Source of the DNA: Metallosphaera yellowstonensis MK1
Lineage (GTDB): Archaea; Thermoproteota; Thermoprotei_A; Sulfolobales; Sulfolobaceae
DNA: 56,992 nucleotides
Assembly (NCBI RefSeq): GCF_000243315.1
Contig: NZ_JH597761.1
Coordinates: 147,940-204,931, forward strand
Reading direction: 5' to 3'
Part shown: one piece after another, positions 1 to 56,992 of the stretch
Numbering within the stretch: the first letter of the stretch is position 1
Layout of the letters: each line of letters begins with the position of its first letter
Notes under the pieces: model-generated
What the model saw: the letters and a program-made list of their open reading frames with translations, nothing else
Told to the model about the DNA's origin: nothing
Database searches by the model: none
Position numbers and translations under genes: made by a program

Positions 1-922
1 GTTGAAGGGCTGGTCGGGTTGTTTGACCTGAGGAGGGACCTCCCTGGGGGCGAGGAGGTAGGAGAGGAGAGCCGCGGGTGGGGACGGACTCGGCGAGGGA
101 GAGGAGGAGGTCCAGCGCGTCCCTAACCCTCCTGTCCACCCTCCGTTTGAGGTGGACCGGGCAGGTCTGCCTCGCGACCTTGATCCCGGAGCGGGAGATT
201 GCCGTGTCTAGGGCCTTCACCCCGTCGGCTACGACCAGGGTGAGGTTGTACCTCCACAGCCTCACCGGGAGGTCCCAGTAGCTCACGACGTCCTCCTCCC
301 TGGTCAGGACCACGTCAAGCACGGCCCTCACACCGTGGTCAGTGAGTCCCAACGCGATTAAGAGGACCCCCTCCTCCCTCCCCTCAACTTCACGTACTTC
401 CCGTCCACGACCACGTACTTGAAGTCCCCCTCACCTCCAGCTCCTGGGTCCAGAGCTCGGCGTTCAACTTCCCTCCCAACACGGGCAGGAGGAGGGCCCT
501 GAGCACCAGCCCCTCCTCCCTGAGCAACTCCTCCTCCACCCTCGTCCTCACCCTCTCCCCTATACAGCACGGGCAACCTCACCGTGATCCACTCCAACCC
601 GTACGCGACCCCCCGTAGGGAGACCCTGAACCCCCTCAGGAACCTGTACCTGGCGTAACCCCTCCTCCTCACCTCCTTCCCCTGACGTACCTGGGGGAGG
701 TCCTCCTCTCCTCCAGGGCCCTCCTCTCGATCTCAGCCGTTTCATTTAATAGCGCGTCCTTCCCAAGTAACTCGGGGACGAACGAGGTCACCACGTGATT
801 GAATGAGTGTCTCACGGTATGACCTAGCGCTCGTCCCCTTTTCGTGTACTGATGTAGGATCAATTAAGTCACTTTCATTCTATAGAAACAAATAGAAATC
901 GCAATGGAGCCCTGAATCGCCC
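1..922 (-). mobile_element. Decayed IS256-like (Mutator) insertion sequence, transposase pseudogene
   Basis: The minus strand encodes pieces of one transposase in shifting frames. The N-terminal piece (863 to about 669) starts MILHQYTKRGRALGH. A middle piece (about 672 to 358) carries VVVDGKYVKLRGG, which resembles the first catalytic Asp region of IS256-family transposases. A piece running to position 1 carries LVVADGVKALDTAIS followed by RQTCPVHLKRR, resembling the second Asp region. At least two frameshifts (near 670 and 358) separate them, so the gene is dead. The outer terminal repeat lies at 901-922 and reads GGGCGATTCAGGGCTCC on the minus strand. The same end occurs at 22539 and, as GGGTGATTCAGGGCTCC, at 56757. 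The family call rests on these motifs only. The element runs off the left window edge. Confidence 0.7.
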
Positions 923-989
923 GTCAAGTTAAGAGGAGCAATTGAATCCCTTTCTAACAAAACTCCATTGCTTTCCAAATACCTAGCAA

Positions 990-1379
990 TCAGTACCTGT
1001 TCTCCTCGGCCATCATGAGCCCTATGGCGTTAGCCACCTCCCTCAGCGACACTATCCCCACGGGCTTCCCTCCCTCGGTCACGACCAGGTGTCTTATCCT
1101 CTTCTGCCCCATGAGCTCCAGGGCCTCGTACACGTTCCTCTCACCCTCTATGGTTATGAGGGGCCTCTTGGCCAACCTCTCGGCAGGGGTGTTGTAGTCC
1201 AACCCCTCAGCTACTGCACCCGTCACGTCCCTCTCCGTGACTATGCCCACCGCCTCGTCCCCGTCGGTCAGGAGCACCGAGCTCACGTCCTTCTCCCTCA
1301 TGACCTTAGCTACCTCCCTCAGGGTAGCGTCCTTCCCTACCCTGACTATCTCCTTGGATATCAACTGTTTAACTATCAT
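990..1379 (-). CDS. CBS-domain protein (tandem CBS pair)
   Basis: This 129-residue protein consists almost entirely of two CBS domains, at about residues 1-60 and 65-125. Each ends in the typical GIVTERDV / GIVSLREV strand-helix signature. CBS pairs usually bind adenosine nucleotides and act as energy or ligand sensors. As a stand-alone pair with no attached enzyme, its partner cannot be read from the sequence. A TATA-like stretch (TTTTTTAATATC, minus strand, about 1398-1408) lies about 25 bp before the start, so the mRNA is probably leaderless. It sits just downstream of the fixX-like gene on the same strand but has its own promoter. Confidence 0.85.
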   Translation of the reverse strand: MIVKQLISKEIVRVGKDATLREVAKVMREKDVSSVLLTDGDEAVGIVTERDVTGAVAEGLDYNTPAERLAKRPLITIEGERNVYEALELMGQKRIRHLVVTEGGKPVGIVSLREVANAIGLMMAEENRY

Positions 1380-1420
1380 AAAGAAATATTCGCGAGGATA
1401 TTAAAAAACCTTCCTAATCC

Positions 1421-1708
1421 CTAACCGTACCTGAGCGCCATCCCCAACCCATACCTCGGGAAGCTCCAGGCTATGTTGTGGAAGGGACAGGCGATCCTGC
1501 AGGCCCCGCACTCGACGCAGTTCTCGTAGGACACCACCATCCTACCCCTGCTCCACGTGTACACGTTAGCTGGACACACGGTGATGCAGGGCTGTGGGCT
1601 ACCGTTCTCCTGCTCACACCTGGCACAGGTGGCGTTGTCCAGGATCCTGAGGTGCGACTCCTCGTCCCTCTTGTACCTCAAGGTATAGAGCTTCTCCTCG
1701 ACCCTCAT
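1421..1708 (-). CDS. fixX: FixX-like ferredoxin of an electron-transfer flavoprotein complex
   Basis: The protein has 95 residues if translation starts at the ATG at 1708, whose first bases overlap the fixC stop (ATGA). A longer open frame exists upstream but it overlaps fixC. Cysteines form two iron-sulfur motifs: C28, C31, C41 and C45 in the first half, and C64, C67, C70 and C74 (CVECGACRIACP) in the second. This is the layout of FixX/EtfX ferredoxin-like proteins, which pass electrons between EtfAB and the FixC quinone oxidoreductase. It is the last gene of the operon etfBA-fixC-fixX, with stop-start overlaps throughout, so translation is probably coupled. Confidence 0.9.
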   Translation of the reverse strand: MRVEEKLYTLRYKRDEESHLRILDNATCARCEQENGSPQPCITVCPANVYTWSRGRMVVSYENCVECGACRIACPFHNIAWSFPRYGLGMALRYG

Positions 1709-2898
1709 GCTGTCACCCCCATGAACTGGATCACGTGCTTGAACAGTCTCCAGGAGTTCCTCTTCACCGCCGACAGGTTCAACTCCCCGGAGACCCAGGA
1801 GGAGGCAGTGGTCACGGCCATGTCCACGTAAGACCTCAGGGTGTCCTCCTCCAGCAACTCCCGGATCAGGGGCCTCAACTTCACCACCTCCTTCACCTCC
1901 TTCACCTCCCTCAGGGCTCTCTCGAACTGTTCGCACTCCATCCCCTTGGCAGCGGCCTCACCGGCCAGGGCACCTGAGAGCACTGCAGGCCCTATCCCGT
2001 TGAAGGTCACCGGGTTCACCAGCCCCAAGGCGTCCCCGGCCATGAACACGGAGGAGGAACAGGGCCTCCAACTGGGGTAACCCCCCTCCGGGATGACCTT
2101 GGCCGAGTACTCCCTTAGCGAGAAACCCTTGACCACCTCCTGGATCCCTAGCCTCCTCTCGACCTCCTCCAGGACGTCCTGGGGCCTCACCTTGTGCCTT
2201 ATGAGGGAGGACATGTGCACCCCTATCCCGAAGGCTATGGAGTCCCTGTAGGTGTAGAGGAACGCGGCACCGGGCACAGGGTCGGTGAAGAGGTACCTCA
2301 CCGCCAACCCTTCCTGGTCTCCCCCCAGGCCAAACCTCTTGCTCACCTCGTCCTTGTTACCTGAGTACACTTCCTTTACTGTCTGCACCGCCTCCTCCGG
2401 AGTCAACTCCCCCCTCAGCCCGGAGCCCATGGCCACCAGGGCGTTGACCCCCTCGGCCAGAACCACAGACCTTGCCTTCACCTCCCCTCTCTCCGTGATA
2501 ACCTTGAACCCGTCTGCCTCCCTGGCCAGCTTGGTCACGGTGGTCTTGGTTATCAGGATTGCCCCGGCTGCTTCCGCCTGGTTCGCCATCCACTTGTCCA
2601 GCTTGAGCCTGCCCACGTTTACCAACCTCTCCCTAGGCCTCACCTCGACCTTGACCTCCCCCTCTTGGGAGAGGAAGGAGAGCCTGAAGTTCCTTACCTC
2701 CCTCTCCACCGGGAGGTTTGAGACGTCGAAGACCTTGGCTATCTCCCCGACCCTGACCATCGCTCCGGACACGTTCTTGGAACCCGGTTCAGGCCCCCTC
2801 TCCAAGAGGAGGGTCTTGGCACCTGCCCTAGCTGCCCTGAGTGCTGCGGAGCTCCCTGCGGGCCCGGCTCCTACGACTACCACGTCGTACATGTTCAC
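1705..2898 (-). CDS. fixC: FixC/ETF-quinone oxidoreductase-like flavoprotein
   Basis: This is a 397-residue FAD protein with an N-terminal dinucleotide-binding fold (GAGPAGSSAALRAARAG, about residues 9-25) and a later FAD-contact segment (VFMAGDALGLVNP). It belongs to the FixC/geranylgeranyl-reductase-like family. Given the etf and fixX neighbours it should be the flavoprotein that accepts electrons from the EtfBA fusion and delivers them, with FixX, to membrane quinone. Its start overlaps the etfBA stop and its stop overlaps the fixX start. In Etf-FixCX complexes this can be plain ETF dehydrogenase chemistry or electron bifurcation, and the sequence alone does not decide between them. Confidence 0.88.
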   Translation of the reverse strand: MNMYDVVVVGAGPAGSSAALRAARAGAKTLLLERGPEPGSKNVSGAMVRVGEIAKVFDVSNLPVEREVRNFRLSFLSQEGEVKVEVRPRERLVNVGRLKLDKWMANQAEAAGAILITKTTVTKLAREADGFKVITERGEVKARSVVLAEGVNALVAMGSGLRGELTPEEAVQTVKEVYSGNKDEVSKRFGLGGDQEGLAVRYLFTDPVPGAAFLYTYRDSIAFGIGVHMSSLIRHKVRPQDVLEEVERRLGIQEVVKGFSLREYSAKVIPEGGYPSWRPCSSSVFMAGDALGLVNPVTFNGIGPAVLSGALAGEAAAKGMECEQFERALREVKEVKEVVKLRPLIRELLEEDTLRSYVDMAVTTASSWVSGELNLSAVKRNSWRLFKHVIQFMGVTA

Positions 2899-4694
2899 AA
2901 CCTCCTCAGCAACTCAGGGACCACCTGGAACAGGTCCCCCACTACACCGTAGTCGCTGTTCTGAAAGATCTGAGCCTCGGGGTCGAGGTTTATGGCTATC
3001 ACCTTCCTTGCTCCGGCTATCCCGACCAGGTGTTGCACCGCCCCAGAAATGCCCAGTGCTATGTAGAGCTTCGGCCTTATAGTTACCCCGGTCTGTCCCA
3101 CCTGCCTGTCCTTGGGGTACCAGCCCGAGTCTGCCAGGGGCTTCGTTACTCCAACCACTCCCCCCAACTTCTCAGCCAACTCCTCGGCGAGCTTTATGTT
3201 CTCGGGATCCCTTATACCTCTACCCACGCCCACGACTACGTCGGCCTCAGCGAGGACGTTCCTCCTCTCCACCTTCCTGGTCTCGAGGACCTTGAACCTG
3301 GTGAACAGGTCCTCCACCTCCTCCCTTATCACCTCCCCCTTCCTCTCCGTCCTGGGGAGGGGCCTGAAGACCCCGGGCCTCACCGTGACCATGACCGGCC
3401 TGTGGTTGGGGCAGATGATGGTGGACATCTCCTTCCCCCCGAAGTCGGGCCTCGTGCTGTGCAGTATGCCCTTTTCGTCCACGTCGAAGTTGGTGCAGTC
3501 AGCTATCAACCCAGTGTCCACAGCTATGGCAGTCGTGGAGGCTAACTCCCTGGGGTTCCTGCTCCCAGGGAACAGCACCGCCTCTGGGGAGTACTTCTTT
3601 ACGAGCCTGGAGAGGGCCTGAGTGAAGACGTCGTTATCGTAGAGGTTGTAGCCCTTGGTCCTAGCGTGGTACACCTTGTCGGCACCGTATTGGAAGGCCT
3701 CACCCACCACCTTGTCGACCCTATCCCCTATCACCACCGCCGATAGGGAGGTTGACATGAGGTCGGCTATCCTCCTGCCCTCCCCCATGATCTCCCAGGA
3801 GGCCGGGTTGGGTTCCCCGTCCACGTGGTCCACGTACACCCAGACCTCCCTCTCGGTCTTGGCCTTGGGTTTGGGTCTCTCGTACTTGAGTGACTGTCCA
3901 GAGTCCTCGGTCAGGGACTCCCTTATCTTCTGTACTAGCCAGTCGATCACGTCCTGGTCCTTGCCCACGTACTTTATCTCCGGGTTCCTGGTCTTGGGCG
4001 GAGGTTGGACCTTTATGACCTTGGTGGGAGAACCGGCCAGCCCCACCTTGTTCGGCTCAGCCCCTATGTCCTCCCTGGTCAACTTGGGGATCTTTGCGGT
4101 CCTCGCCCTTATGAGCGAGTTTATGTCCGGTTGTCTGGGCTTATTTGCCGTCTCCAGTATCGTGAGCACTGCCGGTAGGGGAACCTCCAACACCTCCTCG
4201 AGGCTCTCCGTAGACTTCACCACGACCACGCTCCTCTCCTTCACCTCCCTCACCTCACTGACGTAACCCACCACGGGGATTCCCAGCCACTTAGCCGTCT
4301 GAGGTCCAACCTGCTCCGTCTCTCCGTCGACCGCCCTCCTCCCGAACAGGTAGAGGTCTGCCCCTCCCAACTTCTGCACCGCCCTGGAGATGGTGTAGGA
4401 GGTCGCCCAAGTGTCGGCCCCGGCCATGGACCTATCGGTGATCAGGTAGGCTTCGTCCGCGCCCATCGCTAACGCGTCCCTCAGTGCCGACTCACCCTGA
4501 GGTGGGCCCATGGTGATCACGGTCACCTTTCCTCCGTACCTCTCCTTGAGCCTGACTCCCTCCTCTATGGCGTGGAGGTCCGGAGGGTTCACCACGGCCG
4601 GCACCCCTTCCCTCACCAGTGTGTTGGTAATGGGATCAACCCTCAGGTCATCTGCGTCGGGAACCTGCTTGATGGACACGATGATTCTTAACAT
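2895..4694 (-). CDS. etfBA: Fused electron transfer flavoprotein, beta-alpha subunits
   Basis: This 599-residue protein joins two normally separate subunits. Residues 1 to about 260 match EtfB (N-terminal MLRIIVSIKQVPDADDLRVD, AMGADEAYLITD, VDGETEQVGPQ). Residues from about 285 onward match EtfA, including the FAD-binding end with VGQTGVTIRPKLYIALGISG and a late NSDYGVVGDL. The fusion is known in Sulfolobales. It carries electrons from dehydrogenases (for example acyl-CoA dehydrogenases) to FixC/FixX. It is the first gene of the operon, with TATA box at 4724-4732 (minus strand). Confidence 0.92.
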   Translation of the reverse strand: MLRIIVSIKQVPDADDLRVDPITNTLVREGVPAVVNPPDLHAIEEGVRLKERYGGKVTVITMGPPQGESALRDALAMGADEAYLITDRSMAGADTWATSYTISRAVQKLGGADLYLFGRRAVDGETEQVGPQTAKWLGIPVVGYVSEVREVKERSVVVVKSTESLEEVLEVPLPAVLTILETANKPRQPDINSLIRARTAKIPKLTREDIGAEPNKVGLAGSPTKVIKVQPPPKTRNPEIKYVGKDQDVIDWLVQKIRESLTEDSGQSLKYERPKPKAKTEREVWVYVDHVDGEPNPASWEIMGEGRRIADLMSTSLSAVVIGDRVDKVVGEAFQYGADKVYHARTKGYNLYDNDVFTQALSRLVKKYSPEAVLFPGSRNPRELASTTAIAVDTGLIADCTNFDVDEKGILHSTRPDFGGKEMSTIICPNHRPVMVTVRPGVFRPLPRTERKGEVIREEVEDLFTRFKVLETRKVERRNVLAEADVVVGVGRGIRDPENIKLAEELAEKLGGVVGVTKPLADSGWYPKDRQVGQTGVTIRPKLYIALGISGAVQHLVGIAGARKVIAINLDPEAQIFQNSDYGVVGDLFQVVPELLRRL

Positions 4695-4723
4695 GTGTAT
4701 CTATCATAAATTACGTGGAGGGC

Positions 4724-4732
4724 GTATATAAA
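4724..4732 (-). promoter_or_regulatory. TATA box of the etfBA-fixCX operon
   Basis: On the minus strand the sequence reads TTTATATAC, about 34 bp before the etfBA start codon. This is a normal archaeal spacing for a short leader. No operator-like repeat is evident around it. Confidence 0.55.
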
Positions 4733-5016
4733 TTCGTCCTCTAGAGTTTTGAAGTTGGGAGGGAATACTTTAAATTATCAGGATCTATTATTTACAATTC
4801 CCCAACCGGAGATCCGGTCAATGCGGTCGGTGGGTCGGGGAGAGGGACTAGGCTAAAACTGTTCAGGTGAGTTCAGGAACAAGGGAAAAAGTAACGGTAT
4901 GACCTAGGGAATAGTCGGCACTATTTTCATAAATAATCAAAAAGATTTGAACAAACTTGAAGTTTCCAAGTGGATGGGAACGGAAGAGTAATAAGGTTAC
5001 GGGGTTAATTAATGCT

Positions 5017-5496
5017 ATGGAGAACGACCTGGAGTTCCTCTCCTCCCTGAGGACGCCGGGGGAGGAGGAACTTAAGAGGCTGTGGGAGTTACTCTCAAGC
5101 CAAGACAGGGACGTGAAGCACGAGGCCTGGAGGGCCGTGGAGAGGTTGATGGAGTCGAGGGGCTTACCCACCTCCTGGTTTCTAGAGGCGTTGTGCCACC
5201 CGGACCACGGGAGCAGGTATAGGGCCTGGAACTCGGTCCCTAGGTTCCTGGACGGCCTGGGGAGGGAATCGGTGAGGGAGAGGGTACGGTGCTTCCTCCA
5301 ACTCCTCGTCACGGATAATCAGACGGTGAGGGCCCTCTCCTGGTACGCAACCCTGATACCTCTCCTGAGGGCCAAGGTCCTGAGCTTCGCCGAGGTATCG
5401 CCACTGATGAAGTGGTGCCTCGAGGTCGGGGGAGAGTGGAGGGAACTGATACTCGAGACCTGTGAGGAGCTCGAGAGCATGAGGACGCAGGGTTGA
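5017..5496 (+). CDS. Small HEAT-like helical repeat protein, unknown function
   Basis: I do not recognise a named family. With the ATG at 5017 the protein has 159 residues. The frame stays open back to a TTG at 4957 but that start looks weaker. It contains repeated helix pairs of the type HEAWRAVERLMESRG and RALSWYATLIPLL, resembling the repeats in the 498-residue protein at 6498-7994. That similarity suggests related proteins, possibly products of duplication. No enzymatic motif or membrane segment is visible. It may be a protein-interaction scaffold, which is inference only. Confidence 0.6.
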   Translation: MENDLEFLSSLRTPGEEELKRLWELLSSQDRDVKHEAWRAVERLMESRGLPTSWFLEALCHPDHGSRYRAWNSVPRFLDGLGRESVRERVRCFLQLLVTDNQTVRALSWYATLIPLLRAKVLSFAEVSPLMKWCLEVGGEWRELILETCEELESMRTQG

Positions 5497-5590
5497 AGGC
5501 CGGTTCTCTTGGTTCGGATCTCGACAGGGTGACGAGAGGTGAAGGAAGGTCGATGGATGAGTTCCTAGGCCCCCTAAGCCCTTTTTATGT

Positions 5591-5880
5591 GTGTTTACCC
5601 GTGGCGTAACTTACCTTCTTTAATTACTTCTAATTCCACCACGGGCACCCCTCCTAGGGATCATACAGGGTCACCCTTAAGTCATTGGGGCTGGTCGAGG
5701 GAAACACCGATACCCTCCCATCCACGATCTTATCACTCCCCAAACCTCGTGAGCAGTGCCCGTCATCAGTTAGGGGGATCAATAAAAACTACTTCGGTGA
5801 TACTACATAGACACAACTTGTCAAAACGATATTTAGATGATTAAAAATAACGAGTAGTTACGTAGAAGCGTTACAGTCTC
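5591..5880 (+). repeat. ~290 bp interspersed repeat, copy 1
   Basis: The copy begins GTGTTTACCCGTGGCGTAAC and ends GCGTTACAGTCTC. It recurs almost unchanged at 9880-10166 (inverted) and 20520-20810 (same orientation), as a diverged copy near 44082-44390, and as end fragments at 12501 and 31506. Its minus strand holds a decayed reading frame ending KKEKLRHG in the best copy; here it is frameshifted. The family is unidentified. Confidence 0.8.
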
Positions 5881-6031
5881 TCCTCCATGGATTCCCAGAG
5901 TTCAAGGACGTAAAGGGGAACATCAGCTCGTATTCAGTTGTCACACTCCCTTCGTGATGTGACCTCTCCTGTACTCTCTCCTTCCTGAGGGTGATCCTTT
6001 ACGTGCTTAGTGAGGCCGTTCAACTTCCCTA

Positions 6032-6095
6032 CAGCAGTTATTAGATTTCGCCTCGACTTCAAGGCTACACCTAACGAGAAATCCCATAACTGCTG
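6032..6095. repeat. MITE copy (64 bp)
   Basis: Starts CAGCAGTTATTAGATTTCG and ends ATCCCATAACTGCTG, so the outer 10 bp are inverted repeats. It is one of about two dozen copies in the window. Confidence 0.85.
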
Positions 6096-6255
6096 TCATT
6101 TATATGTTGATGTTCACCCTCGCCAGAACCCTCTTACAGAAACCTGCGTTATCCAGACCTTTTCCCTATTTCGTTCATCTCGTTTTTACGTGGGAAACGA
6201 GATTCCCATAATGACCTGGAGATGAGGTCGTCCTGGCCCTCCAATTCTGGTCCTC

Positions 6256-6330
6256 TGTCATCCCTCTTGTTCTTCCTACGTCATATGATAGTAATGTTCT
6301 ATCTGTAACGATTTAAAAACATGTGGTCGA
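6256..6330 (-). pseudogene. Relic of an hsp20 5' end and promoter
   Basis: The stretch containing CTTGTTCTTCCTACGTCATA, with the promoter-like run GATTTAAAAAC beyond it, closely resembles the start and promoter of the real hsp20 gene at 11356-11420. Here the frame reads ATG, ACG and then TAG, so it cannot be translated. This looks like a decayed duplicate of the small heat-shock gene's first codons and promoter. Similarity was judged by eye. Confidence 0.5.
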
Positions 6331-6497
6331 ACGGTCCGAAGGTTCGGTCCCGGCTATCAACTGATCTGAACGTGGGATCCGTTACTCGACGGTCCGGTAG
6401 TCACGGGCTTCGTAACTACCCACAACCCTACAATGTCGCCGGGCCATCAAGCCGTCTTGCGATCATGTTTTATATTTCTCCTTGAGAATTTCACTAC

Positions 6498-7994
6498 ATG
6501 AACTTAAAGGACCTGGAGGATGAGGACAAAAACCTTAGGATCGAGGCCTGGAGATCCGCGTTGAAACGCTTAGAGAGGGGTAAGATTTCTCCGAAGAGTT
6601 TAAAGCAGGAACTCCCTTACTTGTACGAGCTCCTGACGAGTTCATTTGAGACGGATAGGGCTGAAGCCTGGGAAATAGCGTCAAAACTTATGGAAAAGGG
6701 TGTAGGAGACGCTGATGAGCTCCGAAAGAGATTGAAGTATCTATACCTCTTGGTGAGACGCGGGGAAACTTTCCTATTGGGCGACGGCGTTTGGAGTATC
6801 GTGGTCAGACTGATGAACGCGGGGGTAATAGAGGGAGAGGTCAGGAATAGGTTCTTCCTCGTCCTAGAGTCCAGGAAACTCAGGGCGAGGTTAGAGGCTT
6901 GGAAACAACTTAAGGACTTCGATTTCAGGGACGTCCTGGTGAAGAGACGTAAGTACTTCCTGGAATTACTTAGGGCTGGTGACCCCTGGTTGAGACTTAA
7001 GGCTTGGGAGACTGCCCTGGATCTCCTGAATAAGGGGATTGTGAGCCCTAAGTCTATTCAGAGGAGACTTCGCTTCCTCTACTCATTCTTTAAACGGGGA
7101 GAAGATTTCACCATGTCGGACGTCGTGAAGGTCATCCTAAAGCTGAAGGATATGGGGATCGTTGGAGAACTCAACGACGTGATGTTAGAAGCCCTGAATA
7201 GAGACGAGGAGCTACCGAGTCTTTGGAAAGGCGTCATTGAACTCTTGGACGCGGGTCTCGTTGAACAAAAGGTCGTCAAATCGAGACTACGGTTCCTGTT
7301 CCTGTTGTTCTATAGTGGGGACTTATACGTGAAGGAGGGAGCTTTGGAAGTATCGCTCTCCCTCCTCGATAGGGGTATCATTAACAGGAAACAGCTGAGA
7401 GGGAAGGTCAGATTCCTGATCATGGGACTGGGAAGCCGGGACATGTTCTATAGGGCCTTTTGTTGGGAAGTGACCCCGAGGCTGATGAGACCTGGCCTAG
7501 TTGGTGAGGACACGGTGAGAGACAAGCTGAATTACCTTTACGAACTTTTAGACCATGGTGGGTGTTACGACAATTCGATGTATCTAGAGTGCCCGGCCCT
7601 TAAGGGTTGGAGAGTGACAGTGGAGCTATTTCAATTATTAGACCTGGAGGAGTTGCGATGGTACCTAGACCGTTACTTATGGCTACTGGAGAAGCCAAAC
7701 CTTTCAGTCACTGATCAGGATTTGCAAGTCCTCAGGACCCTCGTAGAGCGAGGTGTAATGAGCGTGGACCACATCGTAAGACTGACGGAGAACAGATACT
7801 TTAAGGTGTCGCTCTACGCATGGTCGGTCGCAGTGTCAATGGCTAAGGAGGGAAAGCTGGAGAAGGAGAAGATCTCGGAGAACCTGGACTACCTAAGGCG
7901 ACTGTACAGAAGAGCCACGAAGGAAGGAAGAAGACCATTGGAGGAGCTGATAGAGAGGCTTAAAGAGTTGGGTATAAGGACATTGGTAGAATAG
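6498..7994 (+). CDS. Helical (HEAT-like) repeat protein, unknown function
   Basis: This 498-residue protein is made of about ten repeats of roughly 36-50 residues. The recurring pattern is R-x-EAW, a hydrophobic helix, G-x-I/V, then a second helix ending YLYxLL or FLxLL. Examples are LRIEAWRSALKRLERG and LRLKAWETALDLLNKG. It has no catalytic motif, signal peptide or membrane segment. A TATA box (GTTTTATATT, about 6464-6473) lies about 27 bp before the ATG, so it is probably leaderless. It may form an alpha-solenoid scaffold. A shorter relative lies upstream (5017-5496). I know of no assigned function. Confidence 0.75.
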   Translation: MNLKDLEDEDKNLRIEAWRSALKRLERGKISPKSLKQELPYLYELLTSSFETDRAEAWEIASKLMEKGVGDADELRKRLKYLYLLVRRGETFLLGDGVWSIVVRLMNAGVIEGEVRNRFFLVLESRKLRARLEAWKQLKDFDFRDVLVKRRKYFLELLRAGDPWLRLKAWETALDLLNKGIVSPKSIQRRLRFLYSFFKRGEDFTMSDVVKVILKLKDMGIVGELNDVMLEALNRDEELPSLWKGVIELLDAGLVEQKVVKSRLRFLFLLFYSGDLYVKEGALEVSLSLLDRGIINRKQLRGKVRFLIMGLGSRDMFYRAFCWEVTPRLMRPGLVGEDTVRDKLNYLYELLDHGGCYDNSMYLECPALKGWRVTVELFQLLDLEELRWYLDRYLWLLEKPNLSVTDQDLQVLRTLVERGVMSVDHIVRLTENRYFKVSLYAWSVAVSMAKEGKLEKEKISENLDYLRRLYRRATKEGRRPLEELIERLKELGIRTLVE

Positions 7995-8265
7995 TAGAAT
8001 AAGTTCAAACTCGGTCTCTTCTTTGGCAATAGGGAGTATAGGGGCAGTACACTCGTTGAGTTCTCACGACCCGTGTTCAACACCATCCCTCATACCCCTC
8101 GTCCGGCCCCACGCCTAGGGAAGGCCTAACTAACGTTCGGCAGACCGGTCCCACCAGCTCCTGGCCTAGCGTGACCCTTCTCCTGGTTCCGTCGGGATCA
8201 CTTGTACTCAGGGAACCCAACACTTCCGAGCCCCTCCGGCTATCCACTCCAAGTTTACGTGAAGA

Positions 8266-8304
8266 TGACTCACACGTGAGTCAAATTTATGTGTTTTTGA
8301 CTCA
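8266..8304 (+). promoter_or_regulatory. Promoter with TGACTCA operator-like repeats
   Basis: A near-perfect 18 bp palindrome, TGACTCACACGTGAGTCA (8266-8283; half-sites differ at one central position), abuts a TATA-like AATTTAT (about 8285-8291). A third TGACTCA (8298-8304) lies between TATA box and start codon (8316). Half-sites on both sides of the TATA element are typical of a repressor operator. The binding protein is unknown. Confidence 0.6.
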
Positions 8305-8315
8305 TATACTTAACC

Positions 8316-9587
8316 ATGGACAGGGAGAAAGTGATGAGGGCGTTGATCGATTGGAATTTCTGGTACAAGGAACAGTTCACCGGCCATCCAAGGGAGTACA
8401 CCGAGGAGGTGCTCAAGGTACTGAGGTCGGGTTTCGTCGCAGACCTGGTCGGTGTCAAGAGGAGCGGTAAGTCCACCATAATGAACCAGGTCGTCAAGAG
8501 GCTCCTAGAGACCGGAGTCGACCCCCTCTCCACGCTCATAGTTAACTTTGAGGACTCGAGGTTGTGGGAGCTCGATGATGCCAACAAGCTCTTCCAACTC
8601 CTGGACGTTTACAGAGAGGAGACGGGAGTTAAGGGGAGGCCCTACATTTTCCTGGACGAGGTCCAGAGGGTGAGGGGCTGGGAGGGATTCGTGAGGTCGT
8701 TGGTAGACAGGAAGGAGGCATTCGTGACTGTCACAGGGTCGACCTCAGCCCTGAGGAAGGGTAAGGTCAAGGAGGTCCTCGCAGGGAGACACGTGTCCCT
8801 GGAGGTCACCCCTCTCTCCTTCAGGGAGTTCCTGCTCTTCAAGGGGTTTTCGCTTAGGTCACCCCTAGACCTCAGGGCCAGGGAGGTGGAGTTAAAGACC
8901 CTGTTCCTGGAGTACCTCAGGTATGGAGGGTTCCCAGCAGTGGTGGAGAGCGACCTCAAGGAACGCATCCTCATGGAGCTCTACGACGATATCCTGGGGA
9001 GGGACGTGGTCGAGGGTTGTAGGATTAGGGAGGTCGGAAAGCTAAGGGCCCTCTCGCTCTTCTACGTGACCAACGTCGGGAACAGGGTCTCCCTCAGGAG
9101 GATCTCGAGGTCCCTGGGGATCCCCCTGAGGACGGTGGAGAGATTCACAGCTTGCCTCCAGGAGGCCATGCTGGTCTACTTCCTCCCTCCCCTCTCTCCT
9201 TCCTTCTCCGAGATGGTCAAGGGGGAGAGGAAGGTGTACTCAGTCGACCAGGGCCTTTCCAACGTGGTGGGCTACAGACTGAACCAGAACTTGGGGTCAC
9301 TCCTGGAGAACGTGGTCTACCTCGAGCTGAGGAGGAGGTATGGAGAGGGTGGCCTGTTCTACTACAGGGGGAAGAGAGAGGTGGACTTCCTGGTGGTCAG
9401 GGATAACGAGGTCAGGGAAGCTTACCAGGTCACCTACAACCTTGCGGACGAGAGGGAACTGGACGGTTTAAGGGAGGTGCTGAGGAGGAAGAAGGTCGAG
9501 GCGAAACTCCTGACCCTGGACGAGGAGGGGGATGTGATGGGGGTCAAGGTCAGGAAGGTGTGGAAGTGGTTACTGGGGTTCGATTGA
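8316..9587 (+). CDS. AAA+ ATPase with C-terminal DUF4143 domain
   Basis: This is a 423-residue protein of the widespread archaeal/bacterial ATPase-DUF4143 family. Walker A is GVKRSGKST (about residues 46-54) and Walker B is YIFLDEVQ (about 109-116). After the ATPase come a winged-helix-like region and the C-terminal DUF4143 segment with FYYRGKREVDFLVV, a PD-(D/E)xK nuclease-like fold. The function of the family is unsettled, and links to mobile elements and toxin-like behaviour have been proposed. A divergent relative lies at 24263-25549. The gene stands alone with a palindromic operator at its promoter, so it may be tightly controlled. Confidence 0.88.
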   Translation: MDREKVMRALIDWNFWYKEQFTGHPREYTEEVLKVLRSGFVADLVGVKRSGKSTIMNQVVKRLLETGVDPLSTLIVNFEDSRLWELDDANKLFQLLDVYREETGVKGRPYIFLDEVQRVRGWEGFVRSLVDRKEAFVTVTGSTSALRKGKVKEVLAGRHVSLEVTPLSFREFLLFKGFSLRSPLDLRAREVELKTLFLEYLRYGGFPAVVESDLKERILMELYDDILGRDVVEGCRIREVGKLRALSLFYVTNVGNRVSLRRISRSLGIPLRTVERFTACLQEAMLVYFLPPLSPSFSEMVKGERKVYSVDQGLSNVVGYRLNQNLGSLLENVVYLELRRRYGEGGLFYYRGKREVDFLVVRDNEVREAYQVTYNLADERELDGLREVLRRKKVEAKLLTLDEEGDVMGVKVRKVWKWLLGFD

Positions 9588-9598
9588 GTGATCGTATA

Positions 9599-9662
9599 CG
9601 GCAGTTATCAGTTTTTACCTTGATTACAGGGTGCTACCTAAGGAAAAATCCCACAACTGCTG
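9599..9662. repeat. MITE copy with 7-bp target duplication
   Basis: Starts CGGCAGTTATC and ends CACAACTGCTG. It is flanked by TCGTATA on the left (9592-9598) and on the right (9663-9669). Confidence 0.85.
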
Positions 9663-9663
9663 T

Positions 9664-9723
9664 CGTATAGTTATTAGTTCCCTTGATGAAGACGTCAATT
9701 AAGGGAAGGTCAGATAACTGCTG
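9664..9723. repeat. Diverged MITE copy adjoining the previous one
   Basis: Contains GTTATTAG at the left and ends AGATAACTGCTG. The left terminus is decayed and overlaps the target duplication of the preceding copy. Confidence 0.6.
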
Positions 9724-9879
9724 ATCGCAGTTCTGCTTCCCTCCGGAGGCCGGCTAGAGCAGTATGGATAGGGCACGACGGGAAATCCCGTGATCCGGAG
9801 GGTTCCAAGATGCCTCTGCAAGAGACAGGGAAAGTGGGGAAGGACTCGCGGGGCGAACCGAATTGAGACGCTTAACTGG

Positions 9880-10166
9880 GACTGTAACGCTTCTACGTAA
9901 CTACTGGTTATTTTTAATAATCTAAATATCGTCTTGACAAGTTGTGTTTACATAGTATCACCGAAGTAGTTCTTATTGATCCCCCTAACTGATGACGGGC
10001 ACTGCTCACGAGGTTTGGGGAGTGATAAGATCGTGGATGGGAGGGTATTGAAGTTTCCCTCGACCAGCCCCAATGAGTTAAGGGTGACTGTATGATCCCT
10101 TAAGAGGGATGCCCGTGGTGGAATTAGAAGTAATTAAAGAAGGTAAGTTACGCCACGGGTAAACAC
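9880..10166 (-). repeat. ~290 bp interspersed repeat, copy 2 (inverted)
   Basis: This is the reverse-complement copy of the element at 5591-5880, beginning GACTGTAACGCTTC and ending GTTACGCCACGGGTAAACAC. Its internal frame is broken by a small deletion near 10090. Confidence 0.8.
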
Positions 10167-10189
10167 TAGGATCTCCGCTCTCTCTACTG

Positions 10190-10642
10190 CTACGACCCGG
10201 TGGACTCAGGGATGAACTTCAGTGCCTCCCTCACGTGAGACGTCGGGTTCATCTGCGACGAATAGACGTGGAGGATCCTCCCGTCGGGACCTATCACGAA
10301 GGTCACCCTGGCGGGTATCAGGAACCCCTTGGCTCCGTACAGCTCCCTTATCCTGTTCTCCTCATCGCTCAGTAGCCTGAAGGGCAGGTCGTACTTCCCC
10401 TTGAACGCCCTGTGGGACTCTGGGGTGTCCGAGCTAACTCCCAGGACCACCGCTCCCCTCCTCACTATCTCGTCCCAGTTCTCCTTGAATGAGAGGGCCT
10501 CAGCCCTGCAACCTGGAGTGTCGTCCTTTGGGTAGAAGTAGAGGACCACGAACTTCCCCCTGAAGTCCGACAACTTGACCTTCTCCCCGTTCTCGTCTAC
10601 GGCCTCGAAGTCTGGTGCCGTGTCGCCTGGCTTCAGCTTCAT
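10190..10642 (-). CDS. bcp: Peroxiredoxin, Bcp/PrxQ family
   Basis: This 150-residue thioredoxin-fold protein has the peroxidatic cysteine in PKDDTPGCRAEA (about C45). It reduces hydrogen peroxide and organic peroxides using a thiol donor. The resolving cysteine often found five residues later in Bcp proteins is absent (RAEAL follows), so it probably works as a 1-Cys enzyme or resolves with another thiol. A TATA box (GTTTATACC, minus strand, about 10664-10672) lies about 26 bp before the ATG, implying a leaderless transcript. The length fits the family. Confidence 0.92.
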   Translation of the reverse strand: MKLKPGDTAPDFEAVDENGEKVKLSDFRGKFVVLYFYPKDDTPGCRAEALSFKENWDEIVRRGAVVLGVSSDTPESHRAFKGKYDLPFRLLSDEENRIRELYGAKGFLIPARVTFVIGPDGRILHVYSSQMNPTSHVREALKFIPESTGS

Positions 10643-10869
10643 AAGGGGGTGTGGGAAACCTGAGGTATAAACCTTAGGTTATGAAACATATATGGGCTAA
10701 TAGAAGGTACATATTTATAGCTTCGCCTTTCAGTCCCCCAAAACCTCTCGGGAGCTGCATTCCCCTTGATCCTTTCAATTTCAGTAGTATGTCCGAGGGG
10801 GAGTTGTAGAACCCTAACAGCAACCTAAGTTCAAACTAGATGATAACTTACGGGGAGCATTGACTTGGA

Positions 10870-11385
10870 TCAACCCTCCACCTTGAGCTCCTCCACGCTC
10901 TCCTTGTACCCCTTCCTGAAGGTACACACTAGTACCCCGTTCTTCAGTCTCACCGACTCTGGCTCCACAGGTCCCGGTAGGTTGACCTCAACCCTCTCCC
11001 CTGCCTTGTCCACGACCAGCTTCACCTTGTTCTTAAGTGTTACCTTTAGCTCCTCCCTCTTGACCCCAGGGATCTCCAACGTGACTACGACCTTGTCTTT
11101 GGACTCTATCACCTCAGCCTCTCCGCTCTCCTGGAGCAGAGGGTGGCCCTTCAGAGAGTTCGCGGGTTGTCCGTTCACGAACTCCTCGACCTTAGGTTGA
11201 CCGTCGGGACCCAAGGTTATCCTCCTGGTGTAGATCTCTCCCCCAGACTTGACTAAGTCCTTCAACATCTCCTCCTGGATCTTCATGAAGTGGTTTAACA
11301 TCTCCTCCACTTCGAATATGAAGTCCCCACGGGGCTCGGGCCGTTCCTCCTCCTTGTCCTTCTTGTTCTTCCTACGCCATATCAT
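10870..11385 (-). CDS. hsp20: Small heat-shock protein (Hsp20/alpha-crystallin)
   Basis: With the ATG at 11385 the protein has 171 residues. The open frame extends further upstream, but the TATA-like CTTTTTTAAG (minus strand, about 11409-11418) fits a start at 11385. The N-terminal part is charged and helical (WRRKNKKDKEEER). The C-terminal alpha-crystallin domain shows IPGVKREELKVTLK and LKNGVLVCTFRK, the usual signature of the last strands. It should bind unfolding proteins in the cytoplasm and hold them for refolding. A decayed copy of its promoter and first codons appears at 6256-6330. Confidence 0.9.
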   Translation of the reverse strand: MIWRRKNKKDKEEERPEPRGDFIFEVEEMLNHFMKIQEEMLKDLVKSGGEIYTRRITLGPDGQPKVEEFVNGQPANSLKGHPLLQESGEAEVIESKDKVVVTLEIPGVKREELKVTLKNKVKLVVDKAGERVEVNLPGPVEPESVRLKNGVLVCTFRKGYKESVEELKVEG

Positions 11386-11735
11386 GGTAATATTCCTTTC
11401 AGGAAGACTTAAAAAAGTATAGTAAAAGTCCGAGAGGTGGAACGTGGTTCGCCACTGGTCTACAACCAATGATCCCCAGGTGATCGGGGACGACTCGAGT
11501 CACCTTCACTAACTCCCACTGATTACGAGGAGATTGTCGTATTTCGGGTCGAGGATTCTCACTTTTTAAACTCCAAGAAATAGGGAGTGGAGATGAGGAG
11601 AGTCCCGATCCCTGCGGGTGCCTCTGTCCTGAAGGTGTACCCACCATTAGAGTATAACTGCAGTGTTTCATCTGCAATACGTTCAGTAATAGAGCTGGAT
11701 GGCGTCCCAAGTTCAACCTTAGGGAGGCACCGAGC

Positions 11736-12437
11736 TCAACCCACGTAGAAGCTCTGGGTCACGACCTGCCCCAAATAGTCCACCGCCACGACCGTATACC
11801 ACCCCGGCTCCTCGGAGAAGGGATGGAACCCCAAGGCGTAGTAGCCTGACAAGGTGTAGTGGAACTGGGTCGAGAACTTCATTTGCCCGAACTCCGGAGT
11901 ACCGTTGACCTCGAGCAGGGGAGTCAGGTAGTCCACACCCTGATAACCGTGTAGGATGATCTTGTTCACCTGGATGTAGATCGCAGGGCACATCATGATC
12001 GTGGGGTTGAAGGTGTACAACCCTTTCCCCTGGGTGTAGTTTTCCTGTGTATATATTCCCCTCATGATGTACACGGCGACCGGGTAGAGGTTGGGACCAC
12101 AGCCCTGACCCACGTACGGTCCTGCCGGAAAGGTCACGTTCACGACCCAACTCCCCTCACCCGAGACCAGGGTGAACTCCTGGATCCTAGCGGAGGGGAG
12201 GCCAGTGAGGAACCTACTGGGACCTGGATAGATGGTCAGGTTCCCAGGAGTGAAAAGCGTGACGTTGATCGAGACTGCCTGGGGGTCTGTGGCGTTCACC
12301 TCAAGCGTGAGCTGGGCTGGAGGAGTGTTGCCGTGACCTGAGCCTCGGCTCTGGAGAGCTGGCAAGAGTCCCCAGTACACTGCAGTCGAGCTCAGGATCA
12401 CCGAACCCACGAGGAGGAACAGTAGGAAAGTTCTCAT
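11736..12437 (-). CDS. Secreted or membrane-anchored protein with N-terminal signal, unknown function
   Basis: The start at 12437 (MRTFLLFLLVGSVIL) gives 233 residues. The upstream in-frame ATG at 12461 lies inside the TATA box (TATAAAT, minus strand, about 12459-12466), so the second Met is the better start and the mRNA is leaderless. The first 25 residues form a signal peptide or membrane anchor. The remainder is rich in beta-strand-like segments and N-glycosylation sites (NVT, NLT, NYT), with two spaced cysteines (GQGCGPN, MMCPA). These features suit an extracellular protein on an S-layer-bearing archaeon. No family is recognised. Confidence 0.7.
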   Translation of the reverse strand: MRTFLLFLLVGSVILSSTAVYWGLLPALQSRGSGHGNTPPAQLTLEVNATDPQAVSINVTLFTPGNLTIYPGPSRFLTGLPSARIQEFTLVSGEGSWVVNVTFPAGPYVGQGCGPNLYPVAVYIMRGIYTQENYTQGKGLYTFNPTIMMCPAIYIQVNKIILHGYQGVDYLTPLLEVNGTPEFGQMKFSTQFHYTLSGYYALGFHPFSEEPGWYTVVAVDYLGQVVTQSFYVG

Positions 12438-12500
12438 GTGGCCAGTGGGGGGAGCGCCCATTTATACTTTTTCCAAACCTCTGGAGACAGGGAGGGCGAA

Positions 12501-12549
12501 GTGTTTACCCGTGGCGTAACTTTTCCTTGGTAAAATCTGATAACTGCCG
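12501..12549 (+). repeat. End fragment of the ~290 bp repeat joined to a MITE right arm
   Basis: GTGTTTACCCGTGGCGTAAC (12501-12520) is the terminus of the 290 bp family. It is followed directly by GGTAAAATCTGATAACTGCC, the right arm of the short MITE. It appears to be a deletion scar after nested insertion. Confidence 0.6.
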
Positions 12550-12629
12550 TTTATAACCTTGGGTATCGGAAAAACTCACAAAGCACGGGGAGCAACATTC
12601 AATATAAACCCGCAGGTGGAGAGATACTC

Positions 12630-14186
12630 GTGTCGGAACTCCTCGAGAGGGCGAAAGCCGAGGCCGGGAAGTACGGTAAGATCATAGGTATGGTGTCGAG
12701 GTCTAGCCCCTCCTCTGTGTCCTCGGAAAGCGGTGTGGTTCCACTTGAGGTACCCTTCAGTAACTACGTCAAGGAAAGGATAAGGATAGGGACTTTCCTA
12801 GCGGTTTACGCCCTAGTCTCCAACTCCCTGGTCCTAGGAAGGGTGGTCTCCCTGGAGAGGGAGGACGTCCTGAGCATGGCCAAGGTACCTGCCGTGGAGC
12901 CTCCTGAGGACCCCTCTACAGTCGAGACTCCCCTGAGGGTGAAGCTCGAGTTGATCTCGGAGATGAGGGACGATGTGGTGACCTCCCCCCTCTCACCTGT
13001 CGACCCACAGTCCCCGGTGTTGATCCCTGACCCAGGGCTGGTGTCCAAGATGCTCTCCCTCCCATCTCAGGGGATAGTGCTGGGTAACCTGTACTCGGGT
13101 GAGGAGACGAGTATACAGGTCAGGTTCCCGGAACACTTGCTGGACAGACACGTGGTTGTGGTAGGTACCACAGGTTCCGGGAAGACGACTTTCCTGAGAC
13201 ACCTCCTGACCGAGCTCAAGGGGAGGGCGTTTATCCTAGACCTCCAGGGGGACTACGTGGGGGTTAAGAAGGACAAGGCAGTCCTGTTACCTGTCACCCA
13301 GGCCCTCTCCAGTTACCTCCAGAAGAATGACCTCACCGAGACCGAGTTCGTGAGGGCGAGGTACCTCCAAGAGTGTAAGGCGGGAGAGCTCATAACCTGC
13401 CAGGACTTTGCCGTGAGGGTGGTCCCGTTCTCCCTCAGCCTGAAACAGGAAATAGGGGAACTCCACAGGATCTTTCCCTTCTTCTCGGAGCAGGCCTCCC
13501 TGTTCTGGCCTGTCCTGGGTCCCAAGTTGAGCGGTTCCACGCTCAAGGGGTACGGTCCGGACGCAGGACTTTGGAAATCGATAAACTCCCTCGCCGGTAA
13601 GTACAACCTGGCTCCCCAGACCATAAACAACATCCACAGGGTGCTCCTTCTCCTTTCAGAGTCAGGGATGTTTGACGAGGAGAGAGGCGAACCTCCCTGG
13701 AAAGAGGTGTTCATGGAGGATACCGTCGTAGTGGACCTGAGGAGTGCCCTAGAGTTCTCCCAGACGCCTATAGCCTACTCCTCGGTCGCCTACCTGGTGA
13801 TACACAGGGTATTCCAACAACACAATCTGGCCTACGGTGTGGAGGACCTGGGGAGGACCACGATCTTCGTGGACGAGGCCCACGAGTACTTCCCGTCCTC
13901 CGGTGTGACCGACAGGGAGGCCCTGGAGTCCCTGATCAACAGGGTCATGAGGTTAGGCAGGGTGAGGAGGTTGGGGTTCGTTATGGCCACTCACAAACCC
14001 GAGGACCTGAACGACCTGGTCCTGACCCTAGCCAACACGAGGGTGGTGTTCAGGACCTCCCAGGAGGTGCTGGAGAGGATGGGGCTCAAGAAGTACTCCA
14101 GTGTGATGAAGATGGCCCCTCCGGGACTTGCCTTGGTCTCAAGTTACGACCTGAACGAGGTGTTCCTCAAGGTTCCAGGTCCCTGA
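12630..14186 (+). CDS. herA: HerA-like hexameric DNA translocase
   Basis: The protein has 518 residues from a GTG start. Features are an N-terminal HAS-barrel-like region, Walker A GTTGSGKTT (residues 179-187), Walker B TIFVDEAHEYF (D415, E416) and a later arginine-rich segment, as in the HerA/FtsK DUF87 family. HerA translocases form rings that pump DNA and activate the NurA nuclease. The nuclease gene here is the convergent neighbour (14167-15168), overlapping by 20 bp. No Mre11 or Rad50 gene is nearby, so this is probably a second HerA/NurA set rather than the core repair operon. A TATA box at about 12600-12609 gives a leaderless start. Confidence 0.85.
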   Translation: MSELLERAKAEAGKYGKIIGMVSRSSPSSVSSESGVVPLEVPFSNYVKERIRIGTFLAVYALVSNSLVLGRVVSLEREDVLSMAKVPAVEPPEDPSTVETPLRVKLELISEMRDDVVTSPLSPVDPQSPVLIPDPGLVSKMLSLPSQGIVLGNLYSGEETSIQVRFPEHLLDRHVVVVGTTGSGKTTFLRHLLTELKGRAFILDLQGDYVGVKKDKAVLLPVTQALSSYLQKNDLTETEFVRARYLQECKAGELITCQDFAVRVVPFSLSLKQEIGELHRIFPFFSEQASLFWPVLGPKLSGSTLKGYGPDAGLWKSINSLAGKYNLAPQTINNIHRVLLLLSESGMFDEERGEPPWKEVFMEDTVVVDLRSALEFSQTPIAYSSVAYLVIHRVFQQHNLAYGVEDLGRTTIFVDEAHEYFPSSGVTDREALESLINRVMRLGRVRRLGFVMATHKPEDLNDLVLTLANTRVVFRTSQEVLERMGLKKYSSVMKMAPPGLALVSSYDLNEVFLKVPGP

Positions 14187-15168
14187 GGGCCTGGTCCACC
14201 CCGAGCCTAGTGTCGTAGTGAAGTTCCATGTCCCTGAGGTGTTGGAAGAGGATCAGGTAGGCTGAGGCTGACAACCTCTTGGAGATCCTGTCGGCTAACT
14301 CTATCTCGTAAGGGATACCGTTGGCGGTCAACCTCCTCCTGAGCTCTGGGGCGACCCTCTCCAGCAGTTCCCTGTCCAGGCTCTCGACCCTGAAGTACGA
14401 GGGTCCCTTCACCGTCTCGACCCTGAAGTAATAGGCGTACCTATCGACCCTATGCCTTAGCAGGAAGGGACCGAACACCTCCCCTCCGTACTTGGTGTGA
14501 AGTAGGTCTAGCACGGTCACGTCGTTGACCTTCCCGGTGAACTTGTCCCGTAGTGCCCTGTAGAGCCAGTGGCTGTACTCCAGCCTCTTCACCACCCCTA
14601 CCACTTCCCTCCCCTTGATCACGGTGAGCCTCTCCTGGTTGAGGGCGTCCATGACCTGACCGTAGTGTCCGCCAAAGACTGCAGTAACCAGGAGGGGTCC
14701 GTCCAGGAGGGTCACGTCACGGCACTGTTGTAGTGCCGAGTTCTCCAGGGTGACCCTCCCCTCATCGCCTATGTTATCAGCCTTATACTCCTGCGTGTAG
14801 TACTTACCCAGCCTGTCCTTGACCTGGACGAAGGAAAGGGGCTCAAGTCCCTTGAGGACCTCGAGCCTGCTCCTGAGGTAGATGAACTTCCCCCCGTGGA
14901 TGGGTACCTGAACTGTTCTCCCTCCGCCCATGTGGAGGGTGATCACTGCGACGTCGAGTCCCTGGAGTCTGAAGAACCTCGTGGACGAGTCCAGGTAGGA
15001 GAACCTCAGGCCCTTAGGAGGGGCCAACTGCGGGGTCAGTGAGACGATCTCAGTTTCACCGATCTCCGGTTCCCCAGGCTCCGTAAAGGTCAGGTCGAAG
15101 AACTCCCTGGGTAGGAGGTGCCTCAGCTCCCTCAACTTCGAGGCCAACTGCCTTATTTCTCTCTCCAC
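14167..15168 (-). CDS. nurA: NurA-domain nuclease
   Basis: This 333-residue protein from a GTG start has the NurA layout. An early acidic motif sits in FSYLDSSTRFF (D60), E142 lies in a central strand, and a second Asp follows in VTLLDGPLL (D156). The C-terminal helix contains EIELADRISKRL. NurA is a 5'-3' exonuclease and endonuclease that degrades DNA ends when bound to HerA. It converges on the HerA-like gene with a 20 bp tail overlap, so the two are transcribed from opposite sides. A TATA-like GATTTTTTACC at about 15191-15200 (minus) precedes it. Confidence 0.82.
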   Translation of the reverse strand: MEREIRQLASKLRELRHLLPREFFDLTFTEPGEPEIGETEIVSLTPQLAPPKGLRFSYLDSSTRFFRLQGLDVAVITLHMGGGRTVQVPIHGGKFIYLRSRLEVLKGLEPLSFVQVKDRLGKYYTQEYKADNIGDEGRVTLENSALQQCRDVTLLDGPLLVTAVFGGHYGQVMDALNQERLTVIKGREVVGVVKRLEYSHWLYRALRDKFTGKVNDVTVLDLLHTKYGGEVFGPFLLRHRVDRYAYYFRVETVKGPSYFRVESLDRELLERVAPELRRRLTANGIPYEIELADRISKRLSASAYLILFQHLRDMELHYDTRLGVDQALRDLEP

Positions 15169-15452
15169 GGTTAGCTGTTGGTGGAGGGGGTAAAAAATCG
15201 TGTGGAGTCAAGAGTCACGTTTCGCGTTTTCCCACACTCACGGCGGTCGTGAGATTATCCTAGAACACTGCCTAAGAGAGGTGAGATACGCGAATGCAGT
15301 ATCTAGATCACGTAGTCTTCAAACAGGATTGGCCGGGAACTTAGGCCTTGGTTAGGTGATCCCATCACCTCCAGACCTGAGGTAAACTTCCCAACCCCCA
15401 ACCCAGAGCCTACCCTCGCAACCGTTTGTCCCTAACACTTTCATTTCAATCA

Positions 15453-16050
15453 CAGCAGTTATGGGAATCTTAGGGAGGTAATACTGAGAAGTCGGTATTG
15501 TGAGAAGTTTTTCGACGTCGTCCTGCTGAAAAGGTGCGGAAAGGGACAGATCGAGTTCGCTAGGGATAGGCCGTCAAGGCGGTCAACAGGCTGGGCGTGG
15601 TTAGGAGGAACGGGAGGAGCAGGAAGGTTAATTGACATTGTTCCTCACGGTCCTGGTAGGTGGGAGGGCCAGCGTGAGGAACGCGGCCGAGACGTTCGGG
15701 CTGGACTACACAAACCTGCTGGAGGCGTTGGGAAAGTTGCTCCACGAACATGACTCCAGGACACACGTCAGGTACCTCTACACTACCGACCTCTCGCTCA
15801 GCGGGGAGGAGATCGAGGAGGCCTACCTGGCCGGAGATCGAGGACCTCCAAGGGACGTCAAGGCCCTGGGACTCCTCGTTCTGGGGGGCTTCAGGGTTAC
15901 CTCACGATCTTCACCATCAACAACGTCGTCGGGGAACTGAGAGCTTAACCTGAGGAGCGTGGAGGCGTTCCTCATGTTCTCGAGCGTCGTTCAGGCGGAC
16001 CGTCTGGGCTGATGAAAACCTTTAAGTTACGTTAAAGTCCCATAACTGCT
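15453..16050 (+). mobile_element. Internally deleted ISC1217-like IS
   Basis: It begins CAGCAGTTATGGGAATC and ends GTTAAAGTCCCATAACTGCT, the same ends as the 1148 bp element at 25711-26858. The reading frame jumps from LDYTNLLEALGKL to RYLYTTDLSLS, so about 550 bp including the catalytic core are missing, and further frameshifts follow. It is a dead derivative that keeps both termini. Confidence 0.75.
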
Positions 16051-16115
16051 ATAGGGAGATCACGGGAGAACTCAGCGGAGAATTCAATATCATAGACGAT
16101 CTGGTTATACATGTG

Positions 16116-16178
16116 AAGCAGTTTCGTGACTTTCCCTTAATTACCACCCTGTTTTCAAGGTAAATCTAATATCTGCTA
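16116..16178. repeat. Diverged MITE copy
   Basis: Reads GCAGTTTCGTGACTTTCCC at the left and AAATCTAATATCTGCTA at the right, matching the family with several changes. Confidence 0.6.
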
Positions 16179-16344
16179 CACGTGGTAAGGGACGAGAGGG
16201 GGAGTGAGGTTCTCAATAACCGTGACGGAGGATCATGCAGTGCGTGGTGGCCAGGAGCGTAACTTTGCTGGACTACTACCCATCCTCGACGATAGTGGAG
16301 AAGTCCCACTTCTCCGGGGAGTTCCCGTTTATCCCTACACTCTC

Positions 16345-16515
16345 ATTTCAATCATTTTATGTTCATTCATGATCGAGTGTAGGGACTTAGCCCTCAACCA
16401 CCCACTTAAGGTAGGTGGGTCATGGGACTCCTTCGAGCCCAACGGCACGGGGCTCACATCTCTGCAATCACTCCCACCCTTTTGGGCATAGCCCACATCG
16501 GTGTGAGAGATCATT
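16345..16515 (-). ncRNA. Orphan TnpB/IS605-type right end, omega-RNA-like hairpins
   Basis: On the minus strand the segment contains GAGCCCCGTGCCGTTGGGCT, then CGAAGGAGTCCCATGACC, then a hairpin ACCCACCTACCTTAAGTGGG, and GTTGAGGGCTAAGTC. This is the layout of the 3' end of archaeal tnpB genes, where the guide RNA scaffold (omega-RNA) is encoded. No tnpB gene accompanies it. A homologous segment occurs at 44585-44732 on the plus strand. Whether either is transcribed is unknown. Confidence 0.5.
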
Positions 16516-16736
16516 ATTTATCAACGAAAATTCGTTATAAACAGATATAAAAAGATTTCTATTAACGTGAGAAAGGATTCAGCCTAAACCAAGCCTCCCT
16601 AGAGGGGGTCGAGGCAATTCAGGCGTCTCATGTCGCTATCACATCCAATAAGATCATGTATGAACACTCCAGAGCAGGTAGAACATGAAGCATGTGTGCT
16701 ATAAAGTATTAATTACTCCCCGTTATAGCTTAACAT

Positions 16737-17957
16737 GTGAATAGACGAGATAGAAAACTGCTGAACGAAATAGGAAGATACTACCTACAATACAAGGGAA
16801 TCATTGATGTTGAAAAACTTCTCCCCCTGTTTCAAGGCACTACGGAAGTTCCAGTAAATGATTATACTCTTGCTTACATTTACTTTTACATTATTTATCT
16901 AGTTACAAAGGACGCAGTACTCTCAGCAAGGGAAGCGTTAAAGGAGAGACTGACGTACAGGGAATCTTCCGTGGAGTACTCGCAAGAACTGCTAGGGGAG
17001 CTCGATGTACCTAGGACAATAGAAGTTTACTCAATGAATATGGTAGCCTATTATAACTTTACTGAAGGCCTTAACGCTCCCGAGTTCTCAATCCTAGGTT
17101 ACTTGCTCAGGAGAATTTACCACCTGGTTCAAGAGAAACTTGAAGGACTGAAATATGTCGATAACGACGCTGTGCCGAAATATTTTAATTTTCTCGAAAA
17201 TTTTAAGAAGAAACTCGATGAATTGAACGATTTAAAGGAGAGATTCCCCAACGGTTATTATAGGGAACCTTCCTACATCGACCCAGAATGGTTAATGAGA
17301 GCTTATAAGGCATACTTCTTAATTAAAGGAATTGAAAGCATCAAGGTAGGAACCAGGGAGAAAGGTGCAGTTACCGAAAAGAAAATTATAAAATTCCTTC
17401 TCTGGAAACTTTATGAACTTTACGTATTTTACCTTGTGGTGAATTACTTGGACGGTAAGGGATATGATATCATCAGAAAGGACGGGGAATTCTTCGCTGA
17501 GAAGGATAACAGACTCATTAGGCTCATATTTAACACTTCCCTTTCGACGTCTTCCCTGAGAAAAGTTGACGACACGGAGGACGTAGAGAGATATAAGGGA
17601 AGGCCGGACATTTCGTTGGATGATAGGGATAGACTCCCTAAGCCCGTAATATTCGAGTGTAAGTACTCTTCTTCAGTGAGTTACATCACGATGGGCAGGT
17701 TTAAAGTGATGGCTTACACTTACGAGTACGATCCTGAAGTCACCGTTTTGGTTTACCCGGGTTTGGAAGATGGCCAAATGAATTATGACGCAGAGGACAG
17801 TGCCACTAGGGAATTGGATAAAATGGTCAGGGAGAAAGAGTTTCTCTTAGACTTTTATTATAACTCTCACTTAATTTACATGGCAATTATTGATCCTCTA
17901 AGAGATGTTGAAGAAAATTTACGTATTGTTGGTAAAATTTTGGGAAAAATAATTTAA
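16737..17957 (+). CDS. McrC-like protein with PD-(D/E)xK nuclease domain (locus 1)
   Basis: The protein has 406 residues from a GTG start. The N-terminal two thirds are helical. A conserved LWKLYELYVFYLVVNYL segment precedes the nuclease core, which shows GRPDISL (D291) and VIFECKYS (E307, K309), the D...E-x-K triad of restriction endonuclease-like folds. This is the architecture of McrC-type nucleases (also DUF2357-like proteins) that cut DNA when driven by a McrB motor. The EVE-like reader and McrB-like ATPase genes follow directly. A paralogue lies at 30231-31460. The whole locus is richer in A+T than its surroundings, which suggests horizontal arrival. Confidence 0.8.
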   Translation: MNRRDRKLLNEIGRYYLQYKGIIDVEKLLPLFQGTTEVPVNDYTLAYIYFYIIYLVTKDAVLSAREALKERLTYRESSVEYSQELLGELDVPRTIEVYSMNMVAYYNFTEGLNAPEFSILGYLLRRIYHLVQEKLEGLKYVDNDAVPKYFNFLENFKKKLDELNDLKERFPNGYYREPSYIDPEWLMRAYKAYFLIKGIESIKVGTREKGAVTEKKIIKFLLWKLYELYVFYLVVNYLDGKGYDIIRKDGEFFAEKDNRLIRLIFNTSLSTSSLRKVDDTEDVERYKGRPDISLDDRDRLPKPVIFECKYSSSVSYITMGRFKVMAYTYEYDPEVTVLVYPGLEDGQMNYDAEDSATRELDKMVREKEFLLDFYYNSHLIYMAIIDPLRDVEENLRIVGKILGKII

Positions 17958-17979
17958 GCTTTCCTTAATACTGCACTCT

Positions 17980-18639
17980 ATGTACGGTAAATGGCTGGCA
18001 GTTAGGCCCCAATTTGACAAGCTTTTCGGGAACCCTGAGGTGGCGGCGGAGGCTTTCCTAAGTTACGTTCAGGACAATAAATTTCTTCCCTGTGTTTTTA
18101 TAGGCCATAAAGACCACTGGGCCTCAGCCATAAGCTATTCAATCAAGGGTGAAACAGGTTACACCCTGTGGGGATCCGGAGACAGGAACTCAACTTCAGG
18201 AATTATTGCAAGGTATCAAGACACCTACGTTAAAACAGAAGGAAGTAAGTATCTGCCTTCTAACGAGAGAATATTAGTGGCAATTTTGAGGATTACAGGC
18301 CTAGGTGTAATAGGATTCGGTTTAGTAACTGACGTAGAGACAGACGCGATCAGGAACTTTGTTGGTTGGCGTGAAGAAGATAAGTTTTGGGTTACTAGGT
18401 TTAGGATCAAGGTATTTTGGTTGCATGAAAGCATAAGGAAAAACTTCTCTGGAAATGATGCTTGGCAAGGAGATAGCGTAGAATTAGAAGGTATTAACAC
18501 TCAAGCCAACAACTGTTATACAAGAGACAATCAAAAGGCAATAAATAGCGTTAAGCAATTCATTTCATTAAAAAAAGATGAAATTAAAGCCACGTTGGAA
18601 TTTTACGCCAGTCTATCCCCGGAAATACCTAATATCTAA
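17980..18639 (+). CDS. Stand-alone EVE/PUA-like domain protein, candidate modified-base reader
   Basis: This 219-residue protein lies between the McrC-like and McrB-like genes. Its middle (LRITGLGVIGFGLVTDVETD, then FWVTRFRIKVFWLHES) resembles EVE/YTH-type folds. There a beta-barrel reads a modified base flipped into an aromatic cage, and W, F and Y residues are abundant. In several archaeal McrBC systems this kind of domain is fused to the N-terminus of McrB; here it would be a separate subunit. The assignment comes from pattern and context and would need a profile or structure search. Its stop lies just before the likely GTG start of the next gene. Confidence 0.55.
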   Translation: MYGKWLAVRPQFDKLFGNPEVAAEAFLSYVQDNKFLPCVFIGHKDHWASAISYSIKGETGYTLWGSGDRNSTSGIIARYQDTYVKTEGSKYLPSNERILVAILRITGLGVIGFGLVTDVETDAIRNFVGWREEDKFWVTRFRIKVFWLHESIRKNFSGNDAWQGDSVELEGINTQANNCYTRDNQKAINSVKQFISLKKDEIKATLEFYASLSPEIPNI

Positions 18640-18640
18640 A

Positions 18641-19639
18641 GTGGGAGAGACTTCCAATCAACGTCAAATAAATTGCAAAAATTCTAAAGTAGAGATTAAT
18701 TTGGAGGACTTGTACTTACCGCAAGCTATGAACGACGTTTTTGTGAAGTCCTTGGAGAGGGGTAACGTTCTCTTTATCGGTCCACCGGGGGTAGGTAAGA
18801 CAAAACTAGCTATGGAGTTGGCAAGGTCTCTGAGTGGCCACGACGAGTGCGTAAACGTATTTACAGCGAATTCCCTGTGGTTTAGGAGGAATTTAATAGG
18901 TGGAGAGAGCGTAAGGGAGGGTTCTGTAATGTGGAAGAGCGGTCTACTGATTCAAGCATACGTTAAGGCCTCAAGAGTTAAGGAGGGCAATTATTACGTT
19001 ATTATAGATGAAATAAATAGAGCCGACGTGGATAAGGCTTTCGGGGAACTATTCACCATTTTCTCCAGCAGCGATCCGAAGGACTGGTTTATTCCTAGGG
19101 CCTTAATTGATGAGATAAAGAGTTACGAGGATAGGATTGACTGGTACGCAAAGGAGTTCCTTAAGATTTATGAGGAACTGGAGAGGGAGGGCAAGGAGAG
19201 CGAACCACTGAGGAGGATAAGGATTATCTCCACTATGAATCTGACCGATGCCAGGAACCTATTTTACGTGGGTGATGCACTTGCCAGGAGGTTTGTTAGC
19301 TTTTATTTTAATTATCCAAAAGGTACGGAAGACTTAGATATGTTTCTCAAGAAGTACAATTTGAGCCAGGACGAAAAAGAAGAGATAAGAAATCTCATAA
19401 GTTATTTGAGAGAAGAACTTGAAAAAGAAAAAGATAGGCTAGTCAGGTTCAACATCTCTCCGGCGAGCTTGAAGTCGGCACTGGATATTTATTTATCGTT
19501 GGAGAATAGGAACATAGATACCTTCATATTACTCTTGAAGAGTACGCTAGGGACCTTGAATCAAGATAAAATAGAAAAAATAGAAAAATTAATCGATAAA
19601 TGGAGGAAAGAAATTAAGCAACAGCAGCAACAAAAATAA
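18641..19639 (+). CDS. McrB-like AAA+ NTPase (locus 1)
   Basis: A GTG at 18641 directly after the reader gene gives 332 residues. An ATG at 18578 is possible but would overlap the previous gene by 62 bp. Walker A is GPPGVGKT (residues 47-54) and Walker B is YYVIIDEINRADVDKAFGEL. The McrB-type sensor motif is TMNLTDARN, followed by the arginine finger region DALARRF. McrB rings hydrolyse nucleotide, usually GTP, to translocate DNA and drive McrC cleavage. The protein is essentially only the motor, because the recognition module is the separate upstream gene. The C-terminus ends in a polyglutamine/lysine tail. Confidence 0.85.
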   Translation: MGETSNQRQINCKNSKVEINLEDLYLPQAMNDVFVKSLERGNVLFIGPPGVGKTKLAMELARSLSGHDECVNVFTANSLWFRRNLIGGESVREGSVMWKSGLLIQAYVKASRVKEGNYYVIIDEINRADVDKAFGELFTIFSSSDPKDWFIPRALIDEIKSYEDRIDWYAKEFLKIYEELEREGKESEPLRRIRIISTMNLTDARNLFYVGDALARRFVSFYFNYPKGTEDLDMFLKKYNLSQDEKEEIRNLISYLREELEKEKDRLVRFNISPASLKSALDIYLSLENRNIDTFILLLKSTLGTLNQDKIEKIEKLIDKWRKEIKQQQQQK

Positions 19640-19658
19640 TTAACTTTAGTCTTAATGC

Positions 19659-19793
19659 CTATACAAAAGTTCTATAATTGTCGCCCACGTCCTCAATCTC
19701 TTCTGGCCTCACTTTTGCTTCTCTCAATATTTCTTCCATGAATTCCTTTGAGGGGAACGACACTACTACTCCCCTAACTTTTTTCACTATCAT
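19659..19793 (-). CDS. Possible small protein (44 residues)
   Basis: A short frame begins MIVKKVRGVVVSFPSKEFME and ends DNYRTFV. It has no recognised family. It could be a small antitoxin-like protein or the remnant of a longer gene. It overlaps nothing and lies between the McrB-like gene and a MITE. Its charged, ordered composition is the only support. Confidence 0.3.
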   Translation of the reverse strand: MIVKKVRGVVVSFPSKEFMEEILREAKVRPEEIEDVGDNYRTFV

Positions 19794-19869
19794 GGTAATT
19801 TAACTCCCAAAGATGAAAAGGAGAGCAAACTGAAAGTTATAACAGACCGCGACCTTACGCAACTTCTCC

Positions 19870-19929
19870 CAGCACCTGTGGGATTTTCCCTTAGCGCCCC
19901 GTAATCAAGGTAAAATCTGATAACTGTTG
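19870..19929. repeat. MITE copy (60 bp)
   Basis: Starts CAGCACCTGTGGGATTTTCC and ends AATCTGATAACTGTTG. It is flanked by TTCTCC on both sides (6 bp duplication). Confidence 0.7.
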
Positions 19930-20311
19930 TTCTCCTTACCTCGACCGCCTCCAAATACCGTACAGCAGTTTCAGAAGGCCTTAAAGTTTATATTATTTCA
20001 TCATAAACACTCATATGATGCTGAGGCCTAAGGAAGTCCGCCAACGCTTAGGAATATCCTATGTAACACTTAGAGAATATGTTAAGAAGGGATACATTAA
20101 ACCTGTAGTACAGACCGGGAAGTGGAGGTTCAGGGAGGACGTAGAGAGGTTAATGGGTATTGTTAAGAGGAGGAAAGTTATACTTTATGCTAGGGTGTCG
20201 ATCAGGCGAAAGGACGATCTAGTGAACCAAGTAAAACACCTCGAGGAGAACGTTGAGGAATACGAAAGTAATAACAGACGTAGGATCTGGGTTGAACGTG
20301 AAGAGGAAGGG

Positions 20312-20444
20312 GGCACTCATCAGATTTCCCTTGAAAACAGGGCGATATTTAAGGGACAGCAATTATGGGATTTCTCGTTAGGTGTAGCCTTGAGGTCAAG
20401 GCAGAATCTAATAACTGCTGTAAGGGAAAGTCCCACAACTGCTG
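20312..20444. repeat. MITE copy that hosts a second MITE
   Basis: The outer element (GGCACTCATCAGATTTCCC at the left, CCCACAACTGCTG at the right) is flanked by GGAAGGG at 20305-20311 and 20445-20451. A second copy is inserted inside it at 20357. Confidence 0.85.
20357..20420. repeat. MITE copy nested inside another MITE
   Basis: This 64 bp copy begins CAGCAATTATGGGATTTCTC and ends AATCTAATAACTGCTG. It is flanked by TAAGGGA on both sides (20350-20356 and 20421-20427), a perfect 7 bp target duplication inside the outer MITE. Confidence 0.92.
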
Positions 20445-20519
20445 GGAAGGGATTCCTCAAGTTGCTGATTGAGAGTGAGGACCAGTAAGCCGAGGGTGAG
20501 CACAACGCAGAGCAGAGGA

Positions 20520-20810
20520 GTGTTTACCCGTGGCGTAACTTTTCCTTTTTAATTACTTCTAATTCCACCACGGGCACCCCTCTTAAGGGATCATACAGGG
20601 TCACCCTTAACTCATTGGGGCTGGTCGAGGGAAACTTCAATACCCTCCCATCCACACTTTTATCACTCCCCAAACCTCGTGAGCAGTGCCCGTCATCAGT
20701 TGGGGGGATCAATAAAAACTACTTCGGTGATACTATATAAACACAACTCGTCAAAACGATATTTAGATGATTAAAAATAACCAGTAGTTACGTAGAAGCG
20801 TTACAGTCTC
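20520..20810 (+). repeat. ~290 bp interspersed repeat, copy 3 (best reading frame)
   Basis: Same ends as the copies at 5591 and 9880. The minus strand keeps an open frame of 62 codons (20524-20712) beginning MIPPTDDGHCSRGLGSD and ending VIKKEKLRHG, downstream of TATA-like sequence. The other copies are frameshifted, so this is probably a fragment of an older gene rather than a functional one. Confidence 0.75.
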
Positions 20811-20902
20811 CCACGACACTCAATGGAGCCCCAGGCTAATCACTGCCAGTGATGTACCCTACGGTCTTTTCCCTCCCGAGCGACATCACATCTTCGTTCA
20901 GC

Positions 20903-21529
20903 TCAAATCCTGGTCAGGAAGTAGGACTCCCACATCTTCATGAGCCTCTTGAGCTCCTCCACGGGTTCAGGTGAGTCGTCGACCCTGATATCCACGTACT
21001 TGTCCCCGCCCCCAGGTCCGGCACCTTCCTTGACTATCAGTATGGCAGCGCTCTGCTTCCCCCTCCTATCTCCTCCCATCCTCTCGCCGGCCTCGAGGGC
21101 CCTCAACACCCTGAGGTGGAGTGGCCCCCTCCCCTCTAGCTCCTTGGCCATGGCCTCAAGTACCTCTGGACTGGCCAGTATGTTCCCCTGAACCGAGAAG
21201 TTATTCCCAAGGATATGGTTAGCGTACTCCTTGCACTTCCCACCGGTGAAGGCGTAGGGGTTCCCGAACCTGTCCACGACCCCGATCTGCCTCTGTTCCC
21301 TGAGGGGGTCGGAGGCTATCAACGCCTCCACCACCTCCTTGGCGGTCCTCTCCTTGAGCATCTCCAACCCCAGGGGTCCGAACTTGGCGTTGGCCATGGC
21401 CTGTGTCGCTATCGCCCCCACCTTGGGTTTAGCGTGAGGGACCACAGCGCCCACCGCCAGGAACTTGCTCGCCACCCCCACTCCCCAGGCCTCCAGGTCG
21501 GGGTCGTACACGACGAGGGAGTAGGTCAG
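20903..21529 (-). CDS. DUF1028 family protein (Ntn-hydrolase-like)
   Basis: The conserved DUF1028 features are present: WGVGVASKFLAVGAVVPHA, GAIATQAMAN and GGDKYVDIRVDDSPEPVEEL. The best-matching N-terminus (TYSLVVYDP) needs a CTG start at 21529, overlapping the stop of the upstream SDR gene as CTGA. A GTG at 21511 would cut off six family-conserved residues. In this family the residue after the initiator Met is a plausible catalytic nucleophile, as in Ntn hydrolases, which also favours the longer form. The substrate is unknown. It is co-transcribed with the SDR gene. Confidence 0.78.
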   Translation of the reverse strand: MTYSLVVYDPDLEAWGVGVASKFLAVGAVVPHAKPKVGAIATQAMANAKFGPLGLEMLKERTAKEVVEALIASDPLREQRQIGVVDRFGNPYAFTGGKCKEYANHILGNNFSVQGNILASPEVLEAMAKELEGRGPLHLRVLRALEAGERMGGDRRGKQSAAILIVKEGAGPGGGDKYVDIRVDDSPEPVEELKRLMKMWESYFLTRI

Positions 21530-22272
21530 GGCCTCTCACCTCTCGTGAGCCTTCCCACGAGGGTAGTCCCACCGTCCAGGGTCAGGACCTCCCCCGTGAT
21601 TGAGTCGTTTCTAATCAGGAACTTGACCGCGTCTGCGACCTCCTCAGGGTCCACTACCCTCCCGGTGAGAGTATTCCTCCTCTCCCACCCCTCCCCCAAG
21701 ATGTCCAGGAGGCTCTCCCCCATCTTCGTGCTCACGACCCCTGGGGCGACCGCGTTGACCCTTATGGGGGCTAACTCCACCGCCAGGGTCTTAGTCAAGG
21801 ATATGAGTGCGGCCTTCATGGCCCCGTAGACCGAGAGCCCGGGGCTCGGCATCAGTCCCGTGATTGAGGAGAGGTTCACTACGACTCCCTCCCTCATCTT
21901 GGCCAATGCCTCTTGGGTACAGTAGAGGGCCGAGAGGAAATTGACGTTTACCTGCCTCACTATCGCCTCGTCCTTAAGATCCCTGAAAGGAGAGTAGAGC
22001 CCCAGACCTGCGTTGTTCACCAAGACGTGCAAAATCCCTGGTACAGCGTCCACGACTTTCCTACAGCCGTCCCTGGTGGACACGTCGGCCATGACCAACG
22101 TACCATCTCCTCCAGCGTCCCTGACTAACCTCAAGGTCTCCTTGGCTTCGTCCTCCCTCTTCCTCCCGTTAACCACGACGAACGCTCCGTCCCTGGCCAG
22201 GGACAGTGCGATCGCCCTGCCTATCCCCCTCCCGGATCCCGTGACGATGCAGTTCTTTCCTCTGAGCTCCAT
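21526..22272 (-). CDS. Short-chain dehydrogenase/reductase (FabG-like)
   Basis: This 248-residue protein has the full set of classical SDR motifs: TGSGRGIGRAIA for cofactor binding, NNAG, and the catalytic Ser-Tyr-Lys in NLSSITG and VYGAMKAAL. The C-terminus ends GEVLTLDGGTTL. It oxidises or reduces a carbonyl/alcohol with NAD(P)(H), and the substrate cannot be inferred. A TATA-like CTTTAAACT (minus strand, about 22291-22299) precedes it. The stop codon overlaps the start of the DUF1028 gene, so the two form an operon. Confidence 0.9.
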   Translation of the reverse strand: MELRGKNCIVTGSGRGIGRAIALSLARDGAFVVVNGRKREDEAKETLRLVRDAGGDGTLVMADVSTRDGCRKVVDAVPGILHVLVNNAGLGLYSPFRDLKDEAIVRQVNVNFLSALYCTQEALAKMREGVVVNLSSITGLMPSPGLSVYGAMKAALISLTKTLAVELAPIRVNAVAPGVVSTKMGESLLDILGEGWERRNTLTGRVVDPEEVADAVKFLIRNDSITGEVLTLDGGTTLVGRLTRGERP

Positions 22273-22364
22273 GTGGAGATATGTGATCAGTGAGTTTAAA
22301 GAGTAACCCAGCCGTGGAGTGGAGTAGCCCCTAGGACGTGCTCTGTTGGGATGTCAACCTCTGG

Positions 22365-22431
22365 TGTCGGCTATTAGATTTCCCTTGATAATAGGACACA
22401 GTTGAGGGAAGGTCACATACAGCAGTCGTGG
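22365..22431. repeat. Diverged MITE relic
   Basis: Contains GGCTATTAGATTTCCCTTGA at the left and a damaged right end (CACATACAGCAG). It is recognisable only by alignment with the intact copies. Confidence 0.4.
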
Positions 22432-22444
22432 AATTTTAACGTAA

Positions 22445-22508
22445 CAGCAGTTATCAGATTTTACCTTGATTACAAGGCGATATTTATGGGAAAGTCCCAT
22501 AACTGCTG
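22445..22508. repeat. MITE copy (64 bp)
   Basis: Begins CAGCAGTTATCAGATTTTAC and ends TCCCATAACTGCTG. No clear target duplication remains. Confidence 0.85.
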
Positions 22509-22538
22509 TGACAAAATGAACGGCAAGCCTCGCCCCTT

Positions 22539-22772
22539 GGGCGATTCAGGGCTCCATTGCGATTTCTATTTGTTTCTATAGAATGAAAGTGACTTAATTG
22601 ATCCTACATCAGTACACGAAAAGGGGACGAGCGCTAGGTCATATCATGAGACACTCATTCAATCACGTGGTGACCTCGCTCGTCCCCGAGTTACTTGGGA
22701 AGGACGTGCTATTAAATGAAATAGCTGAGATCGAGAGGAGGGCCCTGGAGGAGAGGAGGACCTCCCCCAGGT
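22539..22772 (+). mobile_element. 5' fragment of an IS256-like element
   Basis: The terminal repeat GGGCGATTCAGGGCTCC (22539 on) and the first transposase codons (from 22598, MILHQYTKRGRALGH) match the copy at the left edge of the window. The element is cut after about 58 codons, at ERRTSPR, by the ISH3-like IS starting at 22773. The remainder does not continue on the other side, so the downstream part was lost. Confidence 0.8.
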
Positions 22773-23991
22773 CGGTAGACCCAAAATCACCTCCTTGAAA
22801 ATAAATCTATATTATTAATAAGCGGTTCTATTGATTTAAATAGAAAATCTTTTAGATAGAATAAATCATCAGAAAACAAGAGTATTAGGAGTATCCTGAA
22901 CTGCTCCCTCCTCACCTCCCCCTTGAACACGGTGTACAGGGAGTAGAGGACCGCGGCCAGCACGAAGATCAACGTGCGGAAGACGAACTTGGTGGAACTG
23001 GTGAAGGGGAGAAAGGCCTTGATGTTCCGGTAAGAGGTCTCTATGGGACCCCTCACCTTGTTGTACAACTTCAACACCTCCCCCTTCGGTAGGTCGAGGT
23101 TCGTAGCCCTAGCGAAGTAAACGAGAGTCCTCTTCTTTCTCCTGACCTTCTCCTTGCTGTACACGAGGAGCCTGAACTTGACCTGCTCGTCCCTCCTGTG
23201 CCTCTTGCTGTTCGTCTCGTACTCGCCGTCGAACTCCTGGTAGACCTTCACGTCCCCAACAGGGACGGCAATTATGTACTTGAACTGCGAAACGAAGTTG
23301 AGCACGTCAACCGTGTAGAAGCCCGCGTCGAGAGTTATCAACCTTACCTTGAACCCCATGGCGACGACTTGCTCCACGAGGGCCTTCACGACCTCATCCT
23401 TGGTCATCCCGTTCACTTGAGTGATGAAAGCTAGTAGGAGCACTTTCCCATCTTTAGTCGTCGCAGTTGCGTAGTTCCAAGAGCTCCCCTCCTCCGAACT
23501 CCCGAGCCCCTCCACCGGTCTCCCGTACCAGGTCTTGGTCGTCCAGTCTATTGAGACGTCTATCTCCTTGACTCCCTTCAGTACCTCCAAGGATATTTTC
23601 CTCACTTGTTCCAAGAGTTTCTCAATAACTTCCACCCCTTGCTCCTCCACGTAATTCCTCACGGTCTGTGGGGACACGCCGTACGCCCTCGACTTGTTCT
23701 CTACTGAATCGTTCCATAAACACGCTGAGATGAGGGTTCTCGCCACCTCTTCCCCTCTCTTTCCCTTGAAGTTCAGCATGGAAAGTAATTTATATCCTAT
23801 TTGTTGAACGTTGTTTTGGTGAGGGAGTACCGGTGTTACCATCTCACTTAATCACTTGGTAATACCACATCTCCCTCACCTTAAACCTTTCTACAACTGA
23901 ATTCTTAATACCCTTATAAATCCTGTTATTCGCTATGAGTCGATATTATACTGCCAGAATTATTTTTCATAATATGATTTTGGGTCTACCG
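22773..23991 (-). mobile_element. ISH3-like insertion sequence, copy A (1219 bp)
   Basis: The terminal inverted repeats read CGGTAGACCCAAAATCA at 22773 and TGATTTTGGGTCTACCG ending at 23991. The single transposase gene is intact. The flanks (CCAGGT and TTTAGGG) do not show a target duplication, unlike copy B at 28350, so a rearrangement probably occurred at this site. Confidence 0.88.
22787..23842 (-). CDS. DDE transposase, ISH3-like (copy A)
   Basis: This 351-residue transposase has an N-terminal helical DNA-binding part and a DDE catalytic core. First Asp in DVSIDWTTKTWYGRPV, second in LITLDAGFYTVDVLNF, and the Glu in YNKVRGPIETSYRNIKAF, a Y-x2-R-x3-E-x6-K signature of IS4-related families. 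The gene is full length and lacks stops, and differs from copy B at scattered positions plus an extra Asn near the C-terminus. It is transcribed on the minus strand and ends within a few bases of the inner terminal repeat. Confidence 0.9.
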   Translation of the reverse strand: MVTPVLPHQNNVQQIGYKLLSMLNFKGKRGEEVARTLISACLWNDSVENKSRAYGVSPQTVRNYVEEQGVEVIEKLLEQVRKISLEVLKGVKEIDVSIDWTTKTWYGRPVEGLGSSEEGSSWNYATATTKDGKVLLLAFITQVNGMTKDEVVKALVEQVVAMGFKVRLITLDAGFYTVDVLNFVSQFKYIIAVPVGDVKVYQEFDGEYETNSKRHRRDEQVKFRLLVYSKEKVRRKKRTLVYFARATNLDLPKGEVLKLYNKVRGPIETSYRNIKAFLPFTSSTKFVFRTLIFVLAAVLYSLYTVFKGEVRREQFRILLILLFSDDLFYLKDFLFKSIEPLINNIDLFSRR

Positions 23992-24037
23992 TTTAGGGCG
24001 GGGAGGAGGTCAGAGTTATAGTGATGAAAATCTTTAA

Positions 24038-24099
24038 CAGCGGTTATTAGATTTCGCCTAGATTACGTGGGTACCTAAGGGAGAATCCCACTACTGCTG
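24038..24099. repeat. MITE copy (62 bp)
   Basis: Begins CAGCGGTTATTAGATTTCGC and ends ATCCCACTACTGCTG. Confidence 0.8.
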
Positions 24100-24262
24100 T
24101 TGTCAAAGATTTATTCTTTCACTTTTAATACGACTTATTTCACATTTAATTAATTTCTAAAAGATTTCTCTCTAGCTTTAATTAAACGTTTATTATTATT
24201 TTTGTTTAATTTTATTCATTATCTTAATATGTGGTCTCTAACAGACCAGTTAATACGTAAAG

Positions 24263-25549
24263 GTGGTCAGAAAGAGACTTAAACTCTTAAACACAAAGAC
24301 GGTTGTGGAAGACGGGATTAAAAGCTTCATAGCCGAGTGGTTAGCTGCGGGTTTGCCTGAGCTCATTGAAAGAGAAATTGCTTTACCCATAGATAAGGAT
24401 TATATAATAACCGTCACGGGAGGAAGGAGGAGCGGAAAAACTTACCTGCTTTATCAAACAGTAAGAAAAATAATTGAAAAAGGGCTTGCATCACTTAACG
24501 AAATACTCTACGTGGACTTTGAGGATTATAGGCTAAAGGTAGTAAGCGTTAACGATTTAGATAAACTGGTTAAAGCCTTCGTGGAGCTCACCGGGAAACA
24601 GCCTAAGTACATCTTCTTTGACGAGATTCAAAACGTCAAAGATTACGGGAGCTGGTTTAGGAGGAGGATTAACGCCGGAGTGTTTTTAACCGGGTCTTCA
24701 TCAGAGTTGACTCCCCTTAAAATAGCTGAGGAACTAAGAGGGAGGAGTATAAACTTTGAGGTATATCCCTTATCTTTTAGGGAGTTCTTAAGGTTTGAGG
24801 GTTTCACTTACACACCTTTAATGGATTATACTCCACAAAGGGGTAAAATCCTCTCTCTGCTCAGGGAGTATTTATATTACGGCGGTTACCCGGCTGTAGT
24901 GTTGGAGGATAGAAATAAGATAGCCCTACTGAAGTCCTATTTCGAATCCGTAATAATTAGGGACTTATCGATAGTAAAACCGTCAGTCGCTGAGCTCTTC
25001 GCTAGTTTCATAATTTCCAATTACTCGAGTCCCTTGAGTGTGAATAAGGTTTATAACTACTTGAGAGGGTTAGGAGTTAAGGTAGGGAAGGAAACGGTCC
25101 TTGAGCTCTTCTCAAAGGCTAGGGAGGCATACTTCGCCTTCCTTGTTGAGGAGTTTGAGAAAAGCGAGAGTAAGAGGAGGGCTAATCCTAAAAAGGTGTA
25201 TATTATTGACACGGGCTATCCCACTGCTTTAGGTTACGAGTTTTCAATATCAAGGGCTATGGAAAACGCCGTATATATGGAATTAATGAGGAGGGGGATT
25301 AAAGAGGTATTTTATTGGAGGGGGAAGAGGGAGGTGGATTTCGTTGTTTCGAAAAACTTCGAGCCTGAGAGTTTGATACAAGTAACTTATGCAACTGATA
25401 GAGTTGAGGAGAGGGAGATAGAGGGGCTCATGGAGGCTAAACCCGTACTCAAGGTAGATGACGCCTTAATCATCACTTGGGACTATGAGGGAGAGGTTAG
25501 AGGGTTTAAGGCTTTACCCCTGTGGAAATGGTTGCTGGGTTTTAGTTAG
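24263..25549 (+). CDS. AAA+ ATPase with C-terminal DUF4143 domain (second)
   Basis: This 428-residue protein from a GTG start has the same architecture as the gene at 8316-9587. Walker A is GGRRSGKTY (about residues 53-61), Walker B is YIFFDEIQ, and the C-terminal nuclease-like segment contains FYWRGKREVDFVV and ends LPLWKWLLGFS. Sequence identity to the first copy is limited apart from these motifs, so it is not a recent duplicate. Codon usage is AT-rich relative to neighbours, suggesting a separate origin. It stands alone between IS relics. The cellular role of this family is not established. Confidence 0.87.
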   Translation: MVRKRLKLLNTKTVVEDGIKSFIAEWLAAGLPELIEREIALPIDKDYIITVTGGRRSGKTYLLYQTVRKIIEKGLASLNEILYVDFEDYRLKVVSVNDLDKLVKAFVELTGKQPKYIFFDEIQNVKDYGSWFRRRINAGVFLTGSSSELTPLKIAEELRGRSINFEVYPLSFREFLRFEGFTYTPLMDYTPQRGKILSLLREYLYYGGYPAVVLEDRNKIALLKSYFESVIIRDLSIVKPSVAELFASFIISNYSSPLSVNKVYNYLRGLGVKVGKETVLELFSKAREAYFAFLVEEFEKSESKRRANPKKVYIIDTGYPTALGYEFSISRAMENAVYMELMRRGIKEVFYWRGKREVDFVVSKNFEPESLIQVTYATDRVEEREIEGLMEAKPVLKVDDALIITWDYEGEVRGFKALPLWKWLLGFS

Positions 25550-25710
25550 CCTTACCTCTTTGGGCACAACAAGTGATGCGTCATTTGTCCATTGCAGTAT
25601 ATACCCTTCAGTATTCTAAGTTTTGATGGATACTTAAAAATGAATATTTTTGTCTGTATCTTATAATCTTCTTTTTATTTAACTAAGAAAGGATTTAATT
25701 TTATCTAGCT

Positions 25711-26858
25711 CAGCAGTTATGAGACTTTAACGTAACTTAAAGATTTTCATCAGCCCCAGCGGTCCGCCTAAATGACGTTCAACGGACCTGAGGAACGCCT
25801 CCACGCTCCTCAGGTTCAGCTCCCCCACCAGCTCCCTGACGACGTTGTTGATGGTGAAGATCCTGAGGTAACCCTGAAGCCCCCCAGAACGAGGAGTCCT
25901 CCAGTCCAAGGGCCTTGACGTCCCTTGGGGGGTCCTCGATCTCCCACACAACAGGCCTCCTCGACTTCCTCACTGAGCGAGAGGTCGGTCGTGTAGAGGT
26001 ACCTGGCCTGTGTCCCAGAGTCACGTTTACGTTCCTGGACTAACAACTTCACCGTAATGGCTCGGCCTCCCAGGGTCAGGTCGGCGTAGTAGACTCCGGG
26101 GGGTCTCCCACTCGGAGGTGTCCCTCCACCTCCTCGAGGGTCCCCTGGACCGACTCGACCCTGAGCTCGGTTGGACTTGAGCTCAGACACCAAGTTGTCC
26201 CTCACGAGCTTCTCGGACAGTACTGGAGTCGAAGACGACCCTGGCCACTGGAAGGACTCCTTGAGCACGTCCAACATCTCCCTGGCCAACTCGATCTCGG
26301 TCTTGAACTCGTTGACCCTCACAAATCCCACATCTTCCTCACGGCGTAGGGGAAACCGTGAACGTCCTGCCCGAGGTCCACTACGGCTACCGTGAGGAGC
26401 TTGGCCCTCTCGAACCTCCCGTGGGTGTGGCAGTAGATCCAGTAGTTCTCAGGGGCTCACGTCCCTCCCCCTGGAGCGTCGTGGTCCACGGTGTCGTCCA
26501 CGATGACGGCCACCTGACCCTTCACCAGTCTGACAGGACCTCCAGCTCCCACGCGTCGTCGAGTTCTCCCAACGCCTCCAGCAGGTTTGCGTAGTCCAAC
26601 CCGAACGTCTCGGCCGCGTTCCTCACGCTGGCCCTCCCACCTACCAAGACCATGAGGACTAGTGCCAGTTGACCTTCCTGCTCCTCCCGTTCCTCCTGAC
26701 CACGCCCAGAACCTGGTTGACCGCCTTGACCAGCCTCTCCCTAGCCAACTCGATTTGTCCCTTTCCGCATCTTTTCAGCAGGACGACGTTGAAAAATAAA
26801 AACTTCTCGCTAATACCGACTTCTTCATATTACCTCCCTAAGATTCCCATAACTGCTG
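25711..26858 (-). mobile_element. ISC1217-like IS (1148 bp), transposase degenerate
   Basis: Ends are CAGCAGTTATGAGACTTTAA at 25711 and the complement of CAGCAGTTATGGGA at the other side (26845-26858). The minus-strand transposase is split by frameshifts. Recognisable pieces run LDYANLLEALGELDD, then VAVIVDDTVDH, KLLTVAVVDLG, RYLYTTDLSLS, and end RSVERHLGGPLGLMKIFK. The length is close to that of ISC1217 of Sulfolobus, from memory; the family name needs checking. Its termini are the same as those of the short MITEs, so an active relative probably mobilised them. Part of it (26171-26204) matches a CRISPR spacer at 45149-45182. Confidence 0.72.
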
Positions 26859-26878
26859 TGAAGTAAAATATAAGCGAG

Positions 26879-28349
26879 ATGACCAATGAAATTGGATCCA
26901 CAACGAAGAAAGTTTTGGTCAGCCAGAGGATCGGTGAGCAGATAACTTCACGAGTAAACCAATTAAGCCACAGGGTTAACAGAGATACCGTGGAACCAAA
27001 CCAACTGTGCGGCGATCAGGGTCCCTCAGCGGTTCAGGACGTCGAGGAGGTCTTCGGTGAGACCTTAAAGTACCCGTCGACCTGTCGCGAGAAGGTGAAG
27101 TCTCTCAAGATTCTCGACCTAACTTTCACCCATATGAGTCGGGCCAACAGGGACCTCAATGACGTGAGTGAGGAGATCATAGGCCTATTTAAGAGGAACT
27201 ACGTGTTGATGATCCCGACCAGAGTTTACTTCGATCTCAAAGGACTGTTAAACGAGATGACGTCGCTGTTGGGATCAGATGATCCTTACCTCATGACTAA
27301 GTACCTCGCTTACGGTTTCTTCCTGGCCTGGAAGTACCCCGTGGTTGGTAGCTACAGCTTGACGTTTCAAAACTTTGAGGTTGCCCTGAATCCACTCCTC
27401 AAGATTTACAGGGAAATTCCTCTCCTCTTCTCTCACTCTACGGAGGGAATTCTTCCCTTCACGGAGGTCTTAAATCGCCTGACGGAAGATGACAGGAAAA
27501 AGGTCAGCGGGATCGTGCCAGTCAGGGAGGGGAAAGTTAAGACCAACGTTTACTGGCACTTCAACCTCCTACTCTACCCGCTCGCGTTGGCAGACTTCGT
27601 TAACCTTCTCCCCTACGACAGACAGGTGAGGGAAGGTGGAAAGATCTCATTCCAGGTCACTGCCCTCTACAAGGCTTTGGTGATGTGGAGCTTTCACGGG
27701 AAGTCGGATCACATGGTCCTCCAGGAGCTCGATCATGTCCTCCAGAACGCCAGGAACTTCCTTCAAGGAGGAGGAGTCGAGGAGAACCTACTGTCCTTCG
27801 ATCTACTCTCGAACTTTCGGATCGCCGTGGAGAAGTTGAACGACACCTTGTCTAGAGAACCAGGGTCTGGGTCTCTGGACTTATCCAGGCTTAGGAGGTT
27901 CCCCTCCTCCCTGACCCCCACCCTGAATGAGACCAAGGTGAATTGCAGAGGGGACGGAAACCCGGATCTTTCCGACCTTTACATACCCGTCGACCCAAGA
28001 CTGTTGGCTGCAGCCATGAGGATCGGGAACGTCCTACTGGTCGGTCCCCCAGGAGTCGGAAAGACGACCCTCGCCATGAGGTTCGCCAAGGCGATGACCG
28101 GTAGCGAGGAGTGTTACGACGTCTACACTTCGAACTCCCTTTGGTTCAGAAGGGACGTCGTGGGAGGGGAGAGCCTAGAGGGGAACAGAACTGTGTGGAG
28201 GTCTGGGTTACTGGTCAGGGCCTACGTCAAGGCCTCGAGGTTGACCGACGGTTACTTTTACGTAATCATAGATGAGATCAACAGGGCAGACGTGGACAAG
28301 GCCTTCGGGGAAATGATAACCGTGTTCTCCACCAACTCCCCGGAGGAAT
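26879..28349 (+). pseudogene. McrB-like NTPase of locus 2, 5' part, split by an IS
   Basis: The first about 350 residues are a mostly helical domain I do not recognise (for example RVYFDLKGLLNEMTSLLG). They take the place of the stand-alone reader of locus 1. The AAA+ motor follows: Walker A GPPGVGKTT (residue 389 on) and Walker B YFYVIIDEINRADVDKAFGE. The frame is cut at SPEE by an ISH3-like IS (28350-29569) and continues at 29574. Removing the IS and one copy of the 4 bp duplication GAAT restores the frame as SPEEWEVPITLVDE. The intact gene would encode about 670 residues. Disruption suggests locus 2 is now inactive. Confidence 0.85.
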
Positions 28350-29569
28350 CGGTAGACCCAAAATCACCTCCTTGAAAATAAATCTATATTAATAAGCGGT
28401 TCTATTGATTTAAGTAGAAAATCTCTTAGATAGAATAAATCATCAGAAAACAAGAGTATTAGGAGTACCCTGAACTGCTCCCTCCTCACCTCCCCCTTGA
28501 ACACGGTGTACAGGGAGTAGAGGACCGCGGCCAGCACGAAGATCAACGTGCGGAAGACGAACTTGGTGGAACTGGTGAAGGGGAGAAAGGCCTTGATGTT
28601 CCGGTAAGAGGTCTCTATGGGACCCCTCACCTTGTTGTACAACTTCAACACCTCCCCCTTCGGTAGGTCGAGGTTCGTAGCCCTAGCGAAGTAAACGAGA
28701 GTCCTCTTCTTTCTCTTAACCTTCTCCTCGCTGTACACGAGGAGCCTGAACTCGACCTGCTCGTCCCTCCTGTGCCTCTTACTGTTCGTCTCGTACTCGC
28801 CGTCGAACTCCTGGTAGACCTTCACGTTCCCAACAGGAACTCCGATTATGTACTTGAACTGCGAAACGAAGTTGAGCACGTCAACCGTGTAGAAACCAGC
28901 GTCGAGAGTCATCAACCTTACCTTGAACCCCATGGCGACGACTTGCTCCACGAGGGCCTTCACGACCTCATCCTTGGTCATCCCCTTGACTTGAGTGACG
29001 AAGGCCAGTAGGAGCACTTTCCCGTCAAACTTTGTCGTCGCAGTTGCGTAGTTCCAAGAGTTTCCCTCCTCCGAACTCCCGAGCCCTCCCACCGGTCTCC
29101 CGTACCACGTCTTGGTCGTCCAGTCTATTGAGAGGTCTATCTCCCTTACTCCCTTCAGTACCTTCAAGGATATTTTCCTCACTTGTTCCAACAGCTTTTC
29201 CACCACTTCCACCCCTTGCTCCTCCACGTAATTCCTCACGGTCTGTGGTGACACGCCATACGCCCTCGACTTGCTTTCCACCGAATCGTTCCATAAACAC
29301 GCTGAGATGAGGGTTCTCGCCACCTCTTCCCCTCTCTTTCCCTTGAAGTTCAGCATGGAAAGTAATTTATATCCTATTTGTTGTACGTTGTTTTGGTGAG
29401 GGAGTACCGGTGTTACCATCTCGCTTACTCACGTGGTAATACCACATCTCCCTCACCTTAAACCTTTCTTCAACTGAATTCTTAATACTCTTATAAATTT
29501 CTTTATCTTTTATAAATTAAATATTATCCTACCAGAAATATTTTTCATAATATGATTTTGGGTCTACCG
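28350..29569 (-). mobile_element. ISH3-like insertion sequence, copy B (1220 bp), in an McrB gene
   Basis: Terminal repeats CGGTAGACCCAAAATCA and TGATTTTGGGTCTACCG bound it. The 4 bp target duplication GAAT lies at 28346-28349 and 29570-29573. Near identity with copy A indicates recent activity. Confidence 0.93.
28364..29419 (-). CDS. DDE transposase, ISH3-like (copy B)
   Basis: This 351-residue intact transposase is nearly identical to copy A at 22787-23842. The catalytic residues lie in DLSIDWTTKTWYG, LMTLDAGFYTVD and KVRGPIETSYRNIKAF. A few substitutions (for example KLLEQVRKISLKV) show the two copies have diverged slightly. The gene fills nearly the entire element, and its stop codon lies just inside the left terminal repeat. 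Confidence 0.9.
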   Translation of the reverse strand: MVTPVLPHQNNVQQIGYKLLSMLNFKGKRGEEVARTLISACLWNDSVESKSRAYGVSPQTVRNYVEEQGVEVVEKLLEQVRKISLKVLKGVREIDLSIDWTTKTWYGRPVGGLGSSEEGNSWNYATATTKFDGKVLLLAFVTQVKGMTKDEVVKALVEQVVAMGFKVRLMTLDAGFYTVDVLNFVSQFKYIIGVPVGNVKVYQEFDGEYETNSKRHRRDEQVEFRLLVYSEEKVKRKKRTLVYFARATNLDLPKGEVLKLYNKVRGPIETSYRNIKAFLPFTSSTKFVFRTLIFVLAAVLYSLYTVFKGEVRREQFRVLLILLFSDDLFYLRDFLLKSIEPLINIDLFSRR

Positions 29570-29573
29570 GAAT

Positions 29574-30088
29574 GGGAGGTCCCAATTACGTTGGTAGACG
29601 AGGTGAGTAGATACGGTGATAACGCGGACGACACGGCGAGGGAATTCCTCAAGGTTTACCGGGAGAAGGGGAACGAGCCCCTGAGGAGGATAAGGCTCGT
29701 GGGTACCATGAACTTGGTCGACGCCAGGAACCTGTTCTATGTCGGGGACGCCCTGGCCAGGAGGTTCGTGATCTTCAATCTGGACTACCCGAAGGGGACG
29801 GAGGACTTGGATAAGATTCTTAAGTCTGGTGACTACTCCCTACCCAACGAGGAAGGGATACGTAGGTTGGTGGCCTGTCTGAGGGCTCATAAGGTCAAAC
29901 TTTCGCCCGCTACCGTGAGAACGGCGTTGGGCCTCTACAGGGAACTGGCACTTAAAGATCAGGGCTCTCTGAGGGGATTGGAGGAGTTCAAACTAAGCCT
30001 CGAACTGGCACTGGGGTCTCTGGACCCAGGCAGGTTAAAGAAGTTCAGGCAGAGTCTCCAGGAGTGCTCCCGATCCGGGGGTGCTTGA
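29574..30088 (+). pseudogene. McrB-like NTPase of locus 2, 3' part
   Basis: Downstream of the IS the frame resumes WEVPITLVDEVSRYG. It contains the McrB sensor motif TMNLVDARN and DALARRF, as in the locus 1 motor. It ends in a helical C-terminal domain (KLSPATVRTALGLYREL). Without the upstream Walker motifs the fragment cannot work alone. An ATG-type start inside the IS end would produce a short product, but I see no sign that it is used. Confidence 0.85.
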
Positions 30089-30230
30089 CGCTGTTCTCAG
30101 CTCGTAGCCTGCAATTCAGCTTTCCCACTGGCCTAGGGGAGGTAGTTCGTGGCCCTTCAACTCTCTTGACAGTCGTGATCGGAAACACGAGAGAGTTAAC
30201 TGAGATCAGAGGAGAGGAGGCCTCCCCGAG

Positions 30231-31460
30231 ATGAACAGGGATCGCATACTCCTGAGGAAGGTCGGACGTTACTACCTGCGGTACTGGGGGGTGGTAAACC
30301 TGGAGGACCTGCTCCGACTCTTCAGGTCTGGAGGGAGTTCAAACGTAGACAACTCGACCCTCTCCTACGTCAGGGAATACCTCCTTTTCTTAGCAACTGA
30401 GGAAGCAGTTAGGTCCGCAAGGAGAGCTAAGAGGGAGAGATCGACCTTCAAGGAGTTCGCGGTGGAGTACTCCCAGAGGAATTACGGTCCTGTGGACGTG
30501 GCGAGGACGCTCATCACTCTCCCCTACGGGCTAAAAGCCTACTTTAACTACAGGGAGGGATACGACGCTCCGGAGTACTCCCTTCTGGGCTACCTGCTCC
30601 GGAGGATTTACAGTCTGGTCAAGGCTAAGAGTAACCTAGTCAACCCCAGGAGTTCCCTGAGGGCCGCGAGGGAGGACTCACTGAGCAATCCCAACCTCGA
30701 CTTCACCAGGGACTTCAGGAAGACCTTTAACTCCCTTTCCAAGTTGAAGGACGAATTTCCGAAGGGTAAGTTCAGGAGACCCGTTTACACGGACCCGGGG
30801 TGGCTTAGGACCGCGTTCCGTGCTTTCTCCGTGACCAGGAAGGTGGAGAAGGTCGAAGTGAGCACTGATTTGGGGGACAGGAATCTCCTCAGGTTCGTGC
30901 TCTGGAAGCTCTACGAACTATACGTCTTTTACCTCATCGTCGCTTACCTGCAGGCGAGAGGTTACAAGGTGTTGAAGTCTGAAGGAGGAGGGGGACGAGG
31001 AAGGAGTTACGTTGCAGTTAAGGACGGGGAAGAGATCCTCATGTCATTTAACGTCCCGTTGGGGAACTCCAGGCTAAAGAGGGTGGACAGCCTCGAGGGC
31101 CTCAATGAGTACAGGGGTAGGCCAGACCTGGCCCTGAGAGGTAGGAAGACTTTCCTATTTGAGTCCAAGTACTCCTGGAGGCACAGCTACATCACAGCAG
31201 GAAGGTTCAAGGTGATGGCCTACGCCCTAGAGTACAGGCCTGACCTGTCTATACTGGTCTATCCGGGGCTTAAGGGAGGGAGGACATATGACGAGGAGGA
31301 AGAGGTCACTGCTAATTTACACAGGGAGGTGGAGAGGAACGGGTACCTGTGCTTTGACTACGAGGGGCAGGAGATATACATGGTGATTCTAGATCCAGGA
31401 AGGGACGATTCGGTCAACTTGGGGATTATACAGGACGTCCTGGGACCACGGCTGAGTTAG
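30231..31460 (+). CDS. McrC-like protein with PD-(D/E)xK nuclease domain (locus 2)
   Basis: This 409-residue paralogue of the protein at 16737-17957 shares VGRYYLRYWGVVNLEDLL at the start and LWKLYELYVFYLIVAYL in the middle. The nuclease core is GRPDLAL (D299) and FLFESKYS (E311, K313), so the catalytic triad is intact. It follows the interrupted McrB-like gene with a 142 bp gap. The order McrB-then-McrC is the reverse of locus 1, where the nuclease gene comes first. GC content is high, like the host, in contrast to locus 1. With its motor broken, the nuclease may be idle or may work with the locus 1 McrB. Confidence 0.8.
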   Translation: MNRDRILLRKVGRYYLRYWGVVNLEDLLRLFRSGGSSNVDNSTLSYVREYLLFLATEEAVRSARRAKRERSTFKEFAVEYSQRNYGPVDVARTLITLPYGLKAYFNYREGYDAPEYSLLGYLLRRIYSLVKAKSNLVNPRSSLRAAREDSLSNPNLDFTRDFRKTFNSLSKLKDEFPKGKFRRPVYTDPGWLRTAFRAFSVTRKVEKVEVSTDLGDRNLLRFVLWKLYELYVFYLIVAYLQARGYKVLKSEGGGGRGRSYVAVKDGEEILMSFNVPLGNSRLKRVDSLEGLNEYRGRPDLALRGRKTFLFESKYSWRHSYITAGRFKVMAYALEYRPDLSILVYPGLKGGRTYDEEEEVTANLHREVERNGYLCFDYEGQEIYMVILDPGRDDSVNLGIIQDVLGPRLS

Positions 31461-31505
31461 GTGAGTAGTCCCGATGAGAAGCTCTCGGGAATAGTAACTG
31501 GTTCG

Positions 31506-31594
31506 AGTGTTTACCCGTGGCGTAACTTATCCCAGCAGTTATGGGATTTCTCGTTGCATAGCCTTGAAGTCAAGGCAAAATCTACTAACTGCTG
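31506..31594 (+). repeat. End of the ~290 bp repeat joined to a MITE copy
   Basis: AGTGTTTACCCGTGGCGTAA (31506 on) is followed at 31533 by a complete MITE beginning CAGCAGTTATGGGATTTCTC and ending CTACTAACTGCTG. The repeat is cut just before the MITE. Confidence 0.75.
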
Positions 31595-31675
31595 TCCCTT
31601 TAATTTGACCTTAGATATTTGATGAAGAGAACTCGACTGGCTCACCCTTCAGGGACATTGGAGGTCCCGTAAGGC

Positions 31676-31687
31676 GGTAATATTACC
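31676..31687. promoter_or_regulatory. Palindrome upstream of csa3a
   Basis: GGTAATATTACC is a perfect 12 bp palindrome about 100 bp before the csa3a start. It could be an operator. A TATA-like AATTTAAAAG (about 31752-31761) lies closer to the gene. Confidence 0.35.
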
Positions 31688-31784
31688 TAAACGACGGGGA
31701 TCACCATCGTGAGTGGTAATGCACTAGAAATACTTCACGAGCGAATGTGAACAATTTAAAAGCCTCACCTCCTAACATAAAATT

Positions 31785-32426
31785 ATGAGGAGCTACGTCT
31801 TCACCCTGGGCTTTCACGAGGACTTCGTGGTGAGGAGGCTACACGGCACACATGTCTCTCCTGAGGATCACCTGCTGGCGATCACCGTGAGGCCGGTATC
31901 CAAGGGAACCATGAAGGCCTTCCAGGCGTTACAGGCATACTGCACCAAGTTATCATTGAGGGAGCCGGAACTCCTCGAGCTGGAGGGATCCAATCTGTTC
32001 TCCTTCGTGGAGCAGATATTGTCGAAGGTGAGGAGTCTGCAGGAACCCCTGATCGTAGACATCAGCGGAGGGATGAGGGCCTTGGGTGTTTCCACGCTAA
32101 TTGCGGTGCTGGCCAGCGGAAAGGATGCTGACATATATGTGACCCTGGAGAACGAGGAGGGAGAGCTCTATTTCTCCACAAGGGAATTCAGGGCCCTAGC
32201 CTCAGGCGTCACCAAGGAGAGGTACATCTTGCTCAGTGAGGTCTCCAGGAACCCCGGGATAACCGTGGACGAGCTGGCACAGAGGTTGGGCAAGACAAAG
32301 AAGACGGTGCTCAACTACGTCACTGAGATGAAGGGTGACGGGCTCTTGACCCAGAGAGGTAAGAGCGCAGGGATATTCCTGACAAAGCTGGGGGAGATAG
32401 TGGTTAAGGCGAGGGACAACAAATAG
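31785..32426 (+). CDS. csa3a: Csa3a: CARF-domain transcription regulator of CRISPR adaptation
   Basis: This 213-residue protein has an N-terminal Rossmann-like CARF domain (starting YVFTLGFHEDFVVRRL; motif VDISGGMRALG at about residues 89-99). A C-terminal winged helix-turn-helix follows (VDELAQRLGKTKKTVLNYV). Csa3 proteins bind promoters of cas genes and are controlled by cyclic oligoadenylates in Sulfolobales. Csa3a is known as an activator of the adaptation genes. Here it sits at the trailer end of the large array, 8.7 kb from csa1-cas1-cas2-cas4. It has its own TATA box about 30 bp upstream. Confidence 0.85.
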   Translation: MRSYVFTLGFHEDFVVRRLHGTHVSPEDHLLAITVRPVSKGTMKAFQALQAYCTKLSLREPELLELEGSNLFSFVEQILSKVRSLQEPLIVDISGGMRALGVSTLIAVLASGKDADIYVTLENEEGELYFSTREFRALASGVTKERYILLSEVSRNPGITVDELAQRLGKTKKTVLNYVTEMKGDGLLTQRGKSAGIFLTKLGEIVVKARDNK

Positions 32427-32467
32427 GCCTAAACGAGTCCAGTGTTACGTTTTTAAGTCTGTCAGAG

Positions 32468-32800
32468 CAGCAAGTATGGGAATCTTAGGGAGGACCGGAA
32501 AGTCGGTATTGTGAGAAGTTTTTCGACGTCGTCCGGCTGAAAAGGTGCGGAAAGGGACAGATCGAGTTCGCTAGGGAGAGGCCGGTCAGGGAGGTCAACA
32601 GGTTGGGCGTGGTGAGGGGGAAGGGGAGGAGCAGGAAGGTTAACCGGCACTAGTCCTCATGGTCCTGACGGAGGGCCAGCGTGAGGAATGCTGCTGAGAC
32701 GTTCGGGTTGGACTACTCAAACCTGCTGGGGGCGTTGGGAGAACTGGACTACGCGTGGAGGGACTGGAGGTCCCCTGTCGGGGCTGGTATTTCGTCGATA
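32468..32800 (+). mobile_element. 5' fragment of an ISC1217-like IS abutting the CRISPR array
   Basis: CAGCAAGTATGGGAATCTTA (32468 on) and the following 300 bp match the left part of the element at 15453. It retains the codons for LDYSNLLGALGEL. The fragment ends where the first degenerate CRISPR repeat begins at 32813. Confidence 0.7.
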
Positions 32801-32812
32801 TACTCGAAGTCG

Positions 32813-35800
32813 CTTTCAATTCTATTTAAGATCAACGAGATAGAACTCTCCAAAGACTTGGCGAACGAACAGTTTCTTTCAATTCTATTCAAGATCAACA
32901 ATATGACCTCTTAATAGGTCCCTTTATCATGTTAAGATCTTTCAATTCTATCCAAGATCACCCCAAATAGGGAAAATCACCCCCCCATCTAGAGAATGCG
33001 TTTCTTTCAATTCTATCCAAGATCAACTCTAGATTTTGTGGTCGTGCTAGCCGGCGTGTTAGCCTTTCAATTCTATCCAAGATCAACCGGGGATTGGATA
33101 GATGAGATAACCCTCTATCACCCTCATCTTTCAATTCTATCCAAGATCAACTCGATACTAAAATTAGCCTCAGTTCGGCAATAATTGACTTTCAATTCTA
33201 TCCAAGATCAACTCAAGGTCTCGATGAGGGGAGTGACAAAGGTCGCCCCAATACTTTCAATTCTATCCAAGATCAACGTGCCGATAATCTCCGGAAACGG
33301 TGTTAGGGGGAGGTTACTTTCAATTCTATCCAAGATCAACAGATTAAGAACGTGGATCGTGTTCGGCCCCATGGACTCCCTTTCAATTCTATCCAAGATC
33401 AACGAGGAACTAGAAAAAACTGGATTCGATCTCACCGATTTCTTTCAATTCTATCCAAGATCAACAGTTCGTTCTACCACGACAGCGTGAATGACCTCAA
33501 TTTACTTTCAATTCTATCCAAGATCAACACAGGGAGAGAACTGGATGAGGTTGAGAAGAAAGTAATAGCTTTCAATTCTATCCAAGATCAACGTGGTGGT
33601 GCAGGGGGTACATATGGTGGCAATAATGGCTTTCAATTCTATCAAAGATCAACGAGATAAAACCAATAATAATCAAACTAGGAAAAATCTGTTCTTTCAA
33701 TTCTATCCAAGATCAACCAGGTTTATATTGTGTTTTAGGGCGTGGGATAGAGAAAGCTTTCAATTCTATCCAAGATCAACATAAGCGTTAAATAAGTGAA
33801 GCCTAAGCGTTGATGCGTACCTTTCAATTCTATCCAAGATCAACAAATGTGCCTTGAAGATACGATATACCCGCAGGACTAGTCATTCAATTCTATCCAA
33901 GATCAACAAAGATAAAGTCAGGAGTTTAATTTAGCGTTTACGCTCGTCTTTCAATTCTATCCAAGATCAACTCAAGGCCGGGAGAACCTCATAGAGTTAC
34001 TCTGTATCACTTTCAATTCTATCCAAGATCAACAGGAGCCCCTTTGGTGTAGGATGGGAAGATCCATTGACAACTTTCAATTCTATCCAAGATCAACGGT
34101 CCGTGGATTTGTACCGTTAAATACTAGAATTTTCATCTTTCAATTCTATCCAAGATCAACGTAATCTTAAGTCGACTCGCAAAGGAACACTATATCACAA
34201 GACTTTCAATTCTATCCAAGATCAACTTGAGATACTAGAGGAGAAAGGCGTGGTAAGGAAAGACTTTCAATTCTATACAAGATCAACATACGCAAGGACT
34301 ATTACACGATATCGGCATAGCACGTGACTTTCAATTCTATCCAAGATCAACTCTACTAATTTTGTCCAACTAGTATTAGTAATAATAAGCTCTTTCAATT
34401 CTATCCAAGATCAACCAAGTAATATACAGGTGCAAAGAAGACGGCGTAGTGCTATCTTTCAATTCTATCCAAGATCAACATAATCAGTCCACCACCGTCT
34501 CCAATCGTATCTCCACCATCTTTCAATTCTATCCAAGATCAACATGTATAATTCCTTAATGTTCGAAGCAAGCAACGAATAACTTTCAATTCTATCCAAG
34601 ATCAACGTCAATCAAGAGTGGACGATAATCGATGTATACAACAGCTTTCAATTCTATCCAAGATCAACCGAACCCGTTAGGGGCAACGGTAAACGGTGGA
34701 AGTGCAGGTACCCTTTCAATTCTATCCAAGATCAACCACAGCTGGCGCTGCTGGAGGCCAAGAAACAAGAGGAAACTTTCAATTCTATCCAAGATCAACT
34801 TTTGCATACGTGCAGGCGGAAGATGAAGAGGAGGCAAAAACTTTCAATTCTATCCAAGATCAACGCTGAGGATATGTTCTAGAACTCCAGCCTCCTCTAG
34901 CTCTTTCAATTCTATCCAAGATCAACTCCACAACTTCTTCCTGACGCTACTTTACCAGTATATGGCTTTCAATTCTATCCAAGATCAACAGGACACCTAT
35001 CACTTGGTCTTTTTGAAGGGCATAGACTACCTTTCAATTCTATCCAAGATCAACGGAATATATGTCGTGTCCGCCACTGCGCTACTATCAGTCTTTCAAT
35101 TCTATCCAAGATCAACTAGTCGGCTCCTTCGTCCCCGGGCTGGGGACATTACTCTTTCAATTCTATCCAAGATCAACTTGAATATCCCGTCACCCCCTTT
35201 GAAGCCTAACATGGGTCTTTCAATTCTATCCAAGATCAACGGCACTTCGTAATACCGAGACAAACCCTAATAATTCCTTTCAATTCTATCCAAGATCAAC
35301 TCCTTCAAGAAGTCTCAACTATCTTCAGACCAAGGTGCTTTCAATTCTATCCAAGATCAACAAATTGTTGACGTTGATAGCGATCAAGTCGGCCTTTTAC
35401 CACTTTCAATTCTATCCAAGATCAACTGAACATTACTCAACACAGACCAGGCTGATTAACGTATTCCTTTCAATTCTATCCAAGATCAACAGGAGTAATG
35501 CGTGAACTCGCCCGTCCTCACGGTAATACACTTTCAATTCTATCCAAGATCAACAAAGTACGCAAATCCCATACCAGACCGTAATACAGAACTTTCAATT
35601 CTATCCAAGATCAACCGGAGACCAGATAAGTGCGTTCATGAGAGACCCTAAAACCGCTTTCAATTCTATCCAAGATCAACATAGTCAGCGGGACAACTTC
35701 TTATGTCTATGCATTAAACGCCTTTCAATTCTATCCAAGATCAACATGAAGGAGTTACGGTGACGTTCACAGACGGTATGCTCTTTCAATTCTATCCAAG

Positions 35801-38800
35801 ATCAACTCGGTTAGACGAGGACGGCAATGTTCAGATAATAAAAGAGTCTTTCAATTCTATCCAAGATCAACCCCTCCCAATATGCTCCTCCCCAGTATCA
35901 ATTTAAACGTCTTTCAATTCTATTCAAGATCAACGCTCCTGGAGCCTAGGGAGTTTCAGGGTACAACTAAGGACTTTCAATTCTATCCAAGATCAACAGG
36001 AACTATTGCGTTGACCAGGGCTTTAGGGGTGTAGGACTTTCAATTCTATCCAAGATCAACAAGATGAGGGGTGAAACGATTTATAAAGCACTCGAAGCGT
36101 CCTTTCAATTCTATCCAAGATCAACATCGCCAGGTACGATAATCGAAGGGCATGTATCGAATCCACTTTCAATTCTATCCAAGATCAACTTCGGGTCGTT
36201 CGAGTACATAGACATATACTTGCAATACTCTTTCAATTCTATCCAAGATCAACGCGAACGATATTAGTAGTCCGATGAAGTCGGCGACGCCTGCTTTCAA
36301 TTCTATCCAAGATCAACGTAGAATCGATCGCCTCCCTTGAACCCACTGATCGATTCAACTTTCAATTCTATCCAAGATCAACTCAGGATGAGGAGGTGTT
36401 AATAGAATGAGGATCATAACTTTCAATTCTATCCAAGATCAACACAAAAGGGTATGGATTGGGGACTTATCGCATTACTTATCTTTCAATTCTATCCAAG
36501 ATCAACACAGGCCAGAAGAATAAGATAGACCAGCGAAGCGGAATTGCTTTCAATTCTATCCAAGATCAACTATCAAGAACATATAGAAATATTTCAATTG
36601 CTCTTCTCTTTCAATTCTATCCAAGATCAACGTTTTCATTCTGAACAGTGATTAGCTCCCTAAGACTCACTTTCAATTCTATCCAAGATCAACGTGCAGG
36701 TGGTGCCGGCGGTACGGGCAATAGTAGTGGCTCTAAGCTTTCAATTCTATCCAAGATCAACAGAAATCGTGTCACGATTCACCTCGCAGAAACTTTTCGC
36801 CTTTCAATTCTATCCAAGATCAACATCACGTAAGGCATGACGACTGCACTCGGAAGCCCGTTCTTTCAATTCTATCCAAGATCAACCCATCAGTGGCTCT
36901 CATCGATTACACTCAATATGAGAAGTCTTTCAATTCTATCCAAGATCAACAGAGTAAGTTTGAGAATTAAAGGAAGCGGGCCCTGGCCCGGCTTTCAATT
37001 CTATCCAAGATCAACGAAGGAATCCCCTCCTTTGAACCCAGACAAAGCCTCAAGCTTTCAATTCTATCCAAGATCAACATTATAGGAGGCGTAGAGTTAG
37101 CTGTGAGTCTTTTCTTAACTTTCAATTCTATCCAAGATCAACAGAGATAGAGTCACCTAACGAACTCAGCACACACTCGGAGCCTTTCAATTCTATCCAA
37201 GATCAACCTTCAGACCAGGGTGAGGTCAACCGTATCGAGAAGTTGATGACTTTCAATTCTATCCAAGATCAACAAATTGTAAACAACGGTAATGCCCCCG
37301 TCTTCCTCCAACTTTCAATTCTATCCAAGATCAACTCGGAATTCTCTGGCGAAAAGCATCGGTAGCGATGTCACCTTTCAATTCTATCCAAGATCAACCC
37401 AGTTACTTGCAACTTCGTGTAATTCTTCAAAAGCTACTTTCAATTCTATCCAAGATCAACTGAAGGAAGTTTTTCCAACATAGCGGGGCTGAACCCGTTC
37501 GCGCTTTCAATTCTATCCAAGATCAACGCACCTATAGCCCCCCCATATAAGATGGGTTTCAAGTACGCTTTCAATTCTATCCAAGATCAACCGAGATATA
37601 TCTAGTGTCCGATGGGGGAACAGTTATTTCTTCTTTCAATTCTATCCAAGATCAACGGAGCGAGGCCATCAGAAGAGCCATCACGCAAATGGTAGCTTTC
37701 AATTCTATCCAAGATCAACCTAAGGTAAGAGGTGAGAAAAAATGCCGAGACCGTACACTTTCAATTCTATCCAAGATCAACCTGGTCTCTAGAGTAAAGA
37801 CACGATTCAACAATAAAAATACTTTCAATTCTATCCAAGATCAACATCAATAGGCTCATGGTGGAAGGTCAAAGATGCCGGTCTTTCAATTCTATCCAAG
37901 ATCAACCCGATAGGAATTACAGTGAACAAGATAGATAAAGAACTTTCAATTCTATCCAAGATCAACAATAATGCTCCATGCTTGGTGATACTATTACTGA
38001 AAATAACTTTCAATTCTATCCAAGATCAACCGTCTAGGAGGAGGAGGGGGGAAAGTCGTGATAGGCCGCTTTCAATTCTATCCAAGATCAACCCAGTCTC
38101 CAGACACTCACCTTCTTACGTGCTGATGGACTTTCAATTCTATCCAAGATCAACGCTATTTGGCCTTCAATGACAACGGTAAATTGTTGAAAAACCTTTC
38201 AATTCTATCCAAGATCAACTTGATTTTTTCCTATCTTATAAGATGAGCTGGTTTCCTCACTTTCAATTCTATCCAAGATCAACTAAGTCCTTATAGATGT
38301 CTGCCATGTTCCCCGCTAACTTCCTTTCAATTCTATCCAAGATCAACCCGAAGAGGACAAAATCCTGGAATAGTTTATGGTGTCTTTCAATTCTATCCAA
38401 GATCAACTGGATCCTCCTGGTCTATTATCCTTGCTATAGTGACCAGCTTTCAATTCTATCCAAGATCAACACAAATAAAGGAGATACTAGATGCAAGGCC
38501 TGATCGGACTCTTTCAATTCTATCCAAGATCAACGAGTTAACATAAATTGATTGTGAAGGCTGTTGTATGCTTTCAATTCTATCCAAGATCAACTCGATG
38601 TCCGGTATCGTGAAGGGGAGAGTTGAAGATCCTCTTTCAATTCTATCCAAGATCAACGTAACCTTTCATCGTCCCCTGAGAAGATGACTCCCTCCTTTCA
38701 ATTCTATCCAAGATCAACAAGAGTTCAATGTTTGAGGCGATAAATATGAGAAAACTTTCAATTCTATCCAAGATCAACCGTATACAATCACGTTGACAGG

Positions 38801-40811
38801 CACTTCGCCAAACTTGCTTTCAATTCTATCCAAGATCAACCCTGTAGGTTATGTCGTGCTCATCTAGGAGCGTATTCCTTTCAATTCTATCCAAGATCAA
38901 CGGCCCGTGTGGGCCTTAACATCCCTAAGATACCTGAAAACTTTCAATTCTATCCAAGATCAACGCGGTGGATACTACTGCGGTGGTAATGGTGGTAATG
39001 GTGGCTTTCAATTCTATCCAAGATCAACATTGAACTACTCGAGGCCTATTCCATACGGCATAAGATCAGTCTTTCAATTCTATCCAAGATCAACATCCTG
39101 ATAACGAAAAAATCATGTGGGAGGTCAGCGTCAACGCTTTCAATTCTATCCAAGATCAACATCACTGAATTGCCTAGCGAAACGCTGGCCGTCTGGTTAC
39201 TTTCAATTCTATCCAAGATCAACCAGGTCGATCGCGGGGAGTGTCATATTTGCGGGGATTTCTTTCAATTCTATCCAAGATCAACAAGTATGATAGCAAA
39301 TCTGGTAGCACAGCTTGCGGAAAACTTTCAATTCTATCCAAGATCAACTACTCCTGGATCATGAATTCTAGTCGCTTTCTTTATTTTCTTTCAATTCTAT
39401 CCAAGATCAACAAAGCGAACGACAATACTCGCCCTTCTAGGTATTTTGTTGTCTTTCAATTCTATCCAAGATCAACAGTAGTAGATGTGGTGGGTAGGGT
39501 GGTGGATTCTAACATCTTTCAATTCTATCCAAGATCAACGTATTTCTATATAGTGTTTAAGCAAAATTACGAAATTCAACTTTCAATTCTATCCAAGATC
39601 AACTTTGCCTTTTTTACTGTGTTTAACACATCCCTGTTACTTTCAATTCTATCCAAGATCAACGAGACGGTGGACTGATTATTGGTGAAGGAGGCGAAAT
39701 GATCTTTCAATTCTATCCAAGATCAACACGAAGTCTTTCCCTTGTCGGAGAAGTTCACAATACATATAAGCTTTCAATTCTATCCAAGATCAACTCGTAG
39801 AGAGGTCGATCTTGATTAGCGTACCCCTGATATCCTTTCAATTCTATCCAAGATCAACGAAATTGTAATGGAGTTGGTGTTCCACTTAAACTTGCATCTT
39901 TCAATTCTATCCAAGATCAACGATATAACACGAAATGCTGAGTTCCTCCCATTGATAGTGGCTTTCAATTCTATCCAAGATCAACCCAGTTTATAAGCCT
40001 GACCCATTCGCCCCCATTTTCATGATACTTTCAATTCTATCCAAGATCAACGAATAAGATGCTAATGGAGTTATGTGCGAAGTATAGTATCTTTCAATTC
40101 TATCCAAGATCAACAGAAGATCTTCCCTTATCAAACGGAGGGACATGAACACGTAGCTTTCAATTCTATCCAAGATCAACTGTGATTCAATATGAAAGCT
40201 GATGATATAGTGGTGATAGTCTTTCAATTCTATCCAAGATCAACGAAAAGATGGCTAAAAGAGAATCATCCTGAATTATTAAAACTTTCAATTCTATCCA
40301 AGATCAACAAGGCGTTCTCACGGTAGATCCTAAGAACGGCGACCTATCTTTCAATTCTATCCAAGATCAACGAAAAAGTCAAAGAAGCACAAGTTAGTCC
40401 AGCGATGAAACCTTTCAATTCTATCCAAGATCAACTCGGGAAGGTAAGGAAGTCCGGGAGGTAGGTAAGGAGGGCACTTTCAATTCTATCCAAGATCAAC
40501 TTCTACTTCTTCTTCCGATCTAATCACTGTAAATATCTTTCAATTCTATCCAAGATCAACATCAAACGCGGTGCCTTATCGGCGGGTAAGTTCGTGTTTC
40601 TTTCAATTCTATCCAAGATCAACGATATAAGCTCCTGATGTTCATTCCTCCTCAGCCTTCTTCCTTTCAATTCTATCCAAGATCAACTAATGACAACGGT
40701 GGAATTGTCTGTATGGATAGTGACTACTTTCAATTCTATCCAAGATCAACTTACCATAGGTAATGTTGGTGGCGGTCCCATGGGTAGCTTTCAATTCTAT
40801 CCAAGATCAAC
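32813..40811 (-). CRISPR. Large CRISPR array, about 127 repeats of 24 bp
   Basis: On the plus strand each repeat starts CTTTCAATTC and ends AAGATCAAC (a standard copy is 33004-33027). Spacers are about 35-45 bp. I counted about 127 repeats by eye. The transcribed strand is minus: read that way repeats end GAATTGAAAG, matching the crRNA 5' handle ATTGAAAG of Sulfolobales. The first three repeats at the left edge are degenerate (changes at 32813, 32876 and 32939), which marks the old, leader-distal end. Single changes occur elsewhere (for example 33630, 33884, 34264, 35911). The leader is on the right, next to csa1. The array is type I-A by neighbouring genes. Confidence 0.97.
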
Positions 40812-41123
40812 TGAAAACTTATATACTTTTACTTTTAATGTTGTACTCCTACTACCTTATAAATTTTTCCTATCTTCAAAGCGTATCACCTCCCAACTCC
40901 TTTCAGTACAAAATTCTGTAAGTATCATAGATATTTTCCATATATCCCGTTCCCAAGAAATTTCAGGTTTTCTCTATTAATGTAATTGTTCATACTATAT
41001 ATAGAGACGATATGGACATCCAAACGGAACGTTTCACGTCTTCCCGACTAAATAATTTCAATTAATAAAATATAATCACATTATTCCCAAAACTTAGGAG
41101 GACACCCGTAACTCTCGACAATA
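40812..41123 (-). promoter_or_regulatory. Leader of the large CRISPR array, divergent from csa1
   Basis: This AT-rich, gene-free 312 bp stretch lies at the leader end of the array. A TATA box GTATATAAG (minus strand, 40818-40826) lies next to the first repeat, so precursor crRNA should start inside or just before that repeat. On the plus side an AT-rich TATA-like run (about 41061-41078) and an AGGAGG ribosome-binding stretch (about 41096) serve csa1. New spacers are expected to be added here. Confidence 0.75.
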
Positions 41124-42011
41124 ATGGATAATATTTTGGGCGTCTTGATCATACCCATGCTCTCGCAGGCTGAGATGTTCAGGAGCCTCAGAAAGCTCCA
41201 CAGCTGGAGGTCCTCCGACCCAGTACCGGAGGAGCTCAGGGGATGGTCATACCACCGCCCTCCAGTGAGGCCAAGGTCCTACTTGGGACTGTCCATGCAC
41301 GAGGTAGCTTACCTCTATTGTCCGACCAAGAGGGACGTTTACCTCAGGAGGATCATGAAGGTCAAGGGGGACTGGGACAAGCCCCACATACAGCTTGGGT
41401 CCTTAGTTCACAAGGTCGTAGGTAGGGCCTCTAGGGACGTAGCCCTGGTAGCTCTCTCCGGTCAGGATCCAGTGGAGGCCTTCTCGTCCTTTAATCCGTC
41501 ATTGGAGTGTGGGGAGATGGAGGAGTACTGCAGGAAGCTCTACAAGTTCCTAACGCTCACGTGGCTTGCCGACACGGCCCGATCCAGGGCAGTCTACGGG
41601 GGCGAAGCCTTAGGTCTGTTCCCGTGGGTGTCTGAGATCAGGGTGGACGGATCCCTTCTTGGCCTGTCCAATAAGCTATCCATAGATGCCCTAGGTAGCT
41701 TGGCCCTGGTGGAGGTGAAGACTGGGAAGAGGGAGGATTTCCACAAGGTCGGGCTCACAGGATACGCCCTGGCGGTTGAGTCGTCCCTGGAGGTCCCCGT
41801 GGACTTCGGCTTCCTCGTCTACTTCAACGGTGTGGGGAAGGGGGAAGTGGAGGTTCAGGTTGATCCAGTCTACGTCTCTCCGGACCTCAGGAAGGAGTTC
41901 CTGGACAGGAGGGATGAGGTCGTGGACATAGTTGTCTCCCAGAGGGACCCTGGGATGCCTCCTACATGTCCTGAGGCCTGTCCGTTCTACTCCACCTGCA
42001 ACGGGAGGTGA
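41124..42011 (+). CDS. csa1: Csa1 (Cas4-like adaptation protein, type I-A)
   Basis: This 295-residue protein fits the Csa1 family, an archaeal Cas4 relative. It has an early cysteine in LYCPTKRDVYLRR, a RecB-like nuclease motif ALVEVKTGKRED, and C-terminal cysteines in CPEACPFYSTC that bind an iron-sulfur cluster together with the first. Csa1 works with Cas1, Cas2 and Cas4 in acquiring spacers. It is the first gene downstream of the array leader. A MITE separates it from cas1 (42021-42084), so its co-transcription with cas1 is less certain than usual. Confidence 0.88.
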   Translation: MDNILGVLIIPMLSQAEMFRSLRKLHSWRSSDPVPEELRGWSYHRPPVRPRSYLGLSMHEVAYLYCPTKRDVYLRRIMKVKGDWDKPHIQLGSLVHKVVGRASRDVALVALSGQDPVEAFSSFNPSLECGEMEEYCRKLYKFLTLTWLADTARSRAVYGGEALGLFPWVSEIRVDGSLLGLSNKLSIDALGSLALVEVKTGKREDFHKVGLTGYALAVESSLEVPVDFGFLVYFNGVGKGEVEVQVDPVYVSPDLRKEFLDRRDEVVDIVVSQRDPGMPPTCPEACPFYSTCNGR

Positions 42012-42020
42012 ATAATATGA

Positions 42021-42084
42021 CAGCAGTTATGGGATTTCTCGTTAGGTGTAGCCTTGAAGTCAAGGCAAAATCTAATAACTGCTG
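42021..42084. repeat. MITE copy between csa1 and cas1
   Basis: Begins CAGCAGTTATGGGATTTCTC and ends AATCTAATAACTGCTG. It carries the inner hairpin GCCTTGAAGTCAAGGC. Confidence 0.85.
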
Positions 42085-42141
42085 TAATGTGAGTTCAGGG
42101 GGCCGTGAGGGAGACCTGTTTGAGACAATGGACTCACCGGG

Positions 42142-43053
42142 GTGAACCTAGTGAGGACTCTCCTGCTCTCCGGTTACGGGTTGAAGTTGACCACCTCAGG
42201 GAGGACTTTCAGGATATCCTCCAAGGACGAGAAGAGAGACGTATCTCCTGCCGACGTTGATCAAATCTTGGTCTCCACCAGTGGGGTCAGCATTTCCTCC
42301 AGTGCGGTGAGGCTGGCCATGGATTACGGGATAGAAATAGTGTTCCTTGACGGAAGGGGGGACTGGGCCAGGCTGTTCCTCTCCAGTCCGGTAATGACCG
42401 TGGAGACCAGGAAGGCTCAGTACTCGGCGATCCTCAGGGGAGATAAGGTGGGGGAGGAGATCGTGAGGAGCAAGGTGGAGAACCAAGGAGGTCATCTGAA
42501 GTATTGGGGGAGGCAGTACGGTAAGTTGGACGATGTCAGGGGACTACCCGAGCCTCAGGCCGCGAGGCTCTACTGGTCCTCCCTCGGTTCACTCCTTCCC
42601 AAGGAGCTCGGTTTCAAGGGTAGGGACCACGACTCCCCAGACCAGGTCAACTCCTCCCTCAACTACATGTACGCCCTGCTGTATTCGGCCTGTCACAGGG
42701 AGCTCTCCCTCGTTGGACTTGATCCCTATGCCGGTTTCGTACACAAGGATAGGTCGGGGAAGGAGAGCTTGGTCTACGACTTCTCCGAGATGTTCAAGCC
42801 CTCGGCAGTGGACTTCCCCCTGTGGAGGGCCCTCCTTCAGGGAGAGAGGTTCGTCGTCAGTCAGGGGTTGTTGGACAGGGAATCCAGGAGGAAGTTGATC
42901 GCCCTGTTCAACTCGGCGATGGAGGAGCGTGTGAGGGACCTGACAGACTCTCAGACCAGGACCTTGAGGCAACACATCAGGGCCTACGCCCTGAAGCTCG
43001 GGAGCTACCTGAGGGGAGAGAGGGGTTTCAGGGGGTTCGTTCAGTCTTGGTGA
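42142..43053 (+). CDS. cas1: Cas1 integrase
   Basis: The protein has 303 residues from a GTG start. The catalytic metal ligands of Cas1 are E137 (LPEPQAARLYW), H201 (GFVHKDR) and D213 (LVYDFSEMFKP). Cas1 forms a complex with Cas2 that inserts new spacers at the leader end of the array. The length is normal. The stop overlaps the cas2 start (GTGA), so translation is coupled. It lies 57 bp downstream of a MITE. Confidence 0.95.
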   Translation: MNLVRTLLLSGYGLKLTTSGRTFRISSKDEKRDVSPADVDQILVSTSGVSISSSAVRLAMDYGIEIVFLDGRGDWARLFLSSPVMTVETRKAQYSAILRGDKVGEEIVRSKVENQGGHLKYWGRQYGKLDDVRGLPEPQAARLYWSSLGSLLPKELGFKGRDHDSPDQVNSSLNYMYALLYSACHRELSLVGLDPYAGFVHKDRSGKESLVYDFSEMFKPSAVDFPLWRALLQGERFVVSQGLLDRESRRKLIALFNSAMEERVRDLTDSQTRTLRQHIRAYALKLGSYLRGERGFRGFVQSW

Positions 43054-43328
43054 GGCTACTGGTCGTTTACGACGTTTCGGATAACGGGAAGAGGTCCAGG
43101 TTAGCTAAGGAATTGAAGAGGTTCGGGTTGAGCAGGATCCAGAGGAGTGCCTTCGCCGGGGAGGTGGATCAGCAGAGGTTCAAGGATCTGTGCAGGGCCT
43201 GCTCAACGCTGGTGGATGAGGACACGGACGTCGTCCACGTGATCCAGCTCGGCCTCAGGGACTGGGAGAGGAGGGTCGTGATAGGAGTGGAGGGAGGTGG
43301 AGAAGATGATAGAGGGTTCGTGGTTTAA
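43050..43328 (+). CDS. cas2: Cas2
   Basis: This 92-residue ferredoxin-fold protein starts at the GTG at 43050, whose bases overlap the cas1 stop. The N-terminal motif LLVVYDVSDNGKR carries the conserved Asp of Cas2. RLAKELKRFGLSRIQRSAF follows as usual. It is the structural partner of Cas1 in spacer integration. It overlaps cas4 by 23 bp. A longer frame starting upstream in cas1 is not credible. Confidence 0.92.
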   Translation: MRLLVVYDVSDNGKRSRLAKELKRFGLSRIQRSAFAGEVDQQRFKDLCRACSTLVDEDTDVVHVIQLGLRDWERRVVIGVEGGGEDDRGFVV

Positions 43329-43851
43329 CGTGTCTCTCCTCAAACAGTTGGAGTTCTGCCCTGTCATACCCTGGATCTTGGCTAGGACGGGTTACAAGGA
43401 GCCAGAGACGGTATCCCAGAGGGCAGGGAGGGAAGTTGACTTGAACAAGGTCGTTCAGAGGCTGGACCTCAAGGGCGAGGTCCTGAAGGAGGTGTTCCTG
43501 AGGGATCAGAGGTCTGGACTGTCGGGGATAGTTGACCTGATCGTCAGGGGGGAACGAGTCACGGTCGTCGAGGTCAAGGCTTTCAAGAGGGGATCATTCG
43601 GACACTTCAGGCTACAGCTCCTGAGTTACGCATACCTGGCCTACAGGACTTTGGGGAGGGCGGACAGGGCCGTCTTGTGGATAGGGGACGAGGTCGGGTT
43701 GGACATAGAGGTTAGGGAGGAGCATCTTAGGGCGGTGGAGGAGAGGTTGAGGAGGTTGAGGAGGGTGCTGGAGAGAGAGGAGCCACCACCGGTTGAGAGG
43801 GAGTGCGGGTTCTGTCAGTACAGGAGGGTGTGCCCAAGGTCCTCACCTTGA
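43306..43851 (+). CDS. cas4: Cas4 exonuclease
   Basis: The ATG at 43306 follows a GGAGG stretch and gives 181 residues; a GTG at 43297 is also possible. RecB-family nuclease motifs include GIVDLIV and VTVVEVKAFKRG. The iron-sulfur cysteines are at the start (QLEFCPVIPW) and in the C-terminal ECGFCQYRRVCP. Cas4 trims pre-spacers and selects the PAM and orientation during acquisition. It is the last gene of the adaptation operon csa1-cas1-cas2-cas4. Confidence 0.92.
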   Translation: MIEGSWFNVSLLKQLEFCPVIPWILARTGYKEPETVSQRAGREVDLNKVVQRLDLKGEVLKEVFLRDQRSGLSGIVDLIVRGERVTVVEVKAFKRGSFGHFRLQLLSYAYLAYRTLGRADRAVLWIGDEVGLDIEVREEHLRAVEERLRRLRRVLEREEPPPVERECGFCQYRRVCPRSSP

Positions 43852-43902
43852 ACTAGTGAGCTCAATGAGAGTCGTTCCTTGAGGCCTGTCGTCAAATAGG
43901 TG

Positions 43903-43966
43903 CAGCAGTTATTAGATTTCACCTAGATTACAGGGCGGTACCTAAGGGAGAATCCCATAACTGCTG
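43903..43966. repeat. MITE copy with 6-bp target duplication
   Basis: Begins CAGCAGTTATTAGATTTCAC and ends ATCCCATAACTGCTG. It is flanked by TAGGTG on both sides. Confidence 0.88.
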
Positions 43967-44081
43967 TAGGTGTCTATACTCCTCGTGACCTAGGTAGGAC
44001 GAAGGGAATCACGAGCTCCTATCCTGGTTCGGCTCTTGGTCCTGTTAGGGAGGGGTCAAACTACGCCTGTTCCGGTACACG

Positions 44082-44390
44082 TTTATCCGTGGCGTAACTT
44101 ACCCTTAGTCGCTTCTAATTGCTCCACCCCTCCTAAGGGCTCATTCACGGTCACCCTTAAGTCATTGGAGTTAGTCGAGGGAAACTTCGACACCCATCCA
44201 ACTTCTCCTACCCTCGTGAGCGGTGCCCGTCATCTGTTAGGAGGTCATCAAGAAAGAATTCTTGGGTACAGCTGTTATTGGAATTCGCCTAGATTGCAGG
44301 GCGGTACTCAAGGGAAAATCCCATAACTGCTGTTGGGTAATACTTCACGAACGTAACTGACGCCAAAACGATATTTATAAAATTGAAAAT
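44082..44390 (+). repeat. Diverged ~290 bp repeat, copy 4, interrupted by a MITE
   Basis: Starts ACGTTTATCCGTGGCGTAAC and contains recognisable inner segments (CTCGTGAGCGGTGCCCGTCA). It is interrupted at 44269-44332 by a MITE and resumes with CAAAACGATATTTATAAAAT. It is the most diverged copy of the family, so probably the oldest. Confidence 0.65.
44269..44332. repeat. MITE copy inside the ~290 bp repeat, 7-bp target duplication
   Basis: Begins CAGCTGTTATTGGAATTCGC and ends ATCCCATAACTGCTG. The flanks TTGGGTA at 44262-44268 and 44333-44339 are identical. Confidence 0.92.
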
Positions 44391-44395
44391 ACCGA

Positions 44396-44459
44396 CAGTA
44401 GTTATTAGAATTCGCCTAGATTACAGGGCGATACTCAAGGAAAAGTCCCATAACTGCCG
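44396..44459. repeat. MITE copy (64 bp)
   Basis: Begins CAGTAGTTATTAGAATTCGC and ends GTCCCATAACTGCCG. Confidence 0.85.
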
Positions 44460-44584
44460 ATGAGGGGTATTCACGTCGTAAAAGAGTTCCATTCTCAATC
44501 TGCCTGTTCCTCACTCCGCGCCCAATTCCCTTCCTTGTCCACGGTCAGTTGTCCTCTACCACACCCATGAGGGATGAACCTCTC

Positions 44585-44732
44585 AACCGTGTAAGCTATG
44601 CCACAAGGGATAGCAGAGATGAGAGCCCCGTGCAGTTTGGCTCCAAGGAGTCCCAAGACCCACACGTGCTAGTAGTAGGTGTATGATTGAGGGCTTGATC
44701 CTTACACTCCATCGTGATTGAAGATAAAATGA
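44585..44732 (+). ncRNA. Second orphan TnpB/IS605-type right end, omega-RNA-like
   Basis: GAGAGCCCCGTGCAGTTTGG, CTCCAAGGAGTCCCAAGACC and GATTGAGGGCTTGATCC match, in order, the segment at 16345-16515 on the other strand. Similarity continues to ATAAAATGA near 44730. It has no tnpB gene beside it. Compared with the first copy the terminal hairpin is damaged. Confidence 0.45.
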
Positions 44733-44913
44733 GTGACGGCAGTTTCTTGGCTCTGCTCGAACCTAAAAGTTCGATCGTTCCAACTACTCTGCGAAAAGTT
44801 GTAGCGAGATTTAGGGATACTTAGGTTCGACTCTCCTTGCGTACGAAACGAAAATCGTGAGAAAAATTAAACGTATATGAACCTACCTCTCTCTTTCAAT
44901 TTGTGTAAGAGAC

Positions 44914-44961
44914 CATGCGAACAGGACCACGTAGTGCCACCGTGAGGTCCCAGTTCGCATG
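44914..44961. repeat. Strong inverted repeat (hairpin) before the small array
   Basis: CATGCGAAC at 44914-44922 pairs with GTTCGCATG at 44953-44961, and GGACC pairs with GGTCC inside it. This leaves a loop of about 17 bases. It lies about 75 bp before the small CRISPR array. It could be a structured RNA, a transposon scar or a leader element. Confidence 0.5.
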
Positions 44962-45035
44962 ACAAGTCGGGGGGGATGGTGAGAAATATTTATAAGTTTG
45001 TCCTCTTGAGTATAAGAGAGAATAAAAGTAGATCA

Positions 45036-45267
45036 GTTTCATCCTCAAAGGAACTGAAGGATCAGTAGATGTCCCTTTTGGTTAGTCATCTTCATCCTTT
45101 CACCGAGGTGTTTTCATCCTCAAAGGAACTGAAAGATTGAGGCTAGGATTGGACTTGAGCTCAGACACCACGTTGTCCGTCAGTTTCATCCTCAAAGGAA
45201 TTGGAAGTATTAGCTCTAACTTTGCTTTTAGTCTACGCTAAAGTTTCATCCTCGAATGAACTGAAGG
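45036..45267 (+). CRISPR. Small degenerate CRISPR array, 4 repeats of a different class
   Basis: Repeats at 45036-45060, 45111-45135, 45183-45207 and 45243-45267 begin GTTTCATCCTCAAAGGAACT (the third and fourth carry changes) and end GAAGG or GAAAG. The pattern parallels the other common Sulfolobales repeat class ending GGAATTGAAAG. Spacers are about 50, 47 and 35 bp. The second spacer matches the ISC1217-like IS at 26171-26204. A TATA-like ATATTTATAA lies at 44986-44995, so transcription on the plus strand is possible. Confidence 0.75.
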
Positions 45268-45284
45268 CATAAAAATAACGATTG

Positions 45285-45400
45285 ATTGCAGTTACGGGAC
45301 TTTAAAACAGCTCAAAGACTTTCATCAGCCCCAGCGGTCTGCCTCAATGACGTTTAACGAAGCTGGAGAACATCTCCACGCCCTTCGGGTTGGCAGTGTT
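45285..45400 (-). mobile_element. 3' fragment of an ISC1217-like IS
   Basis: TTGCAGTTACGGGACTTTAA followed by sequence matching the end of the element at 25711 (CTTTCATCAGCCCCAGCGGT). It is truncated after about 110 bp. Confidence 0.65.
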
Positions 45401-45430
45401 CACGTGCAGTCAGTGACGTTTTACCGAATA

Positions 45431-45489
45431 CAGCAGTTATTAGATTTCGCCTTGATCACAGGGCGCTAAGGAAAATCCCACAACTGTTG
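45431..45489. repeat. MITE copy (59 bp)
   Basis: Begins CAGCAGTTATTAGATTTCGC and ends TCCCACAACTGTTG. Confidence 0.8.
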
Positions 45490-45661
45490 AAAAGTATACC
45501 GTCAGATCTAGTTGTTTTCGTGTCGACCCCACCCAGAACGAAGTGGCCTGGGGATGAGGGGAGACACCGTCGAGATAGGTAAGCGTGCCTAAACTTGCGG
45601 TCGAGTTCTGGAGCGAGATTTCGTCCTACTCCCAAACAGGTAAATCCTGACTGATGAGGCG

Positions 45662-45781
45662 TGGCAGTTATCTGACTCTCCCTTAATTGACGTCCTGTTA
45701 TCGAGGGAAGTCCAATACAGCAGTCATCAGAGTTCGCGTGGGTTGCAGGGCGGTACACGACGGGAAGTCCCGTGACCGCCG
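45662..45781. repeat. Two MITE copies in tandem, sharing an end
   Basis: The first begins TGGCAGTTATCTGACTCTCC. Its right end merges with the left end of the second (CAGCAGTCATCAGAG at 45718), which closes with CCCGTGACCGCCG at 45781. Both are diverged. Confidence 0.65.
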
Positions 45782-45789
45782 TTTAGTAA

Positions 45790-45850
45790 CTGCAGTTACT
45801 GGATTTTGCCTTGAGTTCAAGGGCATACCTGATAGAAATCATAACCACTG
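45790..45850. repeat. Diverged MITE copy
   Basis: Begins CTGCAGTTACTGGATTTTGC and ends AAATCATAACCACTG. Confidence 0.65.
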
Positions 45851-45922
45851 TACCGGCCGTGCAGGTGAGGTCTCATCCAGGGGAGGGCTCCGGCCTCCAA
45901 GGTGTAACCCATCAATACTGTG

Positions 45923-45985
45923 CGGCAGTTATGGGACTTTCCCTTGAGTATCGCCCTGTTTTCAAGGGAAATCTAATAACTGCTG
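45923..45985. repeat. MITE copy with 7-bp target duplication
   Basis: Begins CGGCAGTTATGGGACTTTCC and ends AATCTAATAACTGCTG. It is flanked by TACTGTG on both sides (45916-45922 and 45986-45992). Confidence 0.9.
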
Positions 45986-46028
45986 TACTGTGCTGGTCAA
46001 ACGAGGGCAGGTGAGCTCACCCCTCACG

Positions 46029-46631
46029 TCAGTCCAGGTACAGCCTACCCTTCCCCGTTATCCTCCCGTCGGCCACTAGACCCAGCTCCTCCAACCTCTT
46101 GAGCTTCCTCCACGCCGTCGCTTTACTGATCCCCGTGGTCTCAGCTATCTCGGTGGGAGAGGTGATCCCGTCCCTCACCATCTCAAGCACTCTCCTGTCC
46201 TCCCGGTCCAGATAAACTGGAGTCATGTCCCATATCCTGAAGGACACCTGAGTAGAGTAGTCTTCGGAGTAAACCTCTATCTCTCCGTCTATGTTGGCAG
46301 TTATCAGGCCGAGCAGGGTCTCCAGTATCACCAACCTCATTCCCCCAGAGAGGTTGACGTAGACGGGCCTCTCGGCGAAGCTCCTCACCGAGTCCCTGAC
46401 GATCTTAACCGAGCCGTAGAAGTCCTCATGGGGTAGTCTAAGTTCGTTGTACTTCAGGTTGGGCATCGCCTTGGTTAGTACGTCCAGGAGCGACGATTTG
46501 GCCTTCTCTGCCCTCGGATCCTCCTTGGAGGGCATGACTATGATGACCCTGTCCTCCTCTCGCAGGCCTCTGCTCAGAATTCCCCTGAGTGCGAAAGTCT
46601 CGCTGAATCCCAGAGTGACGAGGTATAACAT
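46029..46631 (-). CDS. csa3b: Csa3b: CARF-domain regulator of the interference operon
   Basis: The ATG at 46631 (MLYLVTLGFSETFALRG) gives 200 residues and the normal Csa3 N-terminus. The open frame upstream of it is not family-like. The CARF domain carries YVNLSGGMRLVILE and the C-terminal winged helix has TSPTEIAETTGISKATAWRKL. Csa3b is known as a regulator of the type I-A interference genes in Sulfolobus. It lies divergently from csa5-cas7-cas5-cas3'-cas3''-cas8a2, in the position usual for this repressor/activator. The 430 bp gap between them holds both promoters. Confidence 0.85.
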   Translation of the reverse strand: MLYLVTLGFSETFALRGILSRGLREEDRVIIVMPSKEDPRAEKAKSSLLDVLTKAMPNLKYNELRLPHEDFYGSVKIVRDSVRSFAERPVYVNLSGGMRLVILETLLGLITANIDGEIEVYSEDYSTQVSFRIWDMTPVYLDREDRRVLEMVRDGITSPTEIAETTGISKATAWRKLKRLEELGLVADGRITGKGRLYLD

Positions 46632-47061
46632 ATGTGAAACCTTTACTTCAAAACGAAAAAGTTTTACGAATCCCTCGGGGGTTTCCCTAAGACTTGTGCT
46701 AAGAGGGGAAGCGAAGGCAGAGGAGAGAGGTAAACATGGCGCTACAACACAGGATCCCGTCATCACGGTCTTAGGTCGCACTATGTGTCCCTCGTGGCCC
46801 GTTCAGAGGTCAGTTTCTCCAGGCTGAAACTTAAACGTCACGGTCTCCGGCGTGAGGGGAGAACTCCGTTCCGACTCCCTCAGCCTGACAACTTCCCTCC
46901 ACCACGGCGATGCTTCCCGTCTCTTATGGATGAACCAGACTGTCACGGTTTTACTAAAGTGAAACTACTGCTTCCTTTCTGAACTCTTCTCATCTAGTGT
47001 AACGGTTCATTTCTAGAAAAACAAGTTTATTAAGGTGTTCGACTACAGTATCAAGATAGCC
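46632..47061 (+). promoter_or_regulatory. Divergent intergenic region csa3b / csa5
   Basis: No gene is supported here. A TATA-like AGTTTATTAA at 47024-47033 fits a transcript starting just before the csa5 ATG at 47062. On the minus strand AAAACTTTTTCG at about 46654-46665 may serve csa3b. The purine- and T-rich tract near 46950-46975 could hold a Csa3 site, but I see no clear palindrome. Confidence 0.45.
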
Positions 47062-47487
47062 ATGAAGTCTCAAAGTCTCTCGGACTTCAGGAGAGTGGCC
47101 AACGCCCTGGCCTTGGCTGCCCTGGTGCAGGAGAGTACCACGGTCATAGATAGGATGGCTTACGCCTTGACTCCAGAACAGTCGGTGAGGGCACTCAATG
47201 ACGCCTTGAGGACGATCGCCAGCGTGTCACAGGGGTCCACCTCATTTCAGGTATCCCAGGTTCAGGTCAAGAAAGAGGAGAACACCTACACCTTCACCGA
47301 GGTGAAGGAGAGAGAAGGGAACATGAGGTACAAGATACCTGGAGGTCTACCAACCCAGGAGGAGGTGACGGACTTCATCGACGCTGTAACTGCGGACGTG
47401 AGGTTGGCCAGGAAAGTGGGGGCCGTAGCCCTGTCCCTGTACGTGAGGGCGAAGCAGGAGGTTTCTAAGGGGGAGGTTAAGTCGTGA
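47062..47487 (+). CDS. csa5: Csa5 (Cas11a), small subunit of the type I-A Cascade
   Basis: The ATG at 47062 (MKSQSLSDFRRVANALALAA) gives 141 residues. A GTG at 47035 in the same frame lies directly on the TATA-like sequence and is unlikely. The protein is mostly helical with a polar central insert (VSQVQVKKEENTYTF). Csa5 is the small subunit that helps Cascade hold the R-loop. It opens the interference operon. The stop codon region overlaps the cas7 start by 4 bp. Confidence 0.82.
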   Translation: MKSQSLSDFRRVANALALAALVQESTTVIDRMAYALTPEQSVRALNDALRTIASVSQGSTSFQVSQVQVKKEENTYTFTEVKEREGNMRYKIPGGLPTQEEVTDFIDAVTADVRLARKVGAVALSLYVRAKQEVSKGEVKS

Positions 47488-48467
47488 AGGGGTTCCTGTC
47501 AGTGTCCCTGAGGTACTTGGTCAACGTCGAGTCCCTCAACGGAGTGGAGAGCGTCGGGAACATATCCAGGCACAGGGTCGCCCCAGTGGTCCTACCTGTG
47601 GGTAAGGGCTATGCTGTGAAGTACGTCCCCGTAGTTTCAGGCGAGAGCATTGCACACGCCTACCAGTCCATCCTGGTAGAGGAGGCGATGTCTAGGAACC
47701 TCCCCGTGGGGAAGAGATCCTCAATCCGGGAGTTCATAAAGTACGCCGACGAGGGCATAGTTAAGGACGAGGGATTGACGCCCCCCTCCAAGGTTGATGA
47801 GATGAGGAAGTTTGAGGTAGACGTCATGCTCCACGACGTAATAGCGGACGTGGGGGGTTTCCTCTACGCAGGTAAGACGCCGGTGAAGAGGACTTCAGCA
47901 TTTAGCGTCAGCTACATGATCCCAGCCTACGATTCCGACTCGGAGACTGCAGCCCTCGAGGCACAATTTCACGTGAGGATGACTCCCTCCAACCCCAAGG
48001 AGGGGGGACAGATACCCTACACAGTGGAGGTGGGTTCGGCGATCTACACTCTCACCTTCAACATCGACCTGGACCACATAGCCAAACCGTCCAACTTCGG
48101 CGACCCCGTACAGGGGGAGAAGGATCTCCAGGCTCAGAGGGACAAGAGGGTCGAGGCTTCCGTTAGCTCAGCCATGAGGCTCCTGGAGAACCTCGAGTTC
48201 GGAGCTAAGAGGTCGAGGTTCTCGCCCATATTCAACCTGCTCTCCGCGGTCGTTGTTAGGACCGATAAACCCTTCTCTGCCACACCGGGTACCTATCGGG
48301 ACTACGTATTCGACACGACCGCCAGGGCGGAGAGCCTGAGGAACGAGAAGGTGCTAACCAAGGTGAAGATAGTGGCCCTGAACCCCAAGGAACAGTTGCA
48401 GATACCTGAAGGAATAACCGTGAAGCCCACAATATCCTCTGCACTGGGCGAGGCACTCAAGGAGTGA
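47484..48467 (+). CDS. cas7: Cas7 (Csa2), backbone subunit of the type I-A Cascade
   Basis: This 327-residue protein from a GTG start is of the Cas7/DevR family. It begins FLSVSLRYLVNVESLNGVES and has the NISRHR loop, which in this family binds the crRNA, and a central VGSAIYTLTFNIDLD strand. Several copies line up along the crRNA to form the spine of the Cascade complex. It lies between csa5 and cas5, with short overlaps on both sides. Confidence 0.92.
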   Translation: MKGFLSVSLRYLVNVESLNGVESVGNISRHRVAPVVLPVGKGYAVKYVPVVSGESIAHAYQSILVEEAMSRNLPVGKRSSIREFIKYADEGIVKDEGLTPPSKVDEMRKFEVDVMLHDVIADVGGFLYAGKTPVKRTSAFSVSYMIPAYDSDSETAALEAQFHVRMTPSNPKEGGQIPYTVEVGSAIYTLTFNIDLDHIAKPSNFGDPVQGEKDLQAQRDKRVEASVSSAMRLLENLEFGAKRSRFSPIFNLLSAVVVRTDKPFSATPGTYRDYVFDTTARAESLRNEKVLTKVKIVALNPKEQLQIPEGITVKPTISSALGEALKE

Positions 48468-49270
48468 AGGATTTGAAGGTCTTCGCCCTCCTCCTCAGGC
48501 TGAGGCCGAGCTGGGGTTACTCCGTCAAGGTCCCCAACACCAGTGCCTCTCAACCCTCCCTCTCCCTCCCTCCCCCCACGACGTTGGTGGGAGCAGTAGC
48601 CTACGGAGTTCTGAAACTCCAGGGGAGGGATCAGGAGACCGAGATCAGTGGGGGGAGAGTGACCAACTTCGCCGAGAAACTCTGGAGTGCCACGGTGTAC
48701 TCCGGGGCGTCGTTGAACGGGTTCGGAGCTCCCATAATGGACATCTCCAAGTACATAATAAGGATATACCAGAGGAAGACCAACAGGGATAGGCCGGAGT
48801 ATCAGCTGGGGGCAATTCCCACGGGGAAGGTATACGTCACAGGGGAGATCAGAGCCCTGTTGGGGTTCCACGAGGAGAGGCTCTCGAAGATCGTGGAGAA
48901 ATTCGACGAGGTGCTCCCGAAGGCCTCCTACCTCGTGACCAGGCTAGGGGCCAAGGAGTCCATAGTGTCGGTGGAGGAAGCGAAGTGGGGGTACTCCAAG
49001 GTCCTGGGTAGGGAAGTGGAGTTCTGTTCATCCTTTTATCAGCCCCTTCAACACTCGGTCCCCTTGGGGGGATGTGACGGACAAGGCTTCTTCTACAAGG
49101 AGACCTTCTGGGACGGCGGTTTCTTCGACGTAGGTAAGGAGAGGTGGTACCTAGTTCCAGGGGTCAGGGACAAGTACATATCCTCCCTGCGTGGAAGGTT
49201 TAAGGCAGACAAATCTTGTGAAGTCCACGAGTTCGAGGGAGAGGGATTTGTCGTCTGTGACGTTCGTTGA
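48464..49270 (+). CDS. cas5: Cas5 (Cas5a), RAMP subunit of the type I-A Cascade
   Basis: This 268-residue protein from a GTG start has the Cas5 N-terminal RAMP pattern (LLRLRPSWGYSVKVPNTSAS, then PPTTLVGAVAYGVL). Cas5 caps the 5' handle of the crRNA and anchors Cas7 and Cas8a. It overlaps cas7 by 4 bp. Its C-terminus overlaps the cas3' frame, and the real cas3' start is probably within the last 25 bp. Confidence 0.9.
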   Translation: MKDLKVFALLLRLRPSWGYSVKVPNTSASQPSLSLPPPTTLVGAVAYGVLKLQGRDQETEISGGRVTNFAEKLWSATVYSGASLNGFGAPIMDISKYIIRIYQRKTNRDRPEYQLGAIPTGKVYVTGEIRALLGFHEERLSKIVEKFDEVLPKASYLVTRLGAKESIVSVEEAKWGYSKVLGREVEFCSSFYQPLQHSVPLGGCDGQGFFYKETFWDGGFFDVGKERWYLVPGVRDKYISSLRGRFKADKSCEVHEFEGEGFVVCDVR

Positions 49271-50813
49271 CTCCCTCAGGAGCCTCAGCCCCGAGGGGAA
49301 GCCAAGGGATTTACTCCTGAGGACGGCGGAGATCCTAGACAGTTGGAGACCGGGACAAGTCGTACTCCTGACTGCCCCAACAGGTTACGGAAAGACGACA
49401 CTGTCACTCTCCCTGGCGAACGCTGTGATCTCAGGGAACAGGGAGTTGGCAGAGAGGGTGATCCACGTACTTCCCCTCAGGTCCATCGGGGACGACCTGT
49501 TCATTAAGGCGGAGAGGACCTTCCGCGGGCTTAAACCCTTCAGGAAATACGTGGGGTTACAGCACATGGGGAGAATGGACTCCCCCCTGCTGGGGAGGCG
49601 ATTTAACATAACGACCTTAGACACCTTTGTTCTATCCTTCTTCAAGCTACCTCCCTACGAGTTACACAAGGTCGTGAACAAGTACGACGCCCACTACGAG
49701 GTGTCCAGGGGCTTCATACTCTCGTCATTGGTAGTGTTCGACGAGGTTCACCTCTTCCTGACCGAGACGAAATCAGCCATAGCCTTCGTGACTTCCCTGG
49801 AGTCGTTGGTGGAGAGCAACGTCCCCGTTGTGCTGTCGACTGCCACCTTACCTGTTTCACACCTGAAGGAACTCAGGAAACGCGTTGAGGCAAAGGGCGG
49901 AGAACTCCTGGTTGTGGGTCCCAAGGCAGACGACTCCCCCAAGAGAGAAGTGAGGGTGGTGCCGTTCACTGGTGATTGGCTGGACAAGGCGAAGGAACTA
50001 TCTGAGGAGAAATCGCTCCTGATAGTGACCAACACCGTGAAGAGGGCCGTTGAGTTCTTCAAGGATCTGAAGAACGCCGGACTCTTCCCCCTGTTACTTC
50101 ACGGAAGGATGACCGAGAGGCACAGACAGAACGTCCTGAGTCGAGTCCTCGGCGAAGATAGGGCCATGAGTCCTGGGACAATCTTAGTCGCGACTCAGGT
50201 CATCGAGGCGGGAGTGGACATATCGGCAGGGAGTATGATAACTGAGGTCTCACCGGTGGAGAGCCTTCTCCAGAGGATGGGTAGGGTGGCGAGATACGAG
50301 GGGGAGAGCGGGGAGGTCTACGTCATCCGAAGCTCTGACAACGTTTACGAGGGGGAGAAGGTGGACGAGGCCTGGAAGATGGTGGAGAACGGTAAACTGG
50401 AGGTTCCGCAGGGGGACGTATTAAAGCTCGACAACTCACTGCACAGGGCTCTCTGGGAACTCCACCGAAACGTCTTCACTGGTTCAAAGACCGCCCTGAA
50501 ACTCCTGGAGGAAGAGTGCTCCTTTACCCGGAGTGGGGAGCTCATAAAGGTCGTACCGGAGGAGAGACTGGCGTCCGTGGACGAGGGAGATTACTTGGCC
50601 TTGGAGAGGGGGACCCTGAAAAGAGCAAAGGAGAAGATAGTAGGCGGGCTGAGGAGAGGACCTGAAGGAGTCGAGAGAGTGCAGTTGAGTGAAGACTTCT
50701 ATCGTATTCTTGAAGGGGGCGATCCCCCCTGCCTATCCCTATGGATGATGAGGAATAGAATAGATTCACTGGTAGTGAAAGGGTACGACGAGGAGGTGGG
50801 TTTCGTTGGGTAA
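49257..50813 (+). CDS. cas3': Cas3' helicase (type I-A)
   Basis: With the GTG at 49257 (TTG at 49248 is an alternative) the protein has 518 residues. An earlier start would overlap cas5 by 80 bp. Superfamily 2 helicase motifs are APTGYGKTT (Walker A, residues 40-48), VVFDEVHLF (DEVH, residues 162-165), STATLP, and ATQVIEAGVDI with QRMGRVARYEG in the second RecA domain. It unwinds and degrades target DNA together with the separate HD nuclease encoded next. The helicase-nuclease split is the usual arrangement of type I-A. Confidence 0.93.
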   Translation: MTFVDSLRSLSPEGKPRDLLLRTAEILDSWRPGQVVLLTAPTGYGKTTLSLSLANAVISGNRELAERVIHVLPLRSIGDDLFIKAERTFRGLKPFRKYVGLQHMGRMDSPLLGRRFNITTLDTFVLSFFKLPPYELHKVVNKYDAHYEVSRGFILSSLVVFDEVHLFLTETKSAIAFVTSLESLVESNVPVVLSTATLPVSHLKELRKRVEAKGGELLVVGPKADDSPKREVRVVPFTGDWLDKAKELSEEKSLLIVTNTVKRAVEFFKDLKNAGLFPLLLHGRMTERHRQNVLSRVLGEDRAMSPGTILVATQVIEAGVDISAGSMITEVSPVESLLQRMGRVARYEGESGEVYVIRSSDNVYEGEKVDEAWKMVENGKLEVPQGDVLKLDNSLHRALWELHRNVFTGSKTALKLLEEECSFTRSGELIKVVPEERLASVDEGDYLALERGTLKRAKEKIVGGLRRGPEGVERVQLSEDFYRILEGGDPPCLSLWMMRNRIDSLVVKGYDEEVGFVG

Positions 50814-51537
50814 ACCTTGTGCGTTCACCGGACAGAGCCTGATCTCTCACATGGAGGGGGTGGAGAAGCTGGTCAGGGAGGCCTTCGTGGAGGAAGGGTA
50901 TGCCAAGATAGTGAGGAAAAGGCTGTCCAAGATACGCCGGTCTCTCCCCCATCACCCAGACTTCCCCGAGGAAGTGGTGGAAGACGCCATAGTCCTCACC
51001 GCCGTGTCTCATGACCTAGGGAAGGCGGTGGAGTACTTCCAACGCCAGCTCACGAACGACTGCTCTGGGAGAGCGTCCTTTCACCCTCACGAGGTGTTGT
51101 CGGGAGCATACCTGATCAAGGCCGTGGCGGATCAGAGCCCGTTACTCCCCTTCATCACCACGGCCGTAATGATGCACCACCACGCCATGAGGGTACCGGA
51201 CGAGAAAACCTTGGAAAAGGCCCAGGAGGTAGTGAGGGGGGGAGGGAAGGTTGTGGGGGCTGGGGAACTCCACAAGTTCCTCTCCAGGATAAAGTCGTTC
51301 TCTTTCAAGGAAGTTGGCGAGATAACCCCCGACGACGTAGAGCAACTGCGCCTGTACATCAATCAAGTTATCAACTCGACCCCGTATACAGGTGTCCCAA
51401 CCTCCAGTTCTTTGCAAGTTTACTCGCTTTTTCTTCTTCCCCTGGTGGTCTCCGATAACCTGGACTCCACCAGGCGTGGAGATGACGAAGATAGGAGGCT
51501 CTTCATAGTCGAGTTAAAAAACATTTACGGTGATTAA
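50806..51537 (+). CDS. cas3'': Cas3'' HD nuclease (type I-A)
   Basis: The TTG at 50806 overlaps the cas3' stop and gives 243 residues. HD-family metal ligands are visible: H15 (SLISHMEG), H69-D70 (AVSHDLGKAVEYF), H95 (FHPHEVLSG) and H124-H126 (MMHHHAM). It cuts single-stranded DNA exposed by Cas3'. It is followed immediately by cas8a2, whose ATG begins at the next base after the stop codon. Confidence 0.93.
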   Translation: MGKPCAFTGQSLISHMEGVEKLVREAFVEEGYAKIVRKRLSKIRRSLPHHPDFPEEVVEDAIVLTAVSHDLGKAVEYFQRQLTNDCSGRASFHPHEVLSGAYLIKAVADQSPLLPFITTAVMMHHHAMRVPDEKTLEKAQEVVRGGGKVVGAGELHKFLSRIKSFSFKEVGEITPDDVEQLRLYINQVINSTPYTGVPTSSSLQVYSLFLLPLVVSDNLDSTRRGDDEDRRLFIVELKNIYGD

Positions 51538-52530
51538 ATGTCCCAACTCAGAGTGAAAACATTTAGTAAATTTTCTTCAGATTTAATTAAATCCTTTTTT
51601 TACTTGGTGAGTACGGGAGTTGATGGGATCGCCGAGGATAGGGGGGAGATCGTGGTGGAGGGCCCTGACCCGATGCTGGGGATCGGGGAGGCCCTCGAGC
51701 TCGTAGGGGAACTGATAGATAACGAGAGGTTACCGCTAACGGGAAATGATAAGACGAGTAAGCATTACAAGCGCATAATGGAGTGCGTCGGGTCCCCTCT
51801 AGACGCCCCCTCCAGTGACCTCTTCGTGAAGGCGTCCAAGAACTTGAGTAACGTAGTGGAATGCGGAGATGTGGAGCCCCTGGCCCTAATGAAGACCGAA
51901 TTCTACGAGGAGAGTAGGACTCCCCACTTTCAGGGAGAGGTCGAAGGGAAAGTGAACGTCTTAGGTACGATCTTAACCTTTGCAGGTTACGTTACGTGGA
52001 GGTTGGGGAGGTCAAGTAGGGAAGGGTTCAGCGTGGTCGTGACGCCACTCACACCGTGGACTATGGGGTCAGGCATAGGGGACGTAATCGTGAACTACAA
52101 GAGGAATAAAGTGAAGCTTCCCGAGAGTGCGGGGATCCCCTGGGCTTTCTCCTTATGGCTCGCAGTTCATCTACCCCTGGATTCCCCGGTCATGGTATAC
52201 CACGTGAAGGAGGGTCAGAGGATAAGCGTGAGTGGGGGCTACTTCTCGGACCTGAAGAGGATAAGGGAAGGACTCAACAAGACGTTCACAGGGAACTGGG
52301 AGAACTACCTTGAGGACGTCCTAAGGTACTCCCTAAGTAAGGACTCACCCAAGGAGGCGATCACGTTTGTCCAAAAGTTGTACGAGACCGTCAACGGTGC
52401 CCTCAGGAAGGAGGAGTTGGCCTTCAGGGGATTGAGGGATTACGCGGGATTGATAGCGAGGGAGAGCGGGGAGGAAAACGTGGTTGTCCGGGCCATAGGG
52501 AGGTTGGCGTCACTTATCTCGGTGGAGTGA
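51538..52530 (+). CDS. cas8a2: Cas8a2 (Csa4), large subunit of the type I-A Cascade
   Basis: This 330-residue protein resembles Csa4/Cas8a2 in length and position. It has a helical N-terminus (FSSDLIKSFFYLVSTGVDGI), a central FAGYVTWRLGRSSREGFSVV and a C-terminal helical bundle. The large subunit recognises the PAM and helps open target DNA. It is the last recognised gene of the operon. In many Sulfolobales operons cas6 follows, but here a MITE and then a CARF-PIN gene on the other strand occupy the next 2 kb. Confidence 0.8.
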   Translation: MSQLRVKTFSKFSSDLIKSFFYLVSTGVDGIAEDRGEIVVEGPDPMLGIGEALELVGELIDNERLPLTGNDKTSKHYKRIMECVGSPLDAPSSDLFVKASKNLSNVVECGDVEPLALMKTEFYEESRTPHFQGEVEGKVNVLGTILTFAGYVTWRLGRSSREGFSVVVTPLTPWTMGSGIGDVIVNYKRNKVKLPESAGIPWAFSLWLAVHLPLDSPVMVYHVKEGQRISVSGGYFSDLKRIREGLNKTFTGNWENYLEDVLRYSLSKDSPKEAITFVQKLYETVNGALRKEELAFRGLRDYAGLIARESGEENVVVRAIGRLASLISVE

Positions 52531-52638
52531 GAGCGATGAGGGCTGAATACTTTCCACGTTCACGGAGATATGTATTCATTCGTTCTCAACTAGTTTATGG
52601 GGAGACTACTGAGGCTTAAGGGGCATGCCAAACCTTAG

Positions 52639-52702
52639 CAGCGGTTATTGGATTTCGCCTCGATTACAGGGCGAAATTTAAGGGGAAGTCCCGTAACTGC
52701 TG
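52639..52702. repeat. MITE copy (64 bp)
   Basis: Begins CAGCGGTTATTGGATTTCGC and ends GTCCCGTAACTGCTG. Confidence 0.85.
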
Positions 52703-53168
52703 TTAGAAAGTTGGCTGTCTTAACCTACCGGGAAATCGAACAACTTGAAGAGAACCAACCCAGAGCCTAACGAAGCTGACAATCTCTCGGTACCATTCGA
52801 ATGAGACGACTTTACTGGAAGGCTCCTTACCTGAGAACTGCCCTCAAATATTTTCCATGGAATGGTGACCTCCACTACGACTCACCATATAATGGAGACT
52901 AGTATGTGTTTTTTATAGATCTGCATTAAATTCATGGTGTGCCAGACTGAAGGTAAGGGAGTCGGGGCGGGGCCCCTCCCAACGACCCTCATCACACCCC
53001 CGTGTCTTGACGTGGTTGGATGTAGACTGACCGAGATGAAGATGGTCCCCGAAGTCAAGGGCCTCCTTCCGGTTACCGCTGGATCATGCTCTATTCGAAG
53101 AATAACGATCTCCCCATCGCCTACTTGATTGAGCCATTCCCTGTGGGTTACCTTTCTCAGATAATGTA

Positions 53169-53222
53169 CAGCAGTCACTAGATTTTACCTAGACTTCAAG
53201 GCTACACCAAACGAGACTGCTA
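53169..53222. repeat. MITE relic with decayed right arm
   Basis: Begins CAGCAGTCACTAGATTTTAC. The right half ends near ACGAGACTGCTA and has lost several bases. Confidence 0.6.
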
Positions 53223-53299
53223 CTTCTAATTAGGGCGAACTTCACTGGGAAAACTCACCGGCTCAACCGTCCAGAAATTGAATACTCCTACGAAGCACT

Positions 53300-54607
53300 T
53301 CATCCCTGAACCCATCTAACCTTGACACAGTTGTTACTCTTCTCCCAACACAGTTCAGGCCTCTCCTCGGCGCTCAACTTCTCGAGGACATAGGAGAGGA
53401 AAACCCCCAGGTTAGCCAACGCCATGGCCCTGTCGCTCTTCCTACCCTTCACGCCTCTCAAGCCGGCGAGCGTCACCCTGGCTATCTTGGACACCGGGGA
53501 TGAGGACCAGAGTTCGTAGGCCAACTTGTCTGCTGTTATCAAGTAGGCCCCGTCTAGGATGTAGGGGTCAGCCCTCGGGACGACCACGTCGCACTGCTGA
53601 AACTCGGTGGGGAGGTAACCTGAGGTCTCCCTCAGGTGGAGGGCCACCTGTAATACCAGGTGTCCAAAGAGCTTGTCGTCAGTGGCCTTGAGTATGATTT
53701 CATTTAGGACGCAGTGGGGTAGTAGGAGGTTGTTGGCCTCGTAGGTGTGGATCCCGTAGTACACTAGGTTCGTGTCCACGATGGCCCTCCCCTGTGTGAG
53801 CACGCGTGAGAGCTCTACCTCCTGATTATTGCCTTGGTTCACCTTGATCTCCTTGGTTCCGGCCAGGTTAACCAGGTTGTTGAAGAGCTCTTCAGGATTG
53901 CTCACGTTTGCGGCTATGGCGCCCACCTGCTCCAGGCACATCGTGAAGGACCTCAACGCCCCGTCGTTGAAGTCACTGTTGAGACGGCACTCGTTTAACC
54001 TGAGCTCAAGCCAGTAGTTGGGCACCGGATCCCTGTTCAGGTTGTTCAGTTTCAGGACGGTTTCTGACAGGGTCCTAACGTAACTGTTGTTGGTCTCCAA
54101 ACCGATCATGGGGATGGGGATCGTGGGGTCCTTCCAGGAGTTGATCACGCCTTGAGAGTTAAACACCAGCGGTTCCTCTGCAGTCCTCGGGACATATGGG
54201 TAGTAGAAGTTGTGCCAGGAGCCGAAACTGAAGAGGAAGTTGACTACGTAGTAGTTGGGCCTCTGTAGTAACTTCCTGGTGAGGAGAATCGTCATGACGT
54301 TGGAGGCGGGGGTGACCACGGAGTAGACCACTTCACATCTGGAGATTTCCTCGTCTATGGTCTTTTCTGTGGCCTTGATGTCGTACGCGGTCCTCTCCTC
54401 TCTCACCGTGAAATCCCTCGCCTTCTTGAGCTCGTTCAACGTCTTTCTCACCCTCTCCATGACCCACTCTGCGTGAGGGGAGAACATCAGTAAGTAGTGG
54501 TCTGGCTTAAAGAGTTCGAAGGACCTCACCAGGGAAGACATGGTGGCCTCCAAGAGGAAGTCAGATCTACTTATGGGGAGGATTACGCAGACCTTTTTAC
54601 CGGACAT
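53300..54607 (-). CDS. CARF-PIN fusion protein, candidate cyclic-oligoadenylate-gated RNase
   Basis: This 435-residue protein has two domains. Residues 1 to about 170 look like a CARF sensor: an opening strand VCVILPISRSDFLLEATMSS, and SVVTPASNVMTILLTRK (residues 96-112) where the ligand motif of CARF proteins lies. After a linker with many Asn residues, residues 273 to about 365 form a PIN nuclease: D278 (IVDTNLVYYG), E303 (VLNEI), D347 or D352 (ADPYILDGAYL) and D360 (LITADKL). PIN domains cut RNA with these acidic residues. A TATA box CTTATTAACC (minus, about 54629-54638) gives a leaderless start, right beside a MITE. No type III genes are nearby. The ligand is inferred, not shown. Confidence 0.65.
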   Translation of the reverse strand: MSGKKVCVILPISRSDFLLEATMSSLVRSFELFKPDHYLLMFSPHAEWVMERVRKTLNELKKARDFTVREERTAYDIKATEKTIDEEISRCEVVYSVVTPASNVMTILLTRKLLQRPNYYVVNFLFSFGSWHNFYYPYVPRTAEEPLVFNSQGVINSWKDPTIPIPMIGLETNNSYVRTLSETVLKLNNLNRDPVPNYWLELRLNECRLNSDFNDGALRSFTMCLEQVGAIAANVSNPEELFNNLVNLAGTKEIKVNQGNNQEVELSRVLTQGRAIVDTNLVYYGIHTYEANNLLLPHCVLNEIILKATDDKLFGHLVLQVALHLRETSGYLPTEFQQCDVVVPRADPYILDGAYLITADKLAYELWSSSPVSKIARVTLAGLRGVKGRKSDRAMALANLGVFLSYVLEKLSAEERPELCWEKSNNCVKVRWVQG

Positions 54608-54639
54608 GGTGAAACTTGGTCGTTGAGGGTTAATAAGGT

Positions 54640-54701
54640 CAGCAGTTAAGGGATTTCTCGTTGCGTAGCCTTGAAGTCAAGGCGAAATTTAATAACTGCT
54701 G
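54640..54701. repeat. MITE copy beside the CARF-PIN promoter
   Basis: Begins CAGCAGTTAAGGGATTTCTC and ends AATTTAATAACTGCTG. Confidence 0.85.
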
Positions 54702-54706
54702 TCTTC

Positions 54707-54734
54707 AAGTTACGTTAAAGTCCCATAGCTGCTG
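54707..54734. mobile_element. Solo terminus of the ISC1217-like IS
   Basis: Reads AAGTTACGTTAAAGTCCCAT and ends AGCTGCTG, identical in pattern to the right end of the IS at 15453-16050 (GTTACGTTAAAGTCCCATAA). No other part of the IS is present. Confidence 0.6.
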
Positions 54735-55010
54735 TCATCAACGTTTGTCGTGATTGCGGAAAACGGATACGGCATTTGACATGAATTATCCACGCTGAAA
54801 CGTTATCAATTTGAGGTATTGAGTTCTCTAGAAAGTCCGGTCGCGAAGAGTAAACACATAATCTTTGAATCACTTCTATTACTTTTTATGTTTCGTGATT
54901 TTTAGGTTTTTATCGTTTGGAGGTTATCAAAACGAGGGCGGTGTAAATAGACGTTTTGGATTTGTGTAGAAAAATCTTATTGTGGATGAGAGCGTGGGGA
55001 AAACTTTGGG

Positions 55011-55229
55011 ATGTATATTCAAAGTTCAATTCGACGTCTTGGATCTCATGCCAGAGGTGATTATACTAACGAGAGTGATGTAAATGGGCTGATAGTTTTT
55101 GACGTTTTTCCTCACTACCCTAGAGAAGGTTTTGTGATAGCCTATGGCACAAGATTTCCTAAGGTAAAGCCCGTAGCGATGAACGCTCTTCTTAAGGTAT
55201 CAGATAGATTTTTGAAAATATTAGATTAA
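55011..55229 (+). pseudogene. Fragment of an MNT-type nucleotidyltransferase
   Basis: LGSHARGDYTNESDVNGLIV matches the MNT/minimal nucleotidyltransferase signature, normally GS-x-ARGDY with S-D-x-D. The second Asp is replaced by Asn here (SDVN) and the regions before and after are short and unlike the family. It is probably a decayed toxin-antitoxin partner. It lies directly beside a VapBC-type pair on the opposite strand. Confidence 0.5.
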
Positions 55230-55279
55230 GACGAGTCGCTTTAAGTAAGACTATAACTCTACATTCTACGGCTAAGAAG

Positions 55280-55672
55280 TCAGAGATACACGATCTTTGC
55301 TAAATCCCTGGCTCTCTCAAAGTCCCTATCCCTAGTAAGTATCGTTAAGTTCAACTTTTTTGCGGTTATGATAAGTAAAGCGTCCGTAATGTCTAAATTC
55401 TTACTGATCGCAAGATCCATAGCTTTTAGATAGTCGTAAAATGAGTGAATAACTAGAGGCTTATCGCTTAATAATTCTATGATATATTTAAATAGTTTGA
55501 CATAACCCAGAGCCCTGTCTCTCTGTGAAGAATTCACACTCTCCAAATATTTCTCGTAAACGAATTCTGCGAATTCATGTAAAACGCTCTCAGTCACAAC
55601 ATACTTCTCGATACTCAATATCTTTTTACTTATTATTACGTTTGTATCGACGAGAACTTTCTCTTCCTTAAT
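55280..55672 (-). CDS. vapC: VapC-type PIN toxin
   Basis: The PIN signature VLVDTNVIISK lies upstream of the obvious TTG start (55618). A full-length protein of 130 residues therefore needs a start at the ATT at 55672, since an in-frame stop lies just before. The remaining PIN acidic residues appear in LHEFAEF, DITDALLI and TRDRDFERA. VapC toxins cut tRNA or rRNA. The start region overlaps the end of vapB, as is usual in toxin-antitoxin operons. AT-rich codon use suggests later arrival. Confidence 0.8.
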   Translation of the reverse strand: MKEEKVLVDTNVIISKKILSIEKYVVTESVLHEFAEFVYEKYLESVNSSQRDRALGYVKLFKYIIELLSDKPLVIHSFYDYLKAMDLAISKNLDITDALLIITAKKLNLTILTRDRDFERARDLAKIVYL

Positions 55673-55902
55673 CTCTCAACAGCCTCCTTAACTTCTTCAG
55701 TCGAAGGTTCACCGAGAAATTCAAAAAGCTTTTCTATACCTTCTTTGAGAAAATTCTCTTTACTTTTTTCAACTTCCTTGGCTACATTCTCGTTATTTGT
55801 AATAAACAAGCCGTCAAATATTCTTACAACGTACATTTTTTTGCCCGCAAAATCGCTCCCTAGATAAATCCTGCCTTTGCTATCAACTTTCTTTGCTTCC
55901 AT
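55636..55902 (-). CDS. vapB: VapB-type antitoxin with AbrB/SpoVT fold
   Basis: This 88-residue protein begins with an AbrB-like swapped-hairpin DNA-binding segment (VDSKGRIYLGSDFAGKKMY) and ends with a charged helix (EEVKEAVERLRKRK) likely to wrap the toxin. The vapC frame overlaps its last codons. Antitoxins of this class also repress their own promoter. Confidence 0.82.
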   Translation of the reverse strand: MEAKKVDSKGRIYLGSDFAGKKMYVVRIFDGLFITNNENVAKEVEKSKENFLKEGIEKLFEFLGEPSTEEVKEAVERLRKRKFSSIQT

Positions 55903-56055
55903 AATCTAAATCTCTTATCTCGAATCTTAAAACTTTCCCACTTCCAGTCCCCAATAATGGTTTCCGATAGGGTCTCTCCTAGGACTCACACTGTTTATGG
56001 GTCTATCTTGTGGGGTTTGGGCTTCATTAAATTTTCATGAATTTGTATGCAATCC

Positions 56056-56415
56056 TCAGCCCTTGGGCTTCATCAGAGTCACGGGGCACATCCTTAACAA
56101 TTTGAAGAATCCTTTCCTCTTCACGTTCAACCCAGACCCGACGTCGGTTATTACTTGGTCGTACTCCTTAACGTTCTCCTCTAGGTATTTTACTTGGTTT
56201 ACTAAATCGTCTTTCTGTGTATTTGATGATACCCCAGCGTATAATATCACTTTCCTCTTCCTAACAATCCCCATCAATCTTTCGACATCCTCTTCTCTAA
56301 ACCTCCACTTTCCGCTCTGTAGTATCACAGGTTGAATGTATCCTTTCTTAACATAGCTCTGTAGTGTGCGGTATGATATTCCTAGTTTTTGGCATACCTC
56401 CTTGGGTTTTAGCAT
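56056..56415 (-). pseudogene. Truncated IS607-type serine resolvase
   Basis: The ATG at 56415 (MLKPKEVCQKLGISYRTLQS) starts a MerR-like helix-turn-helix domain followed by the resolvase core VILYAGVSSNTQKDDLVNQV. The Arg usually before the catalytic Ser (YARVSS) is Gly here. The frame reaches GSGLNVKRKGFFKLLRM and then continues with unrelated residues to a stop, so the C-terminal half is missing. The copy at 20015 breaks within a few codons of the same place. Confidence 0.78.
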
Positions 56416-56678
56416 TGTAATTAAACTTACATACAAAACATATAAACTTTACGGTTTATCGGAAACTGTTGACAACGGCGTCTTTTTCGTTCTCTTCCTA
56501 CAGGTGTTCTTTATTTCTATTTCATTTTTCCGTCTTTTCTTTTCGTCTTTTCCGTTATTCTTGACGGGTCGTTAGTCGGCCCATCACACATGCTATTAGA
56601 CGCATTTACGGGGGGGGGGAATTCACGTATAGAGGAACGGTAAGTGGAGGAGATTTTCATTAGCACATTTCTCTTACA

Positions 56679-56742
56679 CAGCAGTTATGGGACTTTCCCT
56701 TAAATATCGCCCTGTAATCGAGGCAAAATCTAATAACTACTG
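56679..56742. repeat. MITE copy with 7-bp target duplication
   Basis: Begins CAGCAGTTATGGGACTTTCC and ends AATCTAATAACTACTG. It is flanked by TCTTACA on both sides (56672-56678 and 56743-56749). Confidence 0.92.
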
Positions 56743-56756
56743 TCTTACAGTAGTTC

Positions 56757-56992
56757 GGGTGATTCAGGGCTCCTTTGCAAATTGTAATATATCTCTCGGT
56801 TTAGACTTATTCAATGAAGGAATTACTGAATATATTTGATCATATCACGAAGAAATAAGGGTTCTTGTAATATTATTTACAATGATGAGATAACAGGTCG
56901 AGAGGTCGTAGTTGAGGGCTATGGCCCGGGCGATCTGGAGTATCCTCCAGGGGGAGTGGCACTTCCCGAACCTCCTCCTCTCCAGGAGGGAG
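56757..56992 (-). mobile_element. 3' end of an IS256-like element running off the window
   Basis: The terminal repeat GGGTGATTCAGGGCTCC (56757 on) marks the outer edge. Inside it the minus strand encodes the transposase C-terminus, 56991 to stop at 56845, with SLLERRRFGKCHSPWRILQI and IARAIALNYDLS. The element lies in the same orientation as the relic at the left window edge. Confidence 0.65.

Follow-up and report, generated by a model that had tools for sequence, protein, structure and literature searches.

Two neighbouring open reading frames (ORFs) in the 56,992-nucleotide stretch of Metallosphaera yellowstonensis MK1 DNA analysed here (the window) align as the two pieces of one EVE-type fused McrB gene, and the explanation we moderately favour is that a single real frame lesion splits the fused mcrB of a two-gene McrC/McrB system. 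We infer that this frame change is a true and recent mutation that impairs the system. The locus is an archaeal McrBC of Type IV, predicted to be modification-dependent by analogy with its family, in which mcrC is followed by mcrB.

All parts of the locus lie on the + strand. An intact McrC-like PD-(D/E)xK nuclease of 406 aa (16737–17957), recognised by its homologs, a profile match to 4ic1, and invariant P-D and E-x-K residues, is followed by the EVE-type reader segment in frame 1 (17980–18639), which makes up the N-terminal half of McrB and ends at a TAA stop (18637–18639), and, in frame 2, by the McrB-like AAA+ GTPase motor (18578–19639), with Walker A/B and the McrB signature intact. The preliminary description had reported three same-strand ORFs at these coordinates, in the order McrC-like nuclease, reader, and McrB-like motor; this layout is correct, and motifs and profile matches support McrC and McrB. 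It had missed that the ORFs of reader and motor share 62 nt, read in different frames, and that, taken together, they align end to end with one fused protein in relatives. Frame 2 is open from 18572 only, and the conserved part of the motor begins at approximately 18644; candidate motor starts include ATG 18578 and GTG 18641, the latter one base past the reader TAA. Directly to the left of the McrBC locus, convergent HerA-like and NurA genes occupy 12630–15168. The region of the split McrBC is flanked by two degenerate gene fragments that resemble each other and lie on opposite strands (15632–15940 and 25816–26331).

The motor matches Pfam AAA_5 (2.5e-13) and NCBIfam McrB (1.6e-14), its best solved-structure match is E. 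coli McrB chain 6hz4 (2e-14), and its Walker A (GPPGVGKT), Walker B (VIIDEINRAD), and McrB signature (MNLTD, of the form MNxxD) motifs are all intact; the Walker A/B and MNxxD elements place it among the McrB-type AAA+ GTPases. The adjacent ORF provides the PD-(D/E)xK nuclease that marks a McrBC system: its P-D and E-x-K residues are invariant in 18 of the 18 members of the McrC family, homologs of which occur in 12 genera of the order and mostly adjoin McrB. The family profile gave a single match in the PDB, chain 4ic1 (E 2.3e-4), an entry titled 'uncharacterized protein' that we take to be a Cas4-type nuclease. None of the 18 family members matched Pfam DUF2357, a match that divergence could mask, and ORF 16737–17957 had no match to Pfam PDDEXK.

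Relatives of the locus carry reader and motor in one gene. The reader was searched in 147 genomes of the order and 31 genomes of the family and, few exceptions aside, was found within frames of 530–645 aa that also contain the motor. In the five nearest relatives, the fused frame is 552 aa (G072), 567 aa (G102), 571 aa (G146), 567 aa (G131), or 569 aa (G141) long, with 50–62% identity in the reader, and more distant members possessing both reader and motor likewise have a single open frame. When the motor was followed instead, all 26 matches in the order outside this genome (E <= 1e-20) lay in frames of at least 532 aa. In 398 genomes sampled across the phylum, 39 of 42 motor matches outside this genome lay in frames of at least 465 aa. 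The exceptions comprise a motor-only 351-aa McrB ORF beside McrC with no reader upstream (G212, L167:1306–2358), a McrB broken at several places and adjoining an intact McrC (G475), and a McrB fragment located at a contig start (G388). Stand-alone reader-like ORFs are present in G050 (L022, L089:4660–5301, 213 aa) and G042 (L012, L090:5196–5873, 225 aa); no motor turned up within approximately 5 kb of either, and both lack the HW and WG motifs. Outside the window, no locus in the order, family, or phylum-wide samples divides mcrC, reader, and motor among three genes, and searches for relatives in genome contigs and viral contigs, in plasmids and phages by tblastn, and in viral contigs by junction pattern returned none. 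The preliminary description had proposed a stand-alone recognition subunit and had made this depend on whether homologous loci elsewhere possess it; examined for a separate reader, these loci lack one, and the proposal gives way to a fused gene with one frame change in its linker.

The position of that change could be narrowed by alignment. The reader aligned to residues 1–212 of fused McrB proteins (312 bits), and on a profile of the five relatives the window reader takes up positions 1–212 and the window motor positions 216–544, one directly after the other, scoring 313 bits for the reader, 532 for the motor, and 847 for the read-through. Sliding the switch point gave a plateau of 844–847 bits across 18606–18638, and these read-through scores delimit the interval of the frame 1 to frame 2 change that separates reader from motor; it thus lies in a weakly conserved linker, at or past the conserved TLEFYASL segment. 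An A7 run (18570–18576), at which a switch scored 828 bits, was also considered as the site and was ruled out, since frame-1 homology goes on past the run.

In trees of the reader, motor, and McrC, the window stands beside the same five relatives each time, with a branch no longer than theirs, which fits a recent break. A quick FastTree had grouped the window with G072 for the reader only; exchange of the reader between loci was rejected when careful trees disagreed. Conserved residues are kept in both halves and relaxed constraint is seen in neither. As no decay is visible in either half, three readings remain: a recent break, a sequence error, or halves that are still functional. The nearest relatives include members of genera g4 and g6, while G078 and G096 of the same genus stand much further away, so acquisition of the locus is plausible. 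The preliminary description had taken AT-rich composition to suggest acquisition: the difference is real (GC 0.39–0.44 in the locus versus about 0.55 on the left flank), and acquisition itself goes no further than plausible.

Membership of the reader in the EVE superfamily is likely on the basis of a bridging match. Pfam, NCBIfam, and phmmer and profile searches of the PDB gave no direct family match, and when the reader family was compared by hhalign with aligned same-order EVE proteins, the probability was 0.3%. The bridge is L019, a more distant fused reader, which matches the window reader at 8.6e-15 and the small EVE proteins L129, L131, L138, L132, and L136 at 8.8e-6 to 4.5e-4; L129, L138, and L136 pass the PF01878 cut-off. 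In a joint alignment of the reader, L019, and the EVE proteins, invariant positions (W, WG, GxG, W, and R) are held in common. Structure prediction of 17980–18639, which the preliminary description had put forward as a check, was run with single-sequence AlphaFold2 and gave a pLDDT of 32.5, too low to inform on a PUA-like fold; of its EVE assignment, the likeness through L019 to PF01878 proteins stands and a direct family match does not. Two of these loci, in two distant genomes, encode 278–290-aa proteins with an N-terminal EVE domain and a mutually similar C-terminal half (L131:1372–2241 and L136:1075–1908).

EVE-McrB is the commonest EVE architecture among defence systems (PMC7641849), and the locus resembles EVE/YTH-McrB plus McrC Type IV systems such as McrBC of Thermococcus gammatolerans (PMC7641849, PMC7680126) in its AAA+ GTPase with McrB signature, its PD-(D/E)xK nuclease partner and, in the window's relatives, an N-terminal EVE/YTH-type reader module. 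Three features set it apart from systems of this type: its reader and motor occupy different frames, divergence of the reader precludes a direct PF01878 match, and mcrC precedes mcrB. McrBC of E. coli K-12 is likewise similar in its motor, to which the 6hz4 match belongs, and truncated E. coli McrB is a model for a reader-less motor; the reader of E. coli K-12 McrB, unlike that of the window, is DUF3578.

By analogy with studied McrBC systems, the reader of the intact relatives would bind a modified base, the motor hexamer would translocate using GTP, and McrC would stimulate the motor and cut DNA. Here, the frame change in the linker (around 18606–18638) divides mcrB into two ORFs, and translation would be expected to yield McrC and a separate reader that stops at 18639. 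Reinitiation, at GTG 18641 for instance, could in addition produce a motor devoid of its reader, akin to E. coli McrB without its N terminus. E. coli McrB lacking the N-terminal domain still assembles with McrC (PMC7680126), and for this reason the split would be expected to leave a motor that can assemble with McrC and is untargeted, unless reader and motor meet in trans. Restriction is therefore probably lost or weakened in this genome.

Besides this gene, the genome contains a single further McrB of the family (26879–30088), which is also interrupted; there is no intact copy. Its 5′ part (26879–28349, + strand), comprising an approximately 370-aa N-terminal module and the start of the motor, is separated from the 3′ part of the motor (29570–30088, + strand; 50% identical to residues 169–339 of the first motor) by an ISH3-family insertion sequence of 1,220 bp on the - strand (28350–29569). 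This element has terminal inverted repeats CGGTAGACCCAAAATC and a 4-bp target duplication, GAAT, and joining its flanks without it restores a 661-aa open frame. Its transposase is near-identical to that of an element copy at 22773–23991, which scores 299 bits against NCBIfam ISH3. An intact second McrC-like nuclease of 409 aa follows (30231–31460, + strand; E 6.2e-99 to the first McrC). The N-terminal module of the second McrB (26879–27989) had no Pfam family match, and in BLASTP it showed no resemblance to the module of equal length in the second McrB of G072; it is possibly an undescribed specificity module. Further to the right is a long CRISPR array (32813–41000), in which a unit containing CTTTCAATTCTATCCAAGATCAAC occurs at least 117 times; near the array lie a csa3-like gene (31785–32426), csa1 (41124–42011), cas1 (42142–43053), csa2, and cas3-like genes.

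Decayed copies of the family are also found elsewhere: a McrC with a TGA in G125, a motor fragment with a TAA in G084, a reader fragment with two TAA codons in G150, a copy with a stop in G218, and the frame-broken McrB of G475. McrB loss is hence a recurrent fate, and this recurrence favours an impaired system in the window. A precedent for a lesion of this kind exists in Pyrococcus furiosus, where a one-nucleotide insertion splits the chitinase gene into two ORFs (PF1233/PF1234) and the strain is unable to use chitin for growth (PMC3575233). This, too, is an archaeal gene cut by one nucleotide whose sequence is still highly conserved, although its function is unrelated. What speaks against a lesion is that the catalytic motifs are all intact and that reader and motor display no relaxed constraint.

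The same retained constraint in both halves, together with the fact that one frame change is alone at fault, would also be expected if the change were a sequencing or assembly error and the organism had an intact fused McrB in an ordinary two-gene system. The assembly is a draft of 21 contigs, and the weakly conserved linker holds a short C run; however, completeness of the genome is 99.98% and contamination 0.28%, and other multi-gene stretches of the window, such as 47035–52530, tile unbroken, and we regard an error as unlikely. Rather unlikely, in turn, is a functional split, with reader and motor made separately through coupled translation at TAA-A-GTG (18637–18643) and acting in trans with McrC. 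The spacing of stop and GTG is compatible with coupling, conserved residues are retained on both sides of the break, and G212 provides a motor-only McrB adjoining McrC. Some McrBC-like systems do encode parts separately, such as the coiled-coil CnuA of Type I-B CoCoNuTs (PMC11090510), which resemble the window in that the McrB-like GTPase and accessory parts are products of separate genes; unlike in the window, the separate protein bears the coiled coil and the YTH-like domain remains in the GTPase protein. Against a functional split, no relative in the samples searched has a separate reader adjoining a motor-only McrB, the GTG is weak evidence given that frame-2 start codons are frequent (seven in 18572–18754), and this genome's other McrB is likewise disrupted. 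We hold it to be doubtful that McrB has recently fissioned into an EVE-type reader and a reader-less motor, encoded by coupled ORFs and cooperating in trans with McrC, with the reader as a detachable specificity subunit.

Rejoining of the frames into a fused protein by ribosomal frameshifting or transcriptional slippage seems very improbable. For an archaeal alpha-fucosidase gene, programmed frameshifting of the minus-1 type is established (PMC8037382), and the A7 run at 18570–18576 could be thought of as a slippery site; yet the shift required is +1, the run lies upstream of a stretch in which frame 1 remains the homologous frame, and such a signal is conserved in no relative, all of them being in frame. 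The frame lesion remains the explanation that we prefer.

Three ordered neighbouring ORFs thus mimicked a new subunit architecture, and comparison with intact relatives, in which one fused gene is found, removes this false lead. In its place, a diverged EVE-type McrB family is documented across genomes of the archaeal family and phylum, with repeated decay of McrB. Should the split prove functional, the locus would constitute a natural test of the need of McrB for its reader in cis.

Follow-up and report, generated by a model that had tools for sequence, protein, structure and literature searches.

Self-targeting spacers directed against resident mobile elements are already known (reviewed in PMC6990116); in the cases described, spacers of a host array match transposon genes of the same chromosome, and their tolerance needs explaining. 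In an archaeal survey, which likewise recorded spacers matching transposase genes, mobile-element-associated genes taken as a group accounted for ~13% of spacer matches (PMC3285040). Very short arrays have precedents in the virus-borne mini-CRISPR arrays of Sulfolobales (PMC6858448) and in an engineered mini-CRISPR in S. solfataricus, which shares with the locus described here a short array, a possible host-mRNA target and type III machinery (PMC5068938). Here we describe a small CRISPR array of Metallosphaera yellowstonensis MK1, located in an analyzed stretch of 56,992 nucleotides (the window, C10:147940-204931) of the 2.82 Mb genome, in which spacers match the transposase of ISC1217, the mobile-element family with the most copies in this genome. 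In the literature searched, no paper connected ISC1217 with CRISPR spacers in Sulfolobus.

Table 1. Features of the small array, its cas neighborhood and the related loci; positions are those of the window except where preceded by C10.
Feature	Position	Strand	Remarks
Small CRISPR array	45036..45267	+	4 repeats, 3 spacers
Repeats of the small array	45036-45060, 45111-45135, 45183-45207, 45243-45267	+	last one degenerate
Small-array leader	44760..45035	+	TATA-like stretch AAATATTTATAAG near 44990
Spacer 1	45061..45110	+	50 nt; antisense match to the ISC1217 transposase gene at its 5' end, start codon included
Spacer 2	45136..45182	+	47 nt; matches ISC1217 transposase, antisense
Spacer 3	45208..45242	+	35 nt; without match
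Decayed ISC1217 copy	25711..26859	-	transposase frame broken; spacer-2 core at 26171-26204
ISC1217 left-end fragment	45277..45391	+	76-83% identical to IS copies
Adaptation genes csa1, cas1, cas2, cas4	41124..43851	+	Pfam PF06023, PF01867, PF09827, PF01930
Csa3-type regulator	46029..46781	-	PF22662, E 2e-35
Type I-A interference genes csa5, cas7, cas5, cas3', cas3'', cas8a/csaX	47035..52530	+	
Large array M	C10:212480-215877	-	52 spacers, same repeat type as small array
Large array P	C10:221208-224287	+	47 spacers, same repeat type as small array
P47, leader-distal spacer of P array	C10:224213-224262		50 nt; matches 5' end of ISC1217 transposase with gaps

The small array is a genuine, leader-bearing array of the host's own system. 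Its four direct repeats belong to the GTTTCATCC family and enclose three unique spacers, and the repeat itself (GTTTCATCCTCAAAGGAAYTGAARG) is the same as in the two large arrays 20-30 kb away (M and P). A conserved leader lies on the proper side of the array: over the 230 nt before the first repeat, 214 positions (93%) are identical to the leaders of both large arrays, which are divergently arranged and have leaders identical to each other over 300 nt. The genome carries type I-A, type III-D and adaptation genes. The small array is placed between the adaptation genes on one side and the Csa3-type regulator with the I-A interference genes on the other, the III-D locus, with its Cas10, lies just beyond the window edge, and both the I-A and the III-D loci look complete. 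A second csa1/cas4/cas1 set sits between the P and M arrays (C10:212480-224287). The small array, located in the first cas locus, carries the M/P repeat and not that of its 126-spacer neighbor array. An Rfam search around the array gave no match, and its repeat was not found in congeners.

The window holds other defense-related features. An ORF of the CARF-PIN type at 53300-54607 (PADLOC, E 7e-161) probably encodes an accessory nuclease of type III. In the 126-spacer array, the spacer listed first (32837-32875), which is probably the oldest there, agrees at 23/28 positions with a transposase-like ORF (28364-29419, minus strand), a weak match (E 0.005) that is possibly due to chance. The PADLOC candidate defense family PDC-S01 is matched by two ORFs, 8316-9587 and 24263-25549, the latter directly before the decayed ISC1217 copy of the window.

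ISC1217 is present in about 30 near-complete copies and further fragments. Transposase matches number ~200 across the genome, among them seven complete genes of ~354 aa each, and an intact copy matches PF04693 ('Archaeal putative transposase ISC1217', DDE_Tnp_2; E 6e-108). Terminal inverted repeats with the ends CAGCAGTTAT/ATAACTGCTG could be read in the sequence. The majority of copies are fragmented, and small deletions are common among them. Many short elements (~60-75 bp) with ISC1217-like ends, CAGCAGTTAT...ATAACTGCTG, crowd the region of the small array and are probably MITEs; such elements were seen at 42021-42084, 43903-43966, 44269-44333, 44396-44460, 45431-45489, 45718-45782, 45790-45851 and 45923-45987, as well as at 6032-6095 and 52639-52703.

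We screened 228 spacers from four arrays against a subset of the genome's ISC1217 copies. Three spacers matched, with spacer 2 reaching 57.5 bits, spacer 1 reaching 45.1 bits and P47, at the leader-distal end of the P array, reaching 34.3 bits. Control ceilings were 29.7 bits among 4560 shuffled spacers and 26.6 bits for reversed spacers, and the other 225 of the 228 spacers stayed at background level against the ISC1217 copies. The preliminary description had reported spacer 2 only, and the matches of spacer 1 and P47 to the same transposase extend it. A genome search with the whole P array, at an E cutoff of 0.001, matched CRISPR arrays only; the partial IS match of P47 lies below the sensitivity of that search. 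Spacer 3 had no match among IS copies, phages or plasmids.

Spacer 2 carries the strongest of these matches. Its last 34 nt occur exactly at 18 genomic places, the array itself and 17 others, and at 63 places including the array (62 elsewhere) if up to three mismatches are allowed, compared with none for a reversed control pattern. Identity of 34/34 at 17 places, together with a score of 57.5 bits against a shuffle maximum of 29.7, places this self-match beyond chance. Read by eye, the complement of spacer 2 encodes TDNVVSELKSN-PSLN where the IS has TDNVVSELKSN-RRLLR. Spacer 1 is 87% identical to ISC1217 over 38 nt, and its complement, which covers the transposase start codon, reads MTNQKGH where the IS has MTNRKGQ (by eye). 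P47 includes the GKGQIEL region near the 5' end of the transposase (by eye), although its alignment is gapped and weaker than the other two. We considered whether spacer 1 and P47 could be one duplicated spacer and rejected this by inspection, as they cover the same IS region but have different ends.

The agreement between 45149-45182 and 26171-26204, with exactly two mismatches, stands as first described, and so does the derivation of a spacer in a real array from the ISC1217 transposase of the same genome, now backed by the leader, the repeats and the 17 further exact places. The copy in the window is not the best match of spacer 2. Its two mismatches had been taken as possible escape, for which they are poor evidence, because this copy is decayed, the family is large, and all 34 nt recur without change at 17 other places; the meaningful mismatches lie instead in the PAM-proximal 13 nt of the spacer.

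It had also been suggested that the match could be an accident of IS decay. In a related reading, the spacer-2 segment would not be a spacer at all but a piece of IS caught among stretches that resemble repeats. The surroundings lend this some color, as an ISC1217 end piece begins only 10 nt past the last repeat and the region is rich in short IS-derived elements. The spacer-2 segment, however, is internal to the IS rather than an end, stops exactly at the repeat, and is not collinear with the neighboring IS piece in the order expected from the IS; moreover, leader and repeats are conserved, and two other spacers match the same IS. We regard a trapped fragment as the least credible of the explanations considered here, with hardly any chance of being correct.

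The three IS-matching spacers are unusually long (50, 47 and 50 nt, versus a mean of 40.1 nt, SD 3.2, in the M/P/small-array repeat family). In a test picked with the data already in view, three given spacers would all rank in the top six by length out of 102 with a probability of ~1e-4. The small array has many repeats of the variant AACTGAA, whose one other location is the old end of array P, where it adjoins P47, a distribution that suggests that these spacers may be old.

In type I systems, the leader-proximal (PAM-proximal) end of a spacer is the seed side. Against the best IS variant, spacer 2 was matched at 40/47 positions, with mismatches at positions 1, 2, 3, 7, 10, 11 and 13, so that all seven fall within the leader-proximal 13 nt (p = 3e-5). 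The self-match is therefore partial, at best 40/47, and does not run through the seed. Similarity had been described as reaching further left with small gaps; we found it to be weak, the first 13 nt (ATTGAGGCTAGGA) agreeing at 3/13 positions with the window copy when aligned ungapped and at 6/13 with the best variant. A tabulation covered 47 distinct contexts, all of which differ from spacer 2 in its first 13 nt, again with 6/13 as the best. Spacer 1 likewise has an excess of mismatches within its first 9 nt (post hoc p = 0.006), and P47 is divergent from ISC1217 over its first 17 nt. Since tens of targets would hardly all mutate together, the divergence more likely arose in the spacer or in its source copy than through target escape.

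We consider it likely, though by no means certain, that these spacers are an old IS-derived CRISPR memory that is tolerated owing to mismatches between the seed and the resident copies. An ISC1217-type transposase gene would have supplied two of the three small-array spacers, and one more, P47, would have been kept in a sister array, at its old end, as memories of an IS family of which the chromosome now has many copies. With the resident copies mismatched at the PAM-proximal end, I-A cleavage would probably be unlicensed and the cell would survive. We infer that crRNAs are produced from the small array, that cleavage is blocked by the mismatches, and that the spacers came from an IS variant or decayed copy absent today.

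The border within spacer 2 is abrupt, passing from 34/34 identity to 6/13, and this also fits a different origin, in which spacer 2 was captured across a junction in a rearranged IS copy, such that its first 13 nt were never IS and no evolution of the seed took place. ISC1217 relatives of ~60% identity have conserved the motif SNRRLLRV, or one close to it, which makes the SNPSLN of spacer 2 unusual, and small deletions are frequent among IS copies. No junction of this kind was present in the genome at up to three mismatches, however, the divergent 13-mer matched the host's own genome only at background level and gave no source, and the divergence of spacer 1 is more gradual. Such a chimeric capture deserves to be taken seriously as an alternative, if an unlikely one. 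Searches for a source elsewhere were negative as well: full-length spacer 2 had no match at up to three mismatches in 40 relatives, its junction 23-mer and core 21-mer had no exact match in viral contigs, and the small array had no match among phages and plasmids. Among genomes of bacteria and archaea, a junction 21-mer gave a single match, which was dismissed as chance, as the similarity stops at the edge of the pattern.

Candidate PAM flanks disagree. The preliminary description had pointed to CCN, the PAM of related species; the flank at the best IS variant is CCT in the ungapped alignment, while three viral protospacers of spacers from the sister arrays, which are of the same repeat family, are flanked by ACT, TCA and TTT, with no single motif common to these sites. 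The virus matches of the spacers are to Yellowstone isolates.

For Sulfolobales, a match has been called significant if its mismatches number 10 or fewer in total and two or fewer at positions 3-7 (PMC4390879). Spacer 2 falls just within these bounds at the CCT-flanked best variant, so that by sequence alone interference there is conceivable, a point against tolerance by seed mismatch. The spacers could then be active in I-A DNA interference, the host surviving by repair or target loss, and the decay of the IS, whose copies are mostly fragmented, could be partly CRISPR-driven. A dozen or more targets per chromosome would, however, be expected to be lethal, and the survival of the host with that many sites argues that no efficient cutting takes place. 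In addition, many of the examined copies retain the 34-nt target undamaged, and fragmentation centered on the target was not established. Active interference thus appears very improbable. An inactive array or an inactive I-A system would account for survival equally well as the seed mismatches.

Each of the three spacers reads antisense to the mRNA of the transposase, and two of them lie at its 5' end, one over the start codon. Given the Cas10-bearing locus near the small array, type III-D-loaded crRNAs might pair with this mRNA and silence ISC1217 at the RNA level while sparing the chromosome from I-A cleavage; engineered type III silencing of an endogenous mRNA works in S. solfataricus (PMC5068938). 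Three antisense orientations would nevertheless arise by chance in 1 of 8 cases, and spacer 1 and P47 match poorly. Moreover, the flank of the spacer-2 target is unpaired with the repeat-derived handle (by eye), and type III should therefore license DNA attack there too. Orientation, the 5'-end position of two spacers and the presence of the machinery make RNA-level silencing possible, yet we think it improbable. Still more doubtful is a combined scheme in which the mini-array would be kept as a transposon silencer, its old antisense spacers acting through III-D and their diverged seeds sparing the chromosome from I-A. The reading we favor remains an old IS-derived memory tolerated through seed mismatch.

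Self-targeting spacers are a standing puzzle, and the three described here share a pattern, being long, antisense and diverged at the seed end. They offer a testable case for the coexistence of CRISPR with a rampant IS family, whether through tolerance by seed divergence or through control at the RNA level. Spacers that target transposases and spacers that target their own genome are both known; what stands out here is that three of them form a seed-divergent set. Relative to the self-targeting cases reviewed in PMC6990116, three spacers in two arrays here match one IS family of tens of copies and diverge at their leader-proximal ends. The archaeal survey took matches singly, with few self-matches known (PMC3285040), whereas here one family is matched three times in one genome. 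The mini-CRISPR of S. solfataricus was designed (PMC5068938), whereas the present array is natural and known from its sequence. Finally, it differs from the virus-borne mini-arrays (PMC6858448) in lying on the chromosome, within a cas locus and behind a leader of its own, and in being directed at an IS where a competing virus would be the expected match.

Follow-up and report, generated by a model that had tools for sequence, protein, structure and literature searches.

Proteins that fuse a CARF sensor domain to a PIN nuclease domain are already known. Makarova et al. 2014 described two CARF families fused to PIN (PMC4012209), and a 2025 classification lists PIN effectors among the effectors of cyclic oligoadenylate signalling, as RNases (PMC12669027). 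The ring nuclease Crn1, a member of the CARF7 and CARF_m13 families, is specific for cA4 (PMC12409355). A CARF-PIN protein has also been crystallised with cA4: SiRe_0806 of Sulfolobus islandicus (PDB 9jxw; 9jxx with cA4), for which no publication was found. It belongs to the PADLOC family PDLC01068, as a relative's PDLC01068 protein retrieves 9jxw by sequence at E 8e-101. The family considered here carries the PADLOC name CARF_m3--CARF_PIN, which reportedly follows the CARF superfamily classification made by Makarova et al. in 2020, and the literature searched contained no experiments on PIN proteins of the CARF_m3 type.

The window, a stretch of 56,992 nucleotides of Metallosphaera yellowstonensis MK1 (C10:147940-204931, C10 being contig NZ_JH597761.1 of genome G000), carries one such gene near its right end (C10:201242-202546). 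The genome comprises 2.8 Mb and is 99.98% complete. By profile similarity, the encoded protein belongs to the CARF_m3 CARF-PIN family, which was already known: the PADLOC model CARF_m3--CARF_PIN (PDLC01983) matches it over positions 1-396 of 397 at E 7.1e-161, and two further PADLOC CARF-PIN models match as well, a second one of the same CARF_m3--CARF_PIN name at E 3.4e-25. Searches of Pfam, NCBIfam and PDB sequences with the protein returned nothing specific or useful; general libraries thus fail to reveal this family. The sequence-only reading had called the protein a CARF-PIN fusion and had proposed a profile search; the CARF_PIN models found in this way, together with the fold matches and conserved acids described below, bear the call out. 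Identity is 38-39% to the nearest homolog found (in genome G020) and about 17-31% to the others. We interpret the protein as a nuclease that is switched on by a ligand and serves the neighbouring type III-D system as an effector, probably as a cA4-activated ribonuclease. This interpretation draws on analogy with known effectors, and we assign it a probability of roughly 0.8.

Table 1. Features of the CARF-PIN gene and of CRISPR and signalling genes in the MK1 genome. Positions without a prefix are window coordinates; prefixes C10 and L denote contig and locus coordinates.
Feature	Position	Strand	Basis or remark
CARF-PIN gene, 435 aa	53300..54607	(-)	Intact ORF; PDLC01983 E 7.1e-161, full length
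TATA-like box TTATTAA	54630..54636	(-)	About 26 nt 5' of the ATG, read by eye
CARF-like Rossmann domain, about residues 1-160	54128..54607	(-)	AlphaFold strands and fold matches
Connecting region, about residues 161-262, helices and short strands	53822..54127	(-)	AlphaFold model; limits approximate
PIN nuclease domain, about residues 263-369	53501..53821	(-)	Modelled alone; top match AF0591
C-terminal extension, about residues 370-435, long helix and beta hairpin	53303..53500	(-)	AlphaFold models
D278 codon, first PIN acid (DTN motif)	53774..53776	(-)	D in 31/31 homologs
E303 codon, second PIN acid	53699..53701	(-)	E in 31/31 homologs
D340 codon, probable third PIN acid	53588..53590	(-)	D/E in 31/31 homologs
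D347 codon, alternative third acid	53567..53569	(-)	28 D, 2 E, 1 gap in homologs
D360 codon, fourth PIN acid (TxD motif)	53528..53530	(-)	D in 31/31 homologs
Csa3 regulator, CARF and winged helix	46029..46781	(-)	Csa3_N E 2.3e-35
Type I-A effector operon	47035..52530	(+)	Convergent with the CARF-PIN gene; assigned from the sequence-only reading and gene order
III-D cassette csm3-csm3-cas10-csm3-csx10-csm3	C10:205295-211870	(+)	Profile and homology searches
cas4 and cas1	L015:17470-18931		After III-D; cas1 from relatives' cas1-like ORF and position beside cas4
Crn1-type CARF7 protein	C10:234.6-235.6 kb		Cas_APE2256 and SSO1393-like winged helix
Csx1-type CARF-HEPN protein, 464 aa, RNVLMH motif	C10:270.7 kb		Csx1_CARF search
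Stand-alone CARF protein, 183 aa, CARF5 / CARF_m13	L089:1384-1935 (C10 about 276.4 kb)		Beside cas6

An AlphaFold model of the full-length protein, built from ten homologs, reached a pLDDT of 87 and a pTM of 0.88. Its N-terminal half shows a Rossmann-like beta-alpha alternation (strands E6-12 to E119-126, and E144-150). In Foldseek searches of the PDB, the best match to the full model was SiRe_0806 in both its apo and cA4-bound forms (E 4e-9 to 3e-8, probability 1.00), followed by Can2, Cdn1, Card1, Csm6, Can1, Cam1 and cA4-bound Csa3, all of them CARF proteins; a search of a viral structure library brought up nothing meaningful. The C-terminal 174 residues, modelled separately with a pLDDT of 91, matched the PIN protein AF0591 first (probability 1.00), then VapC, PAE2754, SMG6, RRP44 and PcrIIC1, and also the C-terminal part of SiRe_0806. 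Since the E-values of these PIN matches range from 0.003 to 0.4, the evidence for PIN lies in the consistency of the list and in the near-1 probabilities of the best matches. Profile and fold searches detected no HEPN domain in the protein, and the fold found is PIN instead. The structure prediction thus agrees with the sequence-only reading at both ends, with a CARF fold in the N-terminal part, where a sensor had been proposed, and a PIN core with its acids in the C-terminal part. An alignment of 31 homologs yields one point against the effector interpretation: the RSD residues that follow the first strand, and that may line the pocket, are retained in the Sulfolobaceae clade alone.

Conservation of the active-site acids was scored over the same 31 homologs, a diverse set from across Thermoproteota. 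The acid set first proposed from the sequence was D278, E303, 'D347 or D352', and D360. Three of these, D278, E303 and D360, are invariant, and the third position needs correction to D340 and/or D347. From the alignment and the model, the third acid is probably D340, with D347 as the alternative: D340 opens the helix spanning residues 339-345 in the AlphaFold model and lies 20 residues ahead of D360, close to the 18 residues that separate the corresponding acids (DALLIITAKKLNLTILTRD) in a VapC-like PIN protein encoded at window positions 55280-55618. A spacing of about 18 residues between these acids is usual in VapC proteins generally. In an hhalign alignment of low probability, D340 also falls in register with the 'GD' that the SiRe_0806 family conserves. 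D352 is variable among the 31 homologs and was rejected as a catalytic acid. The VapC-like protein (Pfam PIN E 6e-8) is part of a VapBC-like pair at window positions 55280-55902, whose 88-aa partner is AbrB-like by eye and by position, with no profile match.

The fold matches also bear on the nature of the substrate. A cyclic oligoadenylate-activated nuclease could instead cut DNA, by nicking or single-strand cleavage in the manner of Can1/Card1-type effectors. PIN-like domains include DNA nucleases of the FEN-like kind, the Cas9-associated PcrIIC1 is among the weaker PIN fold matches, and the DNA-acting Can2 and Card1 are among the best fold matches, probably by way of their CARF part. The PIN domains matched most closely, however, are those of stand-alone archaeal proteins, of VapC-like proteins and of RNA-decay factors, and the 2025 classification of PIN effectors as RNases points the same way; we regard a DNA target as unlikely.

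Genomic neighborhood analysis identified a candidate source of the signal. The sequence-only reading had looked for it elsewhere in the genome or in an unknown signal, but a type III-D cassette lies next door, beginning 364 bp past the end of the window and 2.7 kb from the CARF-PIN gene. Its statement that the window holds no type III genes was right with respect to a functional cassette, the sole III-D protein match there being a 23-codon insertion-sequence end. The cassette consists of six overlapping or adjoining genes, all of which align with the cassette of genome G010 over most of their length, and its csx10 matches Cas5_IIId at E 1.6e-118. The genome search for cas10 that had also been proposed found an 852-aa Cas10 in this cassette, with an HD domain and a GGDD motif at residue 619; judged from its sequence, the cyclase motif is apparently intact. 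The CARF-PIN gene stands on the strand opposite to the III-D genes and shares no operon with them. In the first cas7-type (csm3-like) gene, the first 18 codons have been replaced by the end of an insertion sequence, so expression or assembly of the III-D complex is not certain.

Several mobile and repetitive elements surround these genes. The III-D cassette is flanked by two direct copies of one insertion sequence (C10:204696-212424; L015:4697-12425), an arrangement that resembles a composite transposon. The left copy supplies the end found in the first cas7-type gene, and further copies of this end occur at window positions 23935-24003 and near position 9588 of L016. A truncated IS607-type element, with a MerR-like helix-turn-helix and the start of a resolvase domain, occupies window positions 56056-56436. 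Self-comparison of the contig also revealed a pair of long diverged-repeat arrays in opposite orientation, with a period of about 64-66 bases (C10:212480-215880 and 221200-224300). One separates the III-D cassette from cas4/cas1, and the other lies beyond cas4/cas1 (L015/L016). These are probably CRISPR arrays facing each other.

Other genes of the MK1 genome could take part in the same signalling. The Csa3 regulator in the window is predicted to be another cyclic oligoadenylate-responsive protein; the assignment of the type I-A operon beside it is partly echoed by homologs in L096. The Crn1-type gene, 32 kb from the CARF-PIN gene, is the sole match of its model in the genome. The CARF-PIN protein is not the sole candidate effector, as a Csx1-like CARF-HEPN protein can be recognised by sequence as well; the Csx1_CARF model detected this 464-aa protein, whereas the Csx1_HEPN profile found no match in the MK1 genome. 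The Csx1-type gene, the gene for the short CARF5/CARF_m13 protein and cas6 lie together at C10:270-278 kb. The 183-aa protein is a second ring-nuclease candidate because some members of the Crn1 family reportedly fall within CARF_m13 (PMC12409355). The suggestion that the CARF-PIN gene occupies the usual cas6 site holds only in relatives: cas6 of MK1 is about 75 kb away (L089), and in genomes G019 and G030 it adjoins the CARF-PIN gene.

The distribution of the family provides further evidence. A scan of genome contigs with the single sequence found no relative, whereas an alignment-based search found seven; overall, the CARF_m3 CARF-PIN family is present in 46 of 398 Thermoproteota genomes. 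Cas10 was detected in 27 of the 46 carriers against 85 of the 352 other genomes (Fisher P 5e-6, shared ancestry not removed). Of the 17 CARF-PIN genes for which Cas10 could be mapped, 6 lie less than 20 kb from it, where 0.5 would be expected (P about 1e-5). Placement is the stronger test of the two because co-occurrence retains shared ancestry, and both figures still include any general clustering of defence genes. Some carriers have no detected Cas10, and the Cas10 search misses some (that of G020 was found otherwise). A further PADLOC model, PDLC01037, mostly retrieved Csa3-sized CARF proteins and CARF-PIN proteins that were already known.

Individual loci show the same linkage at closer range. 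III-D-like cassettes lie near the CARF-PIN gene in G020, G010, G024 and G135, and in G112 the genes for Cas10, CARF-PIN, Crn1-type and Csx1 proteins form a single one-strand run. The Crn1-type and CARF-PIN genes overlap by 4 bp in L051, as do the Csx1 and CARF-PIN genes in G020, and a Crn1-type gene stands beside the CARF-PIN gene in L106 and in Vulcanisaeta distributa (L052, the same locus as L101). The CARF_m3 CARF-PIN family is associated with type III, Crn1-type and Csx1 genes much more often than chance would give.

Broken genes were also seen in three relatives. In G024, cas10 is split into parts of 430 and 455 aa (L093:15962-18645) while the CARF-PIN gene nearby is intact, and in G135 the CARF-PIN gene is split into two frames near an intact cas10 (L095:10556-12065). 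G002, in which no Cas10 was detected, keeps a 90-codon CARF-PIN remnant (L105:10083-10355); this single case can be read as an effector decaying in a genome that lacks the source of its signal.

This gene context weighs on a second alternative, in which the protein answers a ligand unrelated to type III and serves the type I-A system or general RNA turnover. Here the gene adjoins a type I-A operon, in G030 it follows a type I-A operon with cas6, and about 8 of 20 CARF-PIN neighbourhoods in relatives contain no recognised CRISPR gene. Against this stand the excess linkage to Cas10, Crn1-type and Csx1 genes and a best structural match that was crystallised with cA4, and we consider such a role improbable. 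It is more improbable still that the gene has decayed or become inactive. The region is rich in insertion sequences, the first III-D gene has lost its start to one of them, and truncated family members occur elsewhere, as in G002; yet the ORF runs uninterrupted from an ATG through 435 residues, an ordinary length, retains all PIN acids and is preceded by a TATA-like box whose distance from the start codon fits a leaderless archaeal transcript, as far as can be read from the sequence. MITE-like short palindromic elements (CAGCAGTTATnnGATTT...AAATCnAATAACTGCTG) occur at window positions 54640-54702, adjoining this box, and at about ten other sites between 42000 and 56750. Finally, some CARF domains cleave their own ligand, but a ring nuclease or decoy that binds and cuts cyclic oligoadenylate with a secondary PIN domain is very improbable given a dedicated Crn1-type protein in the genome, similar genes beside relatives' CARF-PIN genes, and PIN acids that are among the most conserved positions.

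A ligand-gated RNase is the likely function supported by the profile match, the modelled fold, the conserved acids and the genome context, from which we infer the ligand, dimerisation, gating, a preference for RNA over DNA and the biological effect. Binding of cyclic oligoadenylate, for instance, would be expected by analogy with 9jxx. In the proposed sequence of events, the III-D complex would bind a foreign transcript and the palm domain of its Cas10 (GGDD) would produce cyclic oligoadenylate. The ring, probably cA4, would bind across a dimer of the N-terminal CARF domains and rearrange the C-terminal PIN domains, in which D278, E303, D340 (and/or D347) and D360 would hold divalent metal for RNA cleavage. 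Cleavage without strong sequence specificity would slow virus and host alike, until the Crn1-type ring nuclease 32 kb away removed the cA4 and ended the response. cA4 is favoured as the ligand mainly because Crn1-type neighbours recur and Crn1 is cA4-specific (PMC12409355).

The SiRe_0806 type of CARF-PIN protein (PDLC01068) is full-length in 27 of the 31 Sulfolobaceae genomes searched, and the MK1 genome is the only nearly complete one in which no trace of it was found. The other exceptions are G029 (split frame), G012 (remnant) and G025 (a genome 71% complete). Since both CARF-PIN families occur together in seven genomes (G010, G019, G020, G024, G026, G027 and G030), replacement of the SiRe_0806 type by the CARF_m3 type is suggested at most. 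We therefore offer only as a doubtful proposal that CARF_m3 PIN proteins might be a distinct second lineage of PIN ribonucleases gated by cA4, mainly with archaeal III-D systems and paired with Crn1-type ring nucleases, which here would have replaced the near-universal SiRe_0806 type.

What this analysis adds to the known fusions is the family assignment, the III-D neighbour, the recurrent linkage to Crn1-type and Csx1 genes, and a resolved acid set. About 45 kb of the MK1 genome hold a complete set of III-D Cas10, PIN effector, Crn1-type ring nuclease and type I-A Csa3 regulator, and this set predicts a ligand (cA4), the active-site acids and an off-switch. If the III-D effector interpretation is true, a PIN ribonuclease would stand alongside the HEPN ribonucleases among the effectors of type III immunity, and a single signal could perhaps act in RNA attack as well as in the regulation of type I-A.

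Compared with known systems, the MK1 protein shares the PIN fold and its four acids with VapC toxins, which lack a sensor domain, whereas the MK1 protein has 435 residues with a sensor; no antitoxin-like ORF adjoins its gene. Can2 and Card1 (CARF with PD-(D/E)xK) are cA4 effectors with the same CARF fold, but their nuclease fold is unrelated to PIN. The Csx1/Csm6 CARF-HEPN proteins likewise join a CARF sensor to an RNase and are linked to type III, but they carry HEPN where the MK1 protein carries PIN. SiRe_0806 has the same CARF-PIN architecture and is the best full-length structural match, with no detectable sequence link between the MK1 protein and SiRe_0806/PDLC01068 (hhalign probability 2%, with the acids in register). 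The closest correspondence is with the CARF_m3--CARF_PIN family itself (PDLC01983/PDLC01984), with which the MK1 protein shares the two-domain order and the acids, differing only by ordinary divergence.
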